DNA of 64,000 bases from Sycon ciliatum. Taxonomy: Eukaryota > Porifera > Calcarea > Leucosolenida > Sycettidae. Where the stretch lies: positions 28,737,294-28,801,293 of the forward strand of contig NC_088645.1 in NCBI RefSeq assembly GCF_964019385.1, given 5' to 3'. Every line of letters starts with the position of its first letter. Within the stretch, counting starts at the first letter, position 1. This document shows positions 1 to 64,000 of this stretch, piece by piece. The translations under genes and the position numbers were made by a program. Below the pieces are notes generated by a model, which worked only from the letters and a program-made list of their open reading frames with translations, did no database searches and was not told the DNA's origin.

Positions 1-3000
1 GGTTCTTCCCCTGCAAGTGATGTAATAACTGATCCATCCTCTCAGATTCAAGGTGATGGCCTTGGCACCTCACGGGCTGGAGCGTCAACATCCAACATTC
101 ATCCCACAGGTTCTCAGGTGGAGCTCCTGGCTACCCTAGATGCTTCGGGTCCTGAGTCCTCTGGACAAGCGGCAGACAGCGGTGATGCCGGCACCTCGTC
201 ATTACCGGCCGGCGATTTCGGAGGCGCGGTTGGTCGGCCGGCTCATCGCATTGGTGGGCGGAGCGGGGTGGATCCTGCGCCCTCCCTGTTGCCAGGAGCT
301 GCTGCTGTGGGGCAGGGCTCGGCCCAGCCTGCTGCTGCTGCTTCTCCGGCTGCCGCGGTCGCTCGGCAGACTTCTACATCACAGGTCTCTCCTGCGGGTG
401 CCAGAGTTAATACTATGAGCAGTGATGATTCCCTATCTTCGAACACCTCCCTCAACAACGACATATCCCGAGCGTATGAGAAGGTGGTGACCTGGCGGAG
501 AAACTTATTCAACGTTCCATTGGGCTCGGCTGGTGGTGATTTTGTTGACGTGCTCACTGGGCTCATCAAGGGTTTCACCAATGGCTCCTCATTACGACCA
601 GTTGCATGGAAGGCCGTCGGTGTTGCCTGCCACCTGCTTCTCCAGCGTCCGCATGATTCTAAGATGATGTCAAACTATAGCGACCATTTACGGCGTCGAC
701 TCACTCTATGGAAATCTGGCCGAATAGATGATCTGACTACTGAAGGAGAGTCCCTTCAGGATCGTCTCAAGCCCCGGTACTCTACCTCGTCTGGTGGAGG
801 AGAGAAGAGTGATATCACATTCAGCAACCTGGTATTTTCGGGAAAAATTAAGTCTGCCATTCGCTACCTGTCCAGTGATTCTTCCAATGATGTGCTGGGT
901 ATGACAGATGTAGTGGACGAAGAAACTGGAACTACCGTGAAGGAGGCACTGTTGCAAAAACATCCACCTGCTGCCGAGCCCCCGGTTTCGATACTTCTCG
1001 CCGGCGACCCGGAGCCAATCAACAGTATAGTGTTCCAGAAAATCACACCGGAGCTCATCCGACGTCTGGGCCGACAGATGAAGGGGTCCTCGGGCCCATC
1101 TGGTCTGGACTCTGACGCGTGGTGCCGGATGCTAACCTGTTATCGCAAATCGTCAGATGGTCTCTGTACTGCTCTTGCCAGCTTTGCCCAATGCCTGTGC
1201 TCGGAGGACTTGGATCCGGAACACCTATCCGCATTTACCGCCGCTAGACTTATTCCATTGGACAAACACCCAGGTGTGCGGCCGATTGCGGTGGGTGAAG
1301 TGTTCCGCCGGCTTGTGTGTCGTGCCGTTATGCGGGTGCTTGAGTCCGATGTACTGCGTGCTACTGCTCCCATGCAATTGTGCATTGGGGTGCCGTCTGC
1401 CTGTGAGGCAGGGGTTCATGCAATGCAGGAGTTGTTCGCACGAGAGGACACGGAAGGCATCTTGTTTGTAGATGCTACGAATGCGTTCAATTCATTGAAT
1501 AGAAACGCGGCCCTCCATAACGTGCCCTATGTATGCCCCGCTATGGCAAAGGTGTTCCAGAACACGTACAGTTCTTCAATTCGTCTCTTCGTCTCCGGCG
1601 GCGGGGAGATTGAGTCACTGGAGGGTACTTGCCAGGGCGATCCGCTGGCCATGGCTCTGTATGGTATCGCTACAGTCCCGATGATTCGGCGCCTCCAGGA
1701 ATCCAATCCATCTGTGGCTCAGGTTTGGTACGCGGACGACGATTCTGCAGGTGGCCGCGTTTCTTCATTGTCCACATACTGGGGAGACATAAGCCAACTG
1801 GGCCCTGACTATGGATACTTTCCAAACCCACAGAAATCAATGTTGCTGGTCAAGCCGGAGCATGAGGAAGAGGCCCAGCGCCTCTTCTCCGCCACTGGAG
1901 TTACCATCAAGACCAGCGGCAACCGTCACCTCGGCGGAGCGATTGGCAGTGAGGAGTTCTGCTCTGCCTTCATGGCCAAGAAGGTGGATAAATGGAAGCA
2001 GGTTCTGGATTCCCTGACGGGGATGGCTGTCACTCAGCCTCAGGCCGCATACACCGTTTTTACGAAGGGTCTGTCATCCACATGGACATACCACTTGCGT
2101 TGCTCACCTTGTTCGGCTGAGATACTGGCCGAGTTTGATGAGAGGATCAATGATTGCCTGATACCTGCCCTTCTGGGGGATGGCGTTCGTCCTGGTAGCC
2201 CTGAGAGAGAGCTGATGTCATTTCCAGTGCGTCTTGGTGGTTTGGCCCTCCCTCTGTTGCAGGATAGTGCACCAGCAGAGCTCGCAGCATCCTTGAGCAT
2301 CACAAAGCCTCTTGTTCAGCTACTGTTGACTGGCACATATGCGAACCCTCCAAGCGTGCCTGGTGATATGGCAAGGAGCGATTTGTCGGATACTGCCCAG
2401 TCAGAGGGCTCCGGTGATACAACCCAGGAGGTTGCCGACCGAGTGAGGCTCTCCAATCATGATCCCGTCCGCGATGCTGTTGGGGACACCCGCCAGCTGG
2501 CACGCTCGACTCGGACAAGCAAAATGCGGAGCCTATGCAGCCGGCAACAAGACATTAAGGCGAACTTGAGCTCGGAGCAACAATTTCTTGTTGAAATCGC
2601 GTCCGAAAAGGGAGTATCGTCATGGTTGACTGTTGCCCCGCGGTGGCAAGATGGAACCATCCTGAGGAAATCCGACTTCCGTGATGCCCTGTGCATCCGC
2701 TATGGGCGAAGGTTGAGTGGGCTACCCGATTCATGTGTTTGTGGTGTGCCTCTCAGCCCCGCTCATGCACTTACCTGTGCCACTGGCGGCTATACCATTG
2801 CCCGTCACAATGAGGTGCGGGACTTGGTTGCTGGACTACTGAGGGAGGCTGGAGTGGTGGACGTAGAGACGGAGCCCCGGCTATTGCCCTGCAGCAGTGA
2901 GCATTTGCCTGGTGGTCGTTCCCTCAACCGATGCGCAGAAGCTCGTCTGGATGTGCGGGCTCGCGGCTTTTGGTCGTGGCAACAGGACGCTTACTTTGAT

Positions 3001-3189
3001 GTGCGGATCACTCATCCCGCAGCGTCTGTGTTGTCTCGATCACAAGCCCTGAGTCAGCTGAAGTCTCACGAGCGAAACAAGAAAAATCAATACGCCAGCC
3101 GTGTGGTTAACGTGGAGCGCGGCTCCTTCACGCCACTTGTGTACGGCTTGTGTACGGCTTTAGTGGCCCAGAAACTACTCAATTCCTGA
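1..3189 (+). CDS. Non-LTR retrotransposon polyprotein: reverse transcriptase plus C-terminal PD-(D/E)XK-like endonuclease (5' partial)
   Basis: The frame is open from base 1; an internal GTG at 118 is not a convincing start. Counting residues from 118: a Ser/Ala/Gly-rich N-terminal 120 aa, then an RT with RPI near 385, FVDATNAFN near 450 (first catalytic Asp), QGDPLAMALYG near 505 and WYADDDSAGG near 538 (catalytic YADD). The C-terminal part has a CVCG...H...C zinc-like cluster near 871-890, RHNEVRD, then ARLDVRARGFW and YFDVRI near 942-965, resembling restriction-like endonucleases of R2/R4/NeSL-type LINEs. It would nick target DNA and copy the RNA there. The frame ends early at 3189 because a short duplicated segment near 3139-3160 shifts it. 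No APE endonuclease is seen. Clade is not certain. Confidence 0.85.
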   Translation, partial: GSSPASDVITDPSSQIQGDGLGTSRAGASTSNIHPTGSQVELLATLDASGPESSGQAADSGDAGTSSLPAGDFGGAVGRPAHRIGGRSGVDPAPSLLPGAAAVGQGSAQPAAAASPAAAVARQTSTSQVSPAGARVNTMSSDDSLSSNTSLNNDISRAYEKVVTWRRNLFNVPLGSAGGDFVDVLTGLIKGFTNGSSLRPVAWKAVGVACHLLLQRPHDSKMMSNYSDHLRRRLTLWKSGRIDDLTTEGESLQDRLKPRYSTSSGGGEKSDITFSNLVFSGKIKSAIRYLSSDSSNDVLGMTDVVDEETGTTVKEALLQKHPPAAEPPVSILLAGDPEPINSIVFQKITPELIRRLGRQMKGSSGPSGLDSDAWCRMLTCYRKSSDGLCTALASFAQCLCSEDLDPEHLSAFTAARLIPLDKHPGVRPIAVGEVFRRLVCRAVMRVLESDVLRATAPMQLCIGVPSACEAGVHAMQELFAREDTEGILFVDATNAFNSLNRNAALHNVPYVCPAMAKVFQNTYSSSIRLFVSGGGEIESLEGTCQGDPLAMALYGIATVPMIRRLQESNPSVAQVWYADDDSAGGRVSSLSTYWGDISQLGPDYGYFPNPQKSMLLVKPEHEEEAQRLFSATGVTIKTSGNRHLGGAIGSEEFCSAFMAKKVDKWKQVLDSLTGMAVTQPQAAYTVFTKGLSSTWTYHLRCSPCSAEILAEFDERINDCLIPALLGDGVRPGSPERELMSFPVRLGGLALPLLQDSAPAELAASLSITKPLVQLLLTGTYANPPSVPGDMARSDLSDTAQSEGSGDTTQEVADRVRLSNHDPVRDAVGDTRQLARSTRTSKMRSLCSRQQDIKANLSSEQQFLVEIASEKGVSSWLTVAPRWQDGTILRKSDFRDALCIRYGRRLSGLPDSCVCGVPLSPAHALTCATGGYTIARHNEVRDLVAGLLREAGVVDVETEPRLLPCSSEHLPGGRSLNRCAEARLDVRARGFWSWQQDAYFDVRITHPAASVLSRSQALSQLKSHERNKKNQYASRVVNVERGSFTPLVYGLCTALVAQKLLNS

Positions 3190-3380
3190 AATCATTGGCC
3201 TCCCTGTTTGTTGAGCGCCATACTGAACTGAAGTACCCACTAGTAATGGGCATACTACGCACCCGTTTGTCTTTCTGCTTGCTGCGATGGGCAGTCACCT
3301 GCTTCCGCGGTTGCCGCGGTTCGTACGGCAAGAGGCGACAGCCGAACTCATTTCTGGCCCAGTGCCGCCAGGCGGAGTAG
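3150..3380 (+). pseudogene. Frameshifted C-terminal end of the A1 polyprotein
   Basis: Continues the A1 protein in another frame: YGFSGPETTQFLKSLASLF, then LRTRLSFCLLRWAVTCFRGC. The intact counterpart is in copy A4 (7205-7531). Comparison with A4 shows that a TTCTCGA-like stretch was replaced by a copy of the adjacent TGTACGGCT, adding two bases. Family members normally end at this point with a stop followed by the T-rich 3' UTR. Confidence 0.8.
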
Positions 3381-3589
3381 GGTGCTGCCTTTGGCCTCAA
3401 CTTTATATAATGCTATTTGGTTTTTCCCCTTTTATTACTCTGTGTTCATTGCTTGTTTTTGTATTGATTTACTTCCTTGACTGCTTTTGTGTTTCATCAT
3501 TTTCCGGTTGGTTTTGTGTTGATTTCCCCTGTTCACTTTACATATTGTAATGATATACATTTGCTTTGCCCGTAAAAGAGGCTTTTCTC

Positions 3590-3622
<33 letters not shown>

Positions 3623-3940
3623 CTGAAGTCCCATGAACGGGCAAAAAAGAATCAATATGCCAGCCGCGTTGTGAATGTCGAGCGAGGATCGTTCACCCCA
3701 CTGGTGTTCTCGACTTATGGTTTCAGCGGGCCTGAGACAACTCAATTCCTAAAGTCTCTTGCCTCTCTCTTTGTAGAGAGAAGCCAGGATCTCAAATATC
3801 CTGTTGTCATGGGTATGTTGCGTACCCGCCTGTCGTTTTGCCTCTTGAGGTGGGCCATTACGTGTTTTCGTGGTTGCCGAGGGTCTTATAACAGACGGCG
3901 GGTGAATTCCTTTGTGGCCCAGTGTCGTTTGGCCGCATAG
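3623..3940 (+). pseudogene. B-subfamily LINE C-terminal fragment
   Basis: About 105 residues from LKSHERAKKNQYASRVVNVE to the stop at 3940, homologous to the last part of the A1 polyprotein. The upstream reading frame here is only the ATG repeat read as Met, so there is no true start codon. It is a dead 5'-truncated piece. Confidence 0.8.
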
Positions 3941-4186
3941 TGAATTTTTATGCTATGCCTCTCAACAATATCACTATGGATAACATCACATTTTTTAAAT
4001 AACTATTTGGTAAAGTAACATCATCTGTCATTCAATATCTATCTGGTGAAATAATCAGCATTTGAATATCTATTTGGTACTAATCATTCAACTGTTAAAT
4101 GTCATATTTTACCTGAATATCTATCACGATTTTTGCACATAATCTCGGTTATCACCGTTTCAAGCCCGTACAAGAGGCCGTTTCCA

Positions 4187-4227
<41 letters not shown>
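3623..4227 (+). mobile_element. LINE copy B1, 5'-truncated, ending in (ATG)n
   Basis: Starts abruptly inside the endonuclease region, directly on the (ATG)n tract of A1. Subfamily B is recognised by its own 3' UTR (repeated TATCT(A/G)TTTGGTA-like segments) and a GCC-N9-GGC block at 4164-4178. Its tail tract is 4187-4227. Confidence 0.8.
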
Positions 4228-5412
4228 CCGCCCAACCGTCATACAATCAGCCAATAACCATACTCAATAAATCTGATTTCCGGGATGCTCTCTGCTTCCG
4301 GTACGGTTTGGAGCTGGATGGCCTCCCTGAGACTTGTGTTTGTGGAGCAACTCTAACCACTGAGCATGCAATGGCTTGTCCTACTGGCGGCTACACCATC
4401 GCACGCCATAATGATGTTCGCGATTTGCTGGCGGGTGTACTGTCGGAGGTATTGCCTGACGTGGAGGTGGAGCCGGTGCTAGCGCCATTTGATGGGGAGG
4501 ATCTTCCCCATCGTACAGCCAACAGGAAATCCGAAGCTCGCCTCGATGTGAAGGCGCGGGGTTTCTGGTCCAGGCAGCAGGAGGCTTTTTTTGATGTTCG
4601 GGTGACTCACCCAAAGCCAAACATGCTGTCGCGTCCAGAAGTCCAGCGCCATCTCCAAAAGCATGAAGGCATGAAAAAGCGGGAATACGGAGCGCGTGTT
4701 GTGAATATAGACCGAGGCACGTTCACCCCGTTGGTTTTCGCCACGAATGGCATGTGTGGCCGTGAGGCAGACCGCTTTCTCAAGTGTCTTGAAGCCCAGT
4801 ATGTCGATAAACACAGTGACTTGGCCTACTCGCTGGTTATGGGTCGATTGCGGTGCCTGCTCTCGTTCACTCTACTCCGTTGGGCAGTGACCTGTTTTCG
4901 TGGCTGCCGTAGCTCCTACCAGAAAAAGTCAGTCAAGAATTTCAGGAGTTATTGTTTGATGGGTCGTTAGATTGCGGCCGGTGTTTGTGAGACTGCAATC
5001 ATTTAACGTTTCTTCTTTAGTGGTGTAGGTAGATTCTGTTTTGTAAGCATAGTAGGACTACTTTTGTTTTGTAAGTCAATCTCATTCTCCACGCTTTGCT
5101 GTCATTTGGTTATGTTTTAAAGTAGTTTTTATGACCTGATGTTTTTTTTTTATATTTGTAGTTCTATTGTTGACATCTTTTGTCTTTTCTTTGGGTTAAA
5201 AGGTTAACTTCATCCTCGTTTTCTTATTGCCTTGTATTGGAATTTGCCCATAAAAGTGGCTACGGTGTGATAATGCATTTTTATATTTCGTGTTTTAACA
5301 TTATTTTCAGAAAATTGCTCTTACAATACCTTGCGTTTTATATTCATAATATTGTTGCCCGTAAAAGCGGCTTGGTCACATGATGATGATGATGGTGATG
5401 ATGATGATGATG

Positions 5413-5417
<5 letters not shown>
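4228..5417 (+). mobile_element. LINE copy C1, 5'-truncated, ending in (ATG)n
   Basis: Begins on the (ATG)n tract of B1 and runs through endonuclease coding sequence, a long T-rich 3' UTR (4971-5379) and a GCC-N9-GGC block (5357-5371) to an (ATG)n tract at 5380-5417 with one GTG interruption. Subfamily C differs from A and B in protein and 3' UTR. Confidence 0.8.
4266..4970 (+). pseudogene. C-subfamily LINE endonuclease domain fragment
   Basis: Open frame homologous to A1 from KSDFRDALC onward. It contains the CVCG...H...C cluster, RHNDVRDLL, EARLDVKARGFW, FFDVRVTHP and LRCLLSFTLLRWAVTCFRGC. The whole zinc/endonuclease module is intact, but the RT is missing because of 5' truncation. There is no natural start codon. 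A near-identical second copy lies at 16287-16898. Confidence 0.8.
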
Positions 5418-5443
<26 letters not shown>

Positions 5444-5485
5444 GATCCCACCTTCCAACCCGGCAAATATTTTGATTTTGATAAA

Positions 5486-5517
<32 letters not shown>
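5418..5517 (-). mobile_element. Very short minus-strand LINE copy E1 between two ATG tracts
   Basis: Read on the minus strand: about 42 bp of a 3' end (matching 6490-6530 of copy E2), then a poly(A) of about 26 nt at 5418-5443. It is flanked by (ATG)n on both sides (5380-5417 and 5486-5517). It is an extreme 5' truncation. Confidence 0.7.
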
Positions 5518-5520
<3 letters not shown>

Positions 5521-6416
5521 TTTTTTGATGATCATGAAGCCACTTCTTTGGGCAAACAAAACACAATTTCCCAAGATGAAGGAGTGGAACCCTACACAAA
5601 TAATAGTTTAAATGAATCCAACGCAAAGATCGTTTTTCCATGAAATACAACAATTGAACACAATTACATGCTTAAAGGCATGAAAGCAACAAAACAGCAA
5701 CAAAAGGGTAAGCGCCATACCAATCCCGCATGCACAGTCAGGACACAGCACGATACTTAACAAACTAGACCTGACTCGGCCACGGCAATCGAGACATCAT
5801 GAAAACATCTCGCCGGATGGTGGTACCGTGACCGAGCCCCACGTATGCACAACACAGCAGCACGCAGCAAAGCAAAAGACAGCCGACAGCGGAGTAAACC
5901 AATGACCTGGGAATAGTGAGATCCCGATGACTCGGCCTGCATCTGGCACAGTCTCTTGAGGAACACATTGCACAGCCTCCCACAACCACCATGCACAGAG
6001 AACACAAGAGGTGTGAAAGCGGCTCTTTCTACATTTGTGACTCTTGGCCCATATTCGTTCCACTTACGCCGCTCGTGCTGCTGGTACAATGCAGGAAGGG
6101 TTCTGGACCCGTAGGAAGGAGCATCTGGGCAAAATACCCTTACATCAAAAAAAGCTTCCTCCCCACGGGTCCAAAACCCTCGAGCGGCTATGTCCAGGCG
6201 CGCATCCTCTCGGCGGTTCGTTGACCGAAGAGGAAACCTCTCACCAGAAAGAGGTTGCAGCGCTGGTTCTGTCGAAACGGCAGTGCAGACTTCAGTCAAT
6301 TCCCTCGCCAGCAGGTCACGTATCTCGTTATGACGAAGTGTCGGGAAGCCGCCCCTGGCGCAACATAGCTGATGCTCAACTGAGAACAGCTCACCACACA
6401 CACAGGTTGCTGGTGT
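5517..6416 (-). mobile_element. Minus-strand LINE copy D1 between ATG tracts
   Basis: Opposite orientation to A/B/C. The 5' truncation point is at 6416, on the (ATG)n tract 6417-6469. The 3' end is near 5527, with a short poly(A) (5517-5526 read as T on plus) before the next tract. A GCC-N9-GGC block lies near 5536-5550 on the minus strand. Confidence 0.75.
5757..6416 (-). pseudogene. D-subfamily LINE endonuclease domain fragment
   Basis: About 219 residues open from the truncation point: a CVCG...H...C cluster, FPTLRHNEIRDLL, EDARLDIAARGFW, AFFDVRVF, ERAAFTPLVFS and LRCRLSFALLRAAVLCIRGA. It has the same module as A1 but is clearly diverged from A-C, so at least two lineages use this locus. 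There is no real start codon. Confidence 0.75.
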
Positions 6417-6469
<53 letters not shown>

Positions 6470-6472
<3 letters not shown>

Positions 6473-6783
6473 ATTTATTTATTTTTTTGATCCCACCTTC
6501 CAACCCGGCAAATATTTTGATTTTGATAAAAACGATTCAAAGCCTCTCAATTATTTAGTACTACTTGATGTATATATAAGAATAATAACATTAGTTACAC
6601 TTTCACACCAAACTAGCTCGGCGCAGCACCAATCACTGCAGGGGAACCCGACCCTCCACCATCGCCAACTCACGAAGCATGTGAACTGGACGATGACGGG
6701 CCGACCGAGCACCCCTGACACACAACACAGCGGAACGTAGCAGCGCGAAAGACACCCGACAACGATAATAACTCATCAACGAC
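6470..6783 (-). mobile_element. Minus-strand LINE copy E2 between ATG tracts
   Basis: The minus-strand 3' end is A-rich (6470-6488 on plus reads T/TTTA) and abuts the 6417-6469 tract. The 5' truncation at 6783 abuts the 6784-6811 tract. The coding piece 6633-6782 carries CRVSFALLRSAVLCVRGARS, the C-terminal signature of the family. The 3' end sequence is shared with E1. Confidence 0.7.
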
Positions 6784-6811
6784 GATGATGATGATGATGA
6801 TGATGATGATG

Positions 6812-7018
6812 CTGCCTTTGGCCTCAACTTAATATAATGCTATTTTGGTTTTTTCCCCTTTTATTACTCTGTGTTCATTGCTTGTTTTTGTATTGATTTA
6901 CTTCCTTGACTGCTTTTGTGTTTCATCATTTTCCGGTTGGTTTTGTGTTGATTTCCCCTGTTCACTTTACATATTGTAATGATATACATTTGCTTTGCCC
7001 GTAAAAGAGGCTTTTCTC

Positions 7019-7084
<66 letters not shown>
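6812..7084 (+). mobile_element. LINE copy A3, 3' UTR only, ending in (ATG)22
   Basis: Nearly identical to the 3' UTRs of A1 and A4 (from the CTGCCTTTGGCCTC segment just after the A stop codon), with the usual GCCCGTAAAAGAGGC block and a 66-bp ATG tract at 7019-7084. The 5' truncation abuts the tract 6784-6811. Confidence 0.8.
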
Positions 7085-7086
<2 letters not shown>

Positions 7087-7155
7087 TATCTATCACGATT
7101 TTTGCACATAATCTCGGTTATCACCGTTTCAAGCCCGTACAAGTTGCCGTTTCCA

Positions 7156-7197
<42 letters not shown>
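7085..7197 (+). mobile_element. LINE copy B2, about 70 bp of 3' end plus (ATG)n
   Basis: Only the last segment of the B 3' UTR, from AATATCTATCACGATT to the tail block. The block is altered here (CAAGTTGCC instead of CAAGAGGCC). It abuts ATG tracts on both sides. Confidence 0.75.
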
Positions 7198-7198
<1 letters not shown>

Positions 7199-7742
7199 GT
7201 CCTGAGTCAGCTGAAGTCTCACGAGCGAAACAAGAAAAATCAATACGCCAGCCGTGTGGTTAACGTGGAGCGCGGCTCCTTCACGCCACTTGTGTTCTCG
7301 ACGTACGGCTTTAGTGGCCCAGAAACTACTCAATTCCTGAAATCATTGGCCTCCCTGTTTGTTGAGCGCCATACTGAACTGAAGTACCCACTAGTAATAG
7401 GCATACTACGCACCCGTTTGTCTTTCTGCTTGCTGCGATGGGCAGTCACCTGCTTCCGCGGTTGCCGCGGTTCGTACGGCAAGAGGCGACAGCCGAACTC
7501 ATTTCTGGCCCAGTGCCGCCAGGCGGAGTAGGGTGCTGCCTTTGGCCTCAACTTAATATAATGCTATTTTGGTTTTTTCCCCTTTTATTACTCTGTGTTC
7601 ATTGCTTGTTTTTGTATTGATTTACTTCCTTGACTGCTTTTGTGTTTCATCATTTTCCGGTTGGTTTTGTGTTGATTTCCCCTGTTCACTTTACATATTG
7701 TAATGATATACATTTGCTTTGCCCGTAAAAGAGGCTTTTCTC

Positions 7743-7777
<35 letters not shown>
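7198..7777 (+). mobile_element. LINE copy A4, 5'-truncated, ending in (ATG)n
   Basis: Starts at the ATG tract inside the endonuclease region (CCTGAGTCAGCTGAAG), and runs through the stop at 7531 and the 3' UTR to the tract 7743-7777. Very close to A1 and lacks the A1 frameshift, so it is the reference for the intact A-type C-terminus. Confidence 0.8.
7205..7531 (+). pseudogene. A-subfamily LINE C-terminal fragment
   Basis: Open frame through VVNVERGSFTPLVFSTYGF, LRTRLSFCLLRWAVTCFRGC and a stop at 7531. It is the same frame as A1 before its frameshift. It is only a fragment because the 5' end is truncated at the microsatellite. Confidence 0.8.
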
Positions 7778-8139
7778 CCCGCAGCGTCCGTGTTGTCTCG
7801 ATCAAAAGCCTTGAGTCAGCTGAAGTCCCATGAACGGGCAAAAAAAAGAATCAATATGCCAGCCGCGTTGTGAATGTCGAGCGAGGATCGTTCACCCCAC
7901 TGGTGTTCTCGACTTATGGTTTCAGCGGGCCTGAGACAACTCAATTCCTAAAATCTCTTGCCTCTCTCTTTGTAGAGAGAAGCCAGGATCTCAAATATCC
8001 TGTTGTCATGGGTATGTTGCGTACCCGCCTGTCGTTTTGCCTCTTGAGGTGGGCCATTACGTGCTTTCGTGGTTGCCGAGGGTCTTATAACAGACGGCGG
8101 GTGAATTCCTTTGTGGCCCAGTGTCGTTTGGCCGCATAG
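7778..8139 (+). pseudogene. B-subfamily LINE C-terminal fragment with homopolymer frameshift
   Basis: Homologous to B1 from the PAASVLS-type segment. The A run has 8 bases versus 6 in B1, so the frame breaks near 7845. After it, 7870-8139 is open to the normal stop (FSTYGFSGPETTQFLKSLA, LRTRLSFCLLRWAITCFRGC). Confidence 0.75.
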
Positions 8140-8245
8140 TGAATTTTTATGCTATGCCTCTCAACAATATCACTATGGATAACATCACATTTTTTAAATA
8201 ACTATTCGGTAAAGTAACATCAGTTTCCTCTGAGACAAAAATGCG

Positions 8246-9399
8246 ATAATACTCATAAAAAGGACACACTTCAGGCTCATTACAAACATCTTGAAAGTTT
8301 TCGTCTTCACAAGTATACTTTCAAGCCTTCTCATCAGGTGAAATACAGGCAAGGGAAAAGGAACAGGAACAGTGGATTAAATACAGTAAGAAGGTGGTAA
8401 AACAGCGCAAAAAGAAAGAAAGAAAGAAAGAAGATAGCTAAAGTAAACAGCGAAAATTGCAATAATGACACAAAGGTGCAAATGCGAGAAAACTCAATAA
8501 GCGCGACATGTAGTGCGACAACAAGAGACAACCACTGGACATACATGTAACTAACGAGGTTTTGACGACCTACCTAACAGCCTAAGTGTGAATTTGATTT
8601 GTTTCTGCTTGCAAAGGTTGGGTTTCCTTGTGTGGATGTATACAGCTTCCAAAACATTCAGCAATCTAGCACTGCGTACACGTGACACAATCGAAAAACA
8701 ATCATCCGAATACACAGCACGACAATCAGGATGCTCAAACAAATGACTAGCAATGGACGACTCATACTTATCAGAACTAACATCAGAACAATCAGCATGT
8801 GCGGTGGACACATCCGATTTCACATGGCTAGTCGAGTGGACCCTAGCCGTTGCCTCTGTCTGTGCTTTAGTCGCTGCCATCGCCGCCGTTGCCGATCTTG
8901 TTATTCTTCTGGTTGATGCGGTTCCTGTCACTGCCACGCACGTAGGTGTCTTGTCCGGTTGTTTTTCTGGTGGTCTAGTTAATTGTGAGGTGACGTTCCT
9001 TGGTGTTGATGCCGCTGCGTTGGACCATCTTGTACCAGGATGATTCTTTGCTGGACGTCCCCTCCGTGGTCGAGTGGATCGTGCGTGTTGTGGAATAAGG
9101 TGTAGCGGTGCGTGTTGTCGGATGCGTGCGTCCAGATGTTGAAGAGTCCTACCTACATATCGGCTCTCACATTGCCGACACTCGAAGTGATAAATCAACT
9201 TGGATAATTGGCCTGTAGGTAGGACGTCCTTCCTCACCGTGAACGCACGCACCGTGGAGTAGATGAAGCGAATATGAACATTATGGTAATTAGACTCCAC
9301 GGCAGACTTAACCCGACGCTGAACCATACGTGATACTGACTCGCCCTTCCACGGTAAACATAGGTATACTGGATTAGTGGAAACCTCAGCATTCTTCTT
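8246..9399 (-). repeat. Left arm of the PLE inverted repeat
   Basis: Reverse complement of 10636-11789. Both arms are 1154 bp long, and the encoded protein segments appear identical, implying a recent event. The minus strand carries the C-terminal GIY-YIG part of the PLE protein (8551-9399) without the RT. Confidence 0.9.
8551..9399 (-). pseudogene. Inverted copy of the PLE endonuclease (GIY-YIG) C-terminus
   Basis: Encodes the same residues as the end of the main ORF: KKNAEVSTNPVYLCLPWKG..., then CRQCESRYVGRT and the HLFEHPDC region to the stop. It has no RT and no start codon. Reading continues to 9444 only through unrelated sequence past the junction. Confidence 0.85.
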
Positions 9400-11484
9400 G
9401 ATGCGCGGAGTGATACGGCGCAATACCCTATATCTCCTCAACATTACAAAGCTCGTAAAGAGTTACGCAATAATCCAGATATAGTCATCACAAGGCCTGA
9501 CAAGGGTCGAGCCGTAGTAATTTTGAAGAAAGCCGAATATATTGCTAAGACCCTTCACATTCTTTGCGATGCCTCTAAGTTTGTTAAGTTAGGTCCCGTC
9601 GAGTCACATGATCGTACCTCTATAATTGAAGATAAATTATGCGCCTTTCTTGATAGGTTGGTTGAGTCGAAGGAACTGATTGACTATGAGGCTAAGCTGC
9701 TTAAGCCTTTGGGTTCAGCTCGCCCTAGAATGTATGGCTTACCGAAGATTCATAAGAGGGATTGTCCTGTCCGGCCCATCCTTTCTATGTTAGGTTCTCC
9801 CCAGTATAAGATTTCTCGCTGGCTGTGTAGAATGTTGCAACCCGTTTTAGAATTATACAGTCGGTATGTAGTTCGCGATAGTTTTCAATTTGTCGATATT
9901 CTGCGCGACCACTCCTTCCCCGATACCTATGTTATGTGCTCTTACGATGTTGTTAGTCTGTTCACAAATGTCCCTTTGGATAAAGTCATTGATATTTGCT
10001 GCGAAACGCTATATCATCGCTCACTATGTCCGCCTGGCGAGTTACGTGAAGATTCGTTCCGCGAAATGATCCGCTTGGTAACGTCAGGTGTGGAGTTTTC
10101 CTTTGATGGTGTCATGTATCGACAGATTGATGGTGTTGCTATGGGTTCGCCCCTTGGTCCTGTTTTGGCAAATATATTTGTTGGTTATTACGAATGTCAG
10201 ATTCCGGTTAGTTTGATGCCCCCATTGTATGTGAGATTTGTCGATGATTCTTTCTCGTATTTTCAGTCTGAGGCTCAGTGCCTCCAATTTCGTGATCTGC
10301 TGAGGAAGGTTGTTGATGGTATGTTGGATTTCACGTGTGAATTTGAGGAGTCAGATCGTCTACCTTTTCTTGATGTGCTCGTTGAGAAGTCAATTGATGG
10401 TGGTGTTGTCACGTCGGTCTATCGCAAGCCTACGTTCACTGGCTTGTACATTGTTTGGGATTCGTTTTGCGCGACACTGTATAAGATCAATTTGTTGCGT
10501 AATTTGGTGGATCGTGCACGTCGCCTTTGTTCGTCTTCAAGGTTGGAGCAGGAGTTGGAGAAGTTACGTGCGCTTTTTCGTCTCAATGGATACCCCGAGT
10601 CTGTTATTGTGAAGTATGTAACTGAGACCAGTCCAAAGAAGAATGCTGAGGTTTCCACTAATCCAGTATACCTATGTTTACCGTGGAAGGGCGAGTCAGT
10701 ATCACGTATGGTTCAGCGTCGGGTTAAGTCTGCCGTGGAGTCTAATTACCATAATGTTCATATTCGCTTCATCTACTCCACGGTGCGTGCGTTCACGGTG
10801 AGGAAGGACGTCCTACCTACAGGCCAATTATCCAAGTTGATTTATCACTTCGAGTGTCGGCAATGTGAGAGCCGATATGTAGGTAGGACTCTTCAACATC
10901 TGGACGCACGCATCCGACAACACGCACCGCTACACCTTATTCCACAACACGCACGATCCACTCGACCACGGAGGGGACGTCCAGCAAAGAATCATCCTGG
11001 TACAAGATGGTCCAACGCAGCGGCATCAACACCAAGGAACGTCACCTCACAATTAACTAGACCACCAGAAAAACAACCGGACAAGACACCTACGTGCGTG
11101 GCAGTGACAGGAACCGCATCAACCAGAAGAATAACAAGATCGGCAACGGCGGCGATGGCAGCGACTAAAGCACAGACAGAGGCAACGGCTAGGGTCCACT
11201 CGACTAGCCATGTGAAATCGGATGTGTCCACCGCACATGCTGATTGTTCTGATGTTAGTTCTGATAAGTATGAGTCGTCCATTGCTAGTCATTTGTTTGA
11301 GCATCCTGATTGTCGTGCTGTGTATTCGGATGATTGTTTTTCGATTGTGTCACGTGTACGCAGTGCTAGATTGCTGAATGTTTTGGAAGCTGTATACATC
11401 CACACAAGGAAACCCAACCTTTGCAAGCAGAAACAAATCAAATTCACACTTAGGCTGTTAGGTAGGTCGTCAAAACCTCGTTAG
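9400..11484 (+). CDS. PLE protein: reverse transcriptase with C-terminal GIY-YIG endonuclease (N-terminally truncated)
   Basis: The frame is open from the junction at 9400 and includes ITRPDKGRAVVIL (9484-9522), a conserved PLE RT entry motif upstream of the first start-like codon at 9523. Counting from 9523: YGLPKIHK near 71, YDVVSLFTNVP near 145, MGSPLGPVLANIF near 208, and the catalytic FVDD near 239. The GIY-YIG nuclease is near 435-470 (CRQCESRYVGRT), with HLFEHPDC further on and a final segment ending LCKQKQIKF. These enzymes prime reverse transcription at a nick they make. The linker is Arg/Thr/Ala-rich. No disabling stop is seen; only the N-terminus is missing. Confidence 0.9.
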   Translation, partial: DARSDTAQYPISPQHYKARKELRNNPDIVITRPDKGRAVVILKKAEYIAKTLHILCDASKFVKLGPVESHDRTSIIEDKLCAFLDRLVESKELIDYEAKLLKPLGSARPRMYGLPKIHKRDCPVRPILSMLGSPQYKISRWLCRMLQPVLELYSRYVVRDSFQFVDILRDHSFPDTYVMCSYDVVSLFTNVPLDKVIDICCETLYHRSLCPPGELREDSFREMIRLVTSGVEFSFDGVMYRQIDGVAMGSPLGPVLANIFVGYYECQIPVSLMPPLYVRFVDDSFSYFQSEAQCLQFRDLLRKVVDGMLDFTCEFEESDRLPFLDVLVEKSIDGGVVTSVYRKPTFTGLYIVWDSFCATLYKINLLRNLVDRARRLCSSSRLEQELEKLRALFRLNGYPESVIVKYVTETSPKKNAEVSTNPVYLCLPWKGESVSRMVQRRVKSAVESNYHNVHIRFIYSTVRAFTVRKDVLPTGQLSKLIYHFECRQCESRYVGRTLQHLDARIRQHAPLHLIPQHARSTRPRRGRPAKNHPGTRWSNAAASTPRNVTSQLTRPPEKQPDKTPTCVAVTGTASTRRITRSATAAMAATKAQTEATARVHSTSHVKSDVSTAHADCSDVSSDKYESSIASHLFEHPDCRAVYSDDCFSIVSRVRSARLLNVLEAVYIHTRKPNLCKQKQIKFTLRLLGRSSKPR

Positions 11485-11789
11485 TTACATGTATGTCCAG
11501 TGGTTGTCTCTTGTTGTCGCACTACATGTCGCGCTTATTGAGTTTTCTCGCATTTGCACCTTTGTGTCATTATTGCAATTTTCGCTGTTTACTTTAGCTA
11601 TCTTCTTTCTTTCTTTCTTTCTTTTTGCGCTGTTTTACCACCTTCTTACTGTATTTAATCCACTGTTCCTGTTCCTTTTCCCTTGCCTGTATTTCACCTG
11701 ATGAGAAGGCTTGAAAGTATACTTGTGAAGACGAAAACTTTCAAGATGTTTGTAATGAGCCTGAAGTGTGTCCTTTTTATGAGTATTAT
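10636..11789 (+). repeat. Right arm of the PLE inverted repeat
   Basis: Covers the C-terminal half of the PLE ORF and the 3' UTR and pairs with 8246-9399. The 3' UTR holds CTGATGAG (11698) and CGAAAAC (11732) boxes. Confidence 0.9.
11698..11749 (+). ncRNA. Degenerate hammerhead-like motif in the PLE 3' region
   Basis: CTGATGAG at 11698-11705 and CGAAAAC at 11732-11738 are the two conserved hammerhead boxes, in the right order and spacing, and PLEs are known to carry hammerheads. I cannot draw a clean stem I here, while CTTGAAAGT/ACTTTCAAG can pair across the core. It may be decayed or an unusual variant. A mirror copy is on the minus strand at 8297-8337. Confidence 0.35.
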
Positions 11790-11985
11790 AAAGTAACATC
11801 ATCTGTCATTCAATATCTATCTGGTAAAATAATCAGCATTTGAATATCTACTTGGTACTAATCATTCAACTGTTAAATGTCATATTTTTACCTGAATATC
11901 TATCACGACTTTGGCACATAATCTCGGTTATCACCGTTTCAAGCCCGTACAAGAGGCCGTTTCCAATGATGATGATGATGATGAT

Positions 11986-12068
11986 AACATTATTTTCAGA
12001 AAATTGCTCTTACAATACCTTGCGTTTTATATTCATAATATTGTTGCCCGTAAAAGCGGCTTGGTCAC

Positions 12069-12126
<58 letters not shown>
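11986..12126 (+). mobile_element. LINE copy C2, short 3' end plus (ATG)n
   Basis: About 83 bp of the C 3' UTR from AACATTATTTTCAG to the GCCCGTAAAAGCGGC block, then the ATG tract 12069-12125. It abuts the preceding tract directly. Confidence 0.75.
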
Positions 12127-12222
12127 CTGTTAAATGTCATATTTTTACCTGAATATCTATCACGATTTTTGCACATAATCTCGGTTATCACCGTTTCAAG
12201 CCCGTACAAGAGGCCGTTTCCA

Positions 12223-12254
<32 letters not shown>
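12126..12254 (+). mobile_element. LINE copy B4, short 3' end plus (ATG)n
   Basis: The last 97 bp of the B 3' UTR (from ACTGTTAAATGTCAT) and its tail block, then the ATG tract 12223-12254. Confidence 0.75.
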
Positions 12255-12257
<3 letters not shown>

Positions 12258-12301
12258 TTTTTTTTTTTTTTTTTGATGATGATGATGATGATGATCATGA
12301 T
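12254..12301 (-). mobile_element. Poly(A)-only remnant of a minus-strand LINE insertion
   Basis: A run of about 21 T (12254-12274) interrupts an ATG tract, which resumes at 12275-12301. This matches the poly(A)/(TCA)n junction of the minus copies D1, E1 and E2, with no element body left. A chance T expansion is possible. Confidence 0.4.
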
Positions 12302-12454
12302 GGGTGAATTCCTTTGTGGCCCAGTGTCGTTTGGCCGCATAGTGAATTTTTATGCTATGCCTCTCAACAATATCACTATGGATAACAACACATTTTTTAA
12401 ATAACTATTTGGTAAAGTAACATCATCTGTCATTCAATTTCTATCTGGTAAAAT

Positions 12455-12485
12455 GAGCCAGCACAAGCGAAAAGGGACCTTATCC
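12455..12485 (+). repeat. Left terminal inverted repeat of the DUF7869 transposon
   Basis: 31 bp, matching the reverse complement of 15262-15292 except two A/G differences near the outer end. Confidence 0.9.
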
Positions 12486-12949
12486 GTTTTTTGGGCATTT
12501 TGAGTTAGCAACGGATTCTTGTAGCCAGACAACGTATGAATCAGGTAAAAAAAACCGAATGAAAATCCATCAACATATAGCAAAGTTACGGACGTTTAAA
12601 TCAACACTGTTTTCACCAAAACATCGCACATATTCACGAATAATCTTTGAAATGCGTAAATTGCAATAATTTGGCCGTAGAAGCCTTACAGAAGCCTTCG
12701 AGTCACCAGCAGAAGGGCTGGAGGATACAGTATACACACACTACTAGGCAGTTGGCATAAGTTTCACTGTGATGGAATTTATAGTGCCAAACGTGACGTC
12801 TGATGGGCCATCACGTCCTTCCGTACCACGCAGGCACGCCGCATTTTAGATACAAGAATAATAGAATGTTCCGAGGCATGTAGCTTTGACACAGCACCAG
12901 ACTGTAGCAATTATCAGGCTCAAAACGTGTGTTGCACTACGCAAGTTTG

Positions 12950-14901
12950 TCATTCCTCCGGCACAGGCGGACACAGCTCATCCTTGTAAGGGTCTGCCAC
13001 AAACGGGCGGATATCCTTGAACAGGTACTTCTGGCGTTCTTGTGACAGACCTGCTGGGGGCAACACTTGGGGAAGGCCTGCTGCCCTCACCTGCTCAGGT
13101 GTGGTCTTCAACAGCTGCACCTTGGTTTCCATCCCATCCACAAGCTCCATCACTGCCACTGCTCCAGGTTCGTCGGATGAGAACCGGAAATGATGCTGCT
13201 GGCTGATGTTGGGGACTTTTTTGAAGAGCCGGGCGAGGTACGTATCCCACTCAAACCAGGTCACATTGCCAGGGATCCGTCGATGGATGTTGGAGGTAGC
13301 GCTGGAGTCAACCACATCTGCTAACTGCTGCATGCTGAACACGTCAGAGCGACGGTATTTCCTCTTAACCAAGCCAAACATACCGTCGACTAGGCATCTG
13401 GTATGGCCGGTTATCATAAACGACAATGTTATACTTCTGTGCAAATTGACAATGCAACGCCATGCAAGGTAAGCTATAGCAGACTTATTTTTGTTTTGTC
13501 CTGCGCAATTATCTGCATGTACGTAGCAGTCATACTCATCAGCAACAGAAGTGGAAAAATAGTCGTGCAACAAAGAAATTACAGTGTTCGGATTGTGGCT
13601 CTTCTTGCCGTCAGGACCGATGGTTTCTGCCTCGTCAATAATGTAGTTCACCTGTTGGCCAACGCCTTCATTACATACACCAAACAAGTGGACTTTCCGA
13701 GGCACTTTGAAGTAAAGTGGTCCTGTCTGGCCGTATACGGCAAGCTGACGCTCTGAGCAAAGTCAAACGTGTAGTGGGACTTTGTTAACGGCGGGCGATC
13801 AGCAGGAGACATGGCTGAAACTTGCTGAAGCTCAGCGGCAGCATCTGTGGTTCTCTGCCGGTAGCTTTCTCTCTCCCTCTGGGCCCTATGAACATGGTCA
13901 GTCAGCTGAGTGCATGCGGTCGTCTTCTGCTCCTCACTCCCAGCCGCCATCACGTTGCGCCGCAAGTCCTCGCACACAGGGCAAACATCCATGCGAGCCG
14001 TCATGAACTTAATATGCGGTAATGTCTGGTGCCAGATTGAGCGGAACGTCGACAAGGATACAGACTTCTTACCCTCCTTGTGGCAGCAGTCGCAGAAGTC
14101 TCCATGCACGGACTTGTACGTTTGCGACGCTGGAAGGAAGATAGGTGGCGTGTCGTCTCTGCCACGGAGCGGCGCAGGATGTGGAATTCCAAACACTTCC
14201 GCGTGCCCAGTGATGTATTCCACGCAGTACTTCACAACAGCAAACTCCAGGGCATTGTGTGGCCGTTTGCCTGTGTTGCCGTGCACTAGTGGCACAAGCC
14301 CATTCTTCTCCAGGTGGCTTCTGTACCGTTTCAGCCTCTTGCTAGACAGTGCGTACACGTGACGGAACGCACCCACACAAACAGTTAGTCCTTGGAATTT
14401 GTAGGTAAAACGCTCCCTCTTGCGCTTCTCTCCACTCTTAAAAACTGTTTCAGGATGACTCAAAGCTTCAAGAAGGCCCAGGACCACCAGCTCACTCTCG
14501 TGCGACTCCATTTCTCTCATGTTGAGGATCGACGTCTCGATGTCAGCTGGGTCAAATTGCTGCAAGCAATTTTTTGAACATCCGCAGTTCTCTTTTTGAC
14601 GAACAGTGTCATCCTCCTCTGGCGGCGCAACGGTCGCTGCACAAGCTGCTGCGGAGCTAGCCTGCGGAGGTTTGGGCTCTGCCTTTCCGACATACAGCTC
14701 TGCTGCTGCATCGACATCCACTCGCTGCTCAAGAAAGTGTTCACCATCGTCATCGTCATCGCCATCATCGTCGCCGTCGTCAGATTGAACCGAAACATCA
14801 CTGGCGTCCGACTCGTCTTCCTCACCAAAAACTTCAGCCTCATCCTCTTCCAGGAGAGATTTCAGCGCTTCGTTCACAGTGAAACATTTACGATGGCTCA
14901 T
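12950..14901 (-). pseudogene. DUF7869-like putative transposase, broken by one frameshift
   Basis: Two overlapping minus-strand frames: 14901-13648 (N-terminal, 417 aa) and 13705-12950 (C-terminal). The N-terminal part has an acidic stretch, a Cys cluster (CGCSKNCLQQF), an HGNTGKRPHNALEF segment and CPVCEDLRRN. The C-terminal part has HADNCAGQNKNKSAIAYLAW and ITGHTRCLVDGMFGLVKRK, hallmarks of DUF7869 proteins common in invertebrate genomes. The frames must switch near 13735-13745, between SVSLPY and a TGPLYFKVPRK-like segment, so about one base is lost or two gained. No consensus intron is seen there. Its position between TIRs makes a transposase role likely, though DUF7869 function is not firmly known. 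Confidence 0.75.
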
Positions 14902-15261
14902 AGTGAAGAGCTACGCCGACCCAAGGACTTAGCAGAAAGCGAAGACGGCAAGACAACTGCGCTGAAACTGTGAAAGCAACTTTTTGTCTTTCCGCTCGCG
15001 CGTGCGATTCTATTCAGCGTAGGTGTCGACGTGTCACGGTCGATCGATTTTGATCGCCGATCGGTGGTACGTGGGTCGATTTAGCCAGGGTTTTCTTCTA
15101 CAGGAGCTGTAGGATACTGGCTCTCCAATAGAAAGAATGACTGAGCTCCAAAGAAGTCGCGTATCGCCAAAAAACGAACAGTTTCAAGTTCGATCCGAAC
15201 GTGACAGCTGAGAATCAGCTGATTCACTTCAAGTGCGATTTTCTCAAAATCACGTGCAGCA

Positions 15262-15292
15262 GGATAAGGTCCCTTTTCGCTTGCGCCGGCTC
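15262..15292 (-). repeat. Right terminal inverted repeat of the DUF7869 transposon
   Basis: Partner of 12455-12485. The outer end reads GAGCCGGCGC on the minus strand. Confidence 0.9.
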
Positions 15293-15453
15293 AAATAATC
15301 AGCATTTGAATATCTATTTGGTACTAATCATTCAACTGTTAAATGTCATATTTTACCTGAATATCTATCACGATTTTTGCACATAATCTCGGTTATCACC
15401 GTTTCAAGCCCGTACAAGAGGCCGTTTCCAATGATGATGATGATGATGATGAT

Positions 15454-15708
15454 CGTTCACCCCACTGGTGTTCTCGACTTATGGTTTCAGCGGGCCTGAG
15501 ACAACTCAATTCCTAAAGTCTCTTTCTTGCCTCTCTCTTTGTAGAGAGAAGCCAGGATCTCAAATATCCTGTTGTCATGGGTATGTTGCGTACCCGCCTG
15601 TCGTTTTGCCTCTTGAGGTGGGCCATTACGTGCTTTCGTGGTTGCCGAGGGTCTTATAACAGACGGCGGGTGAATTCCTTTGTGGCCCAGTGTCGTTTGG
15701 CCGCATAG
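15454..15708 (+). pseudogene. B-subfamily LINE C-terminal fragment, frameshifted
   Basis: Matches B1 and B3 from SFTPLVFSTYGF to the stop at 15706-15708, broken by the 4-base insertion in the KSLASL region. Confidence 0.7.
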
Positions 15709-15956
15709 TGAATTTTTATGCTATGCCTCTCAACAATATCACTATGGATAACATCACATTTTTTTAAATAACTATTTGGTAAAGTAACATCATCTGTCAT
15801 TTAATATCTATCTGGTAAAATAATCAGCATTTGAACATCTATTTGGTACTAATCATTCAACTGTTAAATGTCATATTTTTACCTGGATATCTATCACGAT
15901 TTTTGCACATAATCTCGGTTATCACCGTTTCAAGCCCGTACAAGAGGCCGTTTCCA

Positions 15957-16010
<54 letters not shown>
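15454..16010 (+). mobile_element. LINE copy B6, 5'-truncated, ending in (ATG)n
   Basis: Begins on the tract 15431-15453 at CGTTCACCCCACTGG. The coding remnant (15454-15708) has a 4-bp TTTC-type insertion near 15522 relative to B1, so it is frameshifted. The 3' UTR and tail tract (15957-16010) follow. Confidence 0.8.
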
Positions 16011-16247
16011 TTTGTTTTTTATATTTGTAGTTCTATTGTTGACATCTTTTGTCTTTTTCTTTGGGTTAAAAGGTTAACTTCATCCTTGTTTTCTTATTGC
16101 CTTGTATTGGAATTTGCCCATAAAAGTGGCTACTGTGATAATGCATTTTTATATTTCGTGTTTTAACATTATTTTCAGAAAATTGCTCTTACAATACCTT
16201 GCGTTTTATATTCATAATATTGTTGCCCGTAAAAGCGGCTTGGTCAC

Positions 16248-16283
<36 letters not shown>

Positions 16284-16286
16284 ATG
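16011..16286 (+). mobile_element. LINE copy C3, 3' UTR only, ending in (ATG)n
   Basis: Starts on the tract at TTTGTTTTTTATATTTG of the C 3' UTR and ends with GCCCGTAAAAGCGGC and the tract 16248-16286. Confidence 0.8.
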
Positions 16287-16898
16287 ACTGAGCATGCAAT
16301 GGCTTGTCCTACTGGCGGCTACACCATCGCACGCCATAATGATGTTCGCGATTTGCTGGCGGGTGTACTGTCGGAGGTATTGCCTGACGTGGAGGTGGAG
16401 CCGGTGCTAGCGCCATTTGATGGGGAGGATCTTCCCCATCGTACAGCCAACAGGAAATCCGAAGCTCGCCTCGATGTGAGGGCGCGGGGTTTCTGGTCCA
16501 GGCAGCAGGAGGCTTTCTTTGATGTTCGGGTGACTCACCCAAAGCCAAACCTGCTGTCGCGTCCAGAAGTCCAGCGCCATCTCCAAAAGCATGAAGGCAT
16601 GAAAAAGCGGGAATACGGAGCGCGTGTTGTGAATATAGACCGAGGCACATTCACCCCGTTGGTTTTCGCCACGAATGGCATGTGTGGCCGGGAGGCAGAC
16701 CGCTTTCTCAAGTGTCTTGCAGCCCAGTATGTCGATAAACACAGTGACTTGGCCTACTCGCTGGTTATGGGTCGATTGCGGTGCCTGCTCTCGTTCACTT
16801 TACTCCGTTGGGCAGTGACCTGTTTTCGCGGCTGCCGTAGCTCCTACCAGAAAAAGTCAGTCAAGAATTTCAGGAGCTATTGTTTGATGGGTCGTTAG
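16287..16898 (+). pseudogene. C-subfamily LINE endonuclease fragment
   Basis: Nearly identical to C1 (4266-4970) from TEHAMACPTGGYTIARHNDV to the stop at 16898, including EARLDVRARGFW and FFDVRVTHP. The upstream Met run is translated microsatellite, not protein. Confidence 0.8.
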
Positions 16899-17320
16899 AT
16901 AGAGGCCGGTGTTTGTGAGACTGCAATCATTTAATGTTTCTTCCTTAGTGGTGTAGGTAGATTCTGTTTTGTAAGCATAGTAGGACTACTTTTGTTTTGT
17001 AAGTCAATCTCATTCTCCACGCTTTGCTGTCTTTTGGTTATGTTTTAAAGTAGTTTTTATGACCTGATGTTTGTTTTTTATATTTGTAGTTCTATTGTTG
17101 ACATCTTTTGTCTTTTCTTTGGGTTTTAAAAGGTTAACTTCATCCTCGTGTTCCTATTGCCTTGTATTGGAATTTGCCCATAAAAGTGGCTACGGTGTGA
17201 TAATGCATTTCTATAAATTATTTCGTGTTTTAACATTATTTTCAGAAAATTGCTCTTACAATACCTTGCGTTTCATATTCATAATATTGTTGCCCGTAAA
17301 AGCGGCTTGGCCACATGATT

Positions 17321-17353
<33 letters not shown>

Positions 17354-17375
17354 TTGATGATGATGATGATGATGA
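16287..17375 (+). mobile_element. LINE copy C4, 5'-truncated, last copy of the array
   Basis: Truncated just inside the zinc cluster (ACTGAGCATGC) on the tract 16248-16286. It has coding sequence to 16898, the C 3' UTR and the tract 17315-17375 (with ATT and GTT interruptions). Unrelated sequence begins at 17376, ending the array. Confidence 0.8.
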
Positions 17376-17458
17376 AGTAGTGTTAGAGACAATTTCTTTC
17401 ATTTTCGACCAATGTACAGTTTTCAAAGGGATCAGTAAAACAGTGAGCACAACCCAAC

Positions 17459-17644
17459 TACCGTATTTTTTCGGAGTATAGTGCGCACCTTTGTATAATG
17501 CGCACCCTCAATCTTCATTGGGGGTGCGCACTTCAATCTTCATTGAAGTACATGCATTTCATATTCGGAGCATAGTGCGCACCTGCGATTTAGGGCCTAA
17601 AATAGCACATCTAAAGTGCGCACTATACTCCGAAAAATACGGTA
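17459..17644. mobile_element. MITE with 27-bp TIRs, TA target duplication
   Basis: The left end CCGTATTTTTTCGGAGTATA and the right end are inverse complements (with GTGCGCAC inside), flanked by TA on both sides. An internal inverted repeat (TGCGCACCC...GGGTGCGCA) is also present. Termini resemble Tc1/mariner-type MITEs. Non-coding. Confidence 0.85.
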
Positions 17645-17650
17645 AAGTTC

Positions 17651-17890
17651 ATGTCCGCTGATTTCAGTGTTTTGCGATCTGAAAATGAGGATTTCGTGGA
17701 CTGCCTTATGCACTGTGTAAGGCAGGTAATAAATTCAATTACAACCTGCAGAGATCTTCAGATTCATATAGACCCTCGGACCCAGATGAACCTACCTGCA
17801 GGATGGTCAGAGACGGCCATGATGGAATATTTGAAGAAAAAGAGGAGGCAACGAGAATGGTGGAGAAACCTTGAAGCAATCCAGACAACA
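17651..17890 (+). CDS. Short unrecognised open reading frame
   Basis: About 80 residues from an ATG at 17651 (MSADFSVLRSENEDF...) before the frame enters an AC repeat. Similarity to known domains is not apparent. It could be an exon or chance; no convincing splice sites were located. Confidence 0.2.
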
Positions 17891-17894
17891 GAAA

Positions 17895-18013
17895 TTGCAT
17901 GTACAACCGGTAACACATATACCCACAGCCATATGTGCAAACACACACATACACACAAACACACATACACACACACATACATACACACACATACACACAC
18001 ACATACATACACA

Positions 18014-18047
<34 letters not shown>

Positions 18048-18160
18048 TGCACACACACACACACGCACATACACACACATAGACACAAACACACACACAT
18101 ACACGCACGTGCGCAAACACACACACATATGCATATACACACATGCACACACAGTGTTGT
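17895..18160. repeat. AC-rich microsatellite (ACACAT/AC)n
   Basis: Imperfect ACAC/ACAT repeats over about 265 bp. All reading frames through it are compositional artefacts. Confidence 0.9.
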
Positions 18161-18373
18161 ACCCACATGCAGAGATTAAAAAAATACACCCAAAACAGCG
18201 TAGTTTAAACGCCACGTGCTCAAATATGCGTCCCCAGTATGTGACCCTGTGTAACCAGACTCACAACAGCTCGTCTCATCTCTTGCATGCCCCTTTTTGA
18301 CGCGACCAATTACGTTTAACTTCCAAATATAAGCCATCTCATTGAACATGTAACTCATAATGTGTACGTTATT

Positions 18374-18616
18374 CCCGTAGCTATGCAGAAGACGTTACTT
18401 CAGTAACGTCTGGCGCTAGCCAGGGTCCACACAGCTTTAATTTGGTTTTTGTGTGTTTGTGTCACGCCTGGCGCTATCCCGTATCTGTCCCGTACCGGCT
18501 ATGCCTTTTTTTCAGGCATAACCTGGGATTCAAACCCGCACTCTCGCCCTACATGCATTTCCCCATACACTTCGCATTCATACTCATTCTTCCAAGTTGC
18601 TTCACGTTATGATCAA
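18374..18616. mobile_element. tRNA-like SINE copy 1, rearranged
   Basis: The head segment CCCGTAGCTATGCAGAAGAC with a GACGTTACT/AGTAACGTC hairpin (18394-18413) is followed by the tRNA-like segment in inverted orientation (minus-strand B box GGTTTGAATCC-type near 18525-18540). In copies at 21287 and 35753 head and tRNA-like part are collinear, so this copy is rearranged or composite. Confidence 0.55.
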
Positions 18617-18621
18617 ATCGT

Positions 18622-19225
18622 TCCACCTCAGTACCCTCCTGCTACCAGCGCCACGAACGGGAGAAACGCAGCTGCTATGAGGAGCGTGTTCGAGAGATCG
18701 AACATGCAACTTTTTCACCTCTCGTTCTCTCCTCAACAGGCGGCATAGGCAAGTCGGCAACAGCCTGCTATAAGCGGATTGCCGGGCTCCTGTCCGACAA
18801 GACGAAGGAGCCGTACAACCGAGTAATGGCGTGGATTCGCTGCCGACTTGGCTTTGCTCTGGTTTGCTCCAGCATGGTTTGTTTGCGCGGTGCTCCACGA
18901 CGCCCCATGCGTGTCAGCGATATGGTGGATGCATCTGCTACCTTGGCCGATGCTGAGGCCCGCTGTCTTGTATAACTGACTGCAAGTGGTTCCTAAACCA
19001 GTTCCTATTCCTCATTGTTGCTTCTTTGTTCCCCTCTAGTTTTCTTTTTACGGTATTATAATTTTTTTTACGGTATTATAATTTCATATTATTATAGTTT
19101 TAGTTTTATTATTTGTCATGGCGACCCCCGTAAGTCCAAATAACTGGCAGGGCAGGGTTGCGCCTTTTTCTTTCTTCTCGGATTTGTATGATGTCAATAA
19201 ACTGTTGAAATATAAAAATTAAAAA
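18622..19225 (+). mobile_element. LINE fragment of another family (C-terminus and 3' UTR)
   Basis: Coding remnant 18622-18973: HEREKRSCYEERVREIEHAT, FSPLVLSSTGG and VMAWIRCRLGFALVCSSMVC, homologous to the C-terminus of the array LINEs but diverged. A 3' UTR follows with GACCCCCGTAAGTCC near 19125 and an A-rich end near 19215. It has no ATG tail, so it is a relative that does not use the ATG array. Confidence 0.7.
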
Positions 19226-19250
19226 AATGTACAGTGCAGTGCGTACTAGC

Positions 19251-19478
19251 AAGAGTCCATAACCCCCCAGAGTGTGCAACTCGTGATCCTTCTCAGCACA
19301 AATCAGTGCCGCAAATAAATCCAAACTTCATACGTCATGTAGTGAGTAGCGGATGTACCAGATATGCACATGGCCCCATCCGCCCATGCTTGACTATGGA
19401 CCGGATGACGCAATGTTTGGATTTCGTTGCGCCAGACCCCAACCTGGAGTTGCACACTCTGGGGGGTTATGGACTCTT
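19251..19478. mobile_element. MITE-like element with about 32-bp inverted repeats
   Basis: AAGAGTCCATAACCCCCCAG at 19251 has its inverse complement ending at 19478; the arms are about 32 bp. TACTA/GTACTA lie at the edges. Non-coding interior. Confidence 0.7.
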
Positions 19479-19514
19479 GGTACTAATACACAGCATGCCA
19501 AAACTGTACAGTGC

Positions 19515-19905
19515 AGTGCGTACTACAGTTTTGGGAAGTGAAATCCGACACTTGTCATAGGGGACAGCGCCACATGCACAAATGGACACCAATGATGAAA
19601 TGCACTGCACCTAATTTGTACTATAGAGCCGTATGCATCCCAAACGGATCGAAAGGTCACAGTGTAGATACACACAGTTCACAAACATGGTACACATAAG
19701 GAGTATTGGTATCCAATCCCTATTCATTTTTGCCAGCATCTTTTGAACCTTGACTGTGATGAGTACGAGTTTTGTCATCAGACAGATAAAGTTGTATGTA
19801 GCGCATGTACTGTACGTATGCCGGGCTGCAGGGGCTGCAGACTGCATGGTGCAGTCCCTTATGCCAAGTGTTGGATTTCACTAGCCACAACTGTATTACA
19901 CAGCA
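19515..19905. mobile_element. MITE-like element with diverged 55-bp inverted repeats
   Basis: The arm around GAAATCCGACACTTGTCATA (19540-19559) pairs with CAAGTGTTGGATTTCAC (19866-19882). The arms also share ACAGCATGCCA sequences at the outer ends (19490 and 19900). No coding potential recognised. Confidence 0.55.
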
Positions 19906-20094
19906 TGCCAGGACTGTACTTTCACACATCATGCATATGCATGCATAGAAATTAAAAATAAAAATCGTCGGTGCGCCGCCAAAAATCGGTGCGCGCGTAC
20001 TTGACAATCAAAGATAAATTTTACCATGGCCTTACACAGAAGACAAATGTCCAATGCCAATGGCACATGAACCTACTATGTACTATTACAATAG

Positions 20095-20186
20095 TACCGT
20101 ACTATCTCCATTATAAGCCCAGCACTTATATTTGTTCAACCAGTCCGGACCCTGGGCTTATATTGGAGACTGGGCTTCTACTGTAG
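20095..20186. mobile_element. Short MITE with CTCCATTATAAGCCCAG motifs
   Basis: TACCGTACTATCTCCATTAT at the left, and GGGCTTATATTGGAGACTGG repeated in inverse orientation at the right. The same ends and internal motif recur at 24895 and 50819. Confidence 0.5.
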
Positions 20187-21286
20187 TCAGTTTCAAAAAG
20201 ATAAGCAATCCTGGCGATCGCCCGCGGAGTTTGCCGTCTTACCGTATGAGCGCTCGAGCGCTGCCTGGAAAAACTCACTGTCAACTGGAAGAAATATTCC
20301 GCGCGAAAGCATGAAAAATGACAACTCACTGACGTCGGTACTCGTACATGTTCGTCTGGTTTACAACAAACGAGCTCTTCCTCGCATCGATATGGAGTCA
20401 GAGAGGACATGTCGAAAGTGTGGTAAATTTTGACGAGCGGGATGCGTCCGTTTTGTGACCAAATAGATTCTTTGAGCTGCCGCGGATGCAATTTATCCTC
20501 ACGATGTGACGAAAACGGCATTGACACAGACTCATTCCCAAGGCCTTGAAGTGGCAGAGCTATCCGTGTGACTTCGACGACATTGTGACAAAAGCAGACG
20601 CCTGTGAAAGCTTATAGAAGACGGTGTTGACTCCTAAATTCAAATAAATTGGCGATCTTCAGTTACTAAAATAATTCTCAAACAGAAATCGATCGATCGA
20701 TGTGCCGGTGTATTCAACAACACGTAGCTACAGCGCAATGACTTCCGTGTTCACAACTTCAAATGGCGTGAGCCAATCAAGTGTCAGTCAGTTCGGCAGG
20801 AAACGCGAGCTCCAACAACAAGTCGTTTGGCGCAGCCACCTTCTTTGTCTTGTACCAGCGTGATCACCAAAACAATGAAAAATCAAGAAAAAATATTTCA
20901 CTTGAAGATTTGTTGGGATTTGAACTCACAACTTCATGGGCAGCAGACAGCATGCATAACCACAAGGCCAAAAAGGAAGGGATAAATCGTGGGTTTTGAT
21001 AACAAATCGATACTGGCTTCCAGGGCAAATTATAAATCATGGGAAAAGGCCAGAAACCTGGCCGAAATACTAACTCCTTAACGGTTGGTCCAATTGTTCT
21101 GAAACCTTCACAGAACAATTTGCCGTGCCCTAACAAGCCGTTTTATGTACTTTGTTGTCCGAATTTCCCTTATCTTCATACTTTTTAAGACCCAAACTTG
21201 ATTGCTAATCCTTTTGAAACAGACTGTAGAGACTGGGTTTATAATTTTCCAACCACCTGCTACATGAACATTGCCTATTATTTTTC
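20187..21286. other. No recognised gene or repeat
   Basis: Only short open frames; none with a recognisable domain. A short GATCGATCGAT palindromic run occurs near 20690. Confidence 0.5.
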
Positions 21287-21644
21287 ATTCCCGTAGCTAT
21301 GCAGAATACGTTACTTTAGTAACGTCTGGCGCTAGCCAGGGTCCACACGGCTTTAAAGGGGAACTCCGGTCCAAAATCACCCCCATTTTTTATTGCGGAA
21401 TCCATTAGAGTATGTCGTAAGTGGTAGAATGGCGAAAACCGGAAGCTTCTACGACAAGGATAACATACCTAAATTACCAATTGCAATTTTCCATATTTGG
21501 CACGAGGGGGCCCCCTCCCACCCTGTGACGTAAAACGTTCTCAGCCCGGTCCACTCAGATGAAATTTTCAAATAATTGAAGCAAGAATGAAAAGTCCTTG
21601 GCCATTGTTGAAGTGCTTGTTGTTCTGTGCCATGCCCGATTTAT

Positions 21645-21894
21645 TGTCACGACTCGCTGCTGCGTCTCTGGCTGCAACAATGTCACGAAGAAAGAGGCGC
21701 CTGCGGGCTGTCGTAGCATGGCTTTCCTCTGGCTGACGCGAACCTGACGGCAGCTTGGCTATGGAGAGTATGTTGGAAGGATTTTTCTCCGACGAAAAAT
21801 AATCGTGTCTGCACTGAGCATTTCACTGAGATGTGCTATGAAAGAGATTTCTAACAAGAGTTTGCACAAAGCATTGGTGGCTATAAGCAGAAGC
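21645..21894 (+). pseudogene. THAP zinc-finger remnant of the Kolobok transposase
   Basis: The first frame gives CCVSGCNNVTKKE (the opening C-x4-C of a THAP). After a frameshift near 21740, a second frame gives W...NNRVCTEHFTEMCYERDF, the typical C-terminal Cys-x2-His half. THAP domains bind transposon ends. A stop and frame changes show decay, unless a small intron is involved. Confidence 0.6.
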
Positions 21895-22256
21895 AGCAGC
21901 GACGCTTGAAGCCAGGGTCTCTGCCATCCTGAAACTTGGCGGTGCATGTCGTACTAATAGTTAGTAGCTCCTCTACCTCTGCTGCCAGCAAAAGCAGACC
22001 ATCTTCGACTTACTTCCAGGAACGTGAGCACGATGAGGTAAGTGAACGGCATGATTTTGTGCCGTCCAGAACGTAGCTCTAAACGACTACAGTCCTACTC
22101 AAAGTCCTCTACTCAAAATCCTAGTCAGTGAAGTCGAGAATTGATGTAATGTACATGGAACGTTATCATGTGTGTTATTTCGGTTCTCTTTATCTGTAAG
22201 TTTCCATTGCGTTACTTTCCGGTTGCAGCTACACTGCCACAAATACAAGGTACAGT

Positions 22257-22745
22257 ATGATTTGTAGTCTGGAAAATTTCCATGCTGTCATACTGAAGTG
22301 GGCACCAAAACGTGTCCACTTTTCGTACAATGGCATGAGAGCACGGGTACAGTCGGCATGTCTGTCCCACAATGCCAATATAGGGAGAGCGCACGCCAAA
22401 ACCAAGGAGGGTGTGCTCAGGTACAGGCTGGAATACACCAAGAGCACAAAGTGGCCAAGAAGCTGCACGACAATGTCCTGCAACTTCTTGAAGGACCTGT
22501 TGAACGATGTGCATACAACCATTCTCGGCATTCGCAACGGCACACGGCACCGGCACAACCCCATGCTCCCGAACACAGTACAGTCTTGTGCCATTGTATC
22601 TGTCAACTTTACCAGATTGTTCGTGCAGCTGCATTGGTGCAAAGCATGCACCCACCCGAAAACACAAATATTGCCCGAGTCAAGAATAGTTATAAATCGT
22701 GTCTGTCAACTGTTTTCTACATTCTGCATGCACATGTACCAATGA
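22257..22745 (+). pseudogene. Kolobok transposase core remnant
   Basis: RVHFSYNGMRARVQSACLSH, then NANIGRAHAKTKEGVLRYRL and LKDLLNDV resemble the conserved block of THAP-containing Kolobok transposases (HF.Y.GM.AR...N.N...A.TK.G..RY). The frame is open for 162 aa but the expected downstream domain is not continuous. Likely an exon or degenerate piece of the element's own transposase. Confidence 0.55.
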
Positions 22746-24419
22746 TTATGTGAACGTCAACCAGGCCAAGAAGCATTATCATCATCATCATCATCATGTC
22801 CAACTGCTTCCTCAAAGCCCCAGTGCGCATCTGCATTGGCTTCTGGTACAGCTGCTTTATCTTCGATACCACGCAAGACGGTATCACACGCCGCTGCTTG
22901 CGTCCAAAGTATCCATGGGTGAACCATATGTATTGTCTATACGCCACATGTCTCCAAATCCTGCACAAAACAGTTGGAGAGATGTAGATACACATACCAC
23001 GAGTGTCTTCATGATTGTGTAAAAGTAAATAGTTTCAGTGTAAACAGTTTCGGATTCGAGTTAATATTTCTATGGGCTACTATACTAAAGACACTTTGGC
23101 CTTTTTTCAAATTTACATCACTTTTACACACAGTTGAAACACTTACAGTGCTAGGAATAGTATGAATGAAAGACATCGTTGTACCAGTATAATTATATTG
23201 GCATGGGTGCAATAGAACTTCACGATTGTGTGATGGAAGTTGGTGAATTTGAATACTGTACACAAAATCATTGCACAACACTTCCCATCTACTTTGTACC
23301 GGTACATGAAACATGGAAAGAAAGGAAATAATGAAACCGATTCAGTGAATCCTCACCTGTTTGACCACGGTCCACACCTTGCCCGAAATTCTTCGAAGGA
23401 AAGCAATGCCACCTCGAGCACTGATTTTTGCAGGCAAACAACAGCAAACTCTGAGTGCTGCGTGACGCACTGCAGCCCTTCCTGCTCGCCGCGTTTACTG
23501 AAAGCTGCAGGAACCTCCCAGCAACAAGTCGACTCGACCTCGCTCCACATCATGCTGCATTGTCCGGAACGGCATCAAGCAGTGCTTCTCACGCGAGCAC
23601 TTGCAACCAAAGCGTTCTCTTCACGTTCATCTGTTTTGTAGTCTCAGAAATATTACTTGTAGACAGTTTCGCAGACGCTGATGCGCGCTTCGGCTCGAAC
23701 CTAAAAGGCCTCGGTGTTGTTGAATCCGAAGTGGCGTCCACCTCCACACCTCCCGTGGTCTCCTCTTCCTCCAACATGATGATCGAATGAATACTAGTAC
23801 AAGGGTTATCATGGTTATTGATTGAAGAAAAAACAGTGAATACCTTTTTCAAAATTTCTGCAGGTCTACCATTTGAATAAAAATATTTGGAGGTCACTGA
23901 GAACGTTTTACGTCACAGGGTGGGCGGGGGCCCCCTCGTGCCAAATATGGAAAATTGCAATTGGTAATTTAGGTATGTTATCCTTGTCGTAGAAGCTTCC
24001 GGTTTTCGCCATTCTACCACTTACGACATACTCTAATGGATTCCGCAATAAAAAAATGGGGGTGATTTTGGACCGGAGTTCCCCTTTAATTTGTTATTCG
24101 TTTGTTTATGTGTTTGTGTCACGCCTGGCGCTATCCCATATCTGTCCTGTACCCTACCGTAGCATCAAACACAGCTAGCTGGCCACATACAGCTGGTCGC
24201 TATATTTAAATAGGGCTTTCAAACGCAAGATCATAGCGTGAAGCAACTTGGAAGAATGAGTATGAATGCTAAGTGCATGGGATAATGCATGTAGGGCGAT
24301 AGTGTGGGTTCGAATCCCAGGATATGCCTTAAAAAACGAATTAGGAAAATTGAAAATTTTATAACATCCCTATGCTTTTTTTGGCGTCATCAAGGCGGTA
24401 GACGGTGTTGTATTACCCT

Positions 24420-24640
24420 CGACCGTACCTGTCCCGTACCGAACCATCAAAGACGTCTGGCCACAATGCATATTCAAGTAGGGCTTTCAAATGCAAGATC
24501 ATAACGTGAAGCAACTTGGAAGAATTAGTATGTATGCGAAGCGTATCGGGGGATGCATGCAGGGTGCGCGATAATGCGGGTTCGAATCCCAGGTTATGTC
24601 TTTAAAAAAAAAAGGAGAAATTTATAAGAATTTATAACAT
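24420..24640 (+). mobile_element. tRNA-like SINE copy 3, 5'-truncated
   Basis: Shares CTTTCAAATGCAAGATCATA, GAAGCAACTTGGAAGAAT and the B-box-like GGTTCGAATCCCAGG (near 24579) with copy 2, followed by an A run and the TTTATAACATCCC end. Confidence 0.65.
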
Positions 24641-24676
24641 CCCCATGCTTTTTTTGTCTAGGTCATCAAGGCAAAA

Positions 24677-25121
24677 AAGCATAGCGTAGGGCCCTGAGCT
24701 TCCAAGCTCTCTCGTTATATCAGTAGCACAATGCTTCCCAGGAGGCACCCGGACTGCAGTTTTGTGCTTCCTGGTACACTGAGTCTGTTCTTTAGATCTC
24801 GGGATCGCAGTCTTTTACCACAGCATGTGTTGATGTGATACTGTGTGATACTGTGTGATACTGTGTGACGTCAAATATGCATGGACATGATCCATACGGT
24901 TCTCCATTATAAGCTCTGCGCTTATATTGGAGACAGCACTTGTATATCTTCGAAGTCCTCTTGGAGTGCGCTTATAATAGAGACTGAGCTTTTAGAAGAG
25001 ACTGCGCTTGCAATAGAGATAATACGGTATTCCTTTCTTCCTATAAACAAAGCTAAAACGGTTCAGGTAGGCTATGTCGTAACGAGAGAGCTTGAAAGCT
25101 CAGGGCCCTACGTTATGCTTG
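24677..25121. mobile_element. MITE with about 42-bp TIRs, carrying a nested MITE
   Basis: AAGCATAGCGTAGGGCCCTG at the left is mirrored by CAGGGCCCTACGTTATGCTT at the right; arms extend through GAGAGAGCTTG. The interior holds a 12-bp tandem (TGATACTGTGTG, 24836-24867) and a second element at about 24895-25033 with TACGG ends and CTTATA-GGAGAC motifs like 20095 and 50819. Confidence 0.7.
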
Positions 25122-25199
25122 TTTGCCTTATTACTCACCATGATTGTTATTCGATCGGATGGAAACACTTTTGCGATACAATGATGTAGTCGATCAGTT

Positions 25200-26480
25200 T
25201 TAGTACGGCGGTTGTCTCTTGTTTTTGGCGTAGCCTTTCGCAAGCACGGCGACTCTCGAGGCGGCGGGACCTATCGTCTCCCATCTTCTACTCTCTGTAG
25301 GCACTGATGTCGACACCGTCTATTCAGACCTTCAACACTCTCACCCTAGCTGTTATTTTCCTCCTCCTCATAGTCCTCTGTTGATTTACAGCTTAAATTA
25401 TTTCAGTAGACGCGTGAAATTCAACAACTAAAATTTTTATCGGACAGTAATTTAGATCTCCTTTCGAGTATTCCAACAATCTCACGCTCTATGGAAAGCT
25501 CTCTCCAAGACGAACACAGCCGTACCCAGTGCGCAAGGAGTAACGCCACAGCGCTATTTGAGAGCTCCAATGCCAAGCCTGAGAGTGCGCTACTGAGTTC
25601 TCAGTCATTTTAACAATATCGATCGCAGAACCGTCAATTTTTTTTGCAGGAGAGAGCTTCAAAATTCAGCTTCAGAATGACGTATGCTACTTGTGCAGGC
25701 GTGGGCAGCGAGTCAGTGAAAATCACTTGCTCGCGTTTCAAGTTTACGCCGGCGCTAGCTGGCTCGTGCCAGCAAATTTCATTCGAGTGTCATAACTCCG
25801 CGTCATGACCTTGGATCGTCTTCCCTCGTCTTCCCATGACCTCGGATAGTCTTCGGGTGTTTTGGAGCCGTCGGCTGAGGCTTTTTTGATACGATTAGAC
25901 CTTTCGTTTGTTGATTTCGAACAAGGATTGACTGAATGGCGGAAGTTTGAAGTCACCTCAGCATGCACTGTACAGTCAGCCAGATATATTCGCCCTATAG
26001 GCGTTATAGGGCAAGTGCTCTTGGCATACTACTTATACAACAAGGGTACATATTAAAACACTGCAATCTACCTTATCCTTACATTCCTGACCCTTTAGCA
26101 GCACACCCAAAACATTCGAATGATAATTCGTCGGCCCTATGCCTACGGACCGCTGTCACCGCATCCTGAACAAGTTCGGGCATGATTATGTATTTTCTCC
26201 TGCCCACTGGATGCCTGTTCAGCGGCCTCTTGCTGTCGATGCATCCTTTCACGAAGTCCGTAAGTCTCCGAACGACGGGATATTTGCTTGGTTGTTTCTT
26301 GTTATTGGCGTAGCCTTTCGCAAGCACACATACTCTCGAGGCGGTGAGACCTCTCTTTTCCCATCTTCTACTCTCTGTGTAGGCACACCTGTCAATACCG
26401 TCTGCTCTGAGCTTCAACATTGCCACCCCTGTCATTTTGCTCTTCCTCGTAATCCTCTGTTAAAGATCTCAGAATTCTAA
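25200..26480. repeat. Two diverged direct copies of an unclassified repeat
   Basis: 25212-25395 and 26290-26470 align along their length (GGCGTAGCCTTTCGCAAGCA, ACTCTCGAGGCGG, CCCATCTTCTACTCTCTGT). The space between them contains no recognised gene. Both sit in plus orientation. Confidence 0.6.
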
Positions 26481-26629
26481 TATACCACAACGGCGCGCAT
26501 TAAAACACTGCAATCTACCCGATCCTTACATTCTCGGCCCATTGGCACCACACACAAAAGCATTTGAAAGCTAACGCGATAATGCGACATGGTTACCTTG
26601 ATGACCTAGTTAAAAAAAGTATACAACGA

Positions 26630-26902
26630 TGATGTTATATTTTTCATTTCTCCAATTTTATTAAACCATAAAAATCATGGGATCATGGGATTCGAACCCG
26701 TACTATCGCCTTGCATGCATTCACCCGATACACTTCGCATCCATACACATTCTTCAAAGTTGCTTTATGTCATGAGTTTGCAGTTGAAATTTATTTTATT
26801 TTATTTGAATAAGGTGACCAGCTGTCTATGATGGTATGGTACGTGACATGTATGGGATAGCGCCACATGCCGACGTCGTCAAACAAAAACAAACAAACGG
26901 GG
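26630..26902 (-). mobile_element. tRNA-like SINE copy 4
   Basis: Minus-strand B-box-like GGTTCGAATCCCA near 26690-26702, with the shared GAAG...ACACTTCGCAT segment, GGGATAGCGCCA and an A-rich AACAAACAAAC stretch at the head. Confidence 0.6.
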
Positions 26903-27573
26903 CCTATTTTGAGCATAGACAGGAAATGCAACTATGCCAGTAGTAGTTACTTGTTGGCGTGCCTCAAGTCAGCTTATCCGTCGAAATCCGCCGATCTGCA
27001 CCCCTGGTCGGCTTCTCTGACTTCATCATCGGAGTCAGCGATGTCACAGGCGAAGGGCACCATCAGCTCTTGGATTGCAACCAGTGCATCGCCTCTGTCT
27101 TGTCTGTATTCGTCTGGTCAGTCCGAAAAGCTGACGGACTTGTTGCGGGATCATCGGATCTATGCACCCGCTTTCTGTCGCTGGCGATATTGGACTCGTA
27201 ATTTTTTTGAAATTCACAGAATGTACATGACTGTACTGATGTATCATGATTGAAATTAGGGCCTATCCACACTACAACCAAAAACGCTTACAAGCAGGGA
27301 GTCGTAAAATACCGGGAGGCGACACGAGATGCACAACCGCGTCGGATGATTGCCTCAGCTCGGGCACGAGTGCTGAGACCTCACGCGCTGCATGGCGAGG
27401 GAATTCCCATGAGGTCAAAGCGGCGCAGGTCATGCAAAAGGACGCGTTCGCTGTTTGGTCCAACAAATTTGAAAACTCAATAAAATTATCCTGCACACAA
27501 CGAATCCAGTGTCAGCAGTTCGTTTTGTTTTTCTAAGTAATAATACTTTGTGCCTTGGCCTTCGAAGTAAAGG

Positions 27574-28928
27574 ATGATGGAGCTTGACAGAGATGACTGC
27601 CAAAGTGATGAGTCCACCGTGGAAGATGTAGATGACGCCACGTATTCACTTGGTGACCTGAGTTGTGGGGATGTTCAGCTGTGGGCTACAGGTGAGATTC
27701 TTTCGTTTGCATGTTTTTGTCTCTTCCTTGTGGACACGAATGTATAATCTGTAGCATACCTAAGTGCCCGAACTGACCCGATAAATTAGGTGGTCGACAC
27801 CATCCTTTTCATCCTAGTCTGCCCACGATGCATTGTCTGTTCACTGTGACAGGATATTTATTGAAGTCCTGAAAATTTACGTGTGTACCTAGTATGTATC
27901 ATCACCGTAGATGATGTAAACCTCCATCCTCAAACCATACTTTGTCTATGTGCAGATCGATGTAAGAGTGGTAGTGCCATCATGGTGTACAGGCCTATGG
28001 AAGGTGCAGTGATCCATGGAATTTGCAAACTGCTGACAATGAGACAGGCGAGTGTTACTGAGGCGACGGAGTCATTCCTGCATGTTATTACGACACGGTT
28101 ACACAAGGCATCAGGTACTGCAAATCTGCTACGCCAGGAAGTGTGCCAGCTGAAGGCATGCAAGGGTGCTGATATTTCGCAAGCATGGCAACAAATGCTG
28201 TCCGTCATCGCAACAGCTATTCCCGAAGTGAAAATCAATTGTGAAGGTCAGTGCGTTTTGCATGCACGTTGGAAAAAAATTGGCTTCTGACTAGGTATGC
28301 AAACGCTGGCTTTTGAATACTAGTACAGTCTCTGCAACCACCAGTCCTTATATGTTGTCTTTTTCTTTTCTCTTCTTCAGATTTGGAAGTTACATCTGCA
28401 GTGCTAGCGAATCTGATAAGCTACCTGCATGCCACGGCTGCCGCTGCTATCAGGAAAGCGTCAATAGCACCATCCAAAGCTGCTGAAGCCATCCCCAAAC
28501 CGGTGATTGACAATTTGTCTCACCTTGCTGAAAAGTACCATGGTGGTTGGTGCTTGGTGGCCGTGCGGCGTGAGCTGGAAGGAGCAAGGTGTCGCAACGA
28601 CAACTTGCTGCAGCTTATACCTTTATTTGGCAAGGATGCCGTGACAAGCCTTCAGCCTTGTTTGGAGAATTTTGGAGCCATTCTCCAAACATCTGAGCAT
28701 CAAGCGTTGCCCAGAAATGACCAACCGCTCCGTGACCATGGCTATGCAGCACCCATAGCTGCAACACAGCATGAAGAGCAGAAGCATACGTTTGTACTTG
28801 TGCCTGCTGCATGCTCCTTGTTTCACCAGCTTAATTTAATAACCCATTCCCAGTTCCCCAGCATGCTCAACACACACAAGCAACACGCTCTGTATAAGAC
28901 AAAATACGACACAGATAAAAACAACTGA
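27574..28928 (+). CDS. Three-exon gene of unknown function (318 aa predicted)
   Basis: Exons 27574-27691, 27956-28246 and 28381-28928. All introns are GT-AG, have pyrimidine-rich acceptors and split codons after base 1, and the frame stays open throughout, which is unlikely by chance. Exon 1 is acidic (MMELDRDDCQSDESTVEDVDD). Exons 2-3 look alpha-helical (SVTEATESFLHVITTRLHKA, SAVLANLISYLHATAAAAIR). No catalytic motif, signal peptide or membrane segment is evident, and I do not recognise the family. The start at 27574 is the first of two adjacent ATGs. It lies between matched inverted repeats, so it could be transposon-borne. The 3' end may differ if another exon follows. Confidence 0.6.
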
Positions 28929-29253
28929 ACCAGTGATATGTGAATTTTGCGCTTGTGTGTGCACGAGCATGCATGTGTGTGTGTGTGTGTATGTCTTCGT
29001 GCGGTAGTTGGTAGTAGCGGCAGCCGTGAGAGGAATTGTTTCCCATGATAAGCCAGATCCATAGCTGCTGGAGATGGCTCTCTCGAACGTGGTCCCGCTC
29101 GTCGTTCTATATTGTCGGCCCCGTAAGGGGACACGTGACCGTAATGCCAGTGTTTACCAGGACCAGGACCAGGTGTGTATGTATGTGTGCTTGTGTGTAT
29201 GCTACTGTGATAAGCGGTACAAGCAGTATACAGGATATTGACGGGTATTCACC

Positions 29254-29517
29254 TTGAGTGCATTCGCCGATAGTGTGACTTTCGTCGCAGAGAACTTTGC
29301 TCAGTCGGTGAGGCGACTCGGCCTTACGTTTCCTGAAGGCAATGTGTTCAGAACAGTTATGAACAGCTATGAACAGTTAAGAAATGACAAATATTGTTTG
29401 CAGTTCATGGGCCATATAGATGTGAAACACTTTGAATGCAGAAGAATGAGGATAGTGGCATCAAATACTGCATGGATTCTGTTTGATATGCTACTTTTTT
29501 TTCCCTTCCATGGAAAG
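29254..29517 (+). other. Possible exon with strong donor site
   Basis: An 88-codon open stretch (FADSVTFVAENFAQSVRRLG...) ends in AAG followed by GTGAGTA at 29518. An acceptor-like TTTCGTCGCAG ends at 29291. It might belong to the upstream gene or to another. Between 28930 and 29254 there is only TG-rich low complexity and nothing recognised. Confidence 0.25.
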
Positions 29518-30142
29518 GTGAGTACATCGTCGAACTTCATCTCGAAACTTCACACAAACCTAGAATGGAACTTGGACAACATGAAGGGGCCATGGGCATG
29601 GTGTGTTTAGTGGAGAACTATTCCGAAAACAGGGTGTCATTCGCATTGACTCAATTCAAATTTGAGTACATTTCGTGAATAACTTACCTTGACATTCCGT
29701 CGTCTCCAAAGCAGTGAACTTCCAAAAAAAAATTAAAAGCCACGGCTCAACCTAAGGTAATGCGTGGTACGTATCAGAAACAACCAGCTTTCGCTCTGGA
29801 GATCCAGAATAGCCTCGAAGCATATAGCAAAAACAATTGAGAAAAAGAAGATGACGACGACGTTTCAATCATGCTTCAAATTTCGCGGGTCGAGTGCGGC
29901 AATCCTCGGATCGTGAAATGTGTGGCGTGTCGCCTCCCGGTATTTTACGACTCCCTGCTTACAAGTCACTTTTCCTTGTAAGTTGTCATGGAGAACCGTG
30001 GGAAACGGCGCGAAAGTGAAAAAGTCGCTTGAACGTAATCAGCAACTTCCGAACCCCGATACAAGGCCACTTTTTACTTTCAAGTAGCTTTTCCAGGTTT
30101 CAGAAGTAGCTAGTTGTTGAAGTATTGATGTATCTTGAGAAA

Positions 30143-30289
30143 ATGCCGAGGGTTGTGTTCTTTGAAGAGCTGGAAGGAAAGCTCATTGAGCTGTGGGCTG
30201 CAGAACAGAAAGCGAGCAATGGGACGATGAAAAAGCGGGCGGTGAACGTGAAGGAGATTGCCGTGAAGTTGAATTTATTCAGCCGCTAG
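30143..30289 (+). pseudogene. MADF/Myb-like domain fragment
   Basis: MPRVVFFEELEGKLIELWAA then a KKRAVNVKEIAVKLN segment looks like the start of a MADF-type DNA-binding domain, common in Harbinger and Kolobok accessory proteins. It ends at a stop (30287) before the domain is complete. 30290-30920 shows no further gene. Confidence 0.35.
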
Positions 30290-30920
30290 CTGTATGGCGA
30301 TACATTTCGGAATGAGATCACAGTGCAGATTGTCCACAATCGACGGCCAAGCGAAGTAGTGCTTGCACACAGGAGCAGCAAGAGTCCTGCTGTGGGAAAG
30401 AAAGAAGATTATTGCTATTCATCCGTTTCCAAATCGCTCGTGCATTCAAAAAAACTTGATCGGCTCAATGATGGGCGGAGGTATGTCGCAAACAGCAACC
30501 TCTTTCGTCTTCGATTGTTCATAACTGGAGGCATTGTCCACTTGAATCAACAAACAGGGAGACATAGGTAGGAACAACAAGATAAAGCCTCCACGAACAC
30601 ATTTCTGAGTCGATACTTTCTCTTTCAGATCAATGTGGAACTCTCTGGGATAAAATTTTGAATATGAGGGGAAATTCCTGCGGGCGCTCCTCAAAAGTCC
30701 CGTTTCACACCGGCTGTTCTTGTGAGTGTGGATGCAAGTGCAATTGCACGCCACTTGAAAGAGGACGCTACTATGTTTCACACCTGTAGTGTGGATATGA
30801 CCTTACAATAATAATCGTTTAGCCGACAAGTCGATCGTTATGGTATCAGGCTATCAGCTAAGCCACTAAGGAAAAAACGTAATCGTTTCAGCACTAATTA
30901 TACATATGTTAACCTTCACT

Positions 30921-31027
30921 TTCCCTAAAAAGGAGTATTTCATATATTTTGTTATCATTGTATTAAATATATTTTATCGGCTCAAACTCCAATAAATACT
31001 GTTTATAAAATACTCCTTTTTAGGGGA
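30921..31027. mobile_element. Small fold-back element
   Basis: CCCTAAAAAGGAGTATTT at the left and its inverse complement AAATACTCCTTTTTAGGG at the right, about 18-bp arms around an AT-rich 70-bp centre. Confidence 0.6.
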
Positions 31028-31150
31028 AAATGCAGTGCTACATAGAAAAGTGCGGTGGTATTTATTGAGTCAAAGCAAATTTATTAATTTTGAATTTGAT
31101 ACTGTTGATGGTGTGGTCACTAATGAGTGTGGGTATTTATCAAAGGTCAA

Positions 31151-32281
31151 TACAGGTGGAATCCTGATAATTCGAATATGGCTTAATTCGAACACACCGC
31201 TTAATTAGAAGTTTTTCCAGGACCGATTTCTATCAATACGATTCCCACATAAAATTTCCGATAATTCGAACCCCGAACTGGACATGTCCGGTTAATAAGA
31301 GGTCCCACAGATTCCACTTACATAGAAAATGTGTGGGATTTGTGCTGATCATTCGAAGTTAGCAAATTGTACTTCCTCCGCGTCATCGAAATTGTCGCAG
31401 TTTGACTAGTGACTTGTCCCTTGTTACTGACAATTCCATAAGCTAAGCCATTCAAAACATATTACACAGTATGATAGTCTGAAGACTAGAGTAACGTTCC
31501 AGGACAGTTGGACTGAGAGTTTTCATGCAGAGATGAAGTCGCCGTCGTCTCTGATGTCAATGGACGCAAAAATATCGTTCCGAAATATTTCTAGGAAGGT
31601 TGAAAGTTGGTCGCGAAAGGACAAGAGCTGCTATGCTTGTCGTCTGCTAGCTCTGGATGATTTCTACTTCACCACCAACGAAGACTAGTAAGAACACACG
31701 ATCGTTGCGAGGTCGCTTGATTACCGTCGGCGGAATCACCTCGATCTTGAAATGAACTTTTTTTAGCCGTGGCTTGCCCATTTATTTTAGCTGTGTGGTC
31801 ACAGCTCATGCAGGTAAGTGTACTATCACGTCCAGCGCGCCGTCTTTTTCAGCATCATTGGTATACCATGGTACGGCACCTGCGCGTGCATCACTAGCAC
31901 TACGTGTAGAGTCTACACGGCTCTTGCAGGTACAATCATGTACTGAGTGTCTCAGCCAGAGAAACGAGTGCTGGTGAGTAAATATCCCGTTTTATATCAA
32001 AAGTCAAACTGCGACAATTTCGATGACGAGAAGGAAGAAATTCAAAGTTCACTGTAAACTGTACTGGTGAGTTCAGTTATCATGAGCAGGCTGTGCCGGT
32101 CAGTTCAGTGTCCATAAAATTTGTGTCTAAGGTCCATAGCGCAACTCTGCGTGACCATGAGAGCATTTCAAGTGACATACATGTTGAGTCGTGGGTTCAT
32201 GTTTGGATAATTAGAATGTCCGGATAATTAGAAGTTTTTTCCTGGCATTTTGAGGTTCGAATTTTCAGGATTTCACCTCTA
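31151..32281. mobile_element. pogo/Tigger-like non-autonomous element
   Basis: The left end CAGGTGGAATCCTGATAATT and the right end in inverse orientation (AGAGGTGAAATCCTGAAAAT), with TA at both outer edges. Repeated AATTCGAA/AATTAGAA motifs near both ends fit pogo-type MITEs. The interior contains a segment that is also found inverted at 32645-33202. Confidence 0.6.
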
Positions 32282-33202
32282 CATGCTTTTTTTGCCTAGC
32301 TCATCAAGCTCATCAGAACTGATGGAAATGTTTGTTTTTTCATTGATTGCCTACATCATTGTATTGCAAAAACGTTTCAATCAGTTTGAATATGAGGTAC
32401 GCAAAGTTGATTGAAGATTTTATTGTGAAATGATATTTTCTCTCACTTCATCCACTTTTGGATTGCTCCTTCTTTTCCTTTTATCTCCTTATAATCGGAT
32501 TTTCTGGCCTTTTTGTAGTAATACATTGACCTGTTGAGCCAATGAGGTAAAATTATATTCCATACCATATGGTACAATATAAGGGTGAAACAATTATACC
32601 GAATATTCGAATACTCGTTTGGATTTTTCAAATATAATCGTACTTCCTCCGCGTCATCGAAATTGTCACAGTTTGACTTTTGATTTAAAACGGGATATTT
32701 ACTCACCAGCACTCGTACCAGAGGCAAGGAATCGGACATAGGCGTTAGTCATCAGTATAGGGTGATGGCAAAGTTCTATTTTCTGTTATTGGAAGCTGAA
32801 ATTTTTGAACTAGGCGCAATTTCTTCGCTGATGTCGCCGCGATGGTAATTTCGACTCACTGAGATCAGTCAGGCGTTGCAGCCTGCACATTTCTCGTGCT
32901 TATGGCCATTCAATCAAGCTTCATCATTGTTTTACCTTAGCTGGGGTGAGAATGACTTCGTGGAACAAGAAGCAGCGCTTGGAGAAACATCGAGGGATCA
33001 GCAAACTAAATGCATGCAACAGCGATAAAATTTGTCGCTCGGGCTGAGACACTCAGTGCATGATTGTACCTGCAAGATTGCAGCTATGTAGACTCTACAC
33101 GTGGTGCTAGTGATGCACGCGCAGGTGCCGTACCAGTGATGATGAAAAAGAGGGCGCGCTGGACGTGATAGTACACTTACCTGCATGAGCTGCGACCACA
33201 CA
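31788..33202. repeat. Split inverted duplication
   Basis: 31788-32022 matches the reverse complement of 33040-33202 (AGGTGCCGTACC, GTAGACTCTACACGTGGTGC) and 32645-32728 (GGGATATTTACTCACCAGCA). About 310 bp (32729-33039) separates the two right-hand pieces. No coding function recognised. 33210-33900 holds no recognised gene, only CGAATATTCGAATACTCG-like short repeats. Confidence 0.6.
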
Positions 33203-33915
33203 GTGTGCAGACTGTGTGGTTAACATGTGTTCACCAGTATAGAGAGCCGAAATGACCCACCAACCAATACACCCGGAGAAAGACTGCCAATCAGTTCACT
33301 CGGGGTTGTATCACTTGATTTTTAAGGCCTTTGGTGTGCGAATTCCTAGGACATCAAGAATACTCGAATACTCGAATATTCGATCGGAGAAGATCAGAGT
33401 ACTCGAACTCGGGATCTCAATGCCAACTTTCACCCCTGATACAATAACGTCCTTGCCTTGATAATGCGCTTGTGCTTAACTGTTGCTGACGGCCGAATGC
33501 ATGGTTGCCTGTGGAGCACATTAGATACCTTTACAGTCTCCTATAATACACATCCTGTCCGATGACAAAAGAGGCTACGGATTTAGTTTTTCTGCGCATT
33601 ATCAGCAATGACTACTGGTTTTCAGCAACTTGGGTCTCCTATAATACAAACTGTCTACGCTTTCGTAATGGTAACATAATGCTCGGGATAGGACTCGCTA
33701 CTGATCTTCAGAAACTCGGCATGACCATCACTCACAATAAGACTGTTGTAATGTTCATCATTCCCAAGCGGTCGCTGGTTTCTCCCACAATTTCATCGTA
33801 CTGTTGTATGATATGCTATACGACACCCTTATACCGTACAAAACCGTATTGATGTCTGGCGCTATCGCCTTCATCTCTGGTGCGGGTGTAATCTAGTGAC
33901 TTCCTACATGAGTTA

Positions 33916-34105
33916 TACAGTCAATTTCGCTTATAACGACACTCGGCAGGGCATCAGAAAAGTGTCGTTATTCGCGAAGTGTCTTTATCCGAAGTCTCAT
34001 TATATGTGTCACAGTTGGATGGGACTTTGCTCCGGGCATGAAAATTATGTCGTTATTTGCGAATTGTCGTTATATCCGCAGTCGTTATTAGCGAAGTTGA
34101 CTGTA
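33916..34105. mobile_element. MITE with CAGTCAA-type TIRs, TA duplication
   Basis: CAGTCAATTTCGCTTATAAC at the left and GTTATTAGCGAAGTTGACTG at the right, each bordered by TA. It contains internal TCGTTATTCGCGAA repeats. pogo-type MITE. Confidence 0.75.
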
Positions 34106-34429
34106 ATAGACCAATCCCTTTGTCTGGGTTCGTGAAAAGGGCCACGCGTGCAAGTCAGCGCGTGTGATGTGCATGGTTTTATATCTAGTTGGTATGTAGC
34201 AGCTTATGGGACAGAGAGACTTTTGCTCCCCGAGCTTGTGTATATAAATAGTGTTTTACGTCGACCATGGCGGCTCGATTTGAATGGGAGAATGGCTGCT
34301 CCGATGCGAACTCTAAAACCAGAAAAAAATAATGGCTACTATTCCCAGCCATACCACAACGAACTGATCGGCTACATCATTGTATTGAAAAAAGTTTCAA
34401 TCTGTTCAAATAACATGAATTATTTATTA

Positions 34430-34760
34430 TTATTAAATGTAAAAAAGAGAAGAAACACATGGAAACGAGTTGTGCAGCAACTATCCACGACTGTAACAAG
34501 ATGATAACTTGTCAGAAAGTGCGATAATAGGGCACACAACTGACAGGCTACTGAGACATTGAGCGACCCGATGCCTAGCTCTAACACATCCCCAGTGCGC
34601 AAACCAACAGCCTTCCAACTTGGAAGGTTCATGGTTACGTAGGACCGGAGAGGGGAAGGTGAGCGCAGCGAGCGAAAAATGTCGTGGATAGTTGCTGCAT
34701 AACTCGTTCTCATGTGTTTCTTCTCTTTTTTTCTTCTCTTTTTTACATTTAATTACTGGC
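34430..34760 (-). mobile_element. Diverged relative of the 591-bp retrozyme unit
   Basis: Collinear with the 57659-58250 unit: GTCAGAAAGTGCGATAA, ACAGCCTTCCAACTTGGAAG and GAGGGGAAGGTGAGCGCA, next to a TTATTATTATT tract. The hammerhead part is not recognisable here. Confidence 0.6.
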
Positions 34761-34958
34761 TCAGTATCTGAGTTAGAGAAATAACACTAAGAACAACAAG
34801 AACAACAGCAGTAAAATTTACAATTGTTAATTATATCAATGAAAGCGAGAGCAATGACGAATGCGTGTACTTACACTAAACTTGCAACTGAAAAATGAAC
34901 AAAGAAGAGAAGGGGACAAAGTGATAACAAATAACAGCAGTACATTACACCTAGAAAA

Positions 34959-35216
34959 TTAGCGGACAAGCTTGGCCGCACAAAACATGACACTTGACTT
35001 GAACAATTTCAACCCAATTATACTATCCTTCTGTGCACACAAATTAGGCTTATACAGACGCTGACAGATGGCTTCCAAAACTTTTAACTGTAGTCCATAA
35101 CCATGACGACCACGGCACAATACAGTGAAAGAAGAATCGGAATACGAATTGCAACAATCAGGACCAGCCAACTGATGATTGTACACTGAAGACTTGCTCC
35201 CACGAAACCTACGCAC
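34959..35216 (-). pseudogene. PLE C-terminal (GIY-YIG region) fragment
   Basis: SSVYNHQLAGPDC, SYSDSSFTVLCRGRHG, LKVLEAICQRLYKPNLCAQK and KLF at the end match the last part of PLE proteins (compare 11281-11484). RT and GIY-YIG core are missing. It is a different PLE family from 8223-11789. Confidence 0.65.
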
Positions 35217-35327
35217 AACACTAACCTTCTCACCGGCACTCTCACGATCACTACAATCGTAGCTCTCTCTAATTTAGATTTTCTATAATAGTTCAATTTA
35301 GTTTTCATTGTCCTTTAGTACAACGAA

Positions 35328-35365
35328 GATTCCTGATGAGTGTTGTACGAAAACTTGTTTGAATC
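35328..35365 (+). ncRNA. Hammerhead ribozyme, PLE-type, very short stem III
   Basis: Stem I GATTC (35328-35332) pairs with GAATC (35361-35365). The CTGATGA core is 35333-35339. Stem II is GTG-TTG-TAC (35340-35348, one G-U). GAA is 35349-35351. Stem III is AAC-TT-GTT (35352-35359). Cleavage is predicted after U35360. All conserved hammerhead positions are present. It lies beside a PLE protein remnant, as expected for PLE hammerheads. Confidence 0.65.
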
Positions 35366-35639
35366 CTCATTTTCTCAACATCATTTCTTCACATTTTCAT
35401 CAGTATCTGAGTTTATTATCATAAATGTATTATTTTAATTTCATGAGGAGCTAGGCAATAAAGCATAGAGTAGGACCCTGATCGAAAGAAATTAACTTTC
35501 TCTTTACATTCGAGGGTAATACGACACTGTCTACCATCTTGATGACCTAGGCAAAAAAGCAAAGTTGGGCGTGCATGGTCTGTTGCTACAACCATTCGTT
35601 CTATCGCGAGCATGATCACCTATCCAATAGTCTATTATA

Positions 35640-35752
35640 TTAATAATTCATATCTTTTGCATCTTTCCCTCGAGTTGGTCTATTCTTATTAGGCAATTAT
35701 CTGTTATAGTCACCACTATAAATAAAATCCAATCCAATCCAATCCAATCCAT
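35640..35752 (+). mobile_element. 3' end of an unrelated LINE with (ATCCA)n tail
   Basis: TTATTAGGCAATTATCTGTT then CCACTATAAATAAA and (ATCCA/TCCAA)n. The same end with other microsatellite tails is at 63360 and 63815. Confidence 0.5.
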
Positions 35753-36067
35753 AGGGATGTTATACATTTTTCATTTCTCCTATTTTTTTTAAGACATAAC
35801 CCAGGATTTGAACTCACACTATCGCCCTGCATGCATTCCCCCGATACACTTCGCATGCATACTCATTCTTCCAAGTTCTCGTTAAGATCTTGCATTTGAA
35901 AGCTCTATTTTAATATTTTGGCCACCTGTCTTTAATGGAACGGTACGGGATACCGGCAGGCATGCTGATGGCGCAAACAAACAAACAAACACGGAATTAA
36001 TGCTGTGTGGACCCTGGCTAGCACCAGACGTTACTGAAGTGACGTCTTTTGCATAGCTACGGGAATA
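35753..36067 (-). mobile_element. tRNA-like SINE copy 5, near full length (about 315 bp)
   Basis: The minus strand reads CCCGTAGCTATGCAAAAGAC, a hairpin-forming GACGTCACT/AGTAACGTC, AACAAACA-type repeats, AGATCTTAACGAGAACTTGG and a B-box-like GAGTTCAAATCCTGG. This is the best guide to the order of parts in the family. Confidence 0.65.
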
Positions 36068-36761
36068 ACAGACAGTGTGGGATACACGGCAAGAGTCATG
36101 AGTGTGTATGCGTGCCTGAAAAACAGGGCATTTTCACAGTGCCCAGTTCATTTTCATCATTTTCGTGCACACATCTACTCTCATGTCCATATGGACGTGG
36201 CCATGTACGCCTCCTGCATGTCTATAAAATACTTGGAATCAAAAAAAAACTTTCTTGACCACAAGGCGTGTTTGAAATTGCTTCGCATTCCATGTAAGTC
36301 TGGTGGAGAATCGCAGCTGAGTCCCCGTGACTCTTTCTTCTGGTACGTTTCCTCGATTTTTGAATTTCAATGACATCCCATATGGAACGAACTGTTGCTG
36401 TGTTGATGTGAGGCCCCTCCGAGGATGAATGGAGCAAACCTTTGAGCGAAATGGGGAATTTGGTTTTTCATAGATGTGCGGCGGATGCAGTCACTGGTCT
36501 GCTTTTGCCGCTTATCGCCCAGCAGCCCACCAGGAATCCATGGGGCAACAACATCCTAGCGGCACTCGAATACACTCTGGTCTCGCCTACGAGCGAGGAT
36601 AACCGTGACAGGTGTGTACTAGACTACAACAATCTCATGGACAGCTTTGCACACAACTGTACGCCCAACATACAGTAGGGTGCTAGACTTCGTGCACGCA
36701 TAACATAATCAATGGCAAGAATGTTTTGATACCAGCCCGAAAAACGTTCTAGCATTCCTAT
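36068..36761. other. No recognised gene
   Basis: Short open frames only (for example 36442-36678, MSEMGNLVFHRCAADAV...) without recognisable domains or supporting splice structure. Confidence 0.4.
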
Positions 36762-37145
36762 TTCCGTACTCGCGCGATTAGTGCTCCTGAGGCACTTTTC
36801 AATGTCCATCACAGATTGGGCAGTATTCAAGAGAGGGCACTGTTTTTTCATTGCTGGTACATTTGCGTCATCCAGCTTAAAACAAAGAAAAAAACAGAGG
36901 CTAAAGTGTACTGTAAACGCTCACGACTCCACAGAAACGGTAACAAGACCTGCTATTTTGTTCCTGAAAACACCAGTGCAAAGCAATGGCCAAGAACATT
37001 TATAGCAAAAGAACACCAAACTTGCACATGGGCTTGGTTACAAGACCGGGTGGGGAGCACTATTCAAGAAAGGGCTTGATTTTTCCCTGACTCTTGGAGA
37101 CTAGGGCACTTTTCGAGACAGGGCTCTAATCGCGCGAGTACGGTA
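36762..37145. mobile_element. MITE with CCGTACTCGCGCGATTAG TIRs
   Basis: CCGTACTCGCGCGATTAG at 36764 and its inverse complement ending at 37143, about 20 bp each, with TA on the right edge. The interior has repeated GAGGGCACT/AGGGCACTTTT motifs. Confidence 0.7.
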
Positions 37146-40100
37146 GTTGTGTCGTAAGTTTGAGGCGATTCGTTCCATTGGACATCAGGGATCGACTTCG
37201 TAAGCCTCCCATTGGCTCCCGCTGCTACTCAGATTCTGTCACGTTGCGCTCCGTCGAATGTAATCGAGGCATATATTCGCAGTAACAAGAACTCACCTGA
37301 ACAACGATGGCAACTCGTCGGTTACAGACGCCGGTATACGAACAACTGCGAGAAGAGTAGAACTACTGAAATCAACTTGACTGAATAACTTTGGCCCGCA
37401 CTTGAAACTGGTAAGCTTACACTCGCTTGCCAAACGTTTAGAAAACAGCACTCGTCTGACCAAAACAATGCCTTCACTTCCTTCCCAAACACCTTTCCAC
37501 CTCCAAACGACCAAAGCATTACATTGTATTCTGTTTCTGCTGGCATCTTCTCACTAGAGAGGTTGCGCACAACGAAAATTTGTAAGATTTCGACCGTCCG
37601 GGTTCGAGTAACGAAAGTTGCTACAAAGATCCGTCCAAACGCGACCGAAACAGAGCAAATCTACGAAACTATTTTTCGTTGCATGGAGTACTAAAATACT
37701 GATATTTTACAACTCCCGGTGTTCAGTTGAAGCCCCACATCAGGGGTCAAAGGTGTGAACTTTGACCTGAAGACTGAATCTTGTCCGAATAGATGACTTG
37801 CACAAAGATTTTCTGGGTTCGAGACGGGGCAAGTGGACCTTCTGACTCTGACTTCCCCACCTTTTGAGTTCGTGACTTTCGAAGTTTAGCTTTTTGCCTG
37901 ACGAACACTGAGCTAGTTTTTTTTGGCTAGAGAGTAGAGTTGTTTTGATTCGGCTTGTATCGTCATGCCGAAGCGCTGCTACGCTCCTGAATACACTAGC
38001 AGACGAGAGATGGAACTGAGGCTCCCATTCCATACGATCCTTTTCGAGCCGGCTGGCCGGGAGGCAGAAAAAATGAGGGAATATTATTTTAGTATCATTG
38101 GTGTAGGCTGCAACAAGCACGTCGTGGTCCTGAAGTGTGACTACTTTCCCGCAGTGGAAGCGAAGTCAAGCACAACGAAAGTTTGTGGACGTCTGAGAAA
38201 GAACTCGATTCCCTTCGATTCGGCTGCACTAGCTCCAGAGCGACCCCAGCCTCCTGAGGACAGACTGCGGAGAGGCCAGGAACCTGCCGAGTCAAGAGTG
38301 GAAGCCCAAACCACGAAAATGAGGGGTGGAAGGACTGAGTGTGAGAGCCAGATGGTCTTTAGTAGTACTTCAAGTAGTATCTGAGTTGAAGGAGAGAACA
38401 AGTGTGCTGGAGAAACGCTGCGAAGTCCTCAGGCCTGATGTGTACTAGCTACTGTTGAAGTCTCACTTGTTCCGATATGAACACGTCATCAGCCCTGACT
38501 CTGAGCAGCTGTATCTAGACTTGGACTTAGGCCAGAGACATAGCATTGTAAACCTTACTGAAGCCATATGTATCCAATGCCTGGCTCTAGTGAGAAAGCA
38601 GTTTGGCGCAGGTTCGCAAACTATGATTGAATCAGGGAGTGGTGGAAAGTCACATTATACCTCCCTATGATTAGCTGGTAATGACGACGATGCGGCTCCG
38701 GCTGGGTCTCAGTCTCAGAAAGGATTTGTTGGAGCATCATCAAACAGTGCATTCGCCTTCATCATACATTGGCTCCGTTGCCTACAGTAATTCACATTTT
38801 GACGGGGCGCGCTGGGATGATACGGAAGGAGCGGCGGGAACCATTGGAGTGCTCATGATGCTGGTTAGCGGAGACCGATGTGTCAGGAACGGGAACGCAA
38901 CCGCACTACTGTACAGATCAGGAAGCGATGGAAGAGTTGAATCTGCTCAGCCTTCCATGCCGTGTACAGGGACACAAGCGTGAAAATGGCTACATTTCAA
39001 ATGTGAACTGGCGATGGCATTGTGTGGCGACGAACACAACTGCAACTGTTCAAATTTCAGCATTTCGAACATTATGCTTCCCATGATAACTCACCGAATG
39101 GCTCACATGACGGAGTTGGACATTACCAGGCTAGGATTATCATTTGCTGTATTTATGGATAGTCCTTGAGTTTTCAGATGAAGTGCTTTATTTTTTACCT
39201 GTCGTTCCTTTAGTATGGCACAATATCCATGGCTGCTTCCTTGTCTTCATAACAGACTGGTATAATCAGCATGATTCTGCTTTTTTTAGAAGAAATAAAA
39301 CTTTCCTTTCGGAAAGGAAGCCCAGAAACGTCAACCCCCATGGACTGTGCTTTATGACTCTCGTCCATCGACGTTAACCGTCGCAATAACTGCTGCATGT
39401 ATGTTGTGCTGTGCGAACCGTACAAGATTTTACAGCTCACCCACGCCTTCCCAACAGGCTCCTATATCCCGTACCGTTAGCGTTACATTGAATATGAACT
39501 AGGCTAGCACAGTTATCCTTCGTTCTTTTGATGGCGGCGGGTAGCATGGAACTTGACGTGTTCTTGGGATCCTCGTGCAACACTTGCTGTTCCCGGATGC
39601 CATATTATTGGGTGCATCGAGGTTGCTTCTATGCTCACTGTTGTTTAGTAAGACAATTTTTTATAACTATTTCACCGAAGAATAAGGCAAGCGTATTTTG
39701 GGTTGGTTTGGACGCCTGGCTTCTCTTCACATAATAATACAGTCATGTACTTCCACTCAGGGAGTAGTACAATACCTGCTTCCACTAACCCTACAAGTGC
39801 ACATGCATGACTCATGAGCTACTGAAGACGGTGACGGTACTAGTGATCATGTACATGTACATGCCGTGCACCGTTCATTCATGCTGACAAAAAAAGTACA
39901 CTACACTACTGTCACTAGTCTACAGACGGTGTAGGGTGCCCGCAGTGTAGCCTGGGTGCACAGAGTGCACTTGCCCCGTCTCACTCGCGGCTCGGATCTT
40001 TGTGCAAGTCATCTATTGAGGAAGAACATTTTTGTTGGTTGGTTGGTTGGTTGGTTTTTATTTCACTTCGCACAGTTGCGCTTTCATGTTCACATTTTGG

Positions 40101-40169
40101 CTCGTTCCCACATACCTTTTCTTGTTCATCTCGACAGTTGTACTTTTGACTTCTTCTTGTAACGTTGCC
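37146..40169. other. 3 kb with only unrecognised open frames
   Basis: The longest candidate is 37965-38384 (+, 139 aa, MPKRCYAPEYTSRREMELRL, two Cys, charged C-terminus); no domain is recognised. The rest (38455-39734) has short frames and no splice pattern I can defend. GTACATGTAC palindromic runs occur near 39850. Confidence 0.35.
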
Positions 40170-41490
40170 ATGTCTCAGATTCCTGACCCCTCTTGCCTGA
40201 AACCAACGTCTGTCGCCATGAGCCCAGTGGCATATGCCAGTCCTAGTCGTGGTGGCGTTTCACCCAGTATAAGTGTAAGAAGATCGTTCGATTTGTGTAT
40301 GGACCTTGCCATACTGAGGCAACTGCGGTCGCATGAGTGCCCCTTTAGAAGAGGGAGCCCAGCTATGGACATAGTTGCTGCTGAATTATCCAACTCGGAT
40401 CCAACCAAGTTTTGTGGTATCAACAAAAAGGGTGTGCGTGATCGAGTTTTGCTGCTGCTCAAGCTCTTCAACAAAGGCGATGAGTGGAAAAAACGGCAGT
40501 AAGTTTTTTTGGGTGTTCATGTATCAAGATACAAGTACATGTACAATACATGTATGTATTTGTTGCACTGAGGTATACCCCCCCCCCCCCCCACACACAC
40601 ACACACACCAATGCAAAAAAGTTATCTTAACGGTATTTTAAATACCTTTAGACATCAAGCAAAAGAATCCACAGAGCCGTGCAGAGAGGTCGTTTGCATA
40701 TACAGGTACATATGGAACATGGTACAGAATGGTTAGGCAGGGGACTACATGTAGATGAATTTGCAGTGTTGCTTTGATGCTCATATGGAATAAGTTTATA
40801 CGGCACATCGACGTCCCATCCAATCCATGGAAACACATCCTCTCATGTTAGATGTACATGTACATGTATGGGGTGAAGGACAAGGCTGAAATTTAAACCG
40901 TATAAATTGACGTTTAAAAGTTATCTTTTGGTGACTCATTCATGTTTGTCTAAATATGCTTTCTTTCACCTTTCAGATCTGGCACTGAGGAGGAGCTAAC
41001 GGAGAAAGGCCAGCTTCTGGCTGAGCTCCAGGAGCTTTATGCTGAAAAAGCCCAGCCCAAGCCTGCTGGTGATGGCGAGAAACAAGCTGCCCTCCAGGCG
41101 AGAAAGGATGCGTGCGTGACGCTGGCCAGTAAGAGTAAGGAAGCAGCAGATGAGCCCGCTGCAAAGCGGAAGAAACATGGAACGTCGAGCGTTGAACTCG
41201 CTATTGCTTACCTGAAGACCTCACAGGAGGCGGATGCAGCAGTAAAAAAAGCACAGCTAGAACTGGAACAGCAGCAGCATCAAGACAAGCTGCTATTAGA
41301 TAAAGCCAAGATGGACCTTGAGGAAAGGAAATTCATCGCGGATGACATACAGAGGAAGAAGAAACAAGAGATGGACGAAAAGGATCAAGCAGCCAGGCTG
41401 AAAAGAGAGGACGAGAGGGAAGAAGATGCAGCTGCTGAGCGCCGCGCACTCATAGATTTAATGAAAACATTTGCTTCCAAGTTTTCATAA
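40170..41490 (+). CDS. Two-exon SANT/Myb-like protein (280 aa), probably transposon-accessory
   Basis: Exon 1 is 40170-40498 and exon 2 is 40977-41490, joined by a GTAAGT donor and a TTTCAG acceptor; the frame is preserved. ATG 40170 is chosen because the preceding open codons encode a non-conserved hydrophobic stretch. Residues 30-110 (DLAILRQLRSHECPFRRG, GVRDRVLLLLKLF, SGTEEELTEK at the exon join) match Myb/SANT-like proteins found near Harbinger-type elements in invertebrates. The C-terminal half is a long charged coiled coil (LELEQQQHQDKLLLDKAK, RKKKQEMDEKDQAARLKRE). Likely nuclear DNA binding. The Harbinger transposase lies 2.8 kb away in convergent orientation, which fits a split two-protein element, but shared TIRs were not found. 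Confidence 0.6.
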
Positions 41491-43260
41491 TTCCCCGCCA
41501 CAAATCCAGCTTGTGACCTCAGGCCACATCACCGAGCCACCAAGCTGAGAATTGAGGCGTCATCGAGTCTTTGCCCTCCCCACCACCCACTCCACCCGCC
41601 TTCAACGTTCACCCTTGTACTCCGCATGCTCTCAGTACAACCACCTGCCACGACACTTTTATTCCCTCTGAGAAATAGATGCATTCCAAAGAGAAGGTAC
41701 CCTGATCATAGTATTGCAGTATCCCTGCTTTACAGTTTATACATGACTAGTACATGTATTTTGCATGACTCTTATAACATTACTCTTCTTACTGCTTTCC
41801 GACACGTCCTACATCATGTACCTCACACATGACTTGATTACATCAGGAGTACCGCTCTTCTAGAAAGATCCTAGATCTTCCATGCATGCTGCTGTCATCA
41901 CTTCTAGTGTCACTTCCTTTTAGTTAGTACAGTCATGCACAGTCATGTACATGTATGTCATGTTGTTCCGGACTATTCCAGACCTTCCACGTCATATGCC
42001 CGATGAGTAATGTTGCTGACTAAATTGCATAATATAGATATCTCATCTTCTAGAATGCCTCGCTTAGTCATTATGTTAATGTTACGCAATGCTCACTTCA
42101 TCTACCTGTATAGCAATGATGATCTAGGTTTGCCTTCTCCACTATTCTAGAACTTGTACTAGAAGGATTATTTCGTAATCACTGCAATTTGCAATGTCAT
42201 ATACTTTGCTCGCCTATAAAAGCTGCTGTCTTTTCTGCCACCATGAGATTAGCTCAGATTAGATTAGAGATTAGATTAGAGAAGAGATCGGAGAGATCCG
42301 ATAGATATCAGAGAGAGAACAAGATAGAGTTCTGTTCACTTAGGAATATTTGATATAAGATAACCTCCAGGCCGTGCCGGAGTAAGTTCTGATACGTTCG
42401 TTGACTGACTGTGGGTAGTTGCCTCCTTGCCTTAGACCGAGCACATTACAGGATCATCAATTTGCACATGCTCCAACCCCGCTGTAGCCCAGCCTAGGAA
42501 TATTATTTTAATCAAGCTCTATCGCCTACCTGTCTTCGCAGTGGATATACTTCCTTCTTCGTCTTTACTTAAAAATGAAGCACCCAAACCACGGCTGCCA
42601 CTAGCCACTGTTTCTCCCGGTTTATTGCACTCACTCTGATTGATAACACATAGTACTGTCTCTCTCTTATTGGCTATGGCCATCGTGAGAATAAAGATAA
42701 TAATAAATAATAAATAATTCGCCGTCACACGCTACAGTGTACTTTAGTAATAGTATTATCTTTATTAGGATGACCCAGAGGCTTATCGCCTATCAAGGGG
42801 TTCACCGCTTTGAAGGGTGTACATGTACATGTATGAGCTAAAGTGAAAGTAGTGGAAAGTAAAAGTTGTTCAGCGTGAATGCGTAGGGGAGCACACAGGG
42901 GGGGGGGGGGGGGAGGTATGTACATGGCGTGGGCATACCGGAGAGCGAAGCACTATGTTTGAAGTTACATGCTTCGTTTAAAAAAATTATATTATTATAT
43001 ACACAAGAGAGAATTTGGAAGCTTTGTTACAACTCTGAGTTTCACGTATTACTACGATCATCAGGCAACTGATGGATCCAAAACAAGCAGCCAGAACATA
43101 AGGGGGAGCAAGGTGGGAAATCCTGAGGGGTGTCATAGGCGACGCGTATCATAGCGCAAGAGTCAGGTGCAGGCGTGAAGTTGCCAAGTCTTCAGATTTG
43201 GGGCTATGCAGCAGTAGTTCCGGCGTGAATGATATAGAATAGAGCAGGGGAAAAATGCCA
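41491..43260. other. Non-coding; LTR-like or promoter-like segment inside
   Basis: 41961-42450 starts TGTTGTTCCGG, has a TATAAAA box at 42215 and AGATTAGATTAGAG repeats after it, and ends ATTACA. This resembles a solo LTR, but no target duplication was found. The rest holds short A/T and G runs (G run at 42898) and no recognised gene. Confidence 0.25.
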
Positions 43261-43364
43261 AATCCACACATGCCCACACCACTACACAAACATACACCCA
43301 CACCCTCTCCCTTTTCTCACATACACATACACTCACACGCGCGTCGTCACACACATTCTCTAAA

Positions 43365-44023
<659 letters not shown>

Positions 44024-44294
44024 GCAGCGGGACTACCAGCTAGATTCACTTGACCTTGCGGGCAAAGTTACAGAGGTAGAACTTGTTTTCATGACGACAC
44101 TTGGACACAAGCTCTGACCTCTTGTTGAGGGAGCGGGTCTTGTCGGCCCAGGCTATCTCTAGCTTCTCGGCCAGACACAGGTTGCAGCGCTTCGAGATGT
44201 TAGAGTATGGTGCGGCTCTCCTCACAACGGACCACCTGATACTGTAAGGTTTGTTTTATACATGAAACTCCGAAATAAATTGTGAGAGTTCTGT

Positions 44295-45017
44295 TCACCG
44301 TAGATACTGCACGAGTTCAGGTGGTTGCAGTTCAAAGTACGCTGACGTCTTGTTCCCTCGGCGAATGATAGTTCTGCAATTGCAAAGCAAAGCAGCAACT
44401 TTGTAGTAAACAGCGATGGGCTGAAGTCCAAGCTTCAGCTGCTTGTAATTGTTGATCAGCGCCCAGTAGGTGCTCACTTCACCAAATGCCCACTCCACCG
44501 TTTGACGCGCGGAATTCATGGCCGTGTTGAACTCACGTTGTTGTGGAGTTACATTCCCACCAAGATACCCCTTCTGGATGAATTGGCTGAAAGGATACGC
44601 TGGATCACCGTACAGTGCATAGCACCGGCCATCGGGAAGGCGCACGTTGTTCTGAAGCTCGACCAGGAGATGGCTTTCCGCTAAGACTCCTGCATCGTGA
44701 CGGCGGCCTTCTACAGGGCCAAATAGATGGGTGATTAGTCCATCCGGTGTGGTCACTGCTTGAAATTTTAATGCATGGACGCGCTTGTGCCCGTTGTAAA
44801 AGATGCGCTGATTATGCCCGGGACGGCACATGGGGCGGACTGTACCGTCAATGAATCCCCAGATGAGCATATCTACACCAGTTTTCCGTTGGATAGCGTC
44901 GCTGTAGGACCGCAATGTAGCTGGGGTGAGGCATTCGTAAGAAGACCATAGGTCTGTGGGAAACACCCTAGTAAAATAAATAAAATAATAATAATAATAA
45001 TAAAAATCCTTGGTCAA
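44295..45017 (-). CDS. Harbinger transposase, DDE half
   Basis: 240-aa frame. Residues 1-16 come from an ATT repeat/intron and are not real. Then FIDGTVRP (D57), YNGHKRVHALKFQ, GPVEGRRHDAGVL, LYGDPAYP (D138) and VEWAFGEV (E175) make up a complete DDE_Tnp_4/HARBI1-type catalytic core. It would cut and join transposon ends. The N-terminal half is in a different frame at 45663-44968, separated by an ATT-rich stretch (44973-45006). A TTTACTAG acceptor precedes the conserved sequence, and GT dinucleotides near 45045-45052 could be the donor of an intron of about 80 nt. Alternatively microsatellite growth broke the gene. Confidence 0.8.
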   Translation of the reverse strand: MTKDFYYYYYYFIYFTRVFPTDLWSSYECLTPATLRSYSDAIQRKTGVDMLIWGFIDGTVRPMCRPGHNQRIFYNGHKRVHALKFQAVTTPDGLITHLFGPVEGRRHDAGVLAESHLLVELQNNVRLPDGRCYALYGDPAYPFSQFIQKGYLGGNVTPQQREFNTAMNSARQTVEWAFGEVSTYWALINNYKQLKLGLQPIAVYYKVAALLCNCRTIIRRGNKTSAYFELQPPELVQYLR

Positions 45018-45663
45018 AAGGGTTTTCGATCACGTGACTCCACCGGTTCCATATCCATAGCAGTGTCGTATTAAATATCCGACTTATATCTTCTTCGTAC
45101 CGCCCAAACTCCTCAGCCAGATCTACCAATCGGCAAGGAAATGCCAATCGCCTCAACACAACCAGTAGACCATCCATCCCTGTCCACGTGATCCTATTGA
45201 CGCCTCTCATAGTCTGAGGCATACGCAAAGCATCGCACAATTCGTGTAACTCCGCCTTGACAAATCGAAATCGGAGCATGCAAGCGTCATCTGGCAGAGA
45301 TCGTATGCAAAGACGTGGAGGGAGTCTCCTCCTTTCGATGTTCAACTGGCAATCATCCTCCAACGCAAGGATAAGCAAAAGCAGCTTATCCTTACCCAGT
45401 AGACCTTTGTCGTAGGCAAAGAGCAAAACTGCCAACGTCTGATCAAACTCTTCAGCCATGCCCAACTCGTGCAGATAACGCTGTTTCCAAAGCTCGTACA
45501 CACAAAAGCAGGGAGTAGTCGATTGCGATATGTTGTAGTCGGAGTAAGTTTGACTACAACAAAAAAATACGCCCTCCCCTTCGACTCGTAAGTTCGTCGG
45601 AGTGTTTGGAGATGAAGCTTTCAAGCGCTTCAACTCCTTCATATCATGAGAACACGGGGTCAT
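44968..45663 (-). CDS. Harbinger transposase, N-terminal half
   Basis: 231-aa frame with FRFVKAELHELCDALRMP, GMDGLLVVLRRLAFPCRLVD, LAEEFGRYEEDISRIFNTTL and WIWNRW, the helix-turn-helix region that precedes the DDE core in Harbinger transposases. The last residues (LLLLLLFYLFY) are translated repeat or intron. The first about 60 residues are not conserved in any family I know; the start may be further in. Confidence 0.75.
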   Translation of the reverse strand: MTPCSHDMKELKRLKASSPNTPTNLRVEGEGVFFCCSQTYSDYNISQSTTPCFCVYELWKQRYLHELGMAEEFDQTLAVLLFAYDKGLLGKDKLLLLILALEDDCQLNIERRRLPPRLCIRSLPDDACMLRFRFVKAELHELCDALRMPQTMRGVNRITWTGMDGLLVVLRRLAFPCRLVDLAEEFGRYEEDISRIFNTTLLWIWNRWSHVIENPFDQGFLLLLLLFYLFY

Positions 45664-45753
45664 GGGGTCATGTATTCTTGGTACGCGAGCAAACCAGACA
45701 CGAAAAAGTTCACACGTAACGTTGTGCGCAACCTCACAGTTTACGAATATTCG

Positions 45754-45960
45754 TTAAAGGGGAACTCCACGAAAAATGAAAATTTGATAGCCTGTAGAGC
45801 TTCGGGCGCGCGCTGAGTCGAATGGTCTTGGTCCGAAGTCTCTACGAGAAAGCGTTCACTGCACTGCTGTTACGGGCTGGCCACTGAGTAAGATGGCCGC
45901 CATTTCGTCACGTGCACGCTGCAGCGCGGTTGGCATAACAATCGAGTATGACGTACCCAC
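45754..45960. mobile_element. Kolobok-type terminus, partner end not found
   Basis: TTAA then AGGGGAACTCCACG, like the 21357 element start, but the following sequence differs, so it is another family. No matching inverse end was found up to 64000. It lies just past the end of the RAG1-like ORF and might be the left end of the element that holds it. Confidence 0.5.
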
Positions 45961-46074
45961 GCGTGCACGCATGCAATGCAAAAGCAAAGCAAAAATCAGA
46001 AAACGGAAATGCCTTTCGAAACCTTTTGTTTGAAAATACTACTTCAAAAAAGTATGCAGTTATCTCTTACTCTC

Positions 46075-49000
46075 TCACTCCTTGCGTCTTCGCTTTCGAG
46101 TAGATCGTTCTGGGAGCAGAGAAGCTAAATGCGGTAGCGTAGATGAGAGGTGCTGCCTGACTGTGACTTTCAGGCGCTCCAAGTTGTTGACGATCCCGCC
46201 GTGACGCTTTTCCAGAGAGTTGAATTCCGCATGGATGCTTTCACCTCCTTGCTCAGCAAGGAGTCCGAGACCAACGCCGAACGTATCCATTGAGGCTGGT
46301 ACATGTGCCTCCAGGAGGTGTAGCTTCGGCGTAATGTGGCCAAGCTTTCGTCTCACAATTTCAGCACGAGCAGTGCCCATGAACGTCCTGACGTCGGATT
46401 TGAAGGCCGCCAAATCTTCAGGTGTCATCTTCTTGCAAGACGAGTAACGTCGCCTGCATGCAGCGAACTGCTCCATAAGAGCCATGTATCGGCTGCAAAC
46501 ATCAGTGGCATCCGACAGAACACTGGCAGAGGCGGTGCGTCCGTCCTCTTGTATGACTGCCAGCGGTGCTGAAGCCAATTGCTCAATGACGGTGCTCTGC
46601 AAAGCGTGGTGAACATGGTTGCCGATGAAGCTTCCTCCATGGTACCGTTGGCGACAGATGTTGTTGCGCTGCAATACCTTGTCTAGGGACTGCTCGCATG
46701 GGCCACTGATGGTGCCCGTGATCCGCTGGATCTCCTCGACAAGACTGCTAGTCTCCTCCTCCAGAGATGACCTGGATGCTGCCTGCTGGGCACACTGGAC
46801 TTGGATCACCCCAGCTGCTGCCTGGATCTGCGCTGGGAGTAGCGTGTTGCTGTGCAATGCCAGCCAATCAAGCTGATTCCTCAACTGCTGGGCAGAGGCG
46901 TTAACAGCAATCAGCTCATCCTGCTTCTCCCGCAACTTTTGGTGTTTGGCCACAATGGTCGAGAACTGCTGGCTGTCAGCAGGTGTGGCAGGCCCAGATG
47001 CAGCCAGGGACATGTCCAGTGTCTGACAGTCCTTCACCAGCGCCTCAAAAATCCACTTGAAGATGCCCAAGTCAAGGTGGAGGACTGGGATGATTGCATC
47101 TTCAATGGGTATGGGCAGAATGACGGGACGGATGCAGTTCTTAAATCTTTTGGCATCGGGCAGACGAGCTCCCGCTGCAACAAACGCTGAGTGGCATGTC
47201 TCAAGTGAAGCTAGTGACCGACAGTTGGACGTGGCACCAGGCTGTTGGAACTCGGTCTTTGTGGCCTCGCAGTGAAGGCAAGGATGCACTGCACTTGATC
47301 CGGAGAGTCCATACTGCTGAGTTTGAAACTCATAGTCGCCAAACAGTAGAACTCTCACGGATCTTCCATGCCACAGAGTGCTGCTGAGGAGATTGATTTG
47401 CGACGCAAATGGCTGGAGAGCAGTGGCAAGGTTTGCTGGCGAGTCCTTCGCGGCAAAGACGACAAATGGAATGATATTCCGTATGGAATTAGGATGGCGT
47501 ACATTGCAAACTTGCACAGACATTTTAAACGAATCACCGCCATGGTCGCCACCCACTTTGACCCATATCTGGTCCTCTGGTATGACACCAGCATGCCAGA
47601 ACAATTGCTCAGTGCTGTCCAGCTGGTCCAGATAGCCGTGCACAGTTCCAACGAGATCAGGTAGCGCCACCATTGGCCTCATCTCTATTTCGGCGGTCTT
47701 GCCAATCACAAATGGCACATCCTCTGCAACTATGTTGACCTTTAGGTGTTCATTCAGCTGCTGCCGCATAGTACCTTCAGACTCAAGATGCAAGCCGTAA
47801 TCCTTCAGCCAGACCTTGAGCTTCCTGAGCTGAAACCAGGGCATGTGAAGATCAGCCTTCATGGCTAGTGTGCTGCCTTTTTCTATTGATCTTGGCAACA
47901 CACCTGCTGCAATCAGCAATGCCCTCCGCTCCTCTTCTGGCATGCGACGAATAGTGGCAGCTTGCTGCGCTTGAATACTGCTAGCACTGCTGCCGCAAAC
48001 GAGCTGCTCGGTTTGGCGTAACTCTAGGGATCTGCGACGCTGTGTCCGCTCTGATGCTTCGTCAGATGAAACTGTTCCAACTGTCGTTTTCTTCCAAATC
48101 TGGGAGGGACCCTGGCTTCTGAGATGAAGTAGTCCATTGTCTGACTTCGATCGCACCAGGTGGCTTGTCAACTTTTCGGCAACATTGCCCTGCAACTTCT
48201 TTGGTGATGCATGAAGAATGTCACCAACGGGAGTTGTAGGTGTGATGGTGTGCTTGCCTGTATTGGTGCATGTCTGGCCATGGTGCTGAAGACTAGCTAG
48301 TGGTATATGCACACTACAACCATTGAAAGAGTCAAGATAATTGTCACAACGGACAAGCACTTCGGCTAAACAGTTCTTCAGCGTCAGGCTAGGAGTCAGC
48401 AACTGTGATGCTTGGAGTGGACTGCGGCATACTGGACACGAAGCATGCATGACCAGCCAATGCCATATGCAATCTACACAAAAATTCTTTCCGCAACAGC
48501 TTGCCTGCACAGATTTGTCCAGAATGTGTTTGCAGATGCTACAGATCAGCTCAGAGAAATTCATGATAAATCTGTCTGGGCTTAGTTCTCTCTCTGTTTT
48601 GTAACTTGGTGTAGCTCTGCTTATTAACTCTGACTTGGCGATATCTTGCCCCTGTAGCGACTCGTTTGTTGCGGAAATACTTGCAGGGCGGAGCTGCTTC
48701 TCAGCAGGCGTTGGTACCATTGTGCTGCTTGTACTGCTTGTGTTGGACTGTATACCAGATGCAGCTGGAGAAATCTGTGATGACTGCGTGGGTTGTGTGG
48801 AACTGGTGCATTGTGTGTCTGGTTGGGAACGTACAGGGGGTACAGTTGTGCGTTTTTTCTTTGCGGGTCGTCCACCAATTTTGATTTTCTCCACTCTTGA
48901 ACATGTCTTACACTGACTCTCAGCATCATGGGGTAACCACTCCACAGGGGATGCACATCCTCCACCACAACGATTGTATTTGTCACTGGATAGTGCCCTG

Positions 49001-49197
49001 TTGACAGTTTTGTTGCACGTACTGCAGAAGCGTGTGGGGTGGATATCAGGCTTGTCTTGGCTGACGTCTATCCCAAACGCTTTTTTTAGACCGTCCGCAT
49101 TTTCGCGGACACTATACAGTGTAGTTTGCTTACATTTAGTCAAGCGCACACCACCGACACGACAGAGAAGTGTCAGGGCTTGCAAGTGAGTGGCCAT
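46075..49197 (-). CDS. RAG1-like N-terminus fused to a transposase-like core (1040 aa, intronless)
   Basis: Start ATG 49197 (MATHLQAL) follows a non-conserved leader. Residues 42-105 (FGIDV...IHPTRFCSTCNKTVNRALSS...VEWLPH...CKTC) follow the RAG1 N-terminal zinc region closely. Residues 216-260 are a RING (CSICKHILDKSV, NFCVDC, CPVC) in the RAG1 position, followed by a C...H...C zinc segment (288-310). After a Ser/Gln linker, the core has KVGGDHGGDSF (Asp 551), FGDYEF, HPCLHC, VLHLDLG (Asp 709) and LLAEQGGESIH (Glu 982/986). These look like the three acidic sites and the CxxC of RAG1/Transib- or Chapaev-type transposases. A coiled coil is near 750-840 and the C-terminus is basic. There is no stop or frameshift. 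Related invertebrate elements (N-RAG-TP) are known; TIRs were not found here. Confidence 0.8.
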   Translation of the reverse strand: MATHLQALTLLCRVGGVRLTKCKQTTLYSVRENADGLKKAFGIDVSQDKPDIHPTRFCSTCNKTVNRALSSDKYNRCGGGCASPVEWLPHDAESQCKTCSRVEKIKIGGRPAKKKRTTVPPVRSQPDTQCTSSTQPTQSSQISPAASGIQSNTSSTSSTMVPTPAEKQLRPASISATNESLQGQDIAKSELISRATPSYKTERELSPDRFIMNFSELICSICKHILDKSVQASCCGKNFCVDCIWHWLVMHASCPVCRSPLQASQLLTPSLTLKNCLAEVLVRCDNYLDSFNGCSVHIPLASLQHHGQTCTNTGKHTITPTTPVGDILHASPKKLQGNVAEKLTSHLVRSKSDNGLLHLRSQGPSQIWKKTTVGTVSSDEASERTQRRRSLELRQTEQLVCGSSASSIQAQQAATIRRMPEEERRALLIAAGVLPRSIEKGSTLAMKADLHMPWFQLRKLKVWLKDYGLHLESEGTMRQQLNEHLKVNIVAEDVPFVIGKTAEIEMRPMVALPDLVGTVHGYLDQLDSTEQLFWHAGVIPEDQIWVKVGGDHGGDSFKMSVQVCNVRHPNSIRNIIPFVVFAAKDSPANLATALQPFASQINLLSSTLWHGRSVRVLLFGDYEFQTQQYGLSGSSAVHPCLHCEATKTEFQQPGATSNCRSLASLETCHSAFVAAGARLPDAKRFKNCIRPVILPIPIEDAIIPVLHLDLGIFKWIFEALVKDCQTLDMSLAASGPATPADSQQFSTIVAKHQKLREKQDELIAVNASAQQLRNQLDWLALHSNTLLPAQIQAAAGVIQVQCAQQAASRSSLEEETSSLVEEIQRITGTISGPCEQSLDKVLQRNNICRQRYHGGSFIGNHVHHALQSTVIEQLASAPLAVIQEDGRTASASVLSDATDVCSRYMALMEQFAACRRRYSSCKKMTPEDLAAFKSDVRTFMGTARAEIVRRKLGHITPKLHLLEAHVPASMDTFGVGLGLLAEQGGESIHAEFNSLEKRHGGIVNNLERLKVTVRQHLSSTLPHLASLLPERSTRKRRRKE

Positions 49198-49212
49198 TCC
49201 TGCAGCAATCAA

Positions 49213-49850
49213 GCAAAATTTGTCCGATGGGTCGGTTAGAAAAATTTAGGAACGGATTGCGACGGGGCTTGCGCGAATGGTTCCTCACCTGAATGAAGAA
49301 CACGCAAAAACTAAGAGAAGTCGTCGGAAAACTCAGGAAACAGGGAAGGAAGGGGGCGAATATCACTATCACAAAAGGTATCTACGTGTGTGCCACTGTG
49401 TGGTACGAACTGACATGAAGAACGAAAAGAGATCGCGGAAGATTGGTTTTTCCGAATTTCGATGTAGTTCCTTTTGGAGTCGCTGCAGTAGATGTACATG
49501 TCTCAGTTGCTTCGGTCGTTGTTCTTCTGAGTGGCATAGAAGCTGCTCAGGAGAGGCGAGAAGATGGAAAACGCGATCGAAAATGCACGTGAAAGTTTCA
49601 AAATTTCAAAATTCTCAGACCCTTGAGTACGGAAGAGTGCATGCGGCCGGTGTCCTCGTACCCGGGCTAATATGGCCATGATTATGTGCACTGTAACAGC
49701 AGCTTGAGATATTTCAATTTTAGCCACGCCCCATACCAATGTATGTGTGACGTCATTGTGGCATGGTGCGAAAATACTTGGATTTTGAATCTCACTTTCT
49801 TCAGGACGAAAGTCAATTCAGAAAGCAGTTTGCCAAGTCGCCCGAGCCGC
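49213..49850. other. Upstream region of the RAG1-like ORF
   Basis: Short open frames only. A duplicated AAAATTTCAAAATTTC run is near 49595. No promoter box or TIR recognised. Confidence 0.4.
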
Positions 49851-49854
49851 TGCA

Positions 49855-50048
49855 ATGCCAAATTGTTGTGTTGTTGGTTGTGCCAGTATCATATCATCCT
49901 CCTGGGGTTAGTTTTCTCAGATTCCCAAAGGATGGAGACCTGGCAAAGCGCCGAGATGTTGCAATGCGTCGTGAAAATTTCAAGCCTATTTTCGCAGCAC
50001 GAGCAATGTTTGCTCGCTGCATTTATGATCCAGAGGGACTTGAGAGCT
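49855..50048 (+). pseudogene. THAP-like zinc finger remnant
   Basis: The ATG frame gives MPNCCVVGCASII, then a stop. One base over, VSFLRFPKDGDLAKRRDVAM continues, matching THAP order (C-x4-C, then F..FPKD...R). No downstream C-x2-H is found. It is either a decayed gene or one with a tiny intron. 50050-50818 has no recognised gene. Confidence 0.5.
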
Positions 50049-50818
50049 GAGTTTTGACGAGTACGCCGTCCAGGAAAGCCCTCATCAGTGTACCAGTGCC
50101 CTCCGAACCGTGAGCCTCCAGCAAAGCGAACTCAACAAGCTGCAACTGAGAAAGCAGGGCGAGATACGTTCCATCAGGGTCTGAAGAGTACATCACCCCA
50201 TCAACTCCGACTGCAGCTAGCTGATGAACGATATTACCCCAGTAACTTTGCGCATACCAGTACTCAAACTGTGCACATCTGTCATCAACTGGGACGCAAA
50301 CAGACAGACCCCCAGCAAGTACGAAGGTTACAGAACTGTTTGCTTGCGATGTGCAGGCAGCATGCACGACGAACTGTCTCACCAATCCTGCCAAACTGAA
50401 CCAGTGTAAGTTGATTGCGTGGATATGTCTCTATAACAGCTACCCTACTTCTAGGCATGGTTGCATGAATACCATATCACTCAGAGCAGTTGTTAGAAGT
50501 CTGGACAGCCTAGGAATAGTGCAAGTAAAGTGAAACAAAAATTTATTACACTCCGAGTTCCACGCTTGCGGGATCACTAGGCCAAAAAATCTAATTTCGA
50601 ACAAGGAATGGGTTCTGGTTGTATGCGAAAGAAAAGTAAGTGAAGACCTATTGTGCAAGGAATACAGTGGGAACTACACATATTATACACATGCACTCAC
50701 ACCTTCGCCCACATGCGCGTGTGCGTGCACACACACATGCACACACACAAACACAACAACACACACACATACGCACCCACATACTCAATCGCACGCACGC
50801 TAGCCTAAGGATAGTACA

Positions 50819-51116
50819 TACCGTATATTCTCTATTATAAGCACAGGTCTCCATTACTAGCACAGTCTCTAATACTGGCACACTGTGAGCACCTTTCGAA
50901 ACATAAGCACAGTCTCTATTATTAGCACGGTCTTGGTGGAAATCAATGCTGCATGCATGATATCTAGCATGTATTTATTCTTCCTCTGTATGGATTGTAT
51001 TGGTTGAAAAAATATAAGCGCAGTCTCCAATATAAGCGCGGTCTCCAATATAAGCACGGGGTAGAGGGGTGTTGAAAAAATATAAGCACGGCGCTTATAT
51101 TAGAGAATATACGGTA
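50819..51116. mobile_element. MITE with CCGTATATTCTCTATTATAA TIRs
   Basis: Left CCGTATATTCTCTATTATAA and right TTATATTAGAGAATATACGG, each bordered by TA. The interior repeats CAGTCTCCAATATAAGC-like motifs several times. Related to 20095-20186 and 24895-25033. Confidence 0.75.
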
Positions 51117-51850
51117 TGCTGTAGTAGTGGTGTACTTAGTGAAATGACTATGTGTACATCTAATGACGCCGCCACTCCACGCCAGAAGACAACAAACATC
51201 TGCTGAACATTTTTGCTCCCGTCTCTTATGGGCAACACAGGGAATGAAACGAACAATGCAATTGAGAACAAGAGTCGTCCTGTACGGTGAAGTTTCCATT
51301 TTCTCATACAGCAGTATATTGTCTAAGCAAGTGTGTTTTCTCCACATTCTTTTTGCCATGCAGGTATATCACAGTGTCCTGCCAAACTACATTCTCAAAC
51401 GCATTCATTTCTCAATTCTGGGGATGATTGGACACGCACATCTCGCAGCTCTTGACGACGTCAATGTCAACCGTCGCCACAGCACAACCAAAAAGACCGC
51501 GATAGGAAGGTACAGTCTACTCACGATAAGTCACGCACAGTGTCCTGGAATAGAAAATGCGCGACTTACCGCGAGTGCGCGACTTACATTATGCACCACG
51601 TCATGCATATGTACAGCCGTCATTTTTTCTTGTGCATAATTATGGACATGTGTGCTGAACACGCGTACAAGCACTGAGCTGCATGCACACGAGACGTAGA
51701 TCTACCACAGCGTGAAGCCGTGATCGATATGAAGGCATGATTGAGAAAGACTAGACAGTAACGACGTTCCTTTACTTTTGCCGTTTTCGTAGGGATTTGA
51801 CAAGACGTACTTCTGTTTCCGTCGTGTAAACACTTCGTTTCCCTTTGCTT
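51117..51850. other. No recognised gene
   Basis: The frame 51163-51639 (+, 158 aa) has no domain I recognise and no supporting structure. Confidence 0.35.
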
Positions 51851-51854
51851 GACG

Positions 51855-52200
51855 ATGCCTTCTCATAAGAAAACGAAAGAACAGCGAACAGTGGCTGATC
51901 GACTGCGTTTGGTTCGTCTCTATCGTGAGAATGGAAAAACCTCTGCTCGAAAATTTGCGAAGTTGAACAATGTTCCGGAGGCGATGTTCCGCGGCTGGCT
52001 GAGGGATGCTGAAGCTGGAAAACTCGCCAATGCTAATCCGTCTGGTCCACAGGGAGTCCGCAACAGAAGTTCTTAGTTCGGGAAAATTGAGGAGCGGCTA
52101 GTGAAGTATATTTTGCTTCGAAGGGAGAAGTTTGTGACTGACAAACTTGGATTGTCGTGGGTGATCCTGAGGGAGAAGGCTCTCATAAAATATGCACATA
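51855..52200 (+). pseudogene. pogo/Tigger transposase N-terminal fragment
   Basis: MPSHKKTKEQRTVADRLRLV, ENGKTSARKFAKLNNVPEAM and FRGWLRDAE form a pipsqueak/CENP-B-type helix-turn-helix. After an in-frame stop at 52074-52076 the same frame continues FGKIEERLVKYILLRREKFV and LREKALIKYA, the second HTH. The DDE part is absent. 52300-52840 has no recognised gene. Confidence 0.6.
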
Positions 52201-52849
52201 ATAATTATATTCTTACCTTTACAGTATTCAAGCTCCATCATTGAATACTTCGAGCTGGCCACAATGCTTCCTTCATGTCCTGCCCACACGCAGCCAGCAG
52301 CCAAACGTGTTAGAATCAATCAATCCGATGGCAGTCACTGAGTGATATTGTCACTGGCAAGAGAAAAAACTGAAAAACTGAATCTCTAATCTACTGGGTA
52401 GAGGCCTGGCAGACTTTCAGCACCATCGCACCTTGCAACACGAGCTTACGCCCTCTGGGGCCCTAATTAGTCCGACAAGAAATTCATACTGCACGGCGAC
52501 AAAAAGGCAGTTTGAGCAGTCTGGAAACCGGGACTTGCCGAAATCCAACCGTGACGGAACTAGCCCACTTCAGCCCCCGCATGGTAGCAGAACACAAGGC
52601 TTTATCTCGCTGACTACCTATATTACGGACACGGACAACTCCGCTCCGGGCTCTCTTTCACGTGGACGATTAGTCCATTTCCTCTCATCCGCTCCTTAAC
52701 AAGCTGCTGGACTCGGCTTAGTCCCGAACTCATGCTACGTGGGAGCAACTAACCATGGCAGCAAACTGGCTGAACATCTTCTCAACCAATGCGTGCCTCC
52801 TTTTTCGTGCGCTGTGTAGTCTATCTCTCTCAGCACACGTGGGTAAGCA

Positions 52850-52912
52850 CGGAAACACACACACACACACGCACACGCACACGCACACGCATACATACAT
52901 ACATACATTCAC

Positions 52913-52944
<32 letters not shown>

Positions 52945-52945
52945 A
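52850..52945. repeat. AC/ACAT microsatellite
   Basis: ACACACACGCACACGCACAC then CATACATACATA and (AC)n. Confidence 0.9.
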
Positions 52946-53542
52946 CTCTCTCTCTCTTTTTCTCTCTTTATCCTCCTCTTCTACATCCCTAACCCTGCTT
53001 CGCCTCTATTTGCTGTCACTCCCCTCCCCTTCCTACTCTCGTACTAGGCGGCATTACACCAAGTCTCAGCATGTGGGGTCTACTTTGCTGTGTTGGGGCT
53101 TTGTTTGGACATGGCGAGCTGTTATCATATTTCCTTGCGGCTGTTGTCGCTGTTGCCATTGTTGTTTAGATACCACGGCGAGCCGGCAGTAAGTGCCGGT
53201 TTTCGCGGGCTGGCGACCTTGTCTTACTTTCAGTAATTAACACTTTACCCGAGGTGCGACGGATTAATCCGTCACGACCGCGCAGGGCAGATTGCAGACA
53301 CACGTATGTGCGTTACACACACACACACTCACACATTATGAAGCACCCGGCGGGCAGGGCGAGTGGCCCATGCTGCTTATTCAGTTGTACTAGCGGAGGC
53401 AGGGGCACTTCCCCTTCGTAATCGCCCGTGCGGCGGAATAAACGGCGTCCTGATACGGCGGTTGTGCGAGCAAATGCAGCGGTGGTTCCCTTTTGAGCTC
53501 TGTTTGCGGCAGAGGCAGGGGCAGCGCCCCTAGCCCATGCGG

Positions 53543-53705
53543 CGGTTGACCCGGCAGCCGGCCCGACATGGCAGTTGACCCGGCGGCCCGATATGGCAAC
53601 TGACCCGGCGGACTGATATGGCGGCTGACCCAGCGGTCTGATATGGCGGCGGCGGCTAACCCAGCGGTTTGATATGACGGGTGACCCAGCGGTCTGATAT
53701 GGCGG
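53543..53705. repeat. GC-rich minisatellite, unit about 27 bp
   Basis: Imperfect units of TGACCCAGCGGTCTGATATG-GCGGC type, about six copies. Followed at 53810-53945 by three units related to the 53-bp minisatellite at 61075-62130 (GCTATGTTTGCAAAA...CAGGGGCAGCTCC). Confidence 0.7.
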
Positions 53706-54290
53706 CTATGCGAGCAAATTCAGGGCCGGCGCACGTGTTGTGCGCGGCGGCATTGGTCAAGGCAGGGGCAGCGCGCCTCGCCTGGGTGGCGTTATGCCCG
53801 GCGCTGCGGCTATGTTTGCAAAACACAGGGCCGCTCCCCTTTGAGCTTTGTATGTTCACAGCTATGTTTGCAAAATTCAGGGGCAGCTCCTCTTGGGGCC
53901 TGGTACAGCTATGTTTGCAAAAAGCAGGGGCAACTCCCCTTATAGTCCGCAGTCCAAGTGCTCAAAATGTAGCCCTAAAAAAATTCCGTTCGCCACGACG
54001 GGGCACCAAGGTTTGATGTGGGGGCCTGAAAGAGGACCCCTTGAGGTACCCAAAACAGTCGAGAAGTGCTTCTAGATCTGGGGCGCTCTCTCGATAGAGG
54101 CGATTTTCTTCGGGGCAAATCCATGCACAAATTTCGCGGAGCGTAAGTTTGAGCATGCATCAAACCCACTCAAAAGTTCAAATTTGAAATCTCGCACACT
54201 TGGAGTGCCACGTGGTGCGCTTCAGATGTAAAAACGTATTCCTGGACGGTACTCTGTAGTATTTAGGTTCTAGGTGGATCTGTTGATCGG

Positions 54291-54860
54291 GTGTGCCTCG
54301 CCTATGCCATGGTTTCACGTATTTTGGCAATACCAACTGCAGTGATGAGCTCCTGCCGAGTGCTGGCCGGCCTGGTACATGGTGCTATCTCCTCTGTACT
54401 GGAACCCGAAACGAGTAGAACTCTGAAGTGTATTCACACAATGCCAAGTGCCAAATATTATGACAGCCTGCACGGCATCCGAGGAGTCCGCAGTTCGATG
54501 GACAGGACTCATCAATCGCTACGAGCCCCTGTTGTTGAACCAGAAGAAAAAATATGCCTGTTTTGTGGCACGCTGAAACAAATAAGCGAGCTGTACAACC
54601 AAGCAGGCGACATCTCAACTCGTGAGAGTGGAAGCAGAAAAGAAATAATTGCGGAACGGTGCTGCCACACGACAAGATCAAAGGATTATGGCAGCAAGCT
54701 CAGCGAATCTGATCGCTAGAGAGGTACACTACCATAAGTCTTGCTATCATTCATGCACTTATGCAGAAACTCTCGCTAGGATTGTAGCAAGCAGACAAAA
54801 GACGCACATTGCAGACCTCACTGCCTCATCGAATTCCTGGGAGGATGATTTCTTCTCTGC
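54291..54860 (+). pseudogene. Degenerate transposon-related protein with KICLFCG and YHKSCY motifs
   Basis: The first frame (54291-54719) has EEKICLFCGTLKQISEL. Near 54650-54720 the coding shifts to a second frame with MAASSANLIAREVHYHKSCY. The CxxC...E.hYH..CY order is common in uncharacterised invertebrate transposon proteins. Frame change and short length indicate decay. Confidence 0.4.
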
Positions 54861-55004
54861 TGTAGGCAGTGAACTACTTGATGACTGTGTTCAGGGGCGT
54901 AGCCAGGATAGTGATCAGGTGGTTTCCTCGACGTTCCCACACAAAAGAGCATGCCTTCATTGTGGTCCTTTCATGTCGGCCGATATTTATATATTTTGTT
55001 ATTA

Positions 55005-55270
55005 CACAGACAGAAGAACGTGCAGTTGCTGCTTCGTAACTCTGAGTTTCATGAACTGAATCAATCCGATCAGACGAACATTGATACTGACCTTGGCCTG
55101 AGAGTGCTACTAATACTAAGTCCGCTGCGCTTGCCACATTCATGGTATTAAAAAAATAATATATCAGTACTCTCAGGGCAGGGTCAGTATCAATCTTCGT
55201 CTGATGATCGATTTAGTTCGTGAAACTGAGAGTTACGAAACCTCAACTGCTCGTTCTTCTGTCTGTGTAT
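55005..55270. repeat. Long-armed inverted repeat, about 110-bp arms
   Basis: 55005-55118 and 55159-55270 are diverged inverse copies (ACACAGACAGAAGAACG versus CGTTCTTCTGTCTGTGT). The right arm contains CTGATGA and ACGAAAC boxes with a long gap, possibly a decayed hammerhead or PLE end. 55280-56530 contains no recognised gene; a G run lies at 55649. Confidence 0.6.
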
Positions 55271-56557
55271 TCCGCTCTTTGCCTTCGGCAAATTGATCCG
55301 TCTACGGACAGTGGATGAACATCACATGGTATATTTTGTTATCATAAACACAACGGCTCTACGGAGAAACATGTGGAGAACATAACGGCATAAAACAAGA
55401 CATTCAAAGCGGATGATGTACATTATAAGGAAGACGTGCCGCACTGTGTACCGTACTAACCATTCCAAAATGGCCAATCATCCGACGAAATAGTCAAGTG
55501 CAAGTAAGAACGCGTAGATTGGTTTCAGATTTTTTAAAACCCAAGTAAGTCCGAACAGGGATGGCTACAGTGCGCGATGTGTAGAGTTATGGTCCGTGCG
55601 TTATGGTCTTTCTTGAACGGGCTGCAAACCAAGATCGAATTCGGTTTTGGGGGGGGGGGGGGTGTGCTTTGGCACCCCAAATACCCCTTCGTATGCCCCT
55701 GGTGTTGTCGTGTCCGCTGCGTAAGTACAGTTAAAAATAGTTCATTCCCTTTGTTTGACCATACCTGGTCTTTGGGTCGCAATATACACAGAGGTTAACT
55801 ATCAGCATTGTCTAATATTTCTCGGAACTATTTCCCTAGTTTGAAACGAATTTGATGCCGCATTTCTTTATGTTTAGGTGCTGACACACACACTGCATTT
55901 TCAGCCACTGCATTGCTGTAAACCATTACGTTGACTTGCACTTGAAGTAAATGCACTCCTCCTAAGGCCGACTCCAGTGTGCTTGGCACGGGTTTTCTCA
56001 CACCAGTCTCCATACATGTAATTAATTAACTCGTCTCATCCGGTTTTCTTTGTGTATTTTGTGTCCACATGTAATTCTAGAACATATAATTATTAGTATT
56101 ATTGCTTTGAACTCATCCGTTATGCGATAGTGTGGTTGTAGGTGCACACTGCAAGGTAGTACATGACATGACAACTGTGTCGTGTTGCGTCATACTGTGC
56201 AGTACTATTTCTCCTCTCTACATGCCTATACTTCATCCAAATTCAGTAACATTCCGCATGCTGGCTCTCCTCAGCCTCTGTGGCTCGAATACAGTTCACA
56301 AACATCGCTATGATGCTTGCAATAGCCTCAAAATTCAAATTCATGATCCAGTTGCCATGGCAACGCATAGAAAAACAATTGTCGCGATTTGGTCAACAAA
56401 GCCCCAACACAGCTAATCAAGAGACACATGCCTGGAAAGCCCTGCTCTTGCTCTTTCATTTGGTCATGTCAAACCTTGGTGCCCTTTCGTGGCGAACGAA
56501 AAGTCACAATTCTGCACCCTGGACTGCGGACTATTATTATTATTATTATTATTATTA

Positions 56558-57367
56558 TTCAACGCAATAAATAGAGTAAGCTGCGCACTCAGTACAAACA
56601 CCATAAGCAAAACTTGTTTTCATGTATAATAAATAAGCTTGTTCCTAAACGTTTTCGTCGCCATCTCATCAGAGGATTACTGGCAAATCAACAAAAGCTC
56701 TTAACTCAATATATATACGCACAATGCAAGTAATAATTTAGACCCTAACTAGCGCGATAAAATGAGAGCTGAAAGAAACATTACACCATTCAACGATATC
56801 AGGTGACAACAAATGCGATAAATTCACCACTAGAAAGTCACCAAGCAACCACAAACGAGAACTACTGATCTAAATTCACAAACAATTTCAACGTAAACAA
56901 ATTCTTTTTCTGCCTACACAAAATCGGCCTGGTGGTAAAAATGTAAATAGACTCCAATACACGCAAATACCTTTGACTACGTGAACGAGACCAAACAGAA
57001 AAGCAATCATCAGCATAACTAAGAATTTTTACGTTGAAATTGTTTGTGAATTTAGATCAGTAGTTCTCGTTTGTGGTTGCTTGGTGACTTTCTAGTGGTG
57101 AATTTATCGCATTTGTTGTCACCTGATATCGTTGAATGGTGTAATGTTTCTTTCAGCTCTCATTTTATCGCGCTAGTTAGGGTCTAAATTATTACTTGCA
57201 TTGTGCGTATATATATTGAGTTAAGAGCTTTTGTTGATTTGCCAGTAATCCTCTGATGAGATGGCGACGAAAACGTTTAGGAACAAGCTTATTTATTATA
57301 CATGAAAACAAGTTTTGCTTATGGTGTTTGTACTGAGTGCGCAGCTTACTCTATTTATTGCGTTGAT
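56558..57367. mobile_element. Fold-back PLE remnant with about 340-bp inverted arms
   Basis: 56558-56897 and 57028-57367 are inverse copies (AACGCAATAAATAGAGTAAG at the outer ends). The centre retains the C-terminal PLE protein on the minus strand. An (ATT)n tract borders the left side; one starts about 30 bp beyond the right side. Hammerhead-like boxes are in both arms (CTGATGAG 57253, CGAAAAC 57268). Confidence 0.7.
56862..57033 (-). pseudogene. PLE C-terminal fragment
   Basis: SYADDCFSVWSRSRSQRYLR, VLESIYIFTTRPILCRQKKN and LFTLKLF to a stop, the conserved end of PLE GIY-YIG proteins. Only about 55 residues survive between the inverted arms. Confidence 0.65.
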
Positions 57368-57396
57368 TACATTTTTATCTCCACGGAAGCTTTTTA

Positions 57397-57439
<43 letters not shown>

Positions 57440-57440
<1 letters not shown>

Positions 57441-57575
57441 GAAAGGGTTTGCTCCCCACACCGGAGCTCGCGCAATTCCGCCGACTTTACTTGACACTTG
57501 ACTGACTCACGACTGCCATCCAGAGCACACGAGAAGCTCCGGTGCTCCGGTGTGGGGAGCAAACCCTTTCTTACA
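57440..57575. mobile_element. Small fold-back element between ATT tracts
   Basis: AAGAAAGGGTTTGCTCCCCA at 57440 and its inverse complement ending near 57575 (TGGGGAGCAAACCCTTTCTT), about 29-bp arms. (ATT)n tracts lie on both sides (57397-57439, 57606-57658). Confidence 0.65.
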
Positions 57576-57605
57576 AATCATCGCCGAAGTCGCAACCACT
57601 ACTTC

Positions 57606-57658
<53 letters not shown>

Positions 57659-58165
57659 GTAGAAGAGAAAAGGACATATGGATACGAGTTAAGAGTAACT
57701 CTCCATCACTGTAACATGATACTTTATACAGTCAGAAAGTGCAATAACTAGGCACAAAACTGACAGAGTACTGAAACATTCGACGTCCTGACACCTAGCT
57801 TCAACACATCTCCGTAGCGCTAACCGACAGCCTTCCAACTTGGAAGGTTCAAGGTTATGGAAAGACCAAAGAGGGGAAGGCAAGCGCAACGAAAACGAGC
57901 AAAAGCTACAGTCCCAACGGAACAAAGAATGTCGATTGTTACTGGACGATGACGAGACCAGTACGATATTTGACAAAGCGGTCTAACTACAATTCGAAGC
58001 AGCAAAGCAGCACACCACCCAACTTGGGTGGGTCATAAATATCAAAGATAAGTAAAGAAAGGGAAGCTTTGCGAAAACGAATTGTACAAGCCGAAAGCCA
58101 AACTCCTACAGTACTCCTCATGCATGACATTGTGATGGACTAGTTGACTACAAAACAAGTTGTTT

Positions 58166-58214
58166 CACACGACGTACGTTTCGCCGTATGGTTCGTGACG
58201 GCTCATCAGGTGTG
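58166..58214 (-). ncRNA. Hammerhead ribozyme, unit 1
   Basis: Minus strand, same 49-nt sequence as 60411-60459 (see that entry for the fold). Confidence 0.85.
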
Positions 58215-58756
58215 CAATATGAAACTCGGATGTTGAGCCATAAATAAATGTAGAAGAGAAAAGGACATATGGATACGAGTTAAGAGTAACTCTCCATCAC
58301 TGTAACATGATACTTTATACAGTCAGAAAGTGCAATAACTAGGCACAAAACTGACAGAGTACTGAAACATTCGACGTCCTGACACCTAGCTTCAACACAT
58401 CTCCGTAGCGCTAACCGACAGCCTTCCAACTTGGAAGGTTCAAGGTTATGGAAAGACCAAAGAGGGGAAGGCAAGCGCAACGAAAACGAGCAAAAGCTAC
58501 AGTCCCAACGGAACAAAGAATGTCGATTGTTACTGGACGATGACGAGACCAGTACGATATTTGACAAAGCGGTCTAACTACAATTCGAAGCAGCAAAGCA
58601 GCACACCACCCAACTTGGGTGGGTCATAAATATCAAAGATAAGTAAAGAAAGGGAAGCTTTGCGAAAACGAATTGTACAAGCCGAAAGCCAAACTCCTAC
58701 AGTACTCCTCATGCATGACATTGTGATGGACTAGTTGACTACAAAACAAGTTGTTT

Positions 58757-58805
58757 CACACGACGTACGTTTCGCCGTATGGTTCGTGACGGCTCATCAG
58801 GTGTG
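58757..58805 (-). ncRNA. Hammerhead ribozyme, unit 2
   Basis: Exactly 591 bp from the unit 1 copy, same sequence. Confidence 0.85.
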
Positions 58806-59347
58806 CAATATGAAACTCGGATGTTGAGCCATAAATAAATGTAGAAGAGAAAAGGACATATGGATACGAGTTAAGAGTAACTCTCCATCACTGTAACATG
58901 ATACTTTATACAGTCAGAAAGTGCAATAACTAGGCACAAAACTGACAGAGTACTGAAACATTCGACGTCCTGACACCTAGCTTCAACACATCTCCGTAGC
59001 GCTAACCGACAGCCTTCCAACTTGGAAGGTTCAAGGTTATGGAAAGACCAAAGAGGGGAAGGCAAGCGCAACGAAAACGAGCAAAAGCTACAGTCCCAAC
59101 GGAACAAAGAATGTCGATTGTTACTGGACGATGACGAGACCAGTACGATATTTGACAAAGCGGTCTAACTACAATTCGAAGCAGCAAAGCAGCACACCAC
59201 CCAACTTGGGTGGGTCATAAATATCAAAGATAAGTAAAGAAAGGGAAGCTTTGCGAAAACGAATTGTACAAGCCGAAAGCCAAACTCCTACAGTACTCCT
59301 CATGCATGACATTGTGATGGACTAGTTGACTACAAAACAAGTTGTTT

Positions 59348-59396
59348 CACACGACGTACGTTTCGCCGTATGGTTCGTGACGGCTCATCAGGTGTG
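59348..59396 (-). ncRNA. Hammerhead ribozyme, unit 3
   Basis: Exactly 591 bp from the unit 2 copy, same sequence. Confidence 0.85.
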
Positions 59397-59938
59397 CAAT
59401 ATGAAACTCGGATGTTGAGCCATAAATAAATGTAGAAGAGAAAAGGACATATGGATACGAGTTAAGAGTAACTCTCCATCACTGTAACATGATACTTTAT
59501 ACAGTCAGAAAGTGCAATAACTAGGCACAAAACTGACAGAGTACTGAAACATTCGACGTCCTGACACCTAGCTTCAACACATCTCCGTAGCGCTAACCGA
59601 CAGCCTTCCAACTTGGAAGGTTCAAGGTTATGGAAAGACCAAAGAGGGGAAGGCAAGCGCAACGAAAACGAGCAAAAGCTACAGTCCCAACGGAACAAAG
59701 AATGTCGATTGTTACTGGACGATGACGAGACCAGTACGATATTTGACAAAGCGGTCTAACTACAATTCGAAGCAGCAAAGCAGCACACCACCCAACTTGG
59801 GTGGGTCATAAATATCAAAGATAAGTAAAGAAAGGGAAGCTTTGCGAAAACGAATTGTACAAGCCGAAAGCCAAACTCCTACAGTACTCCTCATGCATGA
59901 CATTGTGATGGACTAGTTGACTACAAAACAAGTTGTTT

Positions 59939-59956
59939 CACACGACGTACGTTTCG
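59939..59956 (-). ncRNA. Truncated hammerhead at the array inversion point
   Basis: Only stem I, stem III and the GAA box remain before the sequence turns to the opposite orientation (TTTTCGCAAAGC). Confidence 0.75.
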
Positions 59957-60410
59957 TTTTCGCAAAGCTTCCCTTTCTTTACTTATCTTTGATATTTATG
60001 ACCCACCCAAGTTGGGTGGTGTGCTGCTTTGCTGCTTCGAATTGTAGTTAGACCGCTTTGTCAAATATCGTACTGGTCTCGTCATCGTCCAGTAACAATC
60101 GACATTCTTTGTTCCGTTGGGACTGTAGCTTTTGCTCGTTTTCGTTGCGCTTGCCTTCCCCTCTTTGGTCTTTCCATAACCTTGAACCTTCCAAGTTGGA
60201 AGGCTGTCGGTTAGCGCTACGGAGATGTGTTGAAGCTAGGTGTCAGGACGTCGAATGTTTCAGTACTCTGTCAGTTTTGTGCCTAGTTATTGCACTTTCT
60301 GACTGTATAAAGTATCATGTTACAGTGATGGAGAGTTACTCTTAACTCGTATCCATATGTCCTTTTCTCTTCTACATTTATTTATGGCGCAACATCCGAG
60401 TTTCATATTG

Positions 60411-60459
60411 CACACCTGATGAGCCGTCACGAACCATACGGCGAAACGTACGTCGTGTG
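60411..60459 (+). ncRNA. Hammerhead ribozyme, type I, plus-oriented copy
   Basis: Stem I CACAC (60411-60415) with GTGTG (60455-60459). CTGATGA at 60416-60422. Stem II GCCGT (60423-60427) with ACGGC (60438-60442) and a 10-nt loop. GAA at 60443-60445. Stem III ACG-TA-CGT (60446-60453). Cleavage after C60454 in a GUC triplet. Every conserved core base is present. The tiny stem III is typical of retrozyme and PLE hammerheads and implies activity in dimeric transcripts. Confidence 0.88.
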
Positions 60460-61074
60460 AAACAACTTGTTTTGTAGTCAACTAGTCCATCACAATGTCA
60501 TGCATGAGGAGTACTGTAGGAGTTTGGCTTTCGGCTTGTACAATTCGTTTTCGCAAAGCTTCCCTTTCTTTACTTATCTTTGATATTTATGACCCACCCA
60601 AGTTGGGTGGTGTGCTGCTTTGCTGCTTCGAATTGTAGTTAGACCGCTTTGTCAAATATCGTACTGGTCTCGTCATCGTCCAGTAACAATCGACATTCTT
60701 TGTTCCGTTGGGACTGTAGCTTTTGCTCGTTTTCGTTGCGCTTGCCTTCCCCTCTTTGGTCTTTCCATAACCTTGAACCTTCCAAGTTGGAAGGCTGTCG
60801 GTTAGCGCTACGGAGATGTGTTGAAGCTAGGTGTCAGGACGTCGAATGTTTCAGTACTCTGTCAGTTTTGTGCCTAGTTATTGCACTTTCTGACTGTATA
60901 AAGTATCATGTTACAGTGATGGAGAGTTACTCTTAACTCGTATCCATATGTCCTTTTCTCTTCTACATTTATTTATGGCTCAACATCCGAGTTTCATATT
61001 ATTATTATTATTATTATTTATTACATTTTTAATAGCCCTTTGAGCCTTGTATGTAATCGTTTACAGTGATGCTT

Positions 61075-62130
61075 GCAGAAAGCAGAGGCAGCTCCCCTTA
61101 GTGCGTGGTATGTTTACAGCTATGTTTGCGAAGAAGAAGAAAAGAAAGAATTAAAGGTCTCTTGGAGCTGGGTATGTTTACGGCCACGTTTGCAAAATGC
61201 AGGGGCAGCACTCCTTGAAACTTTGGATATGTACCACTATGTTGGCTAAATGCAGGGGCAGTTCCCCTTGGGGCTTTGGATGTTTACAGCCAGGTTTGCA
61301 AAATGCAGGGCAGCTCCCCTCTGAGCTTCCTAGGTTTCCTGCTAGGTATGCAAAACGCATGGGTAGCTCCCCTTTGGAGCTTCTGATGTTTACAGCTATG
61401 CTTGCAAACTGCAGGGGCAGCTCCCCTTGGAGCTTTGGAAGTAATTAGTTGGATGTTTACAGGTATGGTCGCAAAACGCAGGGGCAGCTCGTCTGGGAGC
61501 TTTGGATGTTTGCAGCTATGCTTGCAAACTGCAGGGACAGCTCCTCTTGGAGCTTTGGAAGTTGGATGTTTACAGGTATGGTCGCAAAATGCATTGGCAG
61601 CTCCCCTGGGAGCTTTGGATGTTTACAGCTATGTTTGCAAATGCAGGGTCAGCCCCCCCCCCCCCTTGGAGCCTTGGATGCTTACAACTATATTTGCAAA
61701 ATGCAGGGACGGCTTCCCTTTGAGATTTTGTTGGTTTACAGCTAGGTTTTCAAAACGCAGGGGTAGATCCCCTGGGAGCATTGGATGTTTATTAGTTTGC
61801 TTGCAAAATGCAGGTGCAGCTCCCCTTGGAGCCTTGGAAGTTTACAGCTATGTTTGCAAAATGCAGTGGCAGCTCCCCTTGGAGCATTGGATGTTTACAG
61901 CTATGTTTGCAAAATGCAGGGGCATTTCCCCTTGGAGCTTTGTATATTTACAGCTAGGCTTGCAAAATGCAGGGGCAGCTCCCCTTGGAGCTTTGTATAT
62001 TTACAGCTAGGCTTGCAAAATGCAGGGACATTTCCCCTTGGAGCTTTGTATATTTACAGCTAGGCTTGCAAAACGCAGGGGCAGCTCTCCCTCGGAGCGT
62101 GGTTTGTTTGCAGCTGAGATGGGGAGTGCA
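61075..62130. repeat. 53-bp minisatellite, about 20 units
   Basis: The unit includes TTGCAAAATGCAGGGGCAGC, TCCCCTTGGAGC (able to form a GCTCC-CCTT-GGAGC hairpin) and TTTGGATGTTTACAGCTATG. Since 53 is not a multiple of 3, all frames share repeats; the 202-aa frame at 61402-62010 is not taken as a gene. Confidence 0.85.
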
Positions 62131-62329
62131 ACCGAAGATCTCCTTTCGAGCTTGCTTGTTCGCATTTGCTTATTAGCACCGTAGCTCGGGCACCCAGCCG
62201 GTCCTGACTGGCCTCTAGCGCATACTCCCGGCCCCGGCCACACTTATTGCCTGTTGCAGGATAGGGGCCTCACCACATATTTTTTGGACGATCGGCGGGC
62301 GAGAAGCCGTCATCGACCTAAGAGGCAAA

Positions 62330-63110
62330 ATACAGGAATAACTGAGAAACTAATAATTGTATACAACGCGACAACCCTTTCGCTCTGTTGTCTGCTCGGC
62401 TGGGGGCACCCAGGTATCCCCCTCGTGCGAACACCACCCGAGGAAGCGGACAAGTTGACGGCGTATTCAGTAGTGCCCAGCACCAGCAGGACCTACCAAT
62501 CAGGGGAAAGCCTAGCAGTCCTTCATGGTAATTCCCTTTGTAGACTCCCTCAACCTGACACAGGATCTGGCCGCCAGGAAGGGGCCTGGACCGCAGCTCC
62601 AGGCCGCCGGGAGGTGGTCAGGGTTGACCTGAAAGAGATGCATGTGCGGTGGAGCCTGTGACTAAACGGCCACCCCTTGGGGCCAGAGAAAGCGGTCTTG
62701 CGGGGCAGGTGGTCCTTAGTTAGAGACTTGCACCACAAGATATGAATGTGAGACCGCTTGTGTCCGGCGAAGGGGTAGGTAGTACCAGGCGGGTAGCTAG
62801 TCACACTTGTATCTAACACGACAGCCCTTCGGCTGTTGTCTGCCCGGCTTGGGGCGCCCAGATACCCCCCCTGTGCGAACACTACCCACGGAAGCTGACA
62901 AGTCGACAGCGTACTCAGTAGTGCCCAGCACCAGCAGGAGCTACCAACCAGGGGAAAGCCTAGCAGTCCTATATTGGTAGACCTCCTCAAGCTGACACAG
63001 GATCTGGTTACCACGAAGGTGCCCGAACGGCAGCTCCAGGCCGCCGGAAGGTGGTCAGGGTTGACCCGCAAGAGATACATGTGCGGTTGAGCCTTTGGCT
63101 AACGACCACC
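62330..63110. repeat. Two tandem copies of a 455-bp-spaced GC-rich unit
   Basis: 62360-62660 and 62818-63095 align (GTGCCCAGCACCAGCAGGA, GGGGAAAGCCTAGCAGTCCT, AGGTGGTCAGGGTTGACC). A linking segment GGTGGTCCTTAGTTAGAGAC recurs in altered form at 63455-63480. Might be repeated 5' UTR units of a LINE. No coding function recognised. Confidence 0.6.
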
Positions 63111-63119
63111 CTGCTAAGC

Positions 63120-64000
63120 GCCTACCGCACGCTGTAGCCATTATGAGGAATAGATTGCCACCAGCAGCTAAATGTTCAAATAGGTATTTGGATTTTAAAT
63201 CTCAAGCCTTGCAGCATATTATCAGCGACATAGGTTTTCCAATGCTCACTGGATTGATATCTGTTCATTGAAACCAACTTTCCGTTGTTTCTTTCCTTTC
63301 GCTTTTTCTCTTGTGTCTACTTTTCTACAATATCCTATAACATGTTATTCACAGTGGGTCCAATGTTATTAGGCATTTTGCCTGTTTTAATTTCCACTAT
63401 AAATAAAGTATACACAACAACAACAACCCCTTGAGGCCAGAGAAAGTGGTCCTTAGTGGCAGGTGGTCCTTGGCTACAGGCTTGCACCGCACAACCATTA
63501 TAAATGTGAGACCGTCCGTGCCTGGCAATGTGGTCGGTAGTACCAGACTGGTCGCCGGTCACGGTGGTCTTTAGCTACTGGTTTCACTGTATACCGAATC
63601 AGGCATGCCATCACAGGTCTACAGCGAACAACACAGAGATCGACGGGACCAAGAATAGGGGATAGCGTGCGGCGAGGCCACCCCCATTATTTTGGGAGGC
63701 ACGGCTTCATGTTAGAGCAGTAAATAGCAGTTAGGGACTCAGCTGAGTCAAGCTGGACTCAGCGCGTCAAGTTTGGCATAATAGGGAGGTTCTGCTATAC
63801 GTGAAACCAGTGGGACCATTGTCATTAGGTTTAGGCCTGTTTTGGAAGTCCACTTTAAATAAAGCCAAACAACAATAAAAAAACGTAGAGAAATCACAGG
63901 GAGTGATAAATGGAAGTTTCCGGAGGAGGAAGGAGGAAACTGTAGTTATCACCAACCCTCACCGCACCCAGCTCACCCCGCAACGGCGTGCGACCTGAGC
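63120..64000. other. Fragments of LINE 3' ends, no gene
   Basis: CCACTATAAATAAA plus (ACA)n at 63400-63428 and CCACTTTAAATAAA plus AACAACAATAAA at 63850-63880 are two copies of the 3' end also seen at 35640-35752. The remainder shows nothing recognisable. Confidence 0.45.

Follow-up and report, generated by a model that had tools for sequence, protein, structure and literature searches.

An intact RAG1-like open reading frame in the calcareous sponge Sycon ciliatum as the probable transposase gene of a recently mobile Chapaev element

Is the long RAG1-like open reading frame (ORF) on contig 3 of the calcareous sponge Sycon ciliatum a true relative of the RAG1 gene, a domesticated host gene, or the transposase of a mobile element? 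The ORF lies in a window of 64,000 bp (contig 3, 28,737,294-28,801,293), which was analysed at its full length together with a genome assembly of 538,412,230 bp in 313 contigs. It occupies window positions 46075-49197 on the minus strand, running without a break or an intron from an ATG at 49197 to a stop at 46075-46077, and encodes 1,040 aa; base-shuffled versions carry a mean of 47 stops, and both its start and its stop match those of full-length relatives. The first-pass annotation had described it as intact, which holds, and every short string quoted in support is present. As set out below, the ORF very probably encodes the transposase of a Chapaev element, a cut-and-paste DNA transposon that has moved recently.

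Two Pfam models matched the ORF above their cut-offs, RAG1_imp_bd (PF12560; residues 3-123, E 4.7e-9) and DUF1280 (PF06918; residues 440-605, E 7.3e-18), the latter being the Chapaev domain (PMC3985635). In the same single-sequence scan every RING model fell below its Pfam cut-off (residues 219-258, best E 5e-5), and the RAG1 core model PF12940 was unlisted up to E 1. Relatives were gathered into an alignment, A3, comprising 33 of the proteins P0001-P0036 and omitting P0002 (the window protein, cut short), P0017 (truncated) and P0025 (a near-duplicate of P0024). DUF1280 was found in 32 of these 33 and RAG1_imp_bd in 20. When PDB chain sequences were searched with the 33-relative profile, mouse RAG1 was the top match (E 2.6e-31), with profile positions 4-255 collinear with RAG1 101-385, that is, the N-terminal zinc region, the RING and the next zinc finger; the C-terminal core match to RAG1 in this search had an E of 0.26. 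On this sequence evidence the Chapa zinc domain of the ORF is homologous to the N-terminal zinc region of RAG1, as had been proposed for both this region and the RING, and its model has a pLDDT of 72-94 by blocks over residues 1-110. One of the 33 A3 members also matched zf-AD (PF07776, E 4.8e-5) at its N-terminus, a hint of possible kinship between the Chapa and zinc-finger-associated domains. Homology to the RAG1 nonamer-binding domain, for which GGRP and TRRR-like strings had been picked out by eye, was not established on testing. The coordinates of all features are collected in Table 1.

Table 1 Features of the window copy, in window coordinates (rows refer to alignment A3)
Feature	Position	Strand	Basis or remark
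Whole element, 3,841 bp (full length 3,843 bp; two bases gone at the high-coordinate end)	45862..49702	-	Identity stops abruptly in alignments with copies from other contigs
Surviving half of the 4-bp target duplication (ACTG)	45858..45861	.	Compared with L010, L011, L012
Intact 12-bp TIR CACTGCTGTTAC, element 3' end	45862..45873	+	
Damaged TIR, element 5' end, 10 of 12 bp	49693..49702	.	Lacks its last two bases and a target duplication
Chapa zinc domain, residues 1-112	48862..49197	-	PF12560; profile alignment to RAG1 101-385
RING and following zinc finger, residues 202-312	48262..48594	-	
Helical segment at the position of the RAG1 nonamer-binding domain, residues 373-430	47908..48081	-	Homology unproven
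RAG1-like transposase core, residues 435-1033	46099..47895	-	
Likely catalytic Asp D551 (GGDHGG), first RNase H strand	47545..47547	-	33/33 rows; strand 543-553 in model
Likely catalytic Asp D621 (FGDYE)	47335..47337	-	32/33 rows, one gap; aligned to RAG1 D708
C(2)C motif, C640-x2-C643	47269..47280	-	32/33 rows, one gap
Long-helix hairpin between second Asp and Glu, residues 738-830	46708..46986	-	
H(4)H motif, H960-x4-H965	46303..46320	-	27/33 rows, six gaps, zero substitutions
Likely catalytic Glu E986	46240..46242	-	27/33 rows, six gaps, zero substitutions; aligned to RAG1 E962

The predicted model of the core has an RNase H fold of RAG1 type. Structural comparison placed RAG1 as the best match with BbRAGL close behind, at 16-17% identity by structure to RAG1 and amphioxus RAGL. 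The profile and structure comparisons recommended in the first-pass annotation both returned RAG1 first. The link between this core and RAG1 is drawn from the predicted structure together with motif spacing, D621 and RAG1 D708 each lying 19 residues ahead of the C-x2-C in their own protein. D551 is probably the equivalent of RAG1 D600, and from their places in the predicted fold D551, D621 and E986 would be expected to cluster in space. The strings GGDHGGDS and AEQGGESI had been put forward as the sites of the catalytic Asp and Glu, which appears likely with the Glu being the second E of AEQGGES. The LHLDLG string, proposed for the second catalytic Asp, is real, with an Asp in 21 of the 30 ungapped rows among the 33; that role falls instead to D621. 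The modelled RING superposes on the RAG1 RING at 1.7 A, and this likeness was set aside as RAG1-specific evidence because the TRAF6 and LNX RINGs fit nearly as well.

Published hallmarks of Chapaev are generally a 3-4 bp target site duplication (TSD), CAC...GTG termini, and a DDE transposase with LH and H(4)H residues, LH being a signature of the group (PMC4079192). The wider CMCT clade has C(2)C and H(3-4)H motifs, mostly CA..TG termini and TSDs of 2-5 bp (PMC12730594). The sponge elements combine a TSD within the 3-4 bp range with CAC...GTG termini (16 of 18 copies, the window copy keeping one end), and the transposase has DDE residues with C(2)C, LH and H(4)H as well as DUF1280. A Chapa zinc domain followed by a RING places it with the subgroup of Chapaevs carrying both. 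The relation to Chapaev, offered as a guess in the first-pass annotation, is thus upheld by the 4-bp TSDs, the termini and DUF1280.

That the locus is instead a true RAG1-like (RAGL or Transib) gene or transposon in a sponge is a reading we consider highly improbable. RAG1 and then BbRAGL are its nearest structural matches, a RAG1-type RNase H core is predicted, and Chapa and RING are arranged as in RAG1. However, every one of the 16 copies that retain both ends has a TSD of exactly 4 bp, whereas Transibs give 5 (PMC4411706). The core carries DUF1280 in place of PF12940, whose sole reported match in the genome (L029, in and around contig 9:19280864-19281268; 26.4 bits, cut-off 25) was rejected as a RAG1 candidate, being a broken copy of the same Chapaev group with the Chapa, RING and C-terminal pieces each in separate ORFs. 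This match indicates that a Chapaev sequence lies just within reach of the RAG1 core model. The first-pass annotation had suggested looking for a RAG2-like neighbour: no RAG2-like Kelch or PHD domain was found in 10 neighbouring ORFs, scanned from 30 stop-to-stop ORFs of >=110 aa in 36000-58000, nor within the element. Beyond the ORF the element has just 213 and 505 bp, in which the longest stop-free stretch is 143 codons on the opposite strand and the sole Pfam listing has an E of 0.69. The 4-bp TSDs and the lack of a RAG2-like neighbour in the 10 ORFs identify a Chapaev transposase rather than a RAG1 or RAGL gene; RAG1-like identity stands for the N-terminus and the predicted core and falls for the gene as a whole. 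Scanning IMG/VR with the family profile gave 20 pattern matches, none confirmed, a near-mode search of the phage collection gave zero matches, and Rfam gave none at its gathering threshold.

Searching the genome returned at least 61 matches, made up of 44 places that match the core and 17 N-terminal pieces standing apart from it, a lower bound because 44 of 2,106 first-look candidates were scored. No stop interrupted the matched stretch at 39 of the 44 places, and the search table lists three genomic places with a 100% match to the window protein. Twenty of the 44 were taken for comparison and ends were examined in 18, leaving aside L028 (no second copy to compare) and L015, which repeats L013 including its flanks. 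These two, on contigs 1 and 5, have 9.96 kb in common at 99.97% identity, reflecting either a segmental duplication, a haplotig or an assembly duplicate. The copies fall into four families with within-family identities of about 94-99.98% over a sharp-ended block. The window family measures 3,843 bp with a 12-bp terminal inverted repeat (TIR), and the other three measure 3,720-3,749, 4,092-4,100 and 3,850-3,853 bp with TIRs of 10-13 bp beginning CACTGCTGTT or CACGGCTGTT. Across the four families, 16 of 18 copies had 10-13 bp TIRs with CACTG or CACGG as their first bases, in line with the expectation of CAC-starting repeats around other copies, and an exact 4-bp target duplication was likewise present in 16 of 18, with 5 bp in none. 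The two copies lacking a TSD, the window copy and L023, both have damaged ends.

Within the window family, L010, L011 and L012 keep both halves of the target duplication, the partner of the half seen at the window copy being absent at its other end; L012 is interrupted and spans 5,825 bp. Per 3,841 bases the window copy differs from L011 at one position and from L010 at five, while the encoded protein matches the L010 protein exactly and is one residue off the L011 protein. Such near-identical, dispersed copies argue for recent transposition. An origin as assembly duplicates is disfavoured by their differing flanks and TSDs, the flanks of the four window-family copies giving no blastn match to one another. 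Domestication into an immobile host gene, as in vertebrate RAG1, would be compatible with the intact ORF and with the damaged end of the window copy; the genome has two near-identical copies at other places whose ends and TSDs are intact, and many related copies, which make this reading very improbable. Searches confined to the window had missed the TIRs because one end of this copy is damaged, as became visible through the genomic copies: the best local alignment was unconvincing (16 of 300 shuffles equally good), a combined TIR and TSD scan gave more hits than shuffles with none credible, and the 25 longest of 104 inverted repeats included no element TIR.

For the Chapaev transposase so identified, a mode of action can be proposed from the gene, its domains and their conservation, the ends and TSDs of sister copies, and the dispersed near-identical copies. 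The transposase, presumably as a dimer, would bind the CAC...GTG ends and draw both element ends together. A RAG1-type RNase H active site formed by D551, D621 and E986 in the predicted fold would then nick and subsequently excise the element, in that presumed order and probably by hairpin chemistry like that of RAG1 and Transib, and the excised element would be inserted with a 4-bp target duplication. The RING may serve as a ubiquitin ligase or in dimerisation. The window copy itself, which at 49702 has lost the target duplication along with the last two bases of the element but keeps an intact ORF, may be immobile, and might act as a transposase source instead of a mover. A stricter version, compatible with the Chapaev reading, holds that its transposase acts only in trans on sisters with complete ends; the damaged end beside an intact ORF whose protein equals that of L010 speaks for it, but sisters with complete ends have this ORF too and can make their own enzyme, and we rate it as possible though somewhat unlikely.

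Phylogenetic trees separated three lineages: a sponge clade, a group of P0026 and P0028-P0030, and Littorina (P0065) with unnamed rows. The sponge clade comprised 21 of 32 rows with support of 100/100 in the 32-row tree, and received 93/90 in a tree of 28 of the 33 A3 rows that also included the distant P0027; rows judged short or fast were dropped from both. P0036 (Hydra vulgaris) came from the same search as the P0026 group and was too short for the tree, and the Littorina-group query also matched Nucella and Plakobranchus. We apply the labels Hydra-type and mollusc-type to unnamed rows by extension from a few named members, and the sponge clade label from P0020, the scpid names and our own genome copies. 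P0020, named Sycon ciliatum, groups within this clade. The EukProt scpid protein P0008 is 99.5% identical to the L024 ORF and P0004 equally so to the L013 ORF; we take scpid names to denote Sycon ciliatum proteins. Chapa and RING are present in at least some members of all three lineages. The RING of the window protein (48424-48543) lacks the full C3HC4 zinc-ligand set: read by eye, 15 of 17 sponge-clade RING rows, including this one, have no histidine at the usual C-x-H site, a Cys-Cys pair stands at its place in 16 of 17, and the histidine is kept in the six RINGs readable outside the clade. The adjacent Cys pair may replace the histidine ligand. It also occurs in 19 of 20 own-genome copies, L028 keeping the histidine as well; a script found no RING in L012.

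Chapaevs with Chapa and RING domains have already been published (Kapitonov and Koonin 2015, PMC4411706), so the Chapa-RING-core architecture is a known one. Those elements, like the sponge element, have an animal host and the Chapa zinc domain, RING and DDE core in that order. The hosts named for them are the lancelet and sea anemone, with codes including Hydra, C. elegans and Aplysia in a tree legend and no sponge in the portion of the paper covered, and sponge-clade RINGs differ from theirs in mostly lacking the usual His ligand. Among the matches listed from the open-licence literature, none was evidently on a sponge Chapaev of this architecture; PMC4298943 contains both Chapaev and sponge merely by coincidence of wording. 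A RAG1-like N-terminus is also known in a mollusc mobile element, the N-RAG-TP of Aplysia, reported by Panchin and Moroz 2008 as cited in PMC8355894, PMC2996935 and PMC13337447; the relatives found here include ones named Littorina, Nucella and Plakobranchus. Compared with vertebrate RAG1 and amphioxus RAGL (ProtoRAG), the sponge element has no visible RAG2 partner, has a 4-bp instead of a 5-bp duplication, and carries a long-helix insertion in its core. It also differs in TSD length from Transib (HzTransib), the canonical Transib having a core and no further domain (PMC4411706). RAGL has been recorded in molluscs, a nemertean and cnidarians, and neither sponge nor Porifera appears in the main text of that survey (PMC7204232).

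The main use of the sponge element is as a well-preserved relative bearing on the source of the RAG1 front end. On one view, an ancient common ancestor already had Chapa, RING and core in a single fused protein, and Transibs lost the RING (PMC4411706); another, that the RAG1 N-terminus was donated by an N-RAG-TP element (PMC8355894). Over the same columns, mouse RAG1 and the Chapaev lineages were 24-27% identical in Chapa and 22-28% in the RING, against 25-27% and 22-23% among the lineages themselves. In the C-terminal core segment, RAG1 876-1007 or about a quarter of the RAG1 core, RAG1 was 15-18% identical to Chapaev against 28-32% among lineages. The comparison drew on one RAG1 sequence and on 10 sponge-clade, 2 Hydra-type and 5 mollusc-type rows (3 in the core), and a second comparison agreed for the N-terminal identities. 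With Chapa and RING as close to RAG1 as the lineages are to one another and the core much more distant, the pattern is what a swapped-in N-terminus would give. It is not proof, because zinc-ligand constraint can set a floor to identity; the unrelated TRAF6 RING is 30% identical by structure. An N-terminal tree including RAG1 had a RAG1 branch of 3.62 with its forks open, and casts no vote. We therefore advance only tentatively, as a rather doubtful alternative to joint descent of both parts from one ancient fused transposase, that RAG1 may be a mosaic whose Chapa-RING N-terminus arose within Chapaev lineages and was exchanged onto a Transib-type core. Being intact and recently mobile, with a RAG1-like layout and a sequence from a deep animal branch, the sponge elements would offer a tractable enzyme for the roles of Chapa and RING and for the ages of the two RAG1 halves.

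Several other repeats occupy the window. A THAP-like string noted by eye near 49850-50000 had no Pfam support in the scanned frames. Next to the element, at 44295-45663 on the minus strand, lies a PIF/Harbinger-like transposase (DDE_Tnp_4, E 1.4e-23 for 44298-45017), probably broken since the adjoining ORF is in another frame, and a CA-repeat tract of 641 bp occupies 43380-44020. A reverse-transcriptase ORF of 1,023 aa and nearby repeated stretches of 94-98% identity lie at 118-3189, 4359-5420 and 15448-17355. Inverted copies of 1,154 bp, 100% identical, were found at 8246-9399 and 10636-11789, where a reverse-transcriptase ORF that weakly matches GIY-YIG comes to its end, and represent either an inverted Penelope-like element or an assembly effect. 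Two adjacent ORFs at 12950-14901 on the minus strand, one with DUF7869 (E 5.6e-24), are possibly a further mobile element. Finally, 57658-61000 is made up of repeat units of ~591 bp, 99-100% identical, in direct and inverted orientation.
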